Source: Paulownia fortunei (Eukaryota > Streptophyta > Magnoliopsida > Lamiales > Paulowniaceae). Taken from it: DNA of 64,000 bases. The notes below the pieces were generated by a model. That model saw only the letters and a list, made by a program, of their open reading frames with translations, was not told the DNA's origin and made no database searches. The translations under genes and the position numbers were made by a program. The stretch is taken from NCBI GenBank assembly GCA_019321725.1, contig CM033124.1, forward strand, positions 5,642,001 through 5,706,000, in the 5' to 3' direction. Below are positions 1 through 64,000 of this stretch, piece by piece (position 1 is the stretch's first letter; each line of letters opens with the position of its first letter).

Positions 1-946
1 AGTAGGTTGGTGTGCTTGAAGGTTAATTCTTGGTGTATCTTGGTGAATTTTGGGGACTTTCTTGTGTATCTTGGTGTATTTTTTCTTGGGTTAATTCTAT
101 TGACCTTGCCCAAAATTCGGAAAAATAAAAAAACAGAAACAAAAAGAAATAAAAAATAATGAACGATAGTCCCTAGGCAACTGGAGATCTCAACTGAATT
201 TCTATACTTTGTGCAAATGCTGATAGATGAGGCACAATTTTGTCTCACTCAATGTAATCACATCACGTATTGTAGCTTGTAATCATTGATAGGAATAATA
301 TTAGACTAGGCTTTGACATCTAATTACTAGCATTCATTACACATACATTTGTGTGCAAAATTCCTAATGCATACGTGTACAGCTGATGAGACCTGGAGGC
401 TGCACAATATCAGTTATATCCAGTTAACTATTCTGCACAGGGCAGGAGACACAAATGCAAGTTTAGGCCCCACGATACTTGCCAAGGCTAGAACCTGCAA
501 GGACCACTCATACCAGACGTATTGAGGCTGCCTTTGCATCCACATAATGCTCATTTAGTCTACCACATAATTTCCTTCCCTTACTGAGTCTGTTTAGATT
601 GCTTTTCTTTCCAAACAAAAAATAATAGTATTGAGTTATTTGTTCATTAAGGCGAAATTGTCTTTTTCTATTTCAGGACAATATAGTCTCAAGCACTGTA
701 TGTTTTGATTTTACCCCAGTTTTTAGAGTCAATTCAGGCTTATCTCTATGTTAAACCACATCTTTATTGCTCTTCAGTTTAGGTATAGAAGCATGATTAA
801 TTTTTATGAAGTTATGGTTTCGTCCGTTACTCTGTTGTCTCATTACATCCAGCTTTTTGCTTCCCAACCTCACAGATATCTATCAGACTCTGAAAAAAAG
901 AAAACTGAGCAATAGGCAAGCAAATTGAAGATACAGGAACAAGTAC
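1..946 (-). other. Partial intron of the PurK-PurE gene (runs off the left edge)
   Basis: On the minus strand this follows the GT donor at 946-945 that ends the last visible exon. I searched the minus strand for the expected C-terminal PurE exon and found nothing like it, so the last intron appears longer than 946 bp and the terminal exon should lie outside the window. The short reading frames here look like chance. No repeat structure was recognised. Confidence 0.7.
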
Positions 947-3900
947 CTGAACAATAGACAAGAGGGAGTCAAGTCCATCTAATGTAGATGCACGAACAGG
1001 AACACCAATCACAGGCAAGGGAGTCAATGCAGCTACCATGCCTAATCAAGTGAACAAGGTTACCAAGTTTTCGCTCCACTATATCTGATAAAATAGACAC
1101 ATCATGTACTAATATAAGAGACCTGGCAAGTGAGCGGCACCTCCAGCACCAGCAATGATAACCTGGATACCACGCTCCCAAGCAGATGAAGCATAAGAAA
1201 ACATCAATTCAGGGGTCCGGTGAGCTGAAACTATTCTTACCTGTAAAACAATGTTCATTAAGGCTAATATGCGTTAATTATATGAACAATCATATTTATA
1301 CTGCCACCGAAATCACAAAATGCAGTTTATGTAAATAACCTCTGCTGGCACATTGAACTCTCTTAAAATCTTTGCAGCATCCTTCATAACAGGAAGGTCT
1401 GAGTCAGATCCCATTATGATTCCAACACGTGGTGCAGCTGCAGTAGGAAGAATTGCCAATTATACCCAAAACTGATCCAAAGAAAAAATGCAGACTAATC
1501 AAAGATTTGCAATTGTAAAGGAACAGAATGCCACTACCACAAATTTCATTTAGGACTACCACAAATTTCATTTAGGCCATCCAAGACTAAGCAAAGATTT
1601 TCTATTGCAAAGGAACACAGTGCCACTGCCACAATTTCTTTTAGGCCACCAAAGTGGTCCATATTTGCCCCTTCCCCAGCCCTCTTTTCCCATCATCAAA
1701 GGATGAAACAAGTTCATTGAGCTTTCAGTGAAGTGTATCACCTGTTTACCACATCTACCATTTCAAACAAAACTTTATGCAAAGAAGTCCATGTTTTCCA
1801 CAAGAAGTTGCATATTGGAAATGGTAAGGTTGAACAGCTGATAACCAGCAGAAAGAGTGAGAGGGTGTATAATAGACCAAAAGAGAAAAATATGAATATA
1901 TAACACAGGCAAGCATATCCAAGAGCAAGATTCAAGAAAGACTGCTATGGGACAGCCATGGCTAAAACTACTATAGACAAAAAGAAAACTGTTTCCTCAC
2001 AATAAACAATAGTGCCTAAAAGAGCTTAAACTGAGACAAGACTAAGAAAATCGTCCAAATGGAATCTATTAGTCGTCCATCCATATCATAGATTCAAGTA
2101 GGTTGTGACAACCCACATATTGTCACTCAGATGATAGACAGTAGTCAAATAACACAACTGACCTGCAGGCTGGTCATCCTTTATTTCTTCTCTCAACAAG
2201 GATTTCAACCGAGCTTCAACAATTCCCATAGAAGGGCCAAGAAATGTGATGTGACCCATCTTTCTTTGCTTCCTCATCTCTGCATAGTTAAAATTATGAC
2301 TGTCCTTAAAATATGTGGACGGGTAAACACAAATATACATTATGCAAGAAATGGTTTCAGCATTAACCAACCTGGTTTGTCATACCAATGAATTGTTGCC
2401 CCTGGAATCCTGAACGCCCTTCCAATAAGTTGATTAGCAAGAAGGAAACCGGGTTCTCCCTGTATCCAGAATTGTGAAGCACAATATATGTAAAAGACCA
2501 CTGAAGACAAATTATGGATTTGACAATAATGATTTTAACAAGCAGGGAGTCCACTGCTCTCTCCCCACCAAGGCTAAGAAAAGTAAGCACCTTGGTTTTT
2601 GCTGATGTCAACACATTTATTAAAAAGACTGCATCTTTTGATCTAATTCTTTGAGGTTGTATTAGTATCCTGAATCATCCTTCAAAATGAGGTAAGGCCA
2701 ACCTCAGAGTATATGAATAGTAGCCACCAATAGAGTCAGTAATAGTATTGGCTATGCTAATTATCTTACATCCCTTTTCATTCTCGCTAAATAAAACCAA
2801 ACATACATCATGTTCTCCAATATATTTCCCTCCAAATACATCACAGTATCTAATTCATTCTTCTAAAACACCTTCTCCCAAAACACCCAAAATAAAGCCA
2901 AACATACCCTAGTGTTTGTTACTTAAATGTACTTCTTGCACTGGAGTAATGATGATAAACCTACAAGAGAGAATTTTGTTTTTTCTGGGTAAAGTAAATG
3001 TTTTATGTTATGGGTACCAATGTAATTTTTTATTTGTTGAAGTTTTCCTATATACTGGCTAGTGGAAAAGTCTCATTAATTCCTGCTGTTTAGAGATGAC
3101 GATTCAAACATATCCTGGAAGAGTAAATTTACCTCATCTTCACCAAGTATATTATACATGATAGCAGTTGGAGTCTTCATTGAAGGATCACCGAGTGGAA
3201 GTCCAACAACAGCCCTTAAATGCTGCTCAAATTGTGAAGTAAAACAAGACTCAATTGTGTGATGTCCACTATTATGAGGTCTAGGGGCCACTTCATTCAG
3301 TAAGACCTGAGGAGAATGAATGCATAAGTACACAACAGTGGATGAAAAACTTCAAAAGCTATTTATCTACACTCATACAGATGTTTACATCAAGATGAAG
3401 TATCTAATACAGATGAAACATCAATGTACCACCTGACCATCAGCTGTCAAAAACAACTCAACCGCGAACACACCAGCGCCTTCCAATGAACTCACAGCCT
3501 TATATGCAACATCTGTTGCAAGTTTCAGAATCTTCCAAGATACATTGGCAGGTGACTTAACAATGAGACAAATGTTCTCCCTGCACATAAAAAGGATTAA
3601 AAAAAAGTATAAGATAGTAAGAACCTCCAAGAAGAATGAAGGTAAATTGTAAAACACGTCCAAGTACTAGTTCTGATAAATTCATAATATGTTAAACAAA
3701 TATGGAAATAGAAATTAATATTCACAACAGAGGAATCATCTTGCCTGTGGATAGTTTCTACAACAGGATAGCATAGCATAGTATTATCTCTTCCTCTTGC
3801 CACAATGACAGAAAGCTCCTGCATTGAATAAATTAGAGAATTTAAATCCTTTGCTCCCCAAAGTCTAAACCTTGTATAACCTCTAATATGTGTATAAATA

Positions 3901-6900
3901 AAAGAATATATCTAGATGAATGCATTAAAGAACATATATAGATGAATGCATATGTCTCCGAACAAACTTGGGTTCATCTGAAACTTTAATTTGACAAATA
4001 AAATGTGTCTATAGTCAAATTTCTACCTGGGGATGCTAGTTCAATTTTGACATTCATCAATATTAACCTACAATTTACTTCCAGGTAATTCCACTTGTTT
4101 TTTTTCTTGTTTACGGAGTATGTGTGATATCACAACAAGCATTTATATAGCTAAAACAAGAAAAATCAAAACAGTCGTGTCTTGTTGTGAATACATACAC
4201 TGTAAACAAGAAATGAGATGATTAATATTATGAAGCAAGTGTGCTACAAGTAAACATGGGACGACAAGCAATACCAAGCCAATAGAAGATCAAAAGTCAA
4301 AACAGTCTCGTCTTGAAGGCCCCTGGATTCTTAATAATCTCACTCTCAAATATATTTCAGCATGGAGCAGGACTAGGGTACGACTTCTCTTTCTGTTGCA
4401 CTAGCATAATTGGGATCTTTCAACAATTTCTTATCCCTCAACGGAAACTTTTATACTCATTTATCTAAATTAAATAATTTGGCTTACCACTCTCACCATA
4501 AACTCAACAATGAAGTAAATATTTGAGATTCCATGCCCTAAGATGGTACAAAATGTTATGTATGTTTAGATTGTTAAGGAGCAAAAAAGAATAGACAGTA
4601 TTCTACATGATACAGTCCATTGCTGATTTTAGTAGTCATGACTGCAGCAGATTATAGTAGAGAAATACAGAAGCTATTGTTTGTATGGAAAAAAAGCATC
4701 ATATGACCATTACTATTCAATGAATCTACACATAAGTCATGACAAAGGTAGGTCACCCAACAGAAGCTAACCTTCACAAATGGTGCCCATTTTTCGACAT
4801 ATAAACCACGAGCATATCCTCCAAGGGCTGCAAATGGGTAACAATTTAGTGAAAATAACTAATGTCAACAAAAAAAATAAAATTCCATTAAAGAGTTCAA
4901 TAGATGAAAATCCTAATTTATTTAATTTTCCATAAAGCATGCAGTATATTAAGTTGAAGATGCCCTTTCCCATTGTATACCGTAACCCACAATAGTCTAC
5001 TTTCAGTTTCATCTCAGTTTAAAAAACTTAAATAAGTATAATTAATTTGATCTGTGCAGCGTTATAAGTCCAATAATTACTGAAAAATATAAGAAACTGA
5101 CTGCTGAAGCATAATGCAGAAAAAGCATTCTCGTCACCAGTCAAATCATCAGGCTCTGGTCCCTGATCTTTTCCTACTAAGATAATATTTATGTTCCATA
5201 GTAAGTGTAGAAAATATGATATTAGCAATTCCATACAAGCCAAATCTATATATAATAAAACAGAAACATTGAGGCTATCCAAGTAAACGCCATGTGTAGC
5301 ACACATGGATAGCCTAATTGAACTCCAATTTGCCACCTAAGATAATAGCTATTTTATTCTTGTTAAATCTGAACAAATATAGTTATACATATTTATCTAA
5401 AGGAGTCCAATATATGTGTAAGATAACTTACACTTTAGTTTAAATTCAAATAAGCTAACTTATTTTTCATATTTATATATATTTTATTTACAATGATTAT
5501 CCATCAGTATAGATTGTAAGTTTTGAATTATCATAATTATCTATAACTTATTTCTATATTCAAAAGTCATTTTCTGCGGAAAACCAAAAAAAAAAAATAA
5601 TTAATATCAAAACACAAGTTAGTGTTAATGGCTTATAACCTAGTGGTGTACATTATACTCGGCTGAAGTAATTAAAAATCGAGATATAGATAATTAGAAC
5701 TTGCGTTAAGTCCTTACCTTATCAAACTTTCTAAAGTAAGTTATATTTGAGATAAGCTCTTTTTAGATATGCCTAAATGTTTTTAGTTAAGAGCATATAT
5801 CTAGAATTTAACTTCTAATATAATTCAAATCAAAAATTATATCGAGCATTTATTTTCTCCTAAGATTACACTATGTTCACAAACATAAAAAATGGAGAAT
5901 TCATTCAACATTATCAAATGCAAATTTCTTCCTGGGTACATAGGTATTTGTGGTAAGTGTAGTCGAAAATTTTGAAAATCTTGGCGAACGACCACTTAAA
6001 TAACCAACAGCATCAATGTCTGCATTCTCAAATTGCTTTGTACATGCATATGAATTTTTTATCCGTACAAGTACTAAATTTTGGGGTGATAAATATCTTC
6101 TAACTGTTTTAATAAATGATTTGCAGGCATTACATTGGGCAATTCTTCTTTGATTTTTAGATTGAAGTGACTATAACTTAAAATCAATATTTTACAAAGT
6201 ATATTTATTTTTAGTTTTTTGGTTATACCTTCTATTACATTAGAAATTTTGAATCAAACGTATCAGATCATAATATTGATGAATTTGTCTATTTATGTAG
6301 GTCTAATTTGAACTGTGTGGCTTATTGAGATAAACTTCACATCCGCAACTCATGGATTCAGTCTCTATCATAGTATTGTCATAATGTGGCCTTCCATTTA
6401 TTATCACCTTGGTCAATTGATATAGATTCAAATATCCTTTCCATTCATGTCTAATGTTAGCTAGCACTCACACTGTGAATCTTAAAGAAATGCCAGTGAA
6501 ATTTTCCAATATCCAAGAGTATCATTTTCCCCCAACTTCTTCTCCACCATTGTTGCATGCAACACATACTTGATCTTTTCTTATTGTCACCATTATAATT
6601 TATAAAGAAGACAAAGTTTATTAGTTCACATACAGGTTTTATGAAGGAGCTTCAAATTTGTTGATAAATATTCATCAACAGATTTGGCTAATAATTTAAT
6701 TTTATTGAGTCTATTTACACAACAATTTTTCATATAATTCATTTCTTTGCACATCCTTTATATACACCATTAATTTGGCTATGTAGAGGAAATATGCTAT
6801 TGAGAAGCTTGTATAGTTTGGTCCATTTGTACAATGATTTTCTCATTTGTTACTTGATATTCTTCTCAGCACTCCTGGTTTTTTCTCCTCAGTCACGACA

Positions 6901-9900
6901 TATTTACAATCATGTTTGTTTGTTTCTTCAAGTTAAATTATACTAACTATATCATGCTCAGTTTTTTGCTCTCATCAAGTTCATGGTGTTAATCATGCCA
7001 AATTGGCAAAATATTATAAGTGAAAATAATCATGCTCACATATTCTTACAAGTTGGCACTCCAAATTTAGTGTCACACAATAATAGAATATATACTCTTA
7101 TTAGTGGGTTGTACATGACATTCTAATAAAATGGCTCTTGAGTTAAATCATCTTAATTACAGTATCGAGTGCCATGGCAAGGGGTAGAACTAATATATTT
7201 TAGATAAAAAATAATTATTAAATTACGTCATTCTATTATTATCATTTTATCGATTAAAAGAAGAAAAAATGTCAGATCAACAACAAAATTTTGAGGGAGA
7301 AGAGAGTAGAAAATCCAAAAAGAAGGATTCAAAATATTCTATGAAACTAAATAAAAAGAGAATAACTCGAATCATCAAGGTCAAACAAAAGAAGAATTAA
7401 TCCAATCAATAATATAAATAATTATAGTTTATAGAGTAAAAATTTACTAAGTTAAATTATTACTTGAGTTTTGAATATTCTATAATTTTTTTTTTGAATA
7501 ATTTATTCAATCATTGTTTTCTCATCCATTGCAGGCCTTTGAATATTTTAATGTTTACTCAATTACGTTTATATAACGTTTAACGTTTATGTGAGGTTGT
7601 ATATTTTATTACCCCTATTTTTGCCAATAAATATTTAATGGTAGAAGATATTTATTTGAAATATAACTAGAACTTTGTTAAAAAAAATGCCTGGAATTAA
7701 AAACCAAAATACAATAATAATAAGAATTAAGTTAGTATATGAGATGTATTTTTCTTCATAGTTTATTATTAATAATTTTTTATTTTGGCATATATTTTTT
7801 ATTGGTTATGATATAAAAGCATGAGCAAAGAGAAGTTCACGCATCTCAAAGTTCTTTTCACTGAATTTTACCATTTACTGCCAAAGAAATCTCGTCTTCA
7901 TTTTTAGCAACAGCATTGCCTCGTCCATCATAAGCCAGCCTTTTGCTCTTTATCATAAGAGGATAACCAAATAGGTCTCCTGCTCTTTTAGCACCTTCAA
8001 GATCATCTATCTGGCACGGACATTTTCCATGGGACAGATTTTTTTGTCAGACAAAAACATATTAAAGTTTTTAGTTAATATTTAAATTTATTATTGTGAA
8101 GTTCAATATCTTCCCCAATAAGTAATTACCTGCATGAATTCAGGCAGTGGAATTGCATGCCGGGAAAAATGGACCTTCTGAAGGTACTTATCCTGTTCAC
8201 GAACATGTTACTCAAAGTATTAGCATACAGGTAGTAAGATTTGCATGCGGAAGTCCATAATATATGCTTTTCGAATGAATCGAATCATCCATATAGCATG
8301 TAGTATATAGAAATTTGAACACATGGGTGCAATTAATATGTCACACTACTGTCTTTTGATTAATTTTGTCACAGCTAGCATAGTCAATTGAATAGCATCC
8401 CCAAAAACAATGTTGAAAGCAAATAAGGCGACCCTAACGTGTAGACGCTATAATTGAAACAATATGGTAAAATCTTTTAACATAATTCTTTGCCTATCAC
8501 TATAGGTGGATACTTGAGGATTGTTGTTTTACATATCTGTGATAAAAAAGAATTTCACTACACAGTTGCGGCTCGTATATCAGGACGCACATATCTAAAG
8601 AATTTTAACTGACTTCAATAATTTCTTCAACTACAGGATACTGGATGATTATTGTTTTACAGATCCTTGATAATTTCTTTTTTTTTTCCTCACTACACAG
8701 TTGCGGCTCTTATATCAGGACGCACACATCTAAAGAATTTTGATTGACTTCAATAATTGCTTCAACTACACTAGAATTATTTACATATCAGAATTTTCAA
8801 ATGTTCACGAAACTATAATTTCCTCTAAAAAAATTCTCCTAGCATGAATTAAGAAATTGGTCAATATGGAGAGCAACATCATGACAAGGTGAGGTTAGAA
8901 ATCCAGGCCCTTTAATGGGCTGAATTTATTAGAACCGTTGGTCAGAAAGACCGGGAGCTGGGAAGCACGCTCATCATACTGATTGCAACCCACCAATAAC
9001 CATAACACATTGCTGAAAACGGCAGTTTCTAATAACTAGGTTTTATGTTACTGGGTGAAACTGCACAGAAAAAAATAATAAGGAATCGTCTTCACTTTTG
9101 GGAATTCAAGTATATACTTCTCCCTCAATATACACCAAATCATTAAGGAGATAGAAAATAAAAAATGAACAATATAGGGAGTTGAACAGAACTCCTAAGA
9201 TGTAGAAGAGTTGGTGTCTGAAATGAGTGGAGCGTTGAATTAACCTTGTAAAATGCAAAATGGTGAAGCATAAAAAATTTAGTGAACCTAATATTGGTTA
9301 AGTGATTCTAATTAGGAATCAGCACAATAAAAACATCTTAGTTTCTCATGTGCCCCATTTTGAAGAAGGAAATAAAGCTTTCTAAAGGAGTTAGGTAAAC
9401 AAGAAATTGATCGAGATGGCAATCAGCATACTGTTGGATCAGAAAATATTTAGTTCAACATGTTATCCAGCTATTAGGTTCTGAACAATCATTACAGCAA
9501 TAATGCCTCTGGAAAGAAATAAAAACCTGGATGATTCGGATTGTCGAAGCTTTAGGTTGGCAATCCACCCCTTGTTGTTCAAGTTTCTCAAGAGTTGCAG
9601 CATCAACATGTTCAATTTCGACAGTTAATACTCCACATCTACAACCCCAATCCAAATTAGTACATCAAAAGTTCCTTTTTACTCTGAGAGCAAAACAAAT
9701 GTACAATCCAACCTTTTGGCAAATTCTTCAACTGTGGCACTATCTTCATAGCTTCCCACCATATGATAATGGCATAGGTTACTTGCTGGACAATTCTCCA
9801 TTGGATCCAGAATGATCACCTTTATTGCCATCTGGGAAGCTGCTTGGCACAACATACGACCAAGTTGCCCTCCCCCAAGAACACCCACAACTGTTTGTGA

Positions 9901-10742
9901 CAGCCCATGGACCTCTAAATCGGTGCCCCTGTAATCAAATATCACGCAAAATGAATCAGAGGCACTTTGAAAAGTAAAACCCACTAGTCCCTCAAATTCT
10001 AGTCGTATTACGTATCGCCTGGTCTATGACATATAGCAGAATACAAACTAAGAATGCACATTTAAATTTAAACTACATCAGAGAAAGTAATGAAGATTGT
10101 CTCGGTCCTCAAACAAGAAATCAAGATTTTTGAGACCACAATTACAAGTCGGAAAAATTATTCAACCTACTGACATGAATATCAATCTTACAAAGCACCA
10201 CTTATACAATTATGCTAATAGTGAAAAATTCAGCATTGTAGAAAAAACATGAAAAGAGTGTCTTAATTTACAACTCCAAAGAGAAAATACCAACAGATTA
10301 ACCACACTAAAAAACTCTCATTCCAACTACATCAAATAAAACCCATTAGCCTCGGCTTCTTTCTTATTTTCAAAAATAAAATATTAGGCAAAAATGCATT
10401 CAACTTCCACAAAACTAGTGAAACCAGGAAAATATGAACACACACATGCTGTTGGCTGTTGCATAATACATCATTCAAAAAAAACAAAAAGGACAGAGAA
10501 AGCAGTGGTAAAAGAAGAATTGAATTCCAATACCTCGGAGGAGCATCTTGAACTTCCAAAGAAGCTCTGCAATGAGTTTGAGGAACCTTGAAAAAAGTAT
10601 TATTCGAGGATTTCACATTTTGGTTCATTGGAATAAAAGCACTCCTGTAAACTGTAGTTCTGTTATGATTGAAGAAAGCTAAGGAAGTTGTAGCAGAGGT
10701 GATTGCTGGTGGCCTTTGAGAAAAACCCTTCAGGCTCTGCAT
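947..10742 (-). CDS. PURKE: Phosphoribosylaminoimidazole carboxylase, plastid type (PurK-PurE fusion), 14 exons, 3' incomplete
   Basis: Converts aminoimidazole ribonucleotide to its carboxylate in de novo purine synthesis, which in plants is plastidic. Exons (minus): 10534-10742, 9713-9928, 9527-9638, 8130-8192, 7872-8010, 4772-4827, 3745-3818, 3433-3580, 3133-3306, 2372-2459, 2163-2279, 1340-1437, 1123-1240, 947-1041. They sum to 1,707 nt with compatible phases at every junction. Residues 1 to about 69 are Ser/Thr/Arg-rich, fitting a transit peptide. Exon 2 has the PurK nucleotide-fold motif GGGQLGRM; exons 3-10 form the ATP-grasp part ([15 protein letters not shown] in exon 9). Exons 12-14 are Pur[22 protein letters not shown] and [11 protein letters not shown]. 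All introns are GT-AG except the one after exon 7, which starts GC. The family is usually about 640 residues; the last 60-70 are missing here. The ATG at 10742 opens the transit peptide. No in-frame stop or shift was seen, so it looks functional. Confidence 0.93.
4828..7871 (-). other. Large intron 5 of PURKE (about 3.0 kb)
   Basis: Bounded by the donor after exon 5 (AAATG, GT at 7871-7870) and the CAG acceptor before exon 6. The split Ala codon (G at the end of exon 5, CC at the start of exon 6) confirms the splice. It is much longer than most other introns of this gene. It is strongly AT-rich, without a coding frame I recognise. A Helitron-like 5' terminus starts at 5245, and a small hairpin (TGTTGAT...ATCAACA) lies near 6660. 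An insertion may explain its size, but this is not proven. Confidence 0.75.
5245..5345 (+). mobile_element. Possible Helitron-like 5' terminus inside intron 5
   Basis: The segment starts TCTATATATAATAAAACAG after an A, resembling the TC...TAAAACAG start of many plant Helitrons. It is followed by a short inverted repeat, GGCTATCC (5273-5280) and GGATAGCC (5307-5314). A weak candidate 3' end (short palindrome TGCCATGGCA then CTAA-T) occurs near 7165-7190, but its hairpin is poor. No Rep/helicase coding is seen, so at best this is non-autonomous. Low confidence. Confidence 0.3.
8511..8772. repeat. Tandem duplication of about 130 bp in intron 4
   Basis: Two imperfect direct copies, about 8511-8640 and 8641-8772. 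Both contain CACTACACAGTTGCGGCTC and TATCAGGACGCAC followed by a near-identical stretch ending TTCAACTACA. They lie between exons 4 and 3 of PURKE and do not touch splice sites. No coding capacity. Confidence 0.85.
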
Positions 10743-12924
10743 TCTCTATATCACTCCCTCAAAACTCAATATGCAGCTGCAGCTGTATCGCAGAGAGATA
10801 TCGGAGAAAAGTTAAGTAGCATTGTTTTGGGCCAGTTAAAAGCCTTTTTTTGGATTCCCTCAGCTGAAAATGGAATAAGAAAAACTGTACCAATGACAAA
10901 AAAAATATAAATCAAATTAAAGAATCAAACCAAACTCAAATGAGGTCTTAAACTGTTAAAAAAATTAAGCAAAGCTTGAACAATATAGAACTGCTAAAAC
11001 TGCATTTGACTCAATTTTATTTTCACCATAACTACCTCTCTATACACTCTTGATTGGACAGAATTAAGGAAATATCAATTTATATATATTTTGAATAAAT
11101 TACTCTTGCCACGAGTTAAAATATCGACTTTGGCTCAAACTATCAACTTTTCTTAGTTTTGCAACAACTGAGACACACACACATATATGAATGTATGTAG
11201 GTATATACTAGTCGATGGCTTCCATTCCAGATGGTGGTTTGGATAAGGGTTTAGTGAGAGCTAGGAAATTCGGTAGTTTAATCCAGGAGAAGAAATCCAG
11301 TTTGCAGGGACATTTTTAATCCTGCCCCAACCTTAGGAGACCATTACTCTGACCTTTCTTACTTGGGGCTTCAGTTCATCTCTGGCAGCAACCATACTAA
11401 AGATTGGTGCTACAATTCTTGGTGCAACAATGGATTTTGAGATTGGACACTCTTTAATATTTATATACTCTACAACTTGATGAACTAAAAATAAATACTT
11501 GTGTCCTGATAAGTATACATCAAACAAGAGGTCCACGTATCCAAAAGCACAAACATACATGACTAAAGAAATGAAAATATATTGAAAACAAAGTAGTAGT
11601 CCTCTACGACTTGCTAACTAAAATTGCAAGTTGTATTGAAATAGATCATCAAGATTTTCAAGGGAGCTCCCAATCAAATTATATTAAAGAAATCCCATCT
11701 CATCTTCAATCTTCTCCTTTAGTTCATTCAGTTCACAATCCAAACAATAAGCATAGGACATGTAATACGAAGCAGTAAAGCATAGGTACATGACCACACA
11801 TAATCAAGAAATGATTTTTAACTCACCAAATATAACCTATCTACACCCAAGACCATCACAACCCAAGACCGTCACAGATTACTTTACATGTCAGGTTCTG
11901 GTATTTTTCTTTTCTTTTTTTGCTTTTTGTTTTTTGGCTTGAAAAAAAATTTGGAACCAAGGGGAGTGACGCTACTACCTTTATTTTCTGGAAACAGACA
12001 GAATCCAGCTAGAAGGGAAAAACAAAAAGGAAAGAGAGGCTAGATTAAGGCCATATTTGTACAGAAAACAAGAAAAAAAATGCTACAAAATGGCCAAAGA
12101 AGCTTCTTTTCTGGATTAACAAAAACCTGCCCCTTAAGATGTACATGATTCACACCTGCAATCTTGATCTTTGTATAGAGCTAAAATCACATAGAGCATG
12201 TTCTACTAATTTCGAGTGATATCTACAGGTTGGGATTATTGCCTTAATCCCCACCTGTAATAGGGTGTTTTTGAGGAAAAACAAAAAACAAAAACCTATC
12301 CAAAGACCAGAAAAAGATGAGAGCCTCTCCTCTCCTCTCCTCACTATTTTTTGATAGAGTTTTTCTCTTTTCAAGATTGTATTTGAGCTGAAAATTTTGA
12401 TGTCTACACCTCGAGAAAACAATCTTGAGCTTGTATTTAAGCTAAAAAATTTGATGTCTATATCTCAAGAAAAATACACAACACACTACAAAATTCAAGA
12501 TTGTATATAAATTGAGCTTGTATTTAACACTTCCCTTGATCCTTCTAAATACACCATACACTACAGAAAAATCTCAAAAATTGGAATAGAAAAGGCCTAT
12601 CTTCCATGTATAATTAGTCCAACACATATACAAACAGACTCTCAGTCTATATAAAATTAATCCAACACATATACACACAAACTAACTATTTCCCATTGTG
12701 TTGCCAGTGGCTAGCCCGTCAAGAAGAGTGGCCACTTGTGGTATCTAGTAATGGAGAAAAAAATTGGGTTTCAGAGACCAAAAAAAAAAAAAAGGAAGTT
12801 GATGAAAATTGTTGTTACTATTGCTGGTGGAGCTTGCTTTCGGAATTATTGAAGGAAGTGTTGTTGCTGGGCGAGCTTGCCTTTGGAATTATTGAGGGAA
12901 TCCGAGCTGAAATAGTCTATGCAG
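10743..12924. other. Upstream intergenic region of PURKE
   Basis: Presumed promoter and 5' UTR lie directly upstream of the minus-strand start at 10742. A TATA-like string is present on the minus strand near 11080-11092, but its role is unproven. Further up are small local duplications: a 54-bp repeat at about 12372-12480 (GATGTCTACACCTCGAGAAAA / GATGTCTATATCTCAAGAAAA), a CTCTC microsatellite near 12330, and a 42-43-bp repeat (CCAACACATATACA) near 12618 and 12660. I see no gene; frames such as 11333-11560 and 12150-12422 (minus) have no recognisable product. Confidence 0.5.
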
Positions 12925-13085
12925 AGTCGCCGCAGCCAGAAACTCGGGCGAGATGAGAGTGAACGGAGATTCTCGGCAAAGTGTGAAGGAAGGCCTGAGG
13001 TTGGGAGTTGGGTCGAAGGAAGGTCGCCGCAGCCGAAACTCGGACAAAGTGTAGGCTTGAGGTTGGGAGTTGGGTCGGATGAGCA
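12925..13085. repeat. GC-richer segment with nested direct repeats
   Basis: GTCGCCGCAGCC-GAAACTCGG occurs twice (near 12925 and 13022) and TTGAGGTTGGGAGTTGGGTCG occurs twice (near 12994 and 13057), giving an interleaved duplication in otherwise AT-rich DNA. No product is recognised for any frame through it. Confidence 0.7.
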
Positions 13086-13394
13086 CAAAATGAAGGAAAT
13101 TACACAAGGCTCAAGAAAACTGGAAAAACCCTAGCACTAGCTTTTGTTTTGTTTTTTTACAAGTTTGTTATGGTAAATCCGGTAGGATAATCGACCTAGA
13201 ATCTCAGAATCATATTAACGTAACCCAAAATTCAAAGTTTTCAAAAAAACAAAAAAGAAATCCGTTCGATGTCGGATTCGAAATACCCGACCCGAATACC
13301 CATCCTATATGTAAAGCCCTCACCTGTGGCAGCTCAGCAGAAAAGCGAAACACTAAACACAATTTGGTGGTGGGACTAAGGAAATCAGCACGTA

Positions 13395-13560
13395 CGGTTA
13401 AACCCTCGCCGGCAGCGGCCGCTCAGGCGGCCCACGGCGCTGTGTCTTTCGTCGTCTCTCTCTGTTCTTTTCAGTTTTCCCGTCTTCCTCTTGTCGTGTT
13501 CTTACCTTCTCTTGTCCATTTCCTCTATTCCTCTTCGTAAATGGGCTAGGGTATTTCATA
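13395..13560. other. GC-rich island followed by a pyrimidine tract
   Basis: A short GC-rich block (CCGGCAGCGGCCGCTCAGG and neighbouring bases, 13405-13440) is followed by a CT-rich stretch to about 13540. This composition resembles a 5' leader reading to the right, but no coding exon follows before the retrotransposon cluster. It may be the remnant of a divergent gene start or a captured fragment. A TA microsatellite lies at 13650-13668. Confidence 0.4.
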
Positions 13561-13855
13561 AGCAAATGGACCGATTTCCTCCATGGGGCTTTTCTGTATA
13601 TGTTCAACTGAAAGTAAATGGGCATAGTCAATTACTAGCACTTATAAATATTATATATATATATATACACATTATTAATAAACATAGTAACTTTTTTTTT
13701 TTTTCTGTTAATGCCACGTGTGTTTAGGGAATAAGGCATGGAACCCTATCATTTAATAAATATAATTATGAACGTAGAAGTAATGTTCAAGACAAAACCG
13801 TACATTACAAATATTACACATTGATTGAATACGATAGCATTTAGATTGACTAATT

Positions 13856-14263
13856 AACTTTTTTAGTTTAATAAGTTCCCTTTAAGCTTTATATTGTCTA
13901 TGTGTGCTTCGAGAACTTTGAAAAAAAAATAACATGAGAAATGATAACCTTCACATAAAAAAAAAAAAAAACAAAACAAAACAAAAAACAAAAAACTGCA
14001 ACTTTGGATAAATAACATTTTCTCTTCAACAAGTAAAGACAATTATATTAGTACTCAAATAACTTTTTTAGTTTAATAAGTTCCCTTTAAGCTTTATATT
14101 GTCTATGTGCGCTTCGGGAATTTTGAATTAAAAAAAAAATAACATGAGATAAATGATAACCTTCACATAAAAAAAAAAAGGAAAACAAAATAAAAAAACT
14201 GCAACTTTTGATAAATAACATTTTCTCTTCAACAAGTAAAGACAATTATATTAGTGCTCAAAG
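13856..14263. repeat. Tandem duplication of about 205 bp
   Basis: Unit 1 (13856-14060) and unit 2 (14061-14263) are near-identical direct copies. Each begins AACTTTTTTAGTTTAATAAG and ends AATTATATTAGTNCTCAAA. Differences are mostly in internal A-runs, suggesting a recent duplication. Non-coding. Confidence 0.93.
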
Positions 14264-14555
14264 ATATTAAATTTTAAATGAAACAAAAATAATTCATGCT
14301 TAAATTACTAACAAATCAAATTGTGGATTGACGCATTTATAAATGTTCAATTTTAATTGCACTTAATGTAGTATGTAGACACTTCAATTTTGCACCCATA
14401 GAAGAATTTTTTTCTTCTATATTTTAGATTAGTCTAATTAAGCCCAGTCTTTAAAAATAAAATTAAAAAGCCTATTATTCCAGAAATAAGTTCAAAGAGC
14501 CCAAGAGGCCCATTTGCTAAATTCCCTTTTAATCTAATAATTCTACAAGAATAAT

Positions 14556-14859
14556 TACATTATCGTGAAATAAATAAAATACTACTAATTTGAAGTTAAA
14601 AAGATAGAGAGTAAAAAATAAAGAATAGAGAAAATTGAGAGAATGTTTTATTTCTCTTGTTTTCATTTTTGTATTTTCATTACAAATTTGTCTCTATTTA
14701 TAGGCATACAAGATAAATAAATACACCATATAACAATATGATAAATTGAAAAATGAGTTGGACATCCACATTTGATTTGATATTTACCTAATATTGATAA
14801 GATATTTTTCTACTTGATTATATATTTTCCTACTTGATTAGATATATATTCATAATACT
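14556..14859 (-). repeat. 3' LTR of copia family A (piece A2)
   Basis: On the minus strand this matches the direct LTR at 20580-20862, including the CTATTTATAG TATA region and the leader preceding TTCAAATTAGTAGTATTT. It is preceded on the minus strand by a polypurine tract, TTAAGGGGGAG (14859-14869), as expected for a 3' LTR. Ends are approximate and no clean target duplication is visible. Confidence 0.85.
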
Positions 14860-15077
14860 CCCCCTTAAATGTCCATATACAAAGAATATGCCTAGTTAAA
14901 ACCTTACTAAGAAAAAACTTTGTGGGAAAAAATTTAGTGAAGGAAAAAGAGTACATCATTCTTGTATAAATATGCATTATAAACTGCCTCATTAAAAACC
15001 TTGTCAGGAAAAACCTAATAGGATAAAAACATTGGTCAAGAAAAAGAGTACAATGTGTATATCCTCCCCCTTATTCA

Positions 15078-16145
15078 TATAATATTTTTATGTCGATGCA
15101 TTCCAATATCATATCTCAACTTTTCAAATGATGCAGTGGGTAATACCTTTGTAAATAGATCTGCCACATTGTTACTGGAGCGAATATGATGGACATTTAT
15201 ATTCCCTTTCTTTTGGAGTTAATGCGTGAAAAAGAATTTTGGTGAAATATGCTTAGTTCTATCTCCTTTAATGTAACTTTCTTTAATTTGAGCTATACAT
15301 GCTGCATTATTTTCATATAGCACTGTTGGACTTTCTTTGTTAAATGAAAGATCACAAGTTTCTCAAATATGTTGAATAAGAGATCTCAATCATACGCATT
15401 CTCTACTTGCTTTATATATTGCTAAGATTTCAACATAATTCGAAGAAGTTGTTGTAAGAGTTTGTTTTGTAGAGCGCCAAGAAATAGAAGTTCTACCATA
15501 TGTAAACAAATAACCTGTTTGTGACCGTGCTTTGTGTGAATCAGACAAATATCCAGCATCAACATATCCAATCAATTTTGACTTTAAAATCCTTTGAATA
15601 AAATAAATCCATATATGTTGTTCTCTTGAGATATCGAAGGGCCTGTTTAACACCATTCCAATATCTTCTAGTTGGAGAAAAACTATATCTTGCTAGTAAA
15701 TTAATAAAAAATGCTATGTCAGGCCTTGTACAATTAGCAAGATATGCTAGTGCACCAATAACACTAAGATATGGTACTTCAGGACCAAGGGTTTCTTCAT
15801 CATCATGTCGAGGATGAAAATGATATTTTTTTACATCAAGGGATCGAACAACCATGGGAGAACTTATTGGATGAGATTTATCCATGTTAAAATATTTTAA
15901 TACATTGTCAGTATAATTTGATTGATGAACAAAAATCCTTCCAGTTAAATACTCGATCTGCAACCCAAGGCAAAATTTTATTTTTTCTAAATCTTTCATT
16001 TCAAATTCATCTTTCAGTAATATTACCGTCTCTATAATCTCTTCAGGAGTTCCAATGATATCTAAACCATCAACATATACAACGACGATAGCAAATTCAG
16101 ACTTTGACTTCTTAATAGAAACACATGGACAAATAGGAGTCTTGC
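15078..16145 (-). pseudogene. Copia family A pol remnant: end of reverse transcriptase plus RNase H
   Basis: On the minus strand the remnant opens with TPICPCVSIKKSK from the RT palm, then YVDGLDII where active copia RTs have YVDD, so one catalytic Asp is lost. CLGLQIEYL and the C-terminal RT region follow, then RNase H (GYVDAGYLSDSHKARSQTGY, SISWRSTKQT) and a final VADLFTKVLP-like tail near 15140. Frameshifts and stops interrupt it. It lacks everything upstream of the RT middle; that missing 5' half exists in opposite orientation at 20580-25247. Confidence 0.88.
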
Positions 16146-16620
16146 AATTAATTTCTAACCTTCTTCCTAAATAAAATGGATTTTGATGTCTTCATGTTAA
16201 TGGTAGCCCTGTATATTTGACTTTCTAGAGCCACTTGAATTAGCTTAGTATCAAAATCTATAGAGAAAGTTATCACAAAAATACAGAGACCACCACATTT
16301 AAAAGTTTCAGTGTACTTTTTAAGCTAATTTTTCTCTTCAAAATCAATTGAATTGGGCTAAGTTGTCAACATAAAAGTTGTAGCCTTATATCTTAGATTT
16401 CTAATAAATTAAGAATTAGGTAAATAGGGCTTTGGAATAAAACTTTATGCTTAAAATATTAATACTTGCCTTAATAGCACTGTAACAATGAAATTTGGCA
16501 TAAGAATACTTATTTTAACTCCTTTTTGGCTCATTTTCAATTCTTAAATTTCCAAAATCCTATCACACACAAAACATTAATAAACCTCTAAAGAAAGGAA
16601 GTCATGAATGAATTGATACA
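16146..16620 (-). repeat. LTR G, left piece (inverted)
   Basis: Read on the minus strand from 16620 this begins TGTATCAATTC and has the low-complexity style of a plant gypsy LTR (CAGGGCTACCATTAACATG near its inner end). Its inner end at about 16146 would read on directly into 17051 of the right piece. I infer one LTR of about 1.8 kb split in two, by continuity of character and by the fit of flanking family B and A pieces. No coding seen. Confidence 0.5.
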
Positions 16621-17050
16621 AAAACTGATAATATATGCACATATCACTTTCTAATTAGAAATATCATGCAAGTATATTTCTTCCGTCTATTAATCTTCCA
16701 ATTAAGCCTAGGACGTGGATCATTAGTCAAAACTCTATTAACTCAACAACTATATATATCAATTCCTAGTACCTTGATTTGATAATAAAAATAGAAAATT
16801 CTTTTTCTAATTTTCATCCAACCTTGGGCAATAAATTCTAGAATTAAGTATCGTGGAAAACATAGGAGATTCACTTATCCATCTAGATAGGTGGATGATC
16901 CTTTGTTAGCCACTTATATACCTTTATATACGAAGATAATACACCTAAATTTTCCATTTTATGATTGTCATACAATCGAAAAATAAATCAAAGTGCACTA
17001 TAGCATACACTGGATTACAATAATGTCTTAAGTCTAAAGACTAATTCAAG
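16621..17050 (-). repeat. Copia LTR family B, middle piece (B1)
   Basis: Colinear on the plus strand with about 47300-47715 of the complete family B LTR. Shared landmarks: TAATCTTCCAATTAAGCCTAGGACGTGGAT, the CATAGGAGATTCACTT block and the GTCTAAAGACTAATT end. It stops about 15 bp short of where piece B2 (25248) resumes, so B1 and B2 look like halves of one LTR separated by 8.2 kb. Confidence 0.8.
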
Positions 17051-18364
17051 CACTCTTGATAGAACATAACGGACGCATGGCACCGTGTGTGGCAGACATT
17101 TTGGCCCTGCAACACTAGAAACTCATGTTGCAACTCCACTTAGGCAGAGATTTTAGTTTTGTGGTGTTGGAAACTCGAGCTTAGAGCCAATTCGTGCAAC
17201 AAAAAAAATTTGAAATATGATTTTTGGCCCTATTTTCTCTTGGATTTACAAGAGTATAAAAGGGGAAAACCCTAAGATTTCACACATTCACATAGATTCA
17301 TTCCTAGATATACATTTTAGGTCTTGGGCATTAGACAAGGAGAAGAAAAAGAGGCTTGGAGAAAAAGATTCATCCACTAAGAGAATCTCTTCCCCATAAT
17401 CTGATTCTTTCTTTCCCTTTTCAATTCCTTTGAACTCCTAATGTCCTTTGTTTGTTTTGTTTGTTATTTTCAATTATGCTAGGTTAGATTTTCTATTTGA
17501 TTAAGGGTGATTTCAAAACTCTAGACATGAATTTATGTAACTAAATTGTTTGATGTATTCCCACTTGTTTAATTGAGATTGTTTATATTTTTCTATGATT
17601 TTTTCTTATTTTATTTGGGTGCTCAACCAAGTTAGGCTTGTAAATTTCCTACAACTAGATTAGAAATCTAGGTACGTAATTGTCTTGAATTTCTAATTAT
17701 GAGTAGTAAATTATGATTAATGATTATGGGATGTTTTTGTAATTGTAATGAAGAACATAACCTAAGTAGAACAATCCAAGGTTGCATGTTTGTTGCTTAG
17801 ATCAAACCTATCTTTCTTGTATTAATGCTTCTACTAAATTGAATCTAGATAACTTAATTTAGGTTGTTTGATGGATAGTAAATTAGGTAGAGATCTACCT
17901 AAGGACAAACTAAGAAAGATTGGGATAACAGAGCTAATTGTCATCTATGGTTGGTAATTTCAATGAAAACTTGGGGATAAGGTATATGTTAATTCATAAT
18001 TTATTGTCTAGTGGTGGCGATGAAACCTTAACCAAACCTTTATCACTCTTCTATTCATTTATTTAGTTCTATCCTTAGCATTCTAGTTTAGTTTATTTTT
18101 TGCAATTTAGTTAATTAAATCAACCCCCCTATTTGTCTTTGAGTTCATTTGTTGAGTTTTAGAGTTTTAGGTTGTTAATTAGTGAGTCTAGTCTTAAGTT
18201 AAAGAGTCAATAATAAATTAATTAACCTCGGCCTTCATGAGATCAACCATTACTCATACTATACTTGTTGAAATTAATTGAGTAGTAAGATTTAAATTTG
18301 GTTTGCTTGACCAAAACCGACCAGAAAGGTTCGGTCTTTTACCTATATCTGGGTCTTCATAGCA
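17051..18364 (+). repeat. LTR G, right piece, with TATA box
   Basis: Gypsy-type LTR body. A promoter-like AGAGTATAAAAGGGG at 17251-17265 precedes a likely leader with ACCCTAAGATTTCACAC. The far end resembles gypsy LTR 3' regions (GAGATCAACCATTACTCATACTATAC) and reaches CA at 18363-18364. Beyond it family B sequence resumes in inverted orientation, so G probably sat inside a B LTR. The 60-codon frame at 17217 is not a gene. Confidence 0.55.
17255..17261 (+). promoter_or_regulatory. TATA box of LTR G
   Basis: TATAAAA followed by GGGG and an ACCCTAAG leader in an otherwise AT-rich LTR is the best promoter candidate of this piece. Position within the LTR is appropriate; activity is unknown. Confidence 0.5.
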
Positions 18365-19136
18365 TTTTAGTAGACACTATACATGATTTGTAGGTTCTTG
18401 AAATAAATGGATTAATTACAAGAGGATTAATTAATTATCAAAATAATTAATTATTCAATTAATTCACAAGAGTCATGAGTCCACTACTAGCTAATGGGTA
18501 AACCTAAGGGGTCATGCACTAACTCAAACAAGTCCATCTTGACGTGATAAAATTAAAGGATGCCTTAAAAGGCACCCTAAGTGGATGGCTATGCTAGACA
18601 AATTTTGGCAAGCATTGGCCTATTTTGTGAGGTAAAAATTTCTTATTTTTCATCCACTTCAAAATTCCCAAAGCCACTAAACCCTAGTTCATATTTCTTG
18701 ATTATTTTTTCCTTCATTACAAGAGCACATAATATAATAGTTGTGCTTGTTCCAAAACCTCATACACCTTTCTTAAGATTAGAATCATCGAAACATGTTC
18801 TAATAGCATAGACTCGATTGCGAGTGGACATCAGGAGTGTGGATATACTTAGAGAGGTTATCATTAGAGGTTTAAGTGAATCTTTCCATTCAAAAGGGGT
18901 TTCAAATCGTTTGTAGAAAGATAACAACTTGAGTTGTTTCTTGATATCATCATCAACCAAAAGTAATAGGTATAAGTTCTTAACTAAATACTTGATGTTG
19001 ATATGTTTATATTTATGGGTATTAGATCGCATAGTTGATCACTCACATCGGGTTCTGGGATATATGTTATTTGTACGTGATGCATGTTTTATTTAAAATT
19101 TAAAATTTTTGTTGCGCTTAGTATAACAAAAATGCA
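18365..19136 (+). repeat. Copia LTR family B, terminal piece (B3, inverted relative to B1/B2)
   Basis: Matches the minus strand of the LTR B copy from about 47294 downward (GTAGGTTCTTGAAAT..., AACCTAAGGGGTCA...) and ends with a TTTAAAATTTTTGTTGCGC region like the LTR B terminus. Ending at CA 19136, it is followed by CAAAC, close to the reverse complement (CAAAG) of the 5 bp after piece B2 at 25673-25677, a possible decayed target duplication. Confidence 0.7.
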
Positions 19137-20579
19137 CAAACTCAACATAAAGAATGCCTCAAAATGAAAGTAAATTACAAGGACGCCCTTGGAGGTCAAA
19201 ATAACCAAAATACCCCTATTTTGTAAAGCATGGGGGAAATAGAAAGACATAGAAAAATGCTATACATGGCCTAATAATATGTGATGAGAAATGAATGGGA
19301 TGAAATAATATACATGTGGAAAATCATGAAAAAATGGTAAAAATCATGACAAATGGAAAAGTGTCATGGAATGGGAAAATGGCCATAATATCATCAATTA
19401 CCATCATATACTGTCAAAAAATCCCCACTTTCTAAATAATCAACACATATCAATCCACCAACCTAAGCCCAAATCCTAGAAGTCTAATCTCCAACATGCT
19501 TGGGGAGGGATTTCTAAGGTTTTTAAGAGTTAGCTATACTTATAATGACATATTGAATCTTCAAGAGCACCCATATTCTTCATGGGCCAATAAATCAGAC
19601 TCATTTGCTTTCACCTAGCTTGAAATTTTCTCTGGGAATAATGATGATATATATATTTGATATGTATATGGGAGTGGGATGTATACATAAGTGTGACATG
19701 TAGAGATATATGCGTGTATTTATGTGTGGAAGTGAGTATATTTATATGATTTATGTAAGTGTTTTTCTATGTTTTTATGCTTGAGTTAGGAGAGAAAATG
19801 AAAGTAGTAGAGAAAATTTGTGTGTGGAAGAGTGTATGTAAAGCGAGTGCTTTGTGTGTGAATGAATCTTTTGGGCATGTCTTAGAGAGTGTCTTGAATG
19901 TGTTTATAGATATTTTTGGAACGTGTGTGAAAAAAAATAAGAAATCATCCTTGAGAATGACTTATCCCTAAGGTACACAAGTTAGGATAAAAACAAAATT
20001 GCAAATTCTTGACTACAAAACACAAAGGGTAGCACAGTCCTATAGTACAACCATGAGGGCCAAGCGACCTTGAGGAGGTTGTAAGGCCTCCCAAGTTATT
20101 TCCCTTCAGCCTTTTCGTATAGACAGAAAGCTGATTTCGGGGTTTAGAGAACAATGTAGCCTTCCTGCCTTTTTCCTTGGCTAATTCTATAAAATGAAAA
20201 GTAAAAAACTTGGGTTTTTTGTAAAGGCTTCATGGCCACATACGGGCTTTTCTTTATGTGGTATTCCTTTTTATTTGGGTTCAAATTCTCTAATTTTTTG
20301 TGGAGAGTAGGGCTTCCCTCTAGAGGGCCGCATGGCCTTTCTCATTCATTCCCCTTATTTTCTCATCTTTTTTGACGAACTTAGTTGAGTGTGGTTATAT
20401 TTGAATTATTTTCGGTGTTGCTGGGTCAAACTTATTGCAAGCTTAGTTTCACGGGATTAATTGTACTGAAATGGCTTTTTGGGTGCAATGCACTTTTTGG
20501 TTGATGGCTAAGCTTAATGATCAACGGAGCTCTTTTATTGGATATGTATTAATGGTCCCAAAAATTGGACAAAGCATAC
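19137..20579. other. Unassigned AT-rich segment
   Basis: No coding frame of recognisable product. About 19170-19230 contains GGAGGTCAAAATAACCAAAATACCCC, whose reverse complement resembles TTTTGACCTCC-type phrases near 26150 and 26310, so it may be part of another LTR family. Two small GC-richer patches lie near 20020-20110 and 20310-20340. Confidence 0.4.
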
Positions 20580-20862
20580 TGTGTATTATAAATATATATC
20601 TAATCAAGTAGAAACATGTCTTATCAATATTAGGTTAATGTCAAATCAAATATGGATATCCAACTCATTTTTCAATTTATCATATTATTATATGTTGTAT
20701 TTATTCATCTTACATGCCTATAAATAGATGCAAATTTGTAATAAAAACACACAAGTGAAAACAAGAGAAAGAAAACATTCTTTCTATTTCCTCTATTCTT
20801 CATTTCTTACTCTCTATATTCTTAACTTCAAATTAGTAGTATTTCATTTGTTTCACAATACA
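20580..20862 (+). repeat. 5' LTR of copia family A
   Basis: Begins TGTGTATTATAAATATATATC, contains CCTATAAATAGATG (TATA box 20719-20726) and a leader rich in AAGAGAAAGAAAAC, and ends at ACAATACA. Followed by TTATTAGCACG, probably the decayed primer binding region. Same sequence on the opposite strand at 14556-14859. Confidence 0.85.
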
Positions 20863-21525
20863 TTATTAGCACGATTGCATATTTTGGAATTCTAGTCAAG
20901 GTAATATTATTAGATAATATTTCTCTTTAAGTTCATTATGTTATATATGTCTGACATATTTGTTATAAATATTAAGTATGAACTAAGATTAGGATAATTT
21001 GATGAACATATGTGTATAAATGTATACATATTATGATTGTTATAAATATTATATATATAACTAAGACTAGTAGCTTAATTAGATACTAATTTAGTTTACT
21101 TTAAATGTTTTGGTTAAATTATTTATTTAATGATATATATATATAGTATATCTATTCATTAGAATATACATTATAATTGCTTGATTTTTAGTGTTAAAAA
21201 CTTTGAAATATGTTTTCATGCAAGTTATATATATTGTTTTAATACCTAAATATATATTTATTAGTGTTTATATTATATGCAATATTTTTATATAATTTTC
21301 ATAAAATCCAAATAAATATAAAATCCATATGGTGCTTAAAACCATTTTATATTTCACTCATTTACTTTTCTCTGATTTTTATATGAATACATCTAAGTTG
21401 CAGGATTATATTCTTTACTTATATTCTCTTTAAAAAAATATTGATATTTTTAATAATCTACATCCATAATTATGATCATTTATTTAATAATCAACTTACT
21501 AATTTTATATTTTTTTATTTTTAGA

Positions 21526-22390
21526 ATGTCGAATCTTACAAAACTTGAATTTATTGCCCTTGATATTTTTGGCAATAATTACTTGACATAGACACTTGAT
21601 GTTGAGATCCATCTTGATGCTATGAACTTTGGAGAAATAATAAAAGAAGGAAATGCAGTATCCTTATAGGATCGCACAAAGACAATGATATTCCTTGGTC
21701 ATCATCTCCATAAGGAATTAAAAACTGAATATCTGACAGTAAAAGATTCATACGTCCTTTGAAAATTTTGAAAGAAAGGTATGACCACCAAAAGACAATA
21801 ATACTTCCTAAAGCTCACTATGATTAGATGCATTTGCGATTGCAAGATTTTAAAAGTGTAAGCGAGTATAATTCGGCAATGTTTAAAATCACTTCTCAGT
21901 TAAAATTATATGGAGAAAGTATTACTGATGAAGATATGTTAGAAAAGACATTTTCTACTTTTCATACTTCTAATATGCTCCTGCAATAGCAGTATCGAGA
22001 GTGAGGTTTTAAGAAGTATTTTGAGTTGATATCATGTCTTCTAGTTGCCGAACAAAATAATGAATTATTGATGAAAAATCATCAATCCTGCCCAACTAGA
22101 TCAATGTCATTCCCTAAAGTGAATGTTGTAATTGTTAATAATTTTGGGCGTAGTCAATATAGAGGAAGTGGTCGAGGACGTGGTCATAGTCGTGGTTATG
22201 GTCGAGGTTATTATAATTAAAACTTTTCAAATTTTAAGAGAATTGTACCTCACCACCAGAAGTAGGAGAATAATGGGCCAAAACTAGAAGAAAATAGATT
22301 GTAAAATAAAACTCCCAAGACTAATGAAAGCAATTATCATAGATGTGGCATGAAATGACACTGGAGATGTACTTATCGTATGTCTAGGCA
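21526..22390 (+). pseudogene. Copia family A gag
   Basis: Starts ATGTCGAATCTTACAAAACTTG and encodes a plant copia gag of the UBN2 type (LEFIALDIFGNNYL near the start). It continues through an RGSGRGRGHSRGYGRGYY basic stretch (about 22160-22218) and a CCHC-like knuckle YHRCGMK-HWRCTYR near 22336-22380. In-frame stops occur near 21588, 21668 and inside the knuckle, so it is dead. The capsid role is inferred from family. Confidence 0.8.
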
Positions 22391-22792
22391 TCTTGTTGAT
22401 CTATATCAGGCTTCACTAAAAGAAAATGAAAAAGGTGTGGAGACAAACCTTATTGAACATTATACTCCAATGGATTTTACGCAATTGGATGTTGCAGATT
22501 TCTTTGAGAATCCTAACGGGAATTTTGAAAATCTGAATGGTAATGGGAATATCAATTGGTTTGAAAAGGTTGTCTCAACAATAAGTTATTCCAAATGTAT
22601 TATTTTTGGTGTGTTTTTCTTTTTAGTATATGCTTTGAGATCTTCAGTGTGATTTTTGGTGTGTCTTATGTTCTATGTAATTTGAAGAAAAATATTAGTA
22701 AGTTTTTCCTATATATTGATAACAAATAAAGAATTATATTTAGTATTTAATTTTCAATGCTTATTTTTTTATAATTATTTTTATAAAAAAAT

Positions 22793-25247
22793 ATGGATCA
22801 TGCGATTGGAGTTAAAGTCAATGGTGAAACTCTATGCATAGCAGATAGTGCAACAACATATACAATTCTCAAAGACAAAAAATATTTTTCCCCTCTCATA
22901 GTAGCTAAAGCTAATATTAGCACAATATCTGGTGTTGCAAACCTTATTGAAGGTTGTGGAAGAGCTAATATTTTATTACCTGGTGGCACAAAATTATAAT
23001 TGACGACGTTATATTTTCTAGTAGATAAAAAAGAAATCTACTAAGTTTTAGAGATATACATCGTAATGGTTATCATATTAAGATAATAAATATAAAAGAT
23101 ATTGAATATCTATATATTTTGTCAATTGTCTCAAGGAAGAAATATATATTGGAAAATCTACCAGCATACTCTTCCGGGTTATATTATACTTTTATAAATT
23201 CAATTGAATCATACACTATGATGGATGAAGAGTCAATAAATTCAAATAATTTTATCATTTGGCATGACCGTTTGGGTCATCCAGGTTCGATAATGATGCG
23301 AAGAATTATAAAAAATTCTTATGGACATTTGTTAAAGAATCAAAAGATTCTTTTGTCTAAAGATTTTTCATGTACTGCTTGTTTTCAAGGAAAGATGATT
23401 ATAAAGCCATCTTTAATGAAAGTTGCCTTTGAATCTCCGGCATATTTAGAACGAATTCAAGGAGACATATGTGGGCCTATTATTCCATCATATGGACTAT
23501 TTAAATATTTTATGGTACTAATAGATGCATCGATGTGATGGTCACATGTTTATTTGTTATCTACTCGCAATATTGCTTTTGCTAGACTCCTTGCTCAAAT
23601 AATCCGATTATGTGCACAATTTTTGGATTATACAATAAAGAAAATTCGTATGGATAATGCTAGAGAATTTACATTCCAAGCTTTTGATGATTATTGTATC
23701 TTAACTGGGATTACAGTTGAGCATCATGTTGCTCACATACATACACATAATGTGTTAGCAGGAATCTTTTATTAAAAGATTAAAATTAATTGCTAAGATT
23801 TTACTTATGAAAACAAAGCTACCCAATTTTGCTTGGGGACATTCCATATTGTATGCAGCAACACTTATTTACATAAAACCAACTGCATATCATAAGTATT
23901 CTCCATTACAATTTGTTATTGGTCAAGAACCATATATCTCCCATCTAAGAATTTTTGGTTGTGCGATTTATGTCCCAATAACTCCACCACAACGTACTAA
24001 GATGAGTCCTCAAAGAAGACTGAGAATTTATGTAGGATTTGAATCTCTATCAATTATTAAATATCGCAAACCCTTGACGGGTGATATTTTCACAGCATGA
24101 TTTGTCGATTGCCATTTTGATGAGACAATTTTCCCAATATCAGGGGGAGATAAACAACAGTTGGATAAACAAGAAATTTCATGGAATGCATCATCATTAT
24201 CTCATTGTAATCCTCATACAAATCAATGTAAATTGTAAGTTCAGAAAATTATTTACTTGCACAATATTGCAAATCAATTACCTAATGCATTTATTGATAT
24301 TAAAAAAGTGACAAAATCACATATACCACCTGTCAATGCTCCTATTCGTATTGATGTTCCAATAGGACAAATTACTAATACACTAGCAAATGAGTCTAAG
24401 ACATGCTAGAAATGTGGTAAACCCATCGATTCCAAAGATAAAAGTCCAAGAAAGAAAAGGAGCAAAATAAACAAGTTAGCACTTCTAAAGTTATTGGTAT
24501 TACTCCTGAAGAGTCTATACTAAAAACAGTTGACATAACTGAAGAAATAACCTCAGAAAAGGTTCAGGTACCTGAAAATGATGATAATGAAGAGATCTCA
24601 ATAAGTTATGTCACTTCAGGAAAAAGATGGAACTGAAATGGAATTATTGTCGACAACATATTTGCATATACAGTGGCTCTTGAAATTATAACAGAAAATG
24701 AGGATCATGAACCAAAGTCTGTTGATGAATGTCTACAAAGAAATGATTGGCCAAAATGGAAAGACGCAATGTAGACAGAGCTAAGTTCACTTGAAAAATG
24801 TCTAGTTTTCGGACCTATCGTCGAAACACCTAAAGGTGTAAAACCTATTGGCTACAAGTGACGTAATGAGAAAAATAAAATTATTAGATACAAAGCACAA
24901 TTTATAGCACAAGGTATCTCACAAAGACCAGGTGTTGATTATGAGGAGACATGTTCTCCGGTGGTGGATGCAATAACATTTAGATTTTTACTTAGCCTGG
25001 CAATTTCAGAAGGACTTCATATGCTTCTAATAGATGTTGTAATAACTTATTTATATGGATCACTTGATAGTGACATATAAAAGTTTCTGAAGAATTAAAA
25101 CTTTCCAAAGAATATAATTGAAAATCTCGAAAAATGTATTCAATTAAGTTACAAAGATCTGTGTATGGATTAAAATATTCTGGACGTATGTGGTATAAAC
25201 GTCTCAATGAATATCTTTTAAAAAAAAGGATATATCAATCATAATAA
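22793..25247 (+). pseudogene. Copia family A pol, truncated in RT
   Basis: Aspartic protease start is visible as CIADSATTYTILKDKKYF (22836-22890), with AD-SA in place of the usual D-S/T-G/A triad. Then GAG-pre-integrase WHDRLGHPGSIMMRRII (23260-23310), the integrase zinc end CTACFQGKM, and core fragments (YFMVLIDAS; IRMDNAREF near 23650, with one of the acidic residues). RT begins near 24740 and includes RYKAQFIAQGISQRPGVDY (24890-24945). Many stops. The frame ends within RT at about 25247. Confidence 0.85.
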
Positions 25248-25672
25248 GAAAATTTTTATTTGATAATATTATTTCCACTTGGGAAGTTTCAAGCGGCGTG
25301 TTTAGTGTATTTATTCTCCAATAAGCACCTCCATATATACACTAGTGTCACAACATTGATGCCTATGGAATGAGGCATACTCCTCACGAGCTTGCATCTT
25401 TTGTGCAAGTCTTACTAGGCTCATTGATGTTCCATCTCAACAAACCCTCAACTTGGAACGCATTTAAGACCAAAGATATATAGGTACACTTCATGATTGT
25501 CATCCTATGTGTGACCGTGCCCCGTAATTATATATGGCCTAGAGACTTTACCTAATTTAGTAATAAATTCAAGATGAAGAATGTCATTTAATTGATGTTA
25601 ATTGCATAAGATCTTATTATAATATTACAATAGCGGCTAATCTAATTGGCTTGTTGGACACTACTCTTAACA
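25248..25672 (-). repeat. Copia LTR family B, start piece (B2)
   Basis: Colinear with 47732-48143. The minus strand begins TGTTAAGAGTAGTGTCCAACAAGCC, as the full LTR begins TGTTAGAGTAGTGTCCGGC. It abuts the copia A reverse transcriptase with no intervening sequence. See B1 and B3 for the rest of the same LTR. No polypurine tract or internal region adjoins it, so the parent was probably a solo LTR. Confidence 0.85.
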
Positions 25673-26808
25673 CTTTGCATTTTCAATTTTTTCAAATTTT
25701 CACCCATTTTTCCTATTTTTGCAAAGATAAGTGCATCATTGTCATTTCACCCAAAAGGGGAACTTTTTACATTCTTTTAGTTTTTCACCATTCCTAAGAA
25801 TATTTCAACATTAATTCCAACAAAAAACTATCTCTACAACTATGAAAAGAAAAATTCTAGATCTCGCATCTATTTTTATTGTGGAAATATGATAATCTCT
25901 TTCATTGTAACAATTTTCTATTAAATTCAACATCATTTTACATCAAGAGGTAAAATAAATGAAGAAACAAATTATTTAGCACTTTCTTTCGATACTGATT
26001 AAAATTACATTGCTGTGTTAGAAGAAGGATATCTACATTGATTTGGTATACTATAAAGATGCCCTCGGTATAATATTAACAGTCCTTCATGTGTCCTCAT
26101 GATTTATCTATATTTTTTCTAATTTCTTTCCAAATCATTACATTTTAAAGGTATTTTTGTCATTTTGACCTTCTAAGGATCACTTTGGCATTTTACGTGC
26201 CTTTCAATATTTCCAAATATTTTTGAATACATTCCTGCACATTCTTTATTTTAAGGCATTTATTGGGAATTTTTATTACTTTCCTGAAATTCAAGGATAT
26301 AATTATCATTTTGACCTCCCAAAGGGGCCTTAAGTTATTTTTAGCCATAAGGAAGGGATTTTAGATTATTAACATATTTTTTTGGCATATTAAACCCAAT
26401 AAATATACCATATTTTTAGCATTTTTTCCCGTCAATAACATTTTAATCATATAATTTTTGGTCCTTAGAGGGCACCTTGACCTTGTCACACACATCTTGG
26501 CCTAATAAGGGTATTTTTAGACAAACACCTATACACGATCACATACTTGGTTACTCTATAGTCATTACTCCACACCTAATCTTTTTTCTAAGCATTTCAA
26601 CACATGTCATATACATAGGCATTTTTACATTGTGCAAATATGATGCACTTAGGCATCTTCATACCACATACACTAATATCCATTAGCACGCATGTATTAT
26701 TGCATATGTACATATCTTAATTGTCATTGCATTCCATGAACTATCACCTCAATCATGAATAATTATATGATTTGCTTGCTTGTATTCCCTAATTTTGGGA
26801 ACCTCTCT
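25673..26808. other. AT-rich flank, probably old LTR sequence
   Basis: Contains recurring phrases such as TTTTTGTCATTTTGACCTTC and ATTATCATTTTGACCTCCC that are common in plant gypsy LTRs. No gene. The last five bases before the next element are TCTCT (26804-26808), one half of a target site duplication. Confidence 0.45.
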
Positions 26809-28430
26809 TGATAAGTGCATATTTTGACATATTTTTATATCAAATTCTTTATACTTTTCTTGCTTTATTCTTGTTAATATTATAGTTTTATTAATGTTTT
26901 ATATTAGGGAATCAATGAACAAAAAAGATAAAAAAGAGTCAAAATAAAACCAAAGAAGACAACACGTTTTGCGAGTAAGTTGGAAGATAATATTTTATTG
27001 GATCAAAGAAGCATCACAATTAGAAGAAAACAACCATTTTTGCCTAAGTCTATCATATGTAGATCGAAATATATGCAAGAAATTATTTGTATTTTGCAAG
27101 TGATTTTGGGCTTGCATTATATTCAAAATAAGCATGTTTACAAACTTGTGCACGTTTCATATTTTGGGTATAACTCCATGGTCGAAAGCCTATGGATCTA
27201 AATTTTACTTTATTTGAAAGTCCAAGAGATAGAACTACAACTTTGTTGTTGGAAGGTCAACCCAATTCAACTTTGATTATAGCAAAAAATTCATCTAAGA
27301 GTATATATTGAAAATGATCTATTTATACTGACATATTTTGTTAAATAAAGCATAACGATCTCCGTAGTGGTTGGAATTAGGTAATTCAAGTTGAAAAATA
27401 AAGCTAACAGATAAATACACAATTTCATGTTAATCATTTTTACAAAATTAGCTGATTTTATAGAGAAATATGTATTATAAAATTCAAATCTGAAAAGGAC
27501 ATGTGAATTTAGAGCATACTTGAAGTAATTTTGGAGTGCATTTGGAGTGAATTTAGAGATACCAATTTAAACACTTTTCTACTATAAATAGGGGCTCTTG
27601 GATGTCATTGAACACACACAAAAACCTTTAGAGAGGGAAAAAAAGCTTTATTGTTGCTTTTTTTAGGCTAAGTTTTCTAGTAGTAATGTAAGTTTTCTAG
27701 TAGTAATAAAAATGTATTTTCTAGTTTCTATTTTATTTTTAGTCTTTTCTACTTTTATTATATCTTTCTAAATTTTATTTGGTTGAGGAGAAAGGATGAC
27801 CTCTTGATGGAGAAAGAGGAACGGTTATAAAGGTGCATAATGTTAAGGTGTGTTGTATTATTATTTTAATTTTTTATTGAAATCCTTATTGTTTTGTGGT
27901 GATTCTTGATTCATGTATTATCAATGGTATAACAAATACTTGAGCTCATTTAGCTTATTGTACGACTCTACTACACTGACTGCTAACGTGAAATTTTGAT
28001 TTGTTGTAGATAAAGGTGTGCATAAATATTTGATCCCATAAACAAGTATTAATGTTAAGAGATAATTTGCAAACAGTAAGACAATATCATGATTGCCTTA
28101 ATGCATGAGTTATTTGATAACATATTCCCATTAGAACCTTCATTATGTATGGATTTTGATAGTGACATTTAAAAGAGGTAGAAAGAATGAATAATCGTTA
28201 TTTTATTCAAAATTCAAAAGCGGATCCTTAATCCTCAGTACTTTTATTATTTGGATTTCTTAGTTATAGCATAAATTTTTCTTTATAATCTAAAACATAT
28301 TCAGCCTATCTTTTAAAAAATATAAATCCAAAAATTTCAAATAACTTTCATGTGGATCGACCTCGTACTCACAAAAGATTTATTATTTGACACAACCTGC
28401 ACTTGAGTTTGCAACATTAAAGTTGTAGCA
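26809..28430 (+). repeat. 5' LTR of C1
   Basis: 1,622 bp, TGATAAGTGCATATTTTGAC...AGTTGTAGCA. Contains a TATA box at 27583-27590 and one copy of the roughly 180-bp unit (about 27885-28065) that is duplicated in other C LTRs. Followed by AGTTTTTGG, the start of the primer binding region. Confidence 0.95.
27583..27590 (+). promoter_or_regulatory. TATA box of C1 5' LTR
   Basis: TATAAATA in CTACTATAAATAGGGGCTCTTGG; the same string recurs in the C3 LTR (56907-56914). It is missing from the C1 3' LTR, where a short deletion around 35397 joins AATTTAA directly to CTTGGATG. Confidence 0.65.
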
Positions 28431-28549
28431 AGTTTTTGGATTTATAAATATTTTTCCTTTGTAATTATTGTGTGTTTTTTTCTTTACGGTTATATGTTCA
28501 TAATTATGATACCATATAATTATAATTCTTGTCGTTTAGTTATAAATAA

Positions 28550-30030
28550 TTTTGAAACTTTGTTTGAAAACTTATTTGAGTCACCTCCACATACTTCCAC
28601 GAAGGCTGAAAATAAAAGTGTCCAGAAGAAAAATGATAATCAACAGTTGCGCACCATGCATAATTTCTTGCAATCTCCTCAAAATTCTTCTCCTTGTTTC
28701 ATTTTTTCGCTCAATGCAAATAACTTTCGACATGATCCCTTTACTTCCTAATTTCCATGATATAGACTCTGAAAACCCTTACTTGCATCTGAAAGAATTT
28801 AACGTGCCTTTTTTGAAGAACAAACTTGTACAAATGAGACCGTTAACCTCAAATTATTTCTTCTTTCTTTAAAAGATAAAGCGAAGACTTGTCTTACCTC
28901 TTTAAAACCTAGGTCAATTGGCACTTGGCAAGAAATGCAAGCTAAATTTTTGAAAAAATTCTTTCTAACTCATAAAACTAATTCTTTGAAAAAACAAATC
29001 CAATTTTTATCTCAAAATTCTAATTAAGCTTTCTTTCAATGTTGGGAAAGATTTAAAGATTTGTTGAATTCATACCTATATCATGATTTTGAAAAATGGC
29101 ACTTAATTAGTTTCTTTTATGAAGTTTTAATTCCTGAAACAAAATAATTCATTGAAACAATGTGTAATAGTGAGTTTTTTGCTAAAGAACCTGATGAAAC
29201 CTTACAATATCTAGACTATTTAGCAGAAAACTCTTAATCATAGCATAGTGCTAATTCTTGCGAAGGTTCTATTAGATCTAATTTTGCTAATAGTAATAAA
29301 GAAAAATATTACCTTAGTTAAGTAAATGATCTAAATGCTAGGATTGGTAGTTTAATAAGAAAAGTTGAGGCCATGGAACTTAAATAAGCAAAGAAAACCA
29401 GATTTGTGCAAGATTAACAAGTTTGTAGCATTTGTGAACTTGTGGGACACTCCACCATTAAATGCCCAAATATTCCAGCATAAGCAAATTTCATGAACAC
29501 ATTCAAAAACCCTTTCCATTCTTCATATTCCAAAACTTATAATCCACAATGGAGAAATCATCCCAATTTTAGCTGCCAAGATGAGAATCGTGGCCAACTA
29601 CTGCATTCAACAAAAGCTACCAAACTTTTCTTCTTATCCAGCTCTACAAACAAAATCTCTTGAGGAACTTTGCAATAATTTATGCATGCACAAACAAACA
29701 TAAATAATCAAACTTCACAATCCATCAATGAGATAAAAAACATACTTTTAATATTGACAACCTTTTTGCGTGCTCATGAAAAATGTAAATTTCCTAATCA
29801 ACCTCAATCTAGTCCTTCCACTCAGTATCATGTTTCTTCTTCAAGTAAAAATTCAAGCTAATTTGATCACAACTTTTCAAAATAAAAAAGTTGTTGACAA
29901 GACTATTCATTATAAGGAGAATCTAAAGTCTATAACCACTCATAGACCTCTCTCTCATACTTATGTAACATCTCCACTTTTTCCTAGCAGGTTAGCAATT
30001 TCTAAGAAAAATTAGCAAGAAAAGGAGATC
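28550..30030 (+). pseudogene. C1 gag remnant
   Basis: Matches C3 gag (58107 on). Recognisable pieces: PLLPNFHDIDSENPYLHLKE (28738-28800), NLKLFLLSLKDKAKT-like capsid sequence, and a CCHC zinc knuckle CSICELVGHSTIKC (29432-29473). The expected start codon is changed (ACG AAG at the site aligned with C3's ATG) and several frames are broken. Nucleocapsid role is inferred from the CCHC motif. Confidence 0.8.
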
Positions 30031-30138
30031 ATTGAGACTTTTCAAAAAGTGGAGGTAAACATTCCTCTTCTTGATGCGATCAAGTAGGTGCCTCGATATG
30101 CTAAGTTCCTCAAAGATCTATGCACTAACAAATAGAAG

Positions 30139-30657
30139 TTGAGAGAGGATGAAAAAGTTAGTGTAGCAGAGAATATTTGGGCAGTTTTTCAAAGAAAATT
30201 CCCTCCAAAGTTTAAGGATCCGGGTACTTTTACCATCCCTTGTACCATTGGTAAGTTCAGATTTGAAAAATGCATATTAGATTTGGGAACATCAATTAAT
30301 GTTATGCCATATTCTATTTATGTTTCTCTAAATCTAAGACCTTTAAAAGAAATTGGTGTTATCATACAATTGGCTAATAGATCTAATGCACATGCAATAG
30401 GGGCTATGGAAGATGTTCTTGTGCAGGTGAATGAATCAGTTTTCCCTGTTGATTTTTATGTTCTTGAGATAGAGGATGATACATGCCCTAATCCTACACG
30501 CATTCTTTTGGGAAGACCATTCATAAAGATAGCCCGAGCTAAGATTAATGTTCATGATGTCACTCTTACTATGGAGTTTGATGGTGAGGTTATAAAATAT
30601 AATATTTTTGAAGTCATGAGATATCCTACTAATGTGAATGTTTTTTTTTGTAGTTAA
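30139..30657 (+). CDS. C1 retropepsin-like protease (open frame)
   Basis: 172 codons without a stop, the only long intact frame of this element. The catalytic region reads ILDLGTSINVMPYSIY (D-L-G-T-S in place of D-T/S-G), typical of Athila/Tat-type polyproteins. The flap side and ILLGRPFIKIARAKINV near residue 125 complete the fold. Family enzymes cleave the gag-pol polyprotein. The ATG at 30139 is internal to the original gag-pol frame, so translation from it is doubtful. Downstream pol is broken. Confidence 0.85.
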   Translation: MREDEKVSVAENIWAVFQRKFPPKFKDPGTFTIPCTIGKFRFEKCILDLGTSINVMPYSIYVSLNLRPLKEIGVIIQLANRSNAHAIGAMEDVLVQVNESVFPVDFYVLEIEDDTCPNPTRILLGRPFIKIARAKINVHDVTLTMEFDGEVIKYNIFEVMRYPTNVNVFFCS

Positions 30658-31440
30658 CATTATTGATCACAAGTCACAATAAATGCTTGAGTTTACTGCC
30701 AAGGATGGAATGGAGGTTACTTTACAAAAACATCTCCTTATAGAGGATTTGAAGAAAAGAAGTTGGATGTGCAAATGTTGGGGGATGTGGAAAATGATGT
30801 AACGAGGCTGGATTCGTTGTCGAAAAAAAATCAAGGTATGATGTCTATTATGTTAAATTGCCAATATTTAATGAGAGACTTCTACCTTCTATGGTGCAGA
30901 CACCTACAATGGAGCTTAAACCAATTCTGGACTATCTTAAATATGTCTACTTAGGTGAAAAAGAAATGCCACTAGTCAGCAATTGCTAAAGACCTCACTC
31001 AAGTACAAGTGGACAAACTTATTTGGGTACTTCGAAATTATAGGAGGGTGATTTGATGGACGATAGATTTGGTAACATATGTTCATGAGTGATGAAGGAG
31101 GCAATGTTGGGTTGAGGATATTAAACCAAGTGATTGATAAAAGGCAATCCAACGGATGGAAAAGAAGACTTTGAGAGCCAATAATCACAGATTTATTTTC
31201 TCTAGCTCTCATTCTCTTTTCCTTTTATCCATTATTTTTTTTTACTTTTTTCCATTTTATTTTGTCCTAATCAAAGATGCGTACTGATAATGTGGTAGCT
31301 AGTATTTTTTTAAATTTTGTCATGAAAGAGCACATGGTTTTCAACAAAGAAACTGCTGCAAAGATCTTGTAGTGTGGATTTTATTGACCCATTCTTTTCA
31401 AAGACACTTGCACTTTCTGCAAAAGTCATGAAAATTATCA
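30658..31440 (+). pseudogene. C1 pol fragments (pre-RT and integrase zinc end)
   Basis: About 30840-30965 encodes the KLPIFNERLLPSMVQTPTME / LKPILDYLKYVYLGEKE linker upstream of RT; 30985-31060 gives VQVDKLIWVLRNYRRVI. The RT catalytic core, RNase H and most of the connection are missing. At 31325-31440 the sequence matches the C3 integrase HHCC region (KTAAKIL...FFKDTC). The DDE core is absent: by 31450 the sequence is already the post-pol AAGTGGCGGATAA region. Confidence 0.75.
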
Positions 31441-31582
31441 AAAATTAGAATCCTTCACGATTAAGTGGCGGATAATGGTACTTCATAGCTATTGAAATCA
31501 GACTTATCAATTTCCTAGATGACTAAAGTCTCTGTACAAAGTTTCTTTCTTTTTCTCATTCTTTTTTCTTGTTCTTTTCAAA

Positions 31583-32190
31583 ATGGATGACATTATTGTA
31601 ACTGTCAAGAAGCAATTTTCTTTTATTACTAAAAATGTAATTTTAAAAATTTAAAAACTCATGATTGAAAGATTAAGGATGCTTATGCATAGGGCATCCC
31701 AAGGGACATATAATGGATAATTGAAGTAAAGGTAAGACAAGCGGGTGAGTTTTCAAACTTGCTCAATAGATACATGCCTAGTTTTGGTAAAAACACATAT
31801 TTAAAAAAATAAAGGGCAAAAAAATATAAGTTTTTCACAAATGTGCTCGATGGACTTGCAACACAATGTATTGTTCCTTTAAAAATCAAGGAGATAAAAT
31901 TCAATTCATTATGAATGGATAGAGTAAGGAGTCTTTATATGATATTATATTGACTTTTGAGGAGCATTCATGTAGATTAGTACAACGTGTAATTCTTGAT
32001 TTATGGAATCACTTCCGTGATGAATATGAGCGTTATAGTATTGGGAATCTGATATTAAAAAATCTTGTTTGTCAGTTTATAAGAAACTACATTGGAAGCA
32101 TATCCTCGATCCATAGAGGGCGTTTAAGCTATTATTAGACATAAAACCAGAGAAAGATGTAAGCTACAGTCACAACTATGTAGTTAATTT
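31583..32190 (+). pseudogene. Unidentified conserved frame between pol and LOG, C1 copy (ORFx)
   Basis: Begins ATGGATGACATTATTGTAAC just downstream of the GGCGGATAA...GTACAAAGTTTC block. The same sequence occurs at 53602-54204 and 63021-63660, always between pol and LOG. Comparison of the three suggests a former frame of roughly 190-200 codons with WIIEAN and LWNHFRDEYE-like segments, now full of stops and shifts. I do not recognise a family. No membrane segment stands out, which argues against an envelope-like protein. It may be a second captured host fragment or an element-encoded frame. Confidence 0.55.
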
Positions 32191-32319
32191 TTTTTTCAAA
32201 CTTTGTGTCCTTATTTTAAAACTTTCTGATAAAAGAAAAAGACATGAAATAAATATATTCCCTGTTCACACCTCAATAAATAGCACCGTACTTACTCACT
32301 TTAAAAAAAAAGAAAAAAA

Positions 32320-32970
32320 ATGGAAGGGTCTTCCTCTTGCAAGTTCAACTGTATTTGTGTCTTTTATGGAACCAATCCAAGAAAAAATGGTGAGTATATA
32401 GGGGTAGCCAATAACCATGGTAGAACTTTAGCAGAAAGAAAAATTCATTTAGTGTGGGAGGTAGTTTGGGGTTAATATGGAGTGTTGTTACTTCTGCTCA
32501 TGTAGAAGGAATCAAAGTTTTTAGGAGTTATCCTAAAATCTTTAACAATACAGAATATCCCTGGTATGACTATAGGAGATTAGCTAAAAGTGTCACATAT
32601 TCATGACAGAATGCCTAACATGTTAAACAATGCAGATGCATTTACCACTCTACCTTGTGGTTTTGGTATACTGGAGGAATTATTCCAAGTTGTCTCTCAG
32701 GAATAATTCAACATTCACCAGAAACTTGTAGGTATTCTTAATGTTAATGGTTTCTTTGATGGTTTGTTATCTTTTGTAGATTATGCTGTAGAAAAAGGTT
32801 TTATTTTGCTGTCTGTGAGACGAATTCTCATTTTTGCTCCAACATCTGGGCAACTGATTGATCAACTTCCAGCTTATATATCAGAACCTAATCCAACCTT
32901 GGCTCATGTGGATTGGTCTAACAAGGACAATTGTCAAAAAAGCAAAATGAATTGGATTCTTATCATGTGA
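32320..32970 (+). pseudogene. LOG-like cytokinin riboside 5'-monophosphate phosphoribohydrolase, captured, C1 copy
   Basis: Family enzymes release active cytokinin bases from their nucleotides in the plant cytosol. The frame begins ATGGAAGGGTCTTCC and shows FNCICVFYGTNPRKN (LOG N-terminus has K/R-I-C-V-F-C-G), GRTLAERKIHLV, then a frameshifted glycine loop, IHDRM, ADAFTTLPCGFGILEELFQVV (the PGGxGTxxE motif degraded to PCGFGILEE), GILNVNGFFDGLLSFVDYAV and a C-terminal VRRILIFAPT. Total span is 217 codons, the usual LOG size. Compared with C2, a 4-nt deletion near 32457 and a 1-nt insertion near 32528 shift the frame; stops lie near 32579 and 32702. No introns. Non-functional. Confidence 0.88.
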
Positions 32971-34643
32971 AATTTATCCTTAATAGTTTGAACTAATAGT
33001 GTATATACCGTGTTGTTTCAGCTTTATTTTCCAATAAGTCACATTTCAGGCAATATCTTCTAAACTCTACTTTTCTATCTATTTTCGACATTGGGGACAA
33101 TGTCTCGATTAGGTTGTGGGAGGGGATAGTTGATATCATGTCTTATGTGTTTAATGTGTGTTTTTCTATTTTTTTAAATAATTTCAAGTGTGTTTTATTT
33201 TGTGTCCATTGAAACCATGAAAAAGGGTGGTAGAGTAAAAGGTAACTTTAACACTCTTGAGACGTATCCCTATATTTGTTTTCCATAACATGCAAGTTTG
33301 TGAAGTTTTTAACAAAAAATTGTGAATTGTCAATTTTTTTTTAGTCGAAGATGTTCTTCCAACTTCAATGATTAAAATTAAGTACGAATAATGTGGTTTG
33401 ATTGATGATGAGTGTTGCTTTAGACTTTGATGTTGTTCTTTGGCTAATATATTTTGGTAATAATTATACTCAAATCTTTTTACACAAATAGTTATGTTAT
33501 TCACTATGAAGGCAAGCATGTCAAAATAGGTACTTCTTGTGCTCTCGCTCTAATCATCACTTGGATTTTCAATAGGTAGGGGTTGAGTATTAGAACTTTT
33601 CCTTTTGGTCTATCGAGGCAAACAACTAATTAAGCACCACTTGAAAAATGATTGAGCCATTACACTTTCTAGCACCATGGCCAATTCAGCTTATTTCCCA
33701 TGCGATGTTCCAAAAGAACATTCCCTATAGTGAGCCACTTTGAATCTGTCAATACCTAGCCTAAATATACTATTATCCCACCCTTGTTCTAAAAAAGATT
33801 TAGAGCTTAAGAAACATTCCATTGATAAGGTAAGTTTGTAAAAAAAATTGGGTTGGAATAGAAGATAAGTGTGGGGGAGTTTCTTCTTTTAAAAAAAATA
33901 TTGCAAAATGTTAAAAATATTATAAGTTGCAACTAAAAATGGATTGTTGCATAATCAATAAGAATGATGAAGATGGGTCCACTTCAATAACAATAGGCCC
34001 CAGTATTAAAATTCGTGGAGTATGAGAATTTTTTAATGAAAAACTCTATGTCTCTAATCTCATGAAGTTTTTATACCATTTGTTGCATCCTATCATTTTA
34101 TTTTTTAGCCACATCACTACCCTTTGGTTCCATTACAACCTTTGTTGAACACCTTTTGATTTCGTGTGATGCTTTCATTATAGTGGAGATTTATACCAAA
34201 TGAAGAGCCTAATATGTTTAACTTTTCCATTAGAGATTGCATGATGGTTTTTGTGAGGTTCTATGGGAACTTACTTATTTGAAGCATGCATGATTTCATC
34301 ACTATTGACAGTAACTATTCACACACATACTTGAGTATGCTTATTGTGGAAATGTATTGACTTTTAAATAACTAAGGGTTAGATTCAACACTTGTTTGAT
34401 TTTATTTCTATATTATTTTATTGCTTCCTAAAAATAATAATTGGAAGTTAGTTATCATAAGCGTTTGTGGGTATCATTACTAGAAACCCTCACGAGACTA
34501 TAACTCATCATCTATGGACCACCTAGAGGTTTAAAGAGTTGTTGCATATGCTAAATACAATCGTGATTTCCTACAAAAGTAGATTAGTTTAGGTTTGTTT
34601 TAGACTTGTTCGAGGACGAGCAAGGGTTAAGTGTAGGGAAATT
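32971..34643 (+). other. C1 3' untranslated region and polypurine tract
   Basis: Non-coding. Contains GACATTGGGGACAATGT (about 33089-33105) followed by GGGAGGGGAT, a conserved landmark of Athila/Tat 3' regions, and an AAGTGTGGGGGAG-like purine run near 33868-33880. The tract before the LTR is AAGTGTAGGGAAATT (34629-34643). Minus-strand frames such as 33184-33519 are chance. Confidence 0.7.
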
Positions 34644-36168
34644 TGATAATTGCATATTTTGATATATTTTTTGTATCAAATGCTTTATACTTTCCTTGTT
34701 TTATTCTTGTTAATATTATTATTTTATTAATATTTTGTGTTAGGGAATCAATGAACAAAAAGAAAAAAAAAGAGCCAAAATAAAACTAAAGAAAATAACA
34801 TGTTTCGTGATCAAGTTGGGAGATAATATTTCATTGAATCAAAGAAGCTTCATAATTAGAAGAAAATAGCAATTTTTGCCTAAGTCTATATAGTATAGAT
34901 CAAAATATATGCAAGAAATTATTTGAATTTTGCAAGTAATTGTTGGGCTTACATTATATTTAAAATAAGCATGTTTTCGGACTTGTGCAGTTTTTGTATT
35001 TTGGCATAAGTTCATGTTCAAAATCTCTATTCACCTAAATCTTACTTTATTTGAAAGCTAAGAGATAGAACTACAATTTTGTTGTTGGAAGCTCAGCCCA
35101 ATTCAACCTTGATTATAGTAGAAAATTCACCAAAGTGTGTGTATTGAAAAATATCTATCTATTCTAACACATTTCCTTAATCAATCATAACATTCTCCTT
35201 AGTAGTTGGAATTATGTGATTCAAGTTAAAAAATGAAGCTAGCAAATAAATGCTTTTTTATTAATCACTTTTCCAAAATCAACTAATTTTATGGAGAAAA
35301 ATGTGTAAAAAATTTGGATTTGAAAATGACATGTGAATTTAAAGCATATTTAAAGTAAATTTGGAGTGCATTTGGATTGAATTTGGAGATGCTAATTTAA
35401 CTTGGATGTTATTGAAGACACAAAAATACCCTTAGAGAGGAAAAAAAAGCTTTATTATTGTCCTTCTTTAGGCTAAATTTTCTAGTAGTAATAGAAATGT
35501 ATTCTCTAGTTTCTCTCCTATTTTCAGTCTTTTCTACTTTTATTATGTCTTTCTAAATTTTATTTAGGTGAGGAGAAAAGGTGAACCTCTTGATGGAGGA
35601 AGAGGAACAGTTATAAAGATGTATAAACCCTCCTTATTTTGTGGTGATTCTTGATTTATATATCACCGATGGCACAACAAGTACTTGAGTTCTTTAGTTT
35701 TGTGTACGGTTCTACTACACCGACTGCTAACATGAAACCTTGATTTGTTGTAGCAAAGATGTGAATAAATACTTGATCCTATAAATAAATATTGGTGTTA
35801 AGAGATAATTTGCAAATAGTAAGACAATATCATGACTACTTTAATGCATGAACTATTTGATAACATCTTTCCATTGGAACCTTCATTATGTAAGAATTCT
35901 AATAATGGCATTTAAAAGATATGAAAAGAATAAATAATAGTTTCTCTATCCAAAACTCAAGAGCGGATCTAATCCTCAGTACTTTTATTATTTGAATTTT
36001 TTAGTTATAGCATAATTTTTTCTTTATCTAAACTATATTTAGGCCATCTTTTAAGAAATATAAATTCAAAAACTTTAAACAACTTTCCTGTGAATCGACC
36101 TCGGATTCACAAGAAATTTATTACTTCACACAACCTGCACTTGGGTTTACAACCTTAAAATTATAGCA
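34644..36168 (+). repeat. 3' LTR of C1
   Basis: 1,525 bp, TGATAATTGCATATTTTG...AAATTATAGCA. About 100 bp shorter than its 5' partner, including loss of the TATA-box segment; one copy of the 180-bp unit. Divergence from the 5' LTR is clear by eye, so the insertion is not recent. Followed by TCTCT. Confidence 0.95.
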
Positions 36169-36360
36169 TCTCTCTATTAAAATTTCTTCTAACTTTCGTG
36201 ACTTAATTCTACTTTATGTTCATTTTATCACATACTCTCTATACTCTTTCTTACACATTCTTCCAACTTTCGTGACTCAATTCCACACACGTTTCGATAT
36301 ATATTTTCTCAAATATATCTTTTTGAAACACTCACAAATATCACATATTTCTCATGGTTA

Positions 36361-36609
36361 CAACATTCTTCCCTGATATCCAAAAATGACTTTCTTGGGG
36401 TTTCGACATTCTTTCCTGATATCAAAAAGAGGATTTCTCTGAGGTTTCAATATTTTCCCCAATAGAAAAACGAGGATTCCCTTGGAGTTTCAACATTTTC
36501 TCTAAGTATCAAAAAGAGAACTTTCTCGCAGTTTCAATACTTTTCCTCGACATAAAAAAGAGAACTTTCTCAAGGTTTCAACATTCTTCCCTCGTATCAA
36601 AAAGAGTTT
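36361..36609. repeat. Tandem array, six units of 43-44 bp
   Basis: Units start at about 36361, 36404, 36448, 36491, 36535 and 36579 with C(A/G)A(C/T)ATTCTTCCCTGATATCAAAAAGAG-type sequence and GTTTC before each unit. Spacing is regular at 43-44 bp. Just upstream CTTTCGTGACT(T/C)AATTC occurs twice (36196 and 36270). Non-coding. Confidence 0.88.
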
Positions 36610-38599
36610 TTTTTTTCATGCCGGGATGATCCATCTCTATCTATTCTCACTCTATATGTAGAACACCCCGTAGAAATAATTTCAACTCCCAAAGCTAGGG
36701 TTTGAACTATGAAATTTTGATTCCATGAAAGGGGATTAGTAGGTGTTCTACATAAAATTCAAACTCAATATTAACTTGGCTTTAGGGTCGTATTTACATT
36801 TGCATTTGCATTTACATACATGTAATTTTTCACTTTCTTGTTATTTGTCTCTTTCCTTTTTAGGTGTAAAGTTTTTTGAATGATTGTAAAAAGTGGTATG
36901 GTTGGAGAACACAATACAACAACAAGGGTGCATAGCATCTTCCTCTTTCTTGACTTGGCTTCTGAGTTTATATCTTAGGTAGTAGACTTTTGTTAGACCC
37001 CCATGGGTGGAGTATAAGGGTTATGTACGTTTTTTATTTTAAAGTCATTTTTTTCCATTAAATCACATATCGTATGACATTACATATGTACTTCTCCATT
37101 TTCTATCATTTTTGAAATGTGATATATTTATTGTAATGAACATTCATCAATATCAATATAATTGGATTTCCTACGCATTCCATCAATGATTGTGCAACTC
37201 TAGTATGTTCTTTTCATTCAAATGAGAATTTCAATTACGAACCCTCAATGGTCCGCATTGGTCTACTTGGTTGGGCCCACCTGCCATCATTTTAAGGGAT
37301 GAGATCCCTCACATTACATTAAATTTTATGGTACATCTATTTTCATACCAAACCATTAAAATTGCTCTTTCTAAAGTTTGATTAAAATATTTATTTATAT
37401 AAAATCGTGATCATGATCAACTAGTTATATGGCAAATATCAGATTTTTAAATTTTTGTTTGAGTATTTATTGTTATATTTGGCATGAAATTAAACCTAAC
37501 AACTTGTTTTTAGTTAAAAAAACTTCGATGTCTTTGGCTAAAATTTACTTTAAAAAACTTGTGATAACTTTTAAAAGAGATGATCTCTTACTAGCCCTTT
37601 GTTACCTACAAGAGATTCTTTCAATAGTTTAATAATATTTATTTATAGTAGTATTATTAACATTTTATTCTTGAATTTTGATGCGCATAAAATTTAGCAT
37701 AAAATAAATTTATTTTTTTCATGTGATTTATATTGGGAATCTAAAATTTTACATATAGTTTTCAATTTTCAAAATAATAGAGCGTTAGAAGGGATACTAG
37801 GTTCCTCCAGCATAGCCCGTTTGATGCTCAAGTTAGAAATCTACTGCATGGGTATAATCAAATATCAAAGTAATTTCATATAATTTCAATGTAAATAAAA
37901 CGTACCCCACTCTACATAGAATAAGACTTAATTATATTGAAGAGAGAAAGGTAGTTACTGTGAAAATATGTTGCCTTAGTTGTGTAATGTTTTAACAAGT
38001 TCACTAGATTCTTATGTTCAGTTTATATTATAATACGAGTTTGAATATGAAGTGTAATGCACAACAAAAAGTAAAAAATTGATACCATAAAGTTTTAGGT
38101 GGTTCAGATATAAATATCATACTTCACGAGGCCATGCCCAAAGAGAAAATAATCCACAATTTATAATCATATTTTTAAAAAATAAAATAAAGACCCTCTC
38201 TTTGATTTTAATATCATTTTTGTATGGTTTTAATGGTGAACTTCTTTACGAGATCCTCTTGACTTTTTGTCTACCTCGTTGAACTCCATTTAATAATAAT
38301 CGTCGTTAATCAGAAGAGCATTCTTTTCTGAGAACTTACTTTCTTCTCCTAAAGGATGTTTAATATTCCAATATGGTTTGGAACAACCTTTAAGTCTCCA
38401 TGTTTTGTCGAACCTTAGAAAACTTAATCACCGATCATATACTTTGGAGACATAATTTGTGATGCTCTCTTGTACTTGATATTCTCTTAAAATCAGTAGC
38501 AAAAACTAAATTAAAGCTTATGCATAAATACACAACTTTCATTAGGTAATTCCTAATCAATTACATAGAAAGTTCTTGGTGACCCTAAAATAAGTAGTA
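36610..38599. other. AT-rich intergenic/repeat DNA
   Basis: No gene seen. 36660-36760 contains GAACACCCCGTAG and GGTGTTCTAC, and 36900-37030 a GC-richer stretch (GTTAGACCCCCATGGGTGG) that look like gypsy LTR fragments. The 67-codon frame at 37429 has no recognisable product. Confidence 0.4.
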
Positions 38600-40266
38600 C
38601 AAACCGCAAATGATCAGTGTCAACAAATAATAAAGAGTGAGTAGAGTATCATATCCCTAAAGAGTGCATGTATGAGTACCAATATACATTACCTATGCCA
38701 TATTTGACCTAACAATATTGTGGTGGTGGTTGAATTAAAATGCAATAATTAACAAATTAAACAAAATCAACTAAAATCTAAGGAGATTGAGGGATTGAAT
38801 TCAATACTAAGGAGAGTCAAGATATTGGTTAGCCATCCTATGTTGTTATGAACCTAGCTTAATTGTGATTAGAAATGATGTGGGTTGTGTGACGATAGGT
38901 TTTCCTATTGTAATTGTGCTCTCTTTTGAGACGAACCAAATCTATTCCTAGTAGGCCACCGGTGCTATCTTTAGCTACGAGCCATCCCTCTAAGAGTGCC
39001 TTAAGTTTTGTGAATTCCACTACTTTTCGGTTTTCACACCTATGACTACAACATGTATCTATGCCTATATCTCTATAGAGGTCAATCCATGGTATATACT
39101 ACCCGGTCCATTGCTACAACCTTACCTCTCGGTCTTAATTGCAATAATTAGAATCAACTCGAAATTGACTAAATCTCAAGAAGCATTAAACACATAGCAT
39201 ATGCTCATCACAATAAAAACAACATTCTAATCACAATAAAAACATCAACTCATAACTCCATATAAATGACTTTTCAAGCCTTGGCAAAATTAATTTAGCT
39301 AATATTGAAATAAAATAAGCACCAAGTGTTTGTCAACATCATGATTCTTAAAAATTTCTTAAAACTAAACAAAATAAAAGAAAAAATTAAAGTAGAAGAT
39401 TACAACCACTAGGTGATTCTTCACTTCTCATTCAAAGTCTTCAATGCCTAATGAAGCTCATCATTCTCTTGTCTTCAAATCCTAAGCTTCTCAGTGAATG
39501 GGTAATGGGTGTGTGAAGAAATATAGAGAAATTTATGTTTTGGGTAGAGGAAATGTTTGTGAGAATTAGGTGTAGTGTGTGTGTGTGTTATGAATTGTGT
39601 GTTGAATGATGTGCATCGTGTGTCGTTCAAAAAAAATTATGTGTAAGCATGTGTGTATCTCTCATTTGTGTGATGTAATTGTATGTATATAATGTATCTA
39701 ATAGAGTGTCACATGGTGTGTGATGGTGTGGTGGTGTATAACAAGAAAAATTCCATGCATGGATTAGATTGCCACTTGTCCCTCAAAATTCCACACATAT
39801 TTTCTTTTAGCATTGGACTACTGGCACCATGGCCTAGAGATTAGTCTCTGTGGTTTCCTCAGTGTTGTAACACAAAAGAAAGGTTGTCACGATGCTTCAA
39901 AAGGGGCTGCTCACTGCTAAAATTTTACCCTCGCCCCGCAGCGCAACCTAAGGGGTGTTGTGGTGCGAGGTCTTCTTTATTTGATGCCGCAGCGCCTAAG
40001 AAGGGGTGTTGTGGCGCCATCGAATTTAGCACTCACTACTCGATTTGGGCCACTCATGTTGCGGTACGACCTAAGGCGTGTCACGATGCGAGGTCATCCT
40101 TGTCCAAATCTTTCTATTTTTTACCATGTCTTCACTCCATTCTTCATTTTTAGTGCCTACACATAATTATCATAAAATAAGGTACAATTGTATTAGTTGT
40201 AAGACAATAACATGTGCAATTATGCTTATGGAGGTATCAGAAATGTTGTAGTTTCTGAGCTTATCA
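38600..40266 (-). repeat. Gypsy LTR family D
   Basis: On the minus strand it begins TGATAAGCTCAGAAACTAC directly after a polypurine tract, AAACTTACCCCC's complement at 40269-40280 (AAGTTTGGGGGTAG). It ends near 38590-38600, where CATATCCCTAAAGAGTG and ACAAACCGCAAATGATCAGTG match common gypsy LTR termini. 39900-40090 holds short GC-rich repeats (AAGGGGTGTTGTGG twice). Left end approximate. Confidence 0.65.
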
Positions 40267-41831
40267 ACTACCCCCAAACTTACCTTTTTCTCACTCTTGA
40301 GCAAAACTCAAAATCAAACAATCATAGGCTCATACTTTGGTCATGAATTACTAAGCTTGATTAACCAATTCAAATGCCTATCAACTTTTATTGCACATGA
40401 ATCTAAAGGTTAGACACATAGCTAGTCGAATGACACTACAAAAACTTGTGCTTTGTCAATCTAGTCATGAATTCAAAATGTCTGTGTGAAGTGTTAACCT
40501 CAAGCTTCATGCATGCATTTTATGTATGAATTTGACAACCAATGACTCTCATAATCTATGCAAGGAGGTTCTAGGTTCCTTACAACTTCTCCACTAATGT
40601 AGATACTAGCCAACTTAGATCAAAAGAACTTTAATAAGCTTGCAATATAAGGCCTAGATTTTGACTTACAAAGAAAGAAGGGTAAGGATAACACAAAATA
40701 AGAGAGCTACGTATTTTTGCTCTTCAACATCTTTGCTCTCCTCCTTTATTTGATTCTTCCCCAATTTTCTTCCTTTTCTCTTTGGGATTCATGCTCTTCT
40801 TTTCTTTTCTTTTTCAACAACTTTTTTTCCCTTTTACTTCTTTTCTTTTTCGTAATTCTTCTTCTTTTCCTTTTTTTTTTCTTTTTTTCCATGAATCCCA
40901 AGGATTCATTTCTTGTTCTTTTGCTTTCAGAACCCTAAAATTTATTTCTTTTCATCAACATGAGTTATGATTTATTTCTTGCATATTTTCCTTGCTCATA
41001 ACCCTCGATACATTCATCCATGCCCTCAACATGTCTCCATATGACCCCTTAATAAGATTGTGCACAAAATGTTACACCTTAAGCTCTCTTAAGGACAATC
41101 ATTAGTTTTTTAGGTTGTAAACAGTACGTGTAGTGAATTTTAAGAAATGAAGTCGAATGGTGGTGATTCATATGCATTACACATGCTATTCTTTTCAAAA
41201 AAGCTCAAAGGGGTAACTAGTGAATAAGGATGTGATCATGGTGGGCTTGAAAGGCACAAATGAGTCAAAGATGCCCTAAATCAATTCTAAGTTTGCTAGT
41301 TATCTATGAATTCGCCTTAAAGAGTAATTAAACAAGTTCTAGAACACCACAAAATGACCAATACAATTCATTGAAAGCAAAATCCAACACCAAGTAGCAC
41401 ACAATTCATAGGATTTTGACATAACAAGCTCAATTAATATTTATCATTCATAACAAAGACCAAATACACATAAGAATCGCCATATCACAAGACTACCAAT
41501 ATTTCTTTCCTTTGGACTCTACACAATATCAATTAGGTATTATTATAGGTAATTGGCGATCAAGATATATTATTCAATCACAAATCATGAACTTACTCAA
41601 GTTTGCTAATAACAACATGCTTGCTCTTGGATTATCATCACACACAACAACAATTCTCACATAACTCTTCAACAAAATTGAAAAAATAGCTCAATTTTTC
41701 GCATAAACCTCAAACACACAAAATACAAGTCCAACCCCTAACTTTAAAATTAACATTGTCCTCAATGTTTAGAAGAATTAAAGCACATAAAAAAGGGAGA
41801 AATAGGATACTCCCTTTTCCAATAGATGATG
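40267..41831 (-). mobile_element. 3' internal region of gypsy element D
   Basis: Non-coding 3' part of the element whose LTR is at 38600-40266: minus strand contains CATTGAGGACAATGT (about 41755-41769) and ends in the GGGGGTAG tract. A long CT-rich tract lies at 40735-40900; the plus-strand frames across it are low-complexity artefacts. Upstream coding is missing because a family C LTR begins at 41832. Confidence 0.6.
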
Positions 41832-43171
41832 TGCTACAACTTTAAGGTTGCAAACTCAAGTGCAGGTTGTGTCAAGTAATAAATTTATTGAGAGTCCGAG
41901 GTCAATCCACAGGAAAGTTGTATAAAGTTTTCAAGATTATATTTCTTTAAAGATAGGCTTTATGTGGTTTATAATATAAAGAAAAAATTATGCTATAAGT
42001 AAGAAATCAAAGTAATAAAAATACTAAGGATTTGAGATCCGCCCTCGATTTTTGGATAAAGGAATGATTATTTATTCTTTTCACTTTTTCGAAATGCTAT
42101 TATTGAAATCCATACATAATGAATGTTCCAATAGAAAGATGTTATCAAATAACTCATGCATTAAGGTAATCATGATATTATCTTACTGTTTATAAATTAT
42201 CTCTTAACACCAATACTTGTTTATGGATCAAGTATTTATGCACACCTTTGTCTACAACAAATCAAAGTTTTAGGTTAGTAGTCGGTGTAGTAGAAATGTA
42301 CAGTAAGCTAAATGAACCCAAGTATTTATTGTGTCATTGGTAATATAAAAATCAAGAATCGCCACTAAACAAGAAGGGCTTTAATGCCAACACTTATTTA
42401 TAGGATTAAGTATTTATGTATACCTTTGTCTACAACAAATCAAGGTTTCACGTTAGCAGTCTGTGGAGTAGAAACGTATAATAAACTAAATGAACCCAAG
42501 TATATATTATGCCAATGGTGATACATAAATCAAGAATCACCACAAAATAAGGAGGGTTTTAATGCCAATACTTATTTATGGGGTTAATTATTTATGCACA
42601 ACTTTGTTTATAACAAATCAAGGTTTCACATTAGCAATCAGTGATGTAGAACTGTAGAATAAGCTAAATAATCCCAACTATTTGTTGTGCCATTGGTGAT
42701 ACATAAATCAAGAATCACCATAAAATAATAATAGTTTCAATCAAAAATTGAAACAATAATACAACACACCTGAACATTATGTACCTTTATAACCATTTAT
42801 CTTCCTTCATCAAAAGGTTCACACTTTCTCCTTAGCTAGATAAGATTTAGAAAGATATAATTAAAGTAGAAAAAACTAAAAATAGAAGAGAAACTAGAGA
42901 ATACATTTCTATTACTACTAGAAAACTTAGTTTAAAGAAAGACAACAATAAAGCATTTTTTCCCCTCTAAAGGTTTTTATATGTCTTGAATAGAAAACTT
43001 ACATTACTACTAGAAAACTTGGCTTAAAGAAAGACAACAATAAAGCTTTCTTTCATCTCTAAGGACTTTATATATCTTGAATGTCATCCAAGAACCCTTA
43101 TTTATAGTAGAAGAGTGTCTAAATTGGTATCCCCAAATTCACTTCAAATTTACTCCAAATTAATCTTGTCT
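41832..43171 (-). repeat. Truncated family C LTR with three tandem units (C4)
   Basis: Minus orientation; TGCTACAACTTTAAGG is the reverse of the C LTR end. It runs back to about 43171 (CTCCAAATTAATC), lacking the LTR's first several hundred bases. It contains three tandem copies of the 175-180-bp unit (around 42210, 42386 and 42566; each with ATCAAGAATC(A/G)CCA and CAACAAATCAA). C1 LTRs have one, C3 has two. Confidence 0.85.
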
Positions 43172-45073
43172 TAAATTTGAAGAAATATCATTTCATAATA
43201 AAAAAAGATATTATCCTTGGTCACAAGATCTCACATAGAGGAATTGAGATGGATAGGGCTAAGGTAGAGGTGATTGAGAAGTTATCTGCTCCTACATCGG
43301 TGAAAAGAGTTCAAAGTTTCTTAGGTCACGCACCGGTTTATCAAGAACTTTTCACAAATTGCTAAATCTCTCTCAAGTCTTTTGGTAAAGGATACATATT
43401 TTAATTTTGATGATGATTATTGTAAGCATTCTAAATTTTGAAGGAGAAGCTAATCATGGCACCCATTATGGTGGCACCCGATTATAGCCTACCCTTTGAG
43501 CTTATATGCTATGCAAGTGATGTAGCTATTGGTACAGTCCTTGGGTAAAGAAAAAACATGGTATTCTAAACCATTTACTATGCTCGTTATACTTTAAATG
43601 AAGCACAACAAAATTATGCCATAACTGAAAAAGAACTTCTAGCGGTAGTATTTTCATTTGATATGTTTCATTCATACCTTATTTTGGCAAAAGTGATAGT
43701 GTACATGGACCATTCCACACTTAAGTACCTTCTTGCTAAGAAAGATGCATAACCACGGTTAATTAGATGGGTTCTTTTGTTGTAAGAATATGATCTTGAG
43801 AGTAGAGATAAGAAAGGTGTGGAAAATGTTGTTGCAAATCACTTATCTAGGATAGAGAGTCCTAGTGCTGAACATTATGATGTTGAACCAATTGATGAAA
43901 ATTTTTCGGATAAATAATTGTATGCTATTTCTTTACCTCTTTGATTTGTACAATTTTGCCAATTGCATTATATCCAACATCTTACCCCATGATTTTTCAT
44001 TTTATCAAAACAAAAAGTTTTTATCCGATGTTAAACATTAAGTATGAGAGGATTTGTTTTTGTTCAAAATGTTGTGTAGCGTTGTGCGCTTGAAGAAGAG
44101 ATGCTACCTATATTGCACCGTTGACACGATTGGGAGGTAGGTAGTCACTTTGGTCCCATAAAGACGACGACAAAGGTACTCTAATCCGATTTTTATTGGT
44201 GTACTTTGTTTAAAGATGCATACTCTTATGTTGCTTTATGTGAAATGTGTCAAAAGACTGGTAATATTTTTAAAAAATATGAAATGCATTTGAATAATAT
44301 TCTTGAATGTGAACTTTTTGATGTGTGGAAACTTGATTTCATGAGTCTTTTTCCTTGCTCTTGCTATAATAGGTTTATACTTGTCGCTGTGGATTATATG
44401 TCTAAATGGGTTGAAGTGGAAGCATTTCATACTAATGATGCTAGGATAGTGGTCCAATTTTTGAAAAAAAACATATTTTTACTCGATTTGGTACACCTAA
44501 GGTAACTATTTATGATGGTGGCTCTCACTTTTGTAACAAACAATTTGAGAAACTATTAAGTTTGAAGTTACCCATAAAATTGCTACCCCATATCACCCCC
44601 AAACAAGCGGACAAGTAATGTCTAACAGGGAAATCAAGTGAATTTTAGAAAAGACAGTGAGCTTGACTAGGAAGAATTGGGCATTATGACGTGATGATGC
44701 TTTATGGGCTTATAGGATAACATATAAAACACCTATTGGGATATCAACATATAGGTTGGTCTTTGGTAAAGCATGTCATCTCCATGTTGAACTTGAACAT
44801 CGTGCATATTGGGCAACTAAATTTTTGAACTTTGATATGCAAGATGTAAGGCAAAACATGTTGTTGTAGTTGAATAAGATGGAGGGGTTTGGGGGCCAAG
44901 CATATGAGAATGACAAACTATATAAGGAAATGACTAAACGATGGCATGACAAGTATATTTCCAAGAGGGACTTTGCGAAAGGTGACACTGTGTTGTTATA
45001 CAACTCAAGGATGCTACTCTTTCCAGACAAGTTGAAGTCTAAATAGTCTCGACCCTTTCAAGTGTTGGGTTAG
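43172..45073 (+). pseudogene. Gypsy pol fragment E (RT end, RNase H, integrase)
   Basis: RT C-terminus GHKISHRGIEMDRAKVEVIE (43213-43272) and SVKRVQSFLGHA; RNase H with LICYASDVAIGTVLG, YAITEKELLAVVFSFDMF and VENVVANHLSRIES (to about 43860); integrase zinc end CEMCQKTGNI, core VWKLDFMSLFPCS (first catalytic Asp), VTIYDGGSHFCN (second), and a C-terminal segment to about 45065. Many stops and frameshifts. Distinct in sequence from family C pol. Truncated at 43172 by C4 and at 45074 by copia LTR B. It resembles Athila/Tat-type elements. Confidence 0.85.
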
Positions 45074-45940
45074 TGTGATCCCAGGGTTTGCGTAGCGAAA
45101 AATTAAAAATTTAAAAACAACATGCCATCACAATTACAGTAGTACCCTGGATCCGATATGATTTTAACGATCTCATAATTTTCAATGATGTAATAATTAA
45201 ATATTAAAAGAATTTTGATTTATACGTGTGGATGCACTCTTATTGATATAGGGATTGAAGCAATAAATTTCTAGCCCCTTTTTGAATTCGGTTAATAGGG
45301 ATCCTAGCATCTCCCCTCTAAAGCAGTCCACACTTTGAGCAAGAATACGAAATCAGAATTCTGCTAGCAATTTTGATTTTTTTACTAACCTAGTTTGTGG
45401 AGTGAATATTAATTCTAACTATCAACTAGTGATAAAAGAATTAATATTTTTGACAAGGGATGGAATTTTGGTGGAAAAATGATGGAGAATAAAATAATTT
45501 TTCTCCTTCTATTTTTCTATATGGCCGAAAATTCGAGAACTATTATTATCCTCTAATTTTTTACCCTCATGGTATATATAGGGGGCTAAAAAATTCAAAG
45601 AGTCTCACTCTTAGTATTTTTGGTCTCCAATTCTATCCTTTCACATTTTCCAAAGATATTTAGGGTCTCCCAAGAATTTCAAACTCTTGAGTTTCCATCC
45701 TTTTTCTACAACCTTCATGGGCCTCTCCTAACGTGTCTTTTTGAATTGGACTTGGATTTTAAAATAAATTTCATAATTAATTTGATTAACTATTTTAGCC
45801 CAATTTAATTAATTAATTTCATCTACCCTACCTAATCAAATTAGGCCCACTAAATAATTTAATTATTTAATTAAGTAAATTAATTTAACTATTAAATTAA
45901 CTTATGAACTATATAATTAATTTAATCCAATCAAGCAATT

Positions 45941-46941
45941 TAGACCTGACCACAGGTCGGGTTTGAATCGGACCCGGCCCATGGTCAACGGGTCAGAACT
46001 CAGTCGGTGAGTCCACAGGCTAGTTACGATTTTATCCAACCTAAATTGTCGGGTTGGACTCGGCGGTTTCACAGGCCAAAACCGTCTAGCCCGACCAGGC
46101 GATTTTTTAATTTTTAATTTTTTTATTTTTTAATCAAAATAGTATAAATTGTGTTATGGAGGTTTTGAACCTGTGATCTTCAAATTATTAACAGAACACT
46201 TTAACCAACTGAGTTAATGAACCATATGTTTATAATTTTGAATAAGTGTATAAATAAGTCTCATAATTTGTTTTTTTTTTGTTTTTTCCCCTCAAATTGC
46301 TTATCTTGTTTCTGAAAATTAATATAATTGGTGTTGTGCCCCTCTTTAAATTTAATTAATTAGTTGCAACAAGTTATAAATCAAGTCCTATATTTAATCA
46401 TTCAATATTTTATCTTAATAATAAGTAAAATTTTAAAAATTATCTAATGATGCTACTTTACAATTATTTTAATAATAAGTAAATGATGATACTTTATAAT
46501 ATCTAGTGTTTATTGCCCAACTTCTCATTTAGTATTATTAAATTATTGTAATGTTGCATCGATTTTATATGATAACATTAACTCCAAAAATCAAAATTTA
46601 GTAAATTGTGCTTTATCAATACAGTGTACATGAAAAAATTATTTTTTAGAAATTTCATAAATTAATTTAGTTACTTTTGTTTTTGACCATATGCTTAAAT
46701 TTTAGCTATTTTTTTATAAATTTAAGTTAATTTTTTTTTAAAAATAAAATAAAATATAAGGGTCAGAACCAGAACCAGAATCGACAGTTAATCGGAACCG
46801 TAATCGAAATTGGCCCGATGGTTCTGGAACCCGGATCGTAACCGACCTTGACGGTTAAGGTTAAGAGTCGGGATTTTCTTAAACTATGGAACCAGTAGTT
46901 TCGAACCGTAACCAGTGGTTTTTGAATTGTGGTCAGGTCTA
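45941..46941. mobile_element. Non-autonomous hAT-like DNA transposon
   Basis: 1,001 bp with perfect 14-bp terminal inverted repeats TAGACCTGACCACA / TGTGGTCAGGTCTA and a perfect 8-bp target duplication AAGCAATT (45933-45940 and 46942-46949). Both are diagnostic of hAT elements. The ends carry GGTCGGGTTTGAATCGG- and GGAACCGTAATCG-type subterminal sequence; the middle is AT-rich and has no transposase. It sits inside the LTR of copia element B, so it inserted after that LTR formed. Confidence 0.93.
46151..46223 (-). tRNA. tRNA-Ile(AAU)-like pseudogene inside the hAT-like element
   Basis: Read on the minus strand, 73 nt align without gaps to the plant tRNA-Ile(AAU) layout: D arm AACTCAGTTGGTTA, anticodon loop TTAATAA giving anticodon AAT, variable AGATC, T arm ACAGGTTCAAAACC. 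The internal promoter B box GGTTCAAAACC is nearly canonical. The acceptor stem no longer pairs (GGTTCAT with ATAACAC), so it is not a working tRNA. An A/T-rich tail follows, as in tRNA-derived SINEs or retroposed tRNA pseudogenes. Confidence 0.65.
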
Positions 46942-48143
46942 AAGCAATTGTTTCACTCCAATTGAGCTCCCTAATCTTATTAGGTGCAATTAAATAACTA
47001 ATTATTTAATTAAATAATTAATTCAGGTCATTGAATTAATTTAAGCCCCAATTAATTAATCTCTATCAATTAATTGGATTTGACTTCTTGGATTAATTCC
47101 TAATTTATAAATGTTCCATCTCAATTATGTGTGACCTTTTAGGTTCACAACTAAGTTAGCAGTGGATTTGCAACATTTGCAACTTATGAATAATAATTAT
47201 TTTGATTAATTATTTCACTTGAAATTAATTCTTTAATTTCAAGAACCTCACAAGTCATAGAAAACACCTACCAAGTGTATTATGACTACCTATATTTAGG
47301 TGAAATAACAAGTGAACATATTCCAATTATAAGTATCATACACGTAAGGTTCTTACATCATCTAATCTTCCGATTAAGTTTAAGACATGGATTAATAGTC
47401 AAAATCCTAATTGCTCAATAACTATGATTCAATTTCAAGCTTCCATAACTCATGACGAATCGTTAGAAAACCTTCGTCTAACATTCATCTTGCCTTGACC
47501 AAGCACTTCTGAGATATGAAATATGAAAACCATAGGATATTCACTTGTTCTCCAGACAAGTGATGGATTCTTTATTGGCCACTCATTAACCTCCATACAT
47601 ATCAATGCAACATCCAACATATCCCCTTTGTGATTACCAGATAATCAAAAGATACATCAAAGTGGAACATGACATGCAAAAGGCTACCATGGTGCATCAA
47701 GTCTAAAAACTAATTGTGTATTAATTTAATATGAAAATTTTTATTTTGAAAAACAAGTTTCCAATTAATAAGTTCCCTAACAAGCACCTGCATATATGCA
47801 TTAGTGTCACTATGCTAATGTCCATGAAGCGAGACATCCTCCTCATGCAAGCATGCATCGAATGCACTAGTCTATTGGGCTATTCGATGTCCTATCTCAA
47901 AAAGCTCTTGACTCAGAACTGATTTAAGACCAAAGCCATAAAAATATACTCCATGATCACCATTAAATGCGTGATCAAGCTCCGTAGCTAAGTTTGGTCT
48001 AGGAATTTTGTCTAATTACTATATGCAATTAAAGATAAAGAAATTTGTCTATCTTATTAATATGATTTGAAAAAGATTGTTTTTACAAATACAAGAGTAT
48101 AAAAATACCCAATCTAATTGGCATGCCGGACACTACTCTAACA

Positions 48144-50345
48144 ATCTCCTACTAGCCCTAGCGCCAATTGCCTATGTACTTCAGGCCTATTTTCTCAAAT
48201 GTCTGTTGAATACCTTCTGCACTAGAGGTTTGGTTAGTGGGTCTATAATATTTTCTACCAAAGCAACTCTATCTACTATAACATCGCCTCTACCAATAAT
48301 CTATTTGAATGGATGACATCATCTCACGATGTGCTTGGATCTTTGATAAGATCTTGACTCTTTCGCTTGCATAATAGCTCCATTGTTATCATAATATATT
48401 AATGTAAGATCAACAATGGATGGAACCACACCTAACTCTTGGATAAAGTTCCTTATCCAAACAACTTCATTTGATGCATCCCATGCAGCAATATATTCAG
48501 CTTTGGTGTTAGAATCTATAGTTGTCTTCTGCATGGAACTCTTCCAACTGACCACACCATCGTTTATGGTGAATACATATTCAAACATGGTCTTTGAGTC
48601 ATCTATATTGGATTGAAAACTAGAATCAATATAGCCATCTAGTTTTAGTTCTCCAGAGCCATATACAAGAAAGATATATGTAGTTATTCTTAAGTACTTC
48701 AAGATCATCTTTATGGCCTTCCAATGTTCCTCACCTAGATTGGACTAATTTCTGCTCGTGACACTCATAGCATATACAACATCAGACTTCGTACATAGCA
48801 TACCATATATTATGCATAAGGTATATGGGGGGTCATCCTTTCCCTCTCCTCAAGAGTTTTAGAATATATAGTCCTTGAGAGAGAAACGCCATAACTTATT
48901 GGCAAGAATCCTTATTTAGATTCCTCCATGTTAAACTTCTTTATCATTTTATCTATGTATGTGGATTAGGATAGTCCAATAATCCTTCTAGACCTATCTC
49001 TATAAATCTTTATTTCAAGAATAAAGTATGCTTCTCCCAAATCTTTCATAGAGAACTGATTAAACAACCAAGTCTTAGTTGATTCAATATCCTAATATCA
49101 TTCCCAATGATTATGATGTCATCAACATACAACATAATAAATATCACCGTGCTGTCACTAACTTTCTTGTAGACACAAAGATCATCCGAGTTCTTGTGCA
49201 AATCAAACAATTTGATTGCCTCATAAAATTGAAAGTTCTAGCTTCAAAATGCCTTTTTGAGTCTATAAATGGATCTCTAGAGTTTGCAAATCTTTTACTC
49301 ACTCCCTCTGGAAACGAAGCCTTCTGGCTGCCTCGTATAGATCTCTTTCTTAATGTTTTCATTAAGAAAAGCGATCTTCACATCCATTTGCTATATCTCA
49401 TAGTTATAATATGCTGATATGACTAGTAGTATCCGGATGACTTAAGCATCACTATTAGGGAAAAAGTTTTCTAATAATTAATTTCTTACTTCTAAGTATA
49501 ACCTTTCGTGACCAGTCATGCTTTGTAGGTCACTACCTCGCCATTTACTCTAAGCTTCCGCTTGTAGACTCATTTGCAACCAATGGGAACTATTCTCTGT
49601 GGTGGGTCCACTAAGGTCCATATCTTATTGGAGTATATGGAATCCATCTTGGATTGCATAGCGTCTTGCCAACTTCCTGAGTCGATGTCAGACATCGCCT
49701 CTTCATAAGTCCTTAGATCACTATCCAATGGGATATTCTCCTCATTGTTCTCTAACAAAAAGCCATACTTTTTAGGTAGTTTTGAGATCCTTTGGGATCT
49801 CTTGGGAGTTTGTATGTTTGAAGGCCCAGTCTCGACTGGTTGGCCCATTACTGCATCTATTGGGAGGCTCTGTAGTTCTTGAATTTCTTCAAGTTCCATG
49901 ACTTTGCTATTTCTATCCAATAAAAACTCCTCTTCTAAAAAGGTGACATTACTCAAAACAAACACCATTTATTCTGAGGGGTAGTAGAAATAGTATCCAA
50001 TGGATTCTTTTGGATACCCCACGAACTTATATAAACTGGATCTCATATCTAATTTATCTCCCACTTGCTACTTCACGTAAGCAGTACACCCCCATACCCA
50101 AAGGTATTTGTAAGAATGTGGTTTTTCATACAACATCTCATATGGTGTTTTGCGTACTGACTTTGATGGCACTCTATTCAATAGAAATGTCTTTGTTTCT
50201 AGAGCATAGCCCCAGAATAAAAGAGGAAGCCCAGTAAAATTCATCATTGATTGAACCATATCTATCAGGGTTTGATTCCCACAGTCTGCAACTCTGTTGA
50301 GTTAAGGAGTAGCAAAAGGGGTCCAAATATTGTTTCTTGAGAGTT
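48144..50345 (-). pseudogene. Copia element B pol (integrase end, RT, RNase H)
   Basis: Minus strand: integrase C-terminal segment (LNRVPSKSVRKTPYEMLYEK, 50150 region), linker to RT (RRSQRISKLP-like, SWQDAMQSKMDSIYSNKIWTL at about 49590-49660), RT with intact LYVDDII at about 49118-49138, and RNase H (LDGYIDSSFQSN, VVSWKSSMQKTTIDSNTKAEY, SRSYQRSKHIVR) to 48319. The RNase H style is that of the Tork/Angela group. Stops and shifts separate the blocks. The 5' part is missing: at about 50345 gypsy C sequence begins. Confidence 0.88.
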
Positions 50346-50565
50346 AGAAGAATGTCATCTATTTTAAAAGAACAAGAAAAAAGAATAAAAAAAAGATAAA
50401 AACTTCGTACAGAGATTTCAATTGTTTGAGAAACTTATAACTCCAACTTCAATAGTCACGGAGTATCATTATCCACCACTTAATCAGGAAAAGAAAAAAA
50501 TAAAAGAAAGAAAGCCTATAAAACAAACAAAGTTAGAGAAAACATATATATAAGTAATACCCCCA
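50346..50565 (-). mobile_element. Fragment of family C 3' region (minus strand)
   Basis: The reverse complement matches 62850-63010 and 31450-31575: GGATAATGATACTCCGTGAC..., GTACAAAGTTTC-like and TTTTCTTGTTCTTTT stretches. Short, non-coding, truncated on both sides; it marks another lost copy of element C. Confidence 0.75.
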
Positions 50566-53121
50566 CCACTAAATATAGATATTGATATAACAATAATTTA
50601 GACAAGGTAGCACATGTGTGTGCATGTGTATATATATGTATTTTTTTGTCAAATGTAGCACTTTGAGAAACAGTAAAGTGTTTTCTAATATATAACCCTG
50701 TATATAGAAAAATCATCCTTTATATAAAAGCACAACACCCATCACAGTCACACTATTTTCAAACTTATTTACTATCAAACTTCAAGAGTTATATATGATA
50801 TGGCATCCTAAAGTTATAATATGATAAACTCAAAAATCAAAATAATAGCCTATACTTTCGGAAGAAGTAAGGACATTTTGCATCTCGTAGCCCTTTATAT
50901 ATAGATAATAATTTACATAATAATAATGAATGTAAAAATTAGAATATGCTCACAATACAACACAACAGATCATCATCCATGTACAGTGATCCTCAGAAGC
51001 CTGTAGGAGCTCCATTCAAAATCATTTTCCATCACTGGGCCCTTGGTCTACTTAATTTGTACCGGATAAAACTCTGAACAATATAACTAATCACATGGCC
51101 ACAAGTAAATTGACTCAGTTAAGGGGCCATCTCCTGAGATCACCAGAGGTCCACCCCATGTCTTCTCCTATGATCCTCCAGAAGTCTTCCCAGTAGTGGA
51201 GTCAATAAGGCAACAATCAAGTGGTCCACCCTTTCGTGACCACTAGAGGCACACTCCCTATCAACCCCTATGATCTTCCAAGAAGTAACACTTGCGGCAC
51301 CCCAAAATATCATATACATAGGCCACACAGGCCTCAATACACTAGTAGTGGCAAACCCAAACATTTTCTTTTTGAAAATAATGTCATGCATGCAAAACCT
51401 CAACTATGAGCACAGTTATGCATGCACGTGTAAATGCTGATGAATGGCATGTTTAATGACAAAATGGATCCCATGTCCCATCATCCAAACACCGTATGCA
51501 CTATTTATAATACTCATAATGCACTCATGAAGACACAATATCACATTTAATATAGATAAGGCGAGAAATACTATGTCCATGCATTGTAGTTGCATGTGGA
51601 TTTTCACTTACCTTTAATTGATCATATATTACTTCTTAGTTTCTTAGATGTTACTCCCCGACCTTAGGTATGAATAATCTATAAAAATATAAGATATCAT
51701 TATGCTTAATCTTATACAAGGGACTTGAATTTCAATTTAAATATGTAACAATCAAACTTTACTACTTAGGGACTAAAACCTAATACAATCTCCTAAGTAC
51801 CTTGATTTCTCACCTTAAATGTATGTTAAAATAACCTAAAAGTTTTATAAATTCTATAACTCTTATAAAAGTTCTATAAATTCTAAACATCAGTTACACC
51901 ATAGATATGTTGAAACATGCTAAGAAGTAAAATGGTCACATTAACTTCAATAGAAATTTTGACATCCATAGGCGTATTTATTCACTCTAATATTTTTACC
52001 AAACTTAGCTAAAATATAAAAAAACATAACCATGCCATAGAATTTCCAAAACTCATGGATTTATGTCCCCTAATTCAGTCCCTTCACTGCATACTAAAAC
52101 AGATTTTACTACTTTGACAGTTTAAGTGTTTCTCCAATATCATGCTCTATTTCAATTTCTAATAGATCAAAATTCATTCCAATACTCTTAACTCATATAT
52201 AGACATGTAAATGGTGATATTTATAGGTTTTACTCAACATACCATACACTTTTCAAGCCTAATACACAAAAAAACAGCAAGGTGACAGTTTCTACCACAA
52301 GTATTTCCTATTAAGTGTTTGTCATCAAAAACTCTTTCTTTGTGAACCAAAGTATAAATAAAAACTTCCTAACACTTTTATAACAGATATTTAAATCTTA
52401 ATAAACAATAAACCCATTCAAAATAGTCTGAAAACTGAAGGCCAAACCGTAGGTAAGTATTACCTATGCAGATTTTGAGGTTAAACTTGATGGTAATCAC
52501 TTCTTCTTTGCTTTTCTTGCATTTATTTCAACTTGGAATCAATTTGGAGCACTTTGAGACCTTAAGATGTGTGTTTCGAAGCTGAAAATGGCTGAAATGA
52601 GGGTCTGGTTATGGCGTAAGGGTGAAGGAAAGCTTGAGGTGGCACTTGAGGTGCTTGCGTAAGCTTGGTAGCAAGCATGAGGTGGCAAGTTGTTGTATAA
52701 ATTTGACCTTTCACCCATGTAATATTGTAACATCACCTTTCAATCATAGTATCTTGTGTCCAATGTCCCAAATATGCAATTTACCAACATATACTTTTGA
52801 AATACCTAGATGAAATTGAATCAAACCGTAGAAGCTTTACCAGTAACACCTTTAACACTTCCAAAATTATAACCTATATTTCCCATCTATATCTAATATT
52901 GATCAACCTCATTTTCTTCTTATTTCAATTTAATGTTGATTACTTATATTATGATGATCGACAACTAACACCATATGTGATTTTCTAGAAATTTAATGAT
53001 CAAATGTTATTATAAGGTAAAATGGATCGTGCCATGCTAGTTTCAATGCAAGCATATATGAATAACATGTAATACATCAATCATATTGGTTAACTAAGTA
53101 GTGTGAGATTCGTATATTATA
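50566..53121 (-). repeat. Chromovirus-type LTR F (left boundary uncertain)
   Basis: It follows, on the minus strand, a gypsy chromovirus pol end and the purine tract AAAGAGGGGAGAA. It starts about 53121 with TATAATATACGAATCTCAC (first G apparently mutated). Contains related phrases such as ATGATCCTCCAGAAG and ATGATCTTCCAAGAAG (51170-51290). The other end is not clear because no primer site is visible before the family C fragment at 50565. Frames here, including 51140-51403, are not genes. Confidence 0.5.
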
Positions 53122-53600
53122 TTCTCCCCTCTTTACAAAAATCTCGTCCTCAAAATTTTACGTGCCCAAGAGCTCTAAACATTTAATTATCATTTTATGC
53201 TTCATTTTCCAAGTAGCTTCTTCTGTTGGTTGACTTCTCCTCAGTACTTTCACTAATAAGATATTCTCATTTTGAAGTTGCTTTACATTACTTACTAAAA
53301 TCTCTATAGGTCTTTCTTCATATCTCCGACTTCAATGTATATACTTTCTTAAAATGAACACATGAAACACATTGTGAACTTGAGATATTGATACAAAGAG
53401 GTCGAGTTTACAGGCAATATCCCCAATTCTCTCAATAATGCAAAATAAGCCAATGTACCCTGGATCAAGTTTGTATGTAACATTCCCAACTTTTTTTTTC
53501 TGCCCAAGCTGCATAATCTTTTTTATTGGAGACACCTTCAAAAAATTTGATCATCTATCATAAATTGCAATGATATTCCTCTTTAATTTGCATAACTCTA
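53122..53600 (-). pseudogene. Chromovirus F pol C-terminus
   Basis: The 69-codon minus-strand frame 53332-53541 reads KVSPIKKIMQLGQKKK..., YIGLFCIIERIGDIACKLDL and SQVHNVFHVFILRKYI, the conserved integrase C-terminal segment of Tekay/Del-type chromoviruses. Downstream codons to 53165 give a remnant with FEDEIF just before the polypurine tract. Upstream pol is cut at about 53600, where family C sequence starts. Confidence 0.85.
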
Positions 53601-53601
53601 T

Positions 53602-54204
53602 GGTTACCTCTAATTTTCTTTCTAAAAATGCAATTTTAAAAATTTATAAAACTATTAAGGATGCTATGCAGAAGGGCATACTAGGGGATATACGATAGAT
53701 AATTGAAGCAAATGTAAGAGTAGCTGGTAAGTTTTCACATGAGTTTTTAAACTTCCTTACTAGATACAAGCCTGGTTTTGGTAAAAGTACATATTAAAAA
53801 AATAAAGGGCAAAAAAAATACAAGCTTATCACAAATGTGCTCGATGGACTTGCAACATAAAGTGTTATTCCTTAAGAATGATTTCTAAAAATTGAGAAGA
53901 TAAAATTCAATTCATTATGAATGGATCGAGCAAGGAGTCTTCAGATGACATTATATTGACTTTTAAGATGTATTCATGTAGATTGGTACAGTGTGCAATC
54001 CTTGATTTATTGAATCACTTCTGAGATGAATATGAGTGTTATATTGTTGGGAATCTGACATTAAAAGATCTTATTTGCTAGTTTATAAGGAAACTGGATG
54101 AGAAGCATATCCACAACCTATAGAGAGCATTTAAGCTGTTACTAGATAAAAAATTAGAGGAAGATGTGACTCACAATCACGACTACATGTACATTCAAGT
54201 GTAA
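53602..54204 (+). pseudogene. ORFx, C2 copy
   Basis: Second copy of the unidentified frame that precedes LOG. Its start is lost at the junction with element F; it ends in GTG TAA at 54202-54204. Stops and shifts differ from those of C1 and C3, showing independent decay. The positions matching LWNHF read LLNHF here. No family recognised. Confidence 0.55.
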
Positions 54205-54374
54205 ATAGCTAATGTTTAAATTTTATGTCTTTATTTTCAATATTTCTAACAAAATAAAAAGATGTGCAATAAATACATTCCCTGTTCACACCTTAATAAA
54301 TAGCACCATACTTACTCTATTTTTGCACAACTCATTTTCTCACAAAAAAGAAAAAAAAGAGAAAAAAGAAAAAA

Positions 54375-55028
54375 ATGAAAGTCTCTTCCACTTGCAAGTT
54401 GAACTGTATTTGTGTCTTCTGTGGAACTAATCCAAGAAAAAATGATGAGTTTATAGGGTAAGCCAACAACCTTAGTAGAACTTTAGTAGAAATAAAAAAT
54501 CATTTAGTGTATGGGGGAGGCAGTCTGGGGTTAATAGGGAGTGTTGTTACTTCTACTCATGTAGGAGGAGTCAAAGTTTTAGGAGTTATCCCAAAATCTT
54601 TAACAATACAGAATATCATAGGCATGACCATTAGAGATGAACTAAAAATATCACATATTTAAGATAGAATGTTGAGCGTGTTAAATAATGTAGATGCATT
54701 CATCACTCTATCTGGTGGTTTTGGTACACTGGGGGAATTATTCCAAGTTATCTCTTGGGCACAACTCAACATTCATTAGAAACCTGTAGGTATTTTTAAT
54801 GTTAATAGTTTATTTGATGGTTTGTTATCTTTTGTAGATCATGTTGTTGAAAAATGTCTTATTTCATCATGTGCGAGACAAATTCTCATTTTCGTTCCAA
54901 CACCTGACCAATTGATTGATCAACTTCTAACATATATGCCATAACCTAATCAAGCCTTAGCTCGTATGAATTGGTCCAATAGGGACAATGGTCAAAAAAA
55001 TAAAATAAATTTGACTCTCAACATGTGA
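54375..55028 (+). pseudogene. LOG-like gene, C2 copy, colinear with four in-frame stops
   Basis: The best preserved copy: 218 codons in one frame from ATGAAAGTCTCTTCC to ACATGTGA with no frameshift, about the size of plant LOG proteins. Motifs: LNCICVFCGTNPRKN at residues 9-23, VYGGGSLGLIGSV (glycine loop, GGGSxGLxG) near residues 49-61, LGVIPKSLTIQ, then [14 protein letters not shown] near 118-131, matching PGGxGTxxE except P to S and the first E to G. PVGIFNVNSLFDGLLSFVD follows. Stops interrupt after the start third (GGG TAA), at CAT ATT TAA, CAT TAG and CCA TAA. Intronless. Cytokinin activation is the family role; this copy cannot make a full protein. Confidence 0.9.
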
Positions 55029-56035
55029 AATTTATTCTTAAAGGTTTCAACTAATAGTGTATACACTGTGTTTCAACTTTATTTTCCAATAAGTCATATT
55101 TCAGGTGATATCTTCTAAACTTTACTTTCCTATCTAATTTTGACATTGGGGATAATGTGTCGATTAGATTGGGGGAGGGGTTAATTGATATCATATCTTG
55201 TATGTTCAATGTGTGTTTTTCTTGTAAGAAAATTTCTTTTTCAAGCATGTTTTCTTTTGGGTCCTTTGAAACTATGAAAAAGCATAGTAGAGTAAAGGGT
55301 AGCTTTAACACTCTGAGACATACTCCTATTCTTTTTTTGCATAACATGACAAGTTTGTGAAGTTTTTAACAAAAGTTTGTGAATTGTCAAGTTTTTTTCA
55401 GTCGTAAATGTTCTTCCAACTTTAATGATTAAAACTAAGTATGAATAATGTGGTTTGATTGATAATGGGTGTTGTTTTAGACTTTGATGTTGTTATTTGG
55501 TTAATATATTTTTTGTGATAATTATACTCAAATCTTTTTGCACAAGTAATTATGTTATTTGGTGTGGAGACAAGCATGTCAAAATAGGTAGTTCTTATGC
55601 CCTCGCTTTAATCATCACTTGAATTTTCGACATGTAGGGGTTAAGTGTTAAAATTTTTTATTTTGGTTTATCGAGGCAAACGACTGATTAAGCACCACTT
55701 GAAAAATGATTAAAACATTATGCTTTCTAGCACCATGGCCAAATCAGCTTGTTCCCCATATGTTATTCCAAGAGAACATCCCTCATAGTGAGCCACTTTG
55801 AGCCTTTTAATAAATAAGCCTTTTTCTATGGTAACCATATATTCTTATCTAACCAAAATATATTATTATCCTAACCTTATTCTAAAATTAATTTGGAGTT
55901 TAAGAGACATTCTATTGATAAGGTGAGCTTCCAAAAGAAATTTGAATTGGAATAGAAGATAAGTGTGGGGTAGTTTCTCTTCTAGATAAAACAAAACTAA
56001 AAAAACAAACAAACATAAAATTAAAAAAATAAAAA

Positions 56036-56142
56036 GTGTTAAAAATATGTGTGTTTAATGATGTGTATAATGTGTTGTTCAAGAAATTATATGTAAGCAT
56101 GTATGTGTGTGTATCATTTATGTGATGTAATTGTGTGTTTAA
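56036..56142 (-). repeat. Fragment of LTR D
   Basis: Similar on the plus strand to 39590-39690: GTGTG(T/C)TTGAATGATGTG-type start, AATTATATGTAAGCATGT and TGTGATGTAATTGT. It separates truncated C2 from C3, so the C3 LTR was inserted here. The last five bases TTTAA (56138-56142) should be the left target duplication of C3. Confidence 0.7.
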
Positions 56143-57930
56143 TGATAAGTGTATATTTTGACATATTTTTGTATCAAATCTTTTATACTTTCCTTGCTTT
56201 ATTCTTGTTGACATTATAGTTTTATTAATTTTTTGTGTTAGGGAATCAATAAACAAAAAGAGATAAAAAAGAGCCAAATTAAAACCAAAGAAGACAACAC
56301 GTTTCATGAGCAAGTTGGCAGATGATATTTCATTAGATCAAAAAAGCATCATACTTAAAAGAAAAGGGTCATTTTGGCCTGAGCCCATCATGTGTAGATC
56401 AAAATATACGCAAGAAATCACTTGGACTTTGCAAGTGATTGTTGGGCTTGCATTAAATTAAAAATAAGCATGTTTTTAAATTTATGCAGTTTTTGTATTT
56501 TGGGCATAACTTCATGTTCAAAAACCCTATGGACCTCAATCTTACTTCATTTTAAGTCAAGAGATAGAACTACAACTTTGTTGTTGGAAGCTCAACTCAA
56601 TTCAACCTTGAGTATAGCAAAAAATTTGTCCAAATATCTGTATTGGAAGGGATATATCTATGCATACACATTTCCTTAAATCAAGCATAACTTTCTCCCT
56701 AGTGGTTGGAATTAGGTGATTCAAGTGAAGTTAATAGCAAATATATACTTTTATGTTGATCACTTTTCCAAAATCAGCTAATTTCTTGGAACAAATATGT
56801 GACAAAATTCAAATCTGAAAAGGAGATATGAATTAAAGCATATTTGAAGTAAATTTGTAGTGCATTTGGAGTGAATTTGAAGATATCAATTTAGTCACTT
56901 TTCTACTATAAATAGGGGCTCTTGGATGTCATTGAAGACATACAAAAACCCTTAGAGAGGGAAAGAAAGTTTTATTATTGTCTTTCTTCAAACTATTTTC
57001 TAGTAGTAATGTAAGTTTTCCAGTAATAATAGAAATGTATTCTCTAGTTTTTCTTTTATTTTTAGTCTTTCTACTTTCATTATGTCTTTCTAAATTTCAT
57101 TTATCTAAGGAGAAAAGGGTGAACCTCTTGATGGAAGAAGAGGAATAGTTATAAAGGTGCATAATATTTAAGTGTGTTCAATTATTATTTTAATTTTTGA
57201 TTGAAATCCTCCTTGTTTTGTGGCGATTCTTGATTTATGTATCATTAATAGCACAACAAATACTTGGGTTCATTTAGCTTATTGTACGATTCTACTACAC
57301 TGATTGCTAACATGAAACCTTGATTTGTTGTAAACAAAGGTGTGCATAAATACTTAATCCTATAAATAAATATTGGCATTAAAACCCTTTTTGTTTAGTG
57401 GTGATTCTTGATTTATATATCACCAATGCCATAACAAATACTTGGGTTCATTTAGTTTATTATACGATTCTACTACACTGACTGCTAACGTAAAACCTTA
57501 ATTTGTTGTAGACAAAAGTGTGCATAAATACTTGATCGTATAAACAAGTATTAGTGTTAAGAGATAATTTATAAATAATAAGACAATATCATGATTGCCT
57601 TAATGTATGAGCTATTTGGCAACATCTTCCCATTGAAATCTTCATTATGTATGGATTCCAATAGTAGCATTTAAAAGAGGTAAAAAAAATAAATAATTGT
57701 TCGTCTATCCAAAACTCAAGAGCGAATTTCTAATCCTCAATGCTTTTATTATTTTGATTTCTTAGTTATAACATAGATTTTTCTTTATATTCTAAACCAC
57801 ATCTAGCCTATCTTTTAAGAAATATAAATCGAAAAACTCCAACAACTTTCCTATGGATCAACCTCGGAGTCCCAAAAAATTTATTACTTGACACAAGCTG
57901 CACTTAGGTTTGCAACCTTAAAGAATATCA
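56143..57930 (+). repeat. 5' LTR of C3 with two tandem units
   Basis: 1,788 bp, TGATAAGTGTATATTTTGAC...GAATATCA. The TATA box is at 56907-56914. Two copies of the 176-bp unit at about 57208-57383 and 57384-57560 (each with GTGGNGATTCTTGATTTAT and CGATTCTACTACACTGA) explain the greater length relative to C1 LTRs. Confidence 0.92.
56907..56914 (+). promoter_or_regulatory. TATA box of C3 5' LTR
   Basis: TATAAATA within CTACTATAAATAGGGGCTCTTGGATG, identical in context to the C1 5' LTR. Confidence 0.6.
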
Positions 57931-58106
57931 AGTTTTTGCAATGTTGTCGGTGAAAGCAAGGTAAGTATTCAAGTTTGTAAATATTATATTTTCTTTACAG
58001 TTATATGTTCATATGATATTGTAATTATAATTCTTATTGTTTAGTTAGAAATAATTTTGAAACTTTATTTGAAATTTTTTTTGAGTCACCTCCACACACT
58101 TCCACC

Positions 58107-59196
58107 ATGACTGAAAATAAAAATATCCAGGATGAAAATGAGAATCAACAGGTATGTACGTTGCGTTATTACTTGGAACCTCTTTGAAATTCTTCTCCTT
58201 CTTGTTTAATTTTTTCTCTCAATGTAAATAACTTTTGGTTCAAGCCAGATATGATCCCTTTACTTCCTAATTTTCATGGTTTATACTCTGAAAGCCCTTA
58301 CTTGCATCTGAAAGAATTTGATGAAGTATGTGCCACTTTTGAAAATCAAACTTGTACAATTGAGATTGTTAAGCTCAAATTATTTCCTTTTTCTTTAAAA
58401 GATAAAGCAAAAACTTGACTTAACTCTTTAAAACCTAGGTTAGTTGGCACTTGGCAAGAAATACATGCTGAATTTTTGAAAAAATTCTTTCCAACTCATA
58501 AAACTAATGCTTCAAAATGACAAATCCCAATTTTTTCTCAAAATTCTAATGAAGCTTTGTTTTAATGTTGGGTAAGATTTAATGATTTATTGAATTCATG
58601 TCCACATCATAGTTTTGAAAAATGGTGCTTAATTAGTTCTTTTATAAAGGTTTATATCCTAAAATGAAATAATTTATTGAAATAATGTGTAATGGTGAGT
58701 TTCTTGATAAAAAACCTAATAAAGCTCTAGAATATCTAGACCATTTGGTAGAAAACTCTCAATCTTGGCATAGTGTTAATTCTTTTAAAGGTTTTATTAG
58801 ATCTAATATTGCTAATAGTAATAAAGTAAAATATTACCTTAGTTAAGAAGATGATCTAAATACTAAGATTGCTAGTTTAACAAGAAAAGTTGAGGTTATG
58901 GAACTTAAAAAAGTAAAGAAAATTTGATATGTGCAAAATGAAAAAGTTTGTAGTATTTGTGAACTTGGGAGACACTCCACCAATGAATGCCCAAACATTC
59001 TAGCACAAGCAAATGTCATGAACACATTCAAAAAGATTTTTCATTATCCACATTTTGAAACTTCCACTCAGCGTCATGTTTCTTCTTCAGGTGAAAATTT
59101 AATTAAGGAGGCTAATTTGATCACAACTCTTCGGAATGGAAAAGTTGTTAACAAGACTTTTCATCCCAAGGAGAAAGTTTCTAATCCACCTTTATA
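58107..59196 (+). pseudogene. C3 gag
   Basis: ATGACTGAAAATAAAAATATC at 58107 fits the position after the primer region. Visible pieces: PLLPNFHGLYSESPYLHLKE (58261-58320), TFENQTCTIEIVKLKLFP, KDKAKT, and the CCHC knuckle CSICELGRHSTNEC (58949-58990; C-x2-C-x4-H-x4-C intact). Stops occur near 58417, 58519 and 58844. Capsid/nucleocapsid function is inferred from family. Confidence 0.83.
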
Positions 59197-59469
59197 AATG
59201 AAGAATGGAAATAGTCTTGACGATGAAGGTAATTTGATGAAGGTGAGTTTGAAAATGATGAAAAAGAAAAATACTCACCTCTAGCTCATTTTTCCTCAAA
59301 GATTGCAACCGAATCAAAACTTGAACTCAAATGCTAAATTTTTGAAAGTTTTTAAACAAGTCAAGATTAATATTCCATTGTTAGTTGCAATCAGGCAATT
59401 TCCACCTATGCCCAATTTTTGAAAGATTTGTGTACAATTAAAAGAAAACATCATATATAAAAGAAGATA

Positions 59470-62400
59470 TTTTTTTATTGAAAGTGTTAGTTCAATCATT
59501 CAACAATTTACTCCACCCAAGTACAAAGATCCAGGTTATCCAACTATTTTATGTACTATAGAAAATACTAGAATAGAGGGTACTTTGCTTGATCTTGGTA
59601 CTAGTGTAAATCTTCTACCTTTCTCAATTTATGAACAACTAGATTTGGGAGAACTTAAAATAATTTTCATTGTACTCCAACTAGCTAACTATTCAATTAA
59701 AGTTCCAAAGGAGTAGTAGAAGATGTGTTGGTACAAATTGATAAGTTTTACTTTCTAGTGGATTTTATTATTTTAGACATGAGCATGTTGCACATACACA
59801 TAAATATATTCCTATTATTTTTGGGTCGTCCTTTTCTTGAAACTTCAAACGCTCTCATTAATTTTAGGAATGATACTTTGAAATTATCTTTTGGAAATAT
59901 GACTTTGGAACTAAATGTGTTTAATGTTTGTAAACAACCTGCAGAAGATGTCGAAGTACAGAAAGTGGATTCAATTGAGGAACTTGTTCATGACTAATTT
60001 TTTTGATCCTTTGGAAACTTGTTTTGAAAGTGAAAGAATTTGTAAAAAGGCGCACTTAATACTGTATCTGAATTTTCACAGGTACAAGAGAAACATTTTT
60101 GGAAGCCAATGTTTGAAGAACTTTCATCATCAGCAGTACAGTCTATTCCATCAAGTATTAACGCTCTCATGATTGATTTGAAACCTGTCATTTAATTCAA
60201 AATACACTTTTTTAGGTGAGAATGAAACTTTTTCAGTAATAATTTATTCCAAATTTGATACATCACAAGAAAATAAGCTGATCGAAACTTTAAAAATGCA
60301 TAAGAATGCTTTAGGATGGATCATAGCTGACATTAAAGGTATTAGTCCTTTAATTTTACACACATAACACCTATTTAGAGGAAAATATTAAACCATCTAG
60401 AGAGATGCAACGAAGGCTAAATCCTAATATGAAAGAAATAGTGAGAAATAAAGTTATCAAACTCTTAGATAATGGAATCATTTGTCATATTTCTGACAGC
60501 ATATGGGTAAGTCCTACTCAAATTATACCTTAGAAATCTGGAGCTACTGTAGTCAAGAATGAAAATAATGAGTTAATTTCAATTATGCCTGTTACTGGTT
60601 GGCGAATATGCATTGACTATAGGAAACTCAACTCAATTACTAGAAAATATCATTTTTCCATTACCTTTCATGGATTAAATCTTAGAAAGAATTGCGGGAC
60701 ATAAATTTTTCCTACTTATTAAATGGATATTATGGGTATAATCAAATTGAAATTACACTTGAAGATCAAGAGAAAACTACTTTTACATGTCCTTTTAGTA
60801 CTTTTGCATATCGAATGATGCATTTTGGATTATGTAATACACTAGCTACATTCCAACAATGCATGTTTAGTATTTTTAGTGATATGGTTGAACATTTTCT
60901 TGAAGTTTTCATGGATGATTTTTCTATTTTTGGTAATTCATTTGATTGCTTGTCTAATTTAGAAAAGGTTTTGATCAGATGTGAAGAAAAGAACATTGTA
61001 CTAAATTGGAAGAAATGTTATTTCATGGTAACAACTGATATTGTTCTTGGACACATTATTTCATCAAAAGGTATTGAAGTAGACAAATATAAAATCATGT
61101 TAATTGCCAATTTACCAATATCAAAGTTTGTGAAAGAGGTAAGATCATTTTAGGACATTGTGTTTTTTATAGAAGATTTATCAAAGGTTTTAGTATAATA
61201 TCTAAACCTTTGTGTAATCTTCTAACAAAAAATATTATTTTTGAATAGACTGAAAATTGTGAAAATACTTTTGTTAAGCTTAAAATCATGCTTACGTCTG
61301 CTCTAATTATGCAGCCTCCAAATTGAAATTCATATTTTGAAATAATGTGTGATACCAGTGACTGTACTGTTGAAGTTGTCTTATGACAAAGAAAAGATAA
61401 GAAATCATATGTTATTTACTATGCAAGTAAAATATTGAATAGTGTTCAATTGAATTATTCAACAATTGAAAAAGAATTACTTGTTGTAGTTTTTACATTA
61501 GACAAATTTAGATTTTATTTTGTTGGCTCACTAATTGTTGTTTTCAGTGATTATGCAGCTTTAAAATATCTTTTATAAAAAAAAAGATGCCAAACCTATA
61601 CTAATTATGCGGATTCTCTTACTCGAGGAATTTAACATTACGATCCGAGATAAGAAAGGAGTAGAGAATATGGTGATTAATTATTTGTCGAGACTAGTTT
61701 GTGATGACTCATTTCAAACCACACCCATTAATGACACTTTCCCTAATGAACAACTATTTAATGTTTCTATTTTATCTTGGTTTGCTGACATTATTAATTT
61801 TCTTGTGACAGGAAAGATGCCACCACATAGGAATTCTTAAGATAAAAAAAAAATTAACCAAGGTAAAAAACTTTTATTGGGATGTTCCATACTTATTCAA
61901 ATATTGTACTAATCAAATCTTTTAGAGATGTGTGCTTGACAATAAGAAATGTAATATTCTTAAATTTTGTCAATCAGGAGCATGTGGTGGTCACTTTTCG
62001 GTAAAGAAAACCGCTGCAAAGATCTTGTAATGTGGATTTTATTGGCCAACTTTTTTCAAAGACACTTACACTTTCTGCAAAAATTTTAAAAGTTAGGATC
62101 CATTTCAAAGCGAAACATGATGGCCCTACACCCCATCCTAGTGATTGAAATCTTTGATTGTTGGGGTATTGACTTCATGGAACCATTTCTATTATCATTT
62201 GGTTTTATTTACATATTGGTCACCAAAGATTATGTCTCAAAATAGATCGAGACAATTCCCGGTTAAAACACAAATCATAAAGATTGGTCTCTTAGACTTA
62301 CCAAAATATTTTGAACATATAGAACCACTTCAAAACATCATTAGGCATGTCTCCTTATAGGATAGTTTATGAAAAACCTTGTCATTTACCTCTTGAACTT

Positions 62401-62818
62401 GAACATAAAGCTTGTTGAGCAATCAAAATGTTTTAACTTCAACCTTGATGAAGCTTCTAAATTGCGCAAATTGTAAATTAATGAATTTCAAGAATTGAGA
62501 AATGATGTATATGAAAATTCTAAAATACATAAAGCAAAAATCAAAGAATTTCATGATAATAAAATTTCAAGAAAAACATTTGAGGTTGGTCAAAAGGTCT
62601 TGCTTTATAATTCTCATTTGCATTTATTTTGTGGAAAATTGAGATCAAGGTGGAGTGGTCCTTTTATTGTAAAAAAGATATATCTTTATAGGGTGATTGA
62701 TATTGTGAATCCTAAAAATGGTAACGTATTCAAAGCAAATGGGCAAAGACTTAAAACCATTTCTATAGAATCAATTTTTATAAGAGGAATTATTTTTTCT
62801 AACTCTTGTTATGATTAG
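59470..62818 (+). pseudogene. C3 pol: protease, RT, RNase H, integrase
   Basis: Protease LLDLGTSVNLLPFSIY (59585-59635) and LGRPFLETSNALI; RT from about 60380 with WRICIDYRKLN-like start (60600), DQEKTTFTCPFSTFAYRMM, FGLCN and VFMDDFSIFG (catalytic DD at about 60912); RT end to 61153. RNase H follows from about 61320 (CDTSDCTVEVVL, NYSTIEKELLVVVFTLDKF), then VENMVINYLSRL (61640-61700). Integrase: zinc region 61980-62090, DCWGIDFMEPF (62155-62187), then a deleted DDE core, and an intact C-terminal frame 62495-62818 (KARIKEFHD-type, RSRWSGPFIV). No chromodomain. Stops and shifts throughout; the integrase core deletion alone would disable it. Confidence 0.87.
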
Positions 62819-63020
62819 TATGTGTATATATATACAAATTTTCTCTAATTTTGTTTGTTTTGTAGGTTTTCTTTCTTTTATTTTTATTTTTTTCCCGACT
62901 AAGTGGCGGATAACGGTACTCCGTGGCTATTGAAGTCGAATTTATTAGTTTTCCAAACAACTAAAATCTTTGTACAAAGTTTCTCTCTTTTTCTTATTCT
63001 TTTTTCTTGTTCTTTTCAAA

Positions 63021-63660
63021 ATGGATGATATTATTCTAACTCTCAAGAAACAATTTTCTTTTCTTCCTAAAAATGCAATTTAAAAATTTATAAAATCAGG
63101 ATTGAAAGATTAAGGATGATTATGCACAAAGACATCCCAAGGGACATACTATGGATAATTGAAGCAAATGTGAGAGTAGCATATGAGTTTTCATACAAGT
63201 TTTCAAACTTGCTTACTAGATACATGCCTGGTTTGGTAAAAGTACATATTCAAAAAAAAATAAAGGGAGAAAAAAATGCAAGTTTGTCATAAATGTACTC
63301 GATGGACTTACAACATAAAGTATCATTCCTTATTAATGGTTTTTAAAAATTGAGAAGATAAAATTCAATTCATTATGGATGGACTGAGTAAGAAGTCTTT
63401 CGATGACATTGTATTGACTCTTGAGATGTATCCATGTGGATTAGTACAACTTGTAATTCTTGATTTATGGAATCACTTTCAGAATGAATATGAGTGTTAT
63501 AATCCTGGGAATTTGACATTAAAAACCTTATTTGCCAGTTTATAAAAAACTGGATGAGAAATATATCCTTGACCCATAAAGGGCGTTTAAGCCGTTGCTG
63601 GACGTAAAACCAAAGAAAAATGTGAGTCATAGTCATAACTATATGTACATTCACATGTAA
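63021..63660 (+). pseudogene. ORFx, C3 copy
   Basis: ATGGATGATATTATTCTAAC to CACATGTAA. It occupies the same place as in C1 and C2, after the GCGGATAACGGTACTCCGTGG block and about 150 bp before LOG. Readable pieces include MHKDIPRDILWIIEANVRVA and LLTRYMPG. Frames are shifted and stopped. Because it is conserved in three copies yet matches no retrotransposon protein I know, it is either an element accessory frame or a second captured fragment. Confidence 0.55.
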
Positions 63661-63812
63661 GCAGCTAATTTTCCAATTTTATGTCATTGTTTTCAACCTT
63701 TTTGATAAAAAAAAAAGACATGCAATAAATACATTCTTTGTTCACACTTCAATAATTAACACCGTACTTATTCTATTTTTGCACACTCACTTTTGAAAGA
63801 AAAAGAAATATA

Positions 63813-64000
63813 ATAGAAGTCTTTTCCTTGCAAGTTTAATTGTATTTGTATCTTTTGTGGAACCAATTCAAGAAAAAATGATGAGTTTATAGGGGCAGTC
63901 AATAACCATGGTAGAACTTTAGCAGAAAGAAAAATTCATTTAATATATTGGGGAGCCAGTTTGGAGTTAATGGGGAGTGTTGCTACTTCTACTCATGTAG
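63813..64000 (+). pseudogene. LOG-like gene, C3 copy (5' part; window ends)
   Basis: Colinear with C2 from its start to about codon 63. The start codon is ATA instead of ATG (63813-63815) and 2 nt are missing before the TGC AAG codons, so the reading frame is broken at the beginning. Then CKFNCICIFCGTNSRKN, GRTLAERKIHLIYWGASLEL (the glycine loop GGGSLGL changed to WGASLEL) and MGSVATSTHV follow. The rest lies beyond the window. Confidence 0.85.

Follow-up and report, generated by a model that had tools for sequence, protein, structure and literature searches.

What does a LOG gene, the gene for a cytokinin-activating enzyme, do inside a plant retrotransposon? This question is raised by positions 32320-32970 of the window, by which the whole analysed stretch of 64,000 nucleotides is meant, where a sequence-only reading had seen a LOG-like sequence near the 3' LTR of a gypsy element and had proposed that the element family had captured a host gene. 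The answer that we favour, with evenly balanced confidence, is that a gypsy-type family with an intronless LOG is present in the window in three copies, all dead, and that the open relatives of this LOG in other eudicots are likely element-borne and would encode a retuned nucleotide-cleaving enzyme that is tethered to TOPLESS.

Three LOG-bearing blocks in the window

With stops read as X, copies A and B (Table 1) matched the Pfam family PF03641 (Lysine_decarbox) with E-values of 1.4e-23 and 4.9e-27, respectively; both belong to this family by their scores, the higher being 95.1 and the lower 83.9 bits where 27 is the cut-off. Copy B was also found to align gaplessly with the Arabidopsis LOG 2a33 (residues 11-207, that is, 197 residues; E 1.9e-47). 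A tblastn search of the window with an open relative returned LOG at 32320-32961, 54381-55025 and 63832-63999, plus a single chance row (E 1.0). When 31401-34700 was shuffled 20 times, 0 shuffles matched at 1e-3. The LOG-like sequence at 32320-32970 is thus real and full-length, and the suggestion that this interval and 54375-55028 would match PF03641 and plant LOGs was borne out. The PGGxGTxxE loop of copies A and B carries substitutions, and their tails have decayed.

Self-comparison of the window revealed LTRs at 26808-28430 and 34643-36168 and showed that the LOG-bearing block occurs three times, namely at 31454/31621-33898 (A), 53614-55991 (B) and 62892-64000 (C). Element A, the complete ends of which had been noticed from the sequence, starts with TG at 26809 and ends with CA at 36168, and TCTCT flanks it on both sides; it thereby shows the TG...CA LTR pair and the target-site duplication of a Ty3/gypsy element. 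B is a relic block. In C, the 5' LTR is followed by gag-like, protease-like, RT, RNase H and integrase-like sequences and then by LOG. The order of RT before RNase H is given by Pfam matches, and the stretch beyond them that lacks such a match we take to be integrase-like from its position and motif. The LTR at 56143 is read as the 5' LTR of C and not as the end of B, because a purine tract is absent just upstream and the internal region of C follows. The family in the window is presumably Athila-like in look. The proposed capture of LOG by a gypsy-type family is supported by these three co-linear copies, which are intronless and have their flanks in common.

Table 1. Positions of the elements, their parts and the LOG relics in the window
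Feature	Position	Strand	Basis or remark
5' target-site duplication of A, TCTCT	26804..26808	.	5 bp
Element A, complete-ended, non-autonomous, gypsy-type, with LOG cargo	26809..36168	+	LTR pair and target-site duplication
5' LTR of A	26809..28430	+	K2P 0.173 against 3' LTR, 1521 ungapped columns, alignment taking in 7 bases beyond the LTR end
gag fragment of A	28803..29027	+	Pfam Retrotrans_gag, E 1.5e-10
Protease-like ORF of A	30136..30657	+	Asp_protease_2, E 0.0057, below cut-off
LOG relic A	32320..32970	+	Full-length, intronless; in-frame stops; compared with B, 4 bp deleted and 1 bp inserted
3' LTR of A	34644..36168	+	Purine-rich stretch directly upstream (putative polypurine tract)
3' target-site duplication of A, TCTCT	36169..36173	.	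5 bp
Relic B, LOG with flanks, co-linear with A	53614..55991	+	79.6% identity to 31621-33898
LOG relic B	54375..55028	+	218 codons, terminal stop counted; interrupted by four internal stops
5' LTR of C	56143..57930	+	Self-comparison; no upstream purine tract
gag-like stretch of C	58332..58550	+	71% aa identity to gag of A
Protease-like ORFs of C	59423..59997	+	tblastn to the protease-like ORF of A; without Pfam match
Reverse transcriptase of C	60686..61153	+	RVT_1, E 7.8e-13
RNase H of C	61387..61578	+	RT_RNaseH, E 1.4e-15
Integrase-like region of C (presumed)	62145..62818	+	Position and motif; without Pfam match
Block of C common to A and B, running into LOG	62892..64000	+	79.5% to A; 80.5% to B over 63059-64000
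5' part of LOG relic C	63832..63999	+	Cut off at window edge; matches P0001 over residues 8-63 (73% aa identity, E 2e-22)

The idea that a host LOG merely adjoins LTRs, or was split by their insertion, has proximity as its sole argument. It is contradicted by the co-linear flanks, present on both sides in A and B and on the visible side in C, and by the LTRs and target-site duplication that bound A, and we consider it next to impossible.

A pol remnant had been placed upstream of the LOG of A, and only a protease-like ORF was found there: queried with the ORFs of C, A gave no match to RT, RNase H or the integrase-like region. The protease-like ORFs of A and C share just 36-51% aa identity, whereas LTR and gag of the two are close, and that of A apparently comes from a gypsy lineage other than that of C. 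Given this divergence and the lack of C-type RT, RNase H or integrase-like matches, A looks like a chimeric non-autonomous element. In the window self-comparison, the middle of A (29539-31453) had no blastn match to C, and the make-up of A is as if it had been born by template switching between two families.

Other remnants lie between A and B. An LTR of the same family, inverted and with a tandem duplication inside it, lies at 41832-42992 and seems to have no internal region. Pieces of another gypsy pol (RT, RNase H and integrase-like), 43-49% identical to C, occupy 43123-45064, and minus-strand ORFs at 48319-49968 look, by their motif, like putative copia pol fragments.

As to how the gene was acquired, a gypsy-type family may have taken up a copy of a spliced LOG mRNA during reverse transcription, most simply once and before the sampled lineages split. 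Capture from mRNA is suggested by the gapless match over 197 residues, whereas host LOG genes, as counted in peanut, mostly have 7 exons and 6 introns (accessible text of PMC13257298).

Decay in the window and open relatives outside it

Copies A and B are dead, as is the visible part of C, where ATA stands in place of the expected start codon, and no intact LOG protein is encoded by them as they stand. The K2P distance between A and B is 0.188 in LOG, 0.223 in the flanks before it and 0.177 in those after it. Since the LOG value is close to the divergence of the two LTRs of A (0.173), the copies were near-identical at insertion, each with its LOG already in place. The two LOGs differ to much the same extent at first, second and third codon positions (37/216, 37/215 and 32/216), and no trace of selection was found in the LOG copies of the window, which have thus, to judge from these counts, decayed freely since insertion.

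Relatives were sought among predicted proteins, a database that favours open copies. A search with copy B returned 52 proteins, the best of which were twelve proteins of 217 residues at 67-71% identity, four of them from Paulownia fortunei; Orobanche accounted for 14 rows of this search. The best 120 of 6689 rows of a profile search, the profile of which itself included the tail described below, comprised 18 rows from Reevesia pubescens, the locus names of which bear 12 different chromosome prefixes (and the clusters of which have 114 members, of one or more species), 6 from Diplodiscus, several from Populus (some named LOGL10), Rehmannia and many ENA/JGI contig proteins. Reevesia and Diplodiscus (now Pityranthe) belong to the Malvales, Paulownia and Orobanche to the Lamiales, and Xanthoceras to the Sapindales. 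The 154 proteins from the copy B search and the best 120 of 6689 were reduced to a clade set of 142: by name and sequence, seven named ordinary LOGs were transferred to the ordinary set, and another five, P0050 and P0052-P0055, were excluded. The ordinary set (n=123) consists of these seven and 116 new proteins from the best 120 of 7998.

Trees were built from representatives of the clade (30) and of ordinary LOGs (14), to which PDB, Sapindales, bacterial and window sequences were added; for the careful one, of 54 rows, the pocket columns were masked and the tail was removed. In this tree, a branch with support 99/98 sets all 30 representatives of the clade, together with A and B of the window, apart from the remaining rows. 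A forms a pair with B (100/94), the pair joins P0001, an ENA protein 98.6% identical to a Paulownia one (100/97), and these group with Rehmannia and Orobanche (100/98). A quick unmasked tree agrees. On these trees, the window LOG belongs to one clade with the often multicopy, open LOGs of Lamiales, Malvales and Populus (P0083 lies inside). The host of the window is probably a plant close to Lamiales. The nearest sequences beyond the clade are P0053-P0055 from Xanthoceras, tailless and with His97, Lys100 and Glu125 all retained, and Acer P0052, in which Lys100 is kept, position 97 is Asn, the Glu125 stretch is absent and the end is a basic KRRKLD. These sister sequences may be host genes or early element copies, and P0053-P0055 are a possible host relative of the captured gene. 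P0053-P0055 are predicted proteins with two LOG domains in a row and an ordinary pocket.

The decay of the window copies bears on the notion that LOG was transduced once as functionless cargo. Neutral decay is what a passive passenger would show, and gene capture by LTR elements is known (accessible text of PMC7264820). However, Lamiales-group and other clade representatives are full-length and open although the two sets share a mean of 51% aa identity, with catalytic residues and tail mostly conserved, which makes a mere passenger very unlikely. The reading that we favour has LOG retained as an extra gene, the protein of which would help the element.

Full-length single ORFs on short contigs suggest that the relatives in the clade are intronless, and the open relatives in other eudicots are likely also carried by retrotransposons. 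That they are instead host genes, either dispersed retrogenes or tandem copies, with the lineage in the window alone residing in a retrotransposon, would agree with the scans of viral contigs (two) and genome contigs (one), none of which gave a plant relative; the 22 loci of the genome contigs scan were all bacterial by title and served as an outside control for the pocket residues. Against host retrogenes stand the high copy number in several genomes and the occurrence of YgdH in the Gypsy consensuses of both Citrus and Populus trichocarpa (accessible text of PMC9289625), Populus members being part of the clade, and this account appears highly improbable to us. If the relatives are element-borne, many LOG or LOGL10 annotations in Reevesia, poplar and other such plants would stand for mobile-element genes, which matters for counts of the LOG family and for cytokinin genetics. 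In Populus, 13 LOG genes have been counted in a paper the accessible text of which has no word beginning with "transpos" (PMC3866579).

Catalytic and pocket residues of the clade

For CgLOG, a catalytic role has been proposed for Arg99 and Glu122; the adenine site consists of Met96, Lys100 and Glu121, and the prenyl site, which is identical in AtLOG3, of Met96, His97, Lys100, Glu125 and Trp129 (accessible text of PMC4979012). The catalytic pair is largely retained in the clade: Arg99 was found in 133 of the 142 listed members (lost in 9/142) and Glu122 in 135/140. The phosphate loop is kept in most listed members, and the full PGGxGTxxE motif is present in 102 of the 128 listed full-length members and absent from 26. 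The pocket has changed. Lys100 is replaced (by Leu, Met, Ile or Val) in 142/142 listed clade members, whereas all 123 listed ordinary LOGs have Lys; Glu125 has given way to His or Gln in 136/139 and is Glu in 0/139, as compared to Glu in 121/123 listed ordinary LOGs; and His97 is lost in 116 of 142 (kept in 26), whereas it is His in 123/123 ordinary ones. Met96 (111/142) and Trp129 (129/139) are found in most listed members. The five-residue prenyl site of the AtLOG3 type is not seen in the clade. Its members resemble plant LONELY GUY (AtLOG3, 2a33; AtLOG8, 1ydh) in fold, PGGxGTxxE loop and catalytic Arg and Glu, but differ in that Lys100 and Glu125 are replaced in nearly all and His97 in most, and in the added basic LxLxL tail; the LOG of the window is moreover intronless and element-borne.

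According to one explanation, the protein is a plain cytokinin-activating LOG, with which the element would make active cytokinin and so favour dividing cells for insertion. The LOG fold, the presence of Arg99, Glu122 and the phosphate loop in most members and the frequency of Trp129 agree with it, but the changes at Lys100 and Glu125 in nearly all members and at His97 in 116/142 alter the very prenyl pocket that is proposed for CgLOG and identical in AtLOG3, and we regard this explanation as rather unlikely. Since pocket-lining residues have changed in the open relatives, cytokinin is not safe to assume as substrate. The earlier suggestion that the element could have altered cytokinin levels is weakened by this change of the adenine and prenyl pocket and by the broken state of A, B and the visible part of C.

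Whether the altered pocket spares activity can be weighed from two sides. Alanine substitution of AMP-binding residues of CgLOG, Lys100 being among those named, nearly abolished activity (accessible text of PMC4979012), so that an enzyme that has lost Lys100 could be weak or even dead. Among the bacterial LOG-like loci with a readable motif, Leu takes the place of Lys100 in 7/17, and the change of Lys therefore need not kill the enzyme; the place of Glu125 is occupied in these loci by Glu (18/22), Asp (3/22) or Thr (1/22). The seven loci with Leu (L008, L010-L014 and L016) keep Glu at the Glu125 place. Wheat LOGs with the same critical residues form different products (accessible text of PMC11593424), so that residues alone do not fix the substrate. 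An altered substrate of the clade proteins is predicted from these replacements: in the reading that we favour, rewriting of the pocket would have changed the binding partner, and the nucleotide-cleaving activity would have been retained.

The C-terminal tail and its counterparts

The clade proteins carry a basic tail with an LxLxL that resembles the EAR repression motif. A strict LxLxL end was found in 115 of the 128 listed full-length clade members (minimum length 205 residues), as against 0 of 121 listed ordinary LOGs (minimum length 195 residues). A recount of tails and residues gave the same figures. The 13 members of 128 without the exact tail are eight from Orobanche, of which seven end in -FLSL or -FISL and one is shortened, four in which one Leu is Ile or Phe, and P0123. 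Across the clade representatives other than P0021 (29 of 30), the tail forms an island of conservation beyond a variable linker, with Lys at -10 and Leu at -1 in 29/29 and strict LxLxL in 24/29. The AlphaFold model has the LOG fold with a pLDDT of 87.5, the last 16 residues being mostly below 50, and an earlier model (pLDDT 76.8) matched 2a33 with a Foldseek E of 2.9e-21. The low pLDDT of the tail, which is mostly disordered in the model, is in keeping with a short binding motif.

EAR motifs are known in the forms LxLxL and LxLxLxL, and AtZP1 has LDLELRL (accessible text of PMC9956375), to which the C-terminal motif of the clade is close. Proteins with an EAR motif are transcriptional repressors, whereas the clade protein is enzyme-like and belongs to a mobile element, its binding of a co-repressor through the tail being a prediction from the motif. 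In the reading that we favour, the added tail would allow nuclear entry and tethering to the host TOPLESS co-repressor. A further-reaching version, in which a long-lived eudicot gypsy lineage turned a captured LOG into a nuclear effector of its own, a nucleotide hydrolase of LOG fold with a new substrate and delivered to chromatin by its TOPLESS tail, and so steers host hormone state or silencing in those cells in which it transposes, is speculative and rather improbable.

The tail also permits the view that it is all that matters and that a pseudo-enzyme, with the LOG dimer as scaffold, presents LxLxL to TOPLESS and thus redirects or blunts host transcription or silencing. Such a role would suit a conserved island after a variable linker and the loss in 142/142 listed members of Lys100, one of the AMP-binding residues of CgLOG. 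A dead enzyme would nevertheless have no need of the catalytic Arg and Glu that 133/142 and 135/140 members retain, and we consider a pseudo-enzyme unlikely.

The sequence-only reading knew of no described plant gypsy family with LOG cargo, which has proved wrong: a LOG-type YgdH domain has been listed in Gypsy consensuses of Citrus sinensis and C. clementina and, with a looser filter, of Populus trichocarpa, with Steinbauerova 2011 cited for YgdH in Gypsy (accessible text of PMC9289625). Among the literature matches listed, as judged by title, start of abstract and term counts, this was the only paper that seemed to describe a LOG inside a retrotransposon, while both words occur in others of these matches. 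A look through the accessible text of PMC7264820, PMC11963269, PMC6338049, PMC11728184 and PMC6317226 by terms gave no mention of LOG cargo. Like the window, the Citrus and Populus cases are plant Ty3/gypsy elements with a LOG-family domain besides gag-pol; they are listed at the level of domains, and clade, pocket change and tail are unmentioned in the accessible text of PMC9289625. Unlike them, the lineage of the window copies is closest to Paulownia (Lamiales). The single clade, the pocket change and the LxLxL tail appear to be new, as none is mentioned in the literature matches listed and the text read, which take in few subscription papers; they may be in print elsewhere.

Extra ORFs of plant gypsy elements most often have no known conserved domain (accessible text of PMC9289625). 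The accessible text of the same paper describes a Phalaenopsis Gypsy with an ORF for an AlkB m6A demethylase, likewise a captured host enzyme kept as an extra ORF; there the enzyme is a different one and its activity was shown in vitro, whereas the LOG cargo is known here from its sequence. As an extra gene with a known ancestor, a known reaction and clear derived changes in pocket and tail, this LOG is directly assayable.
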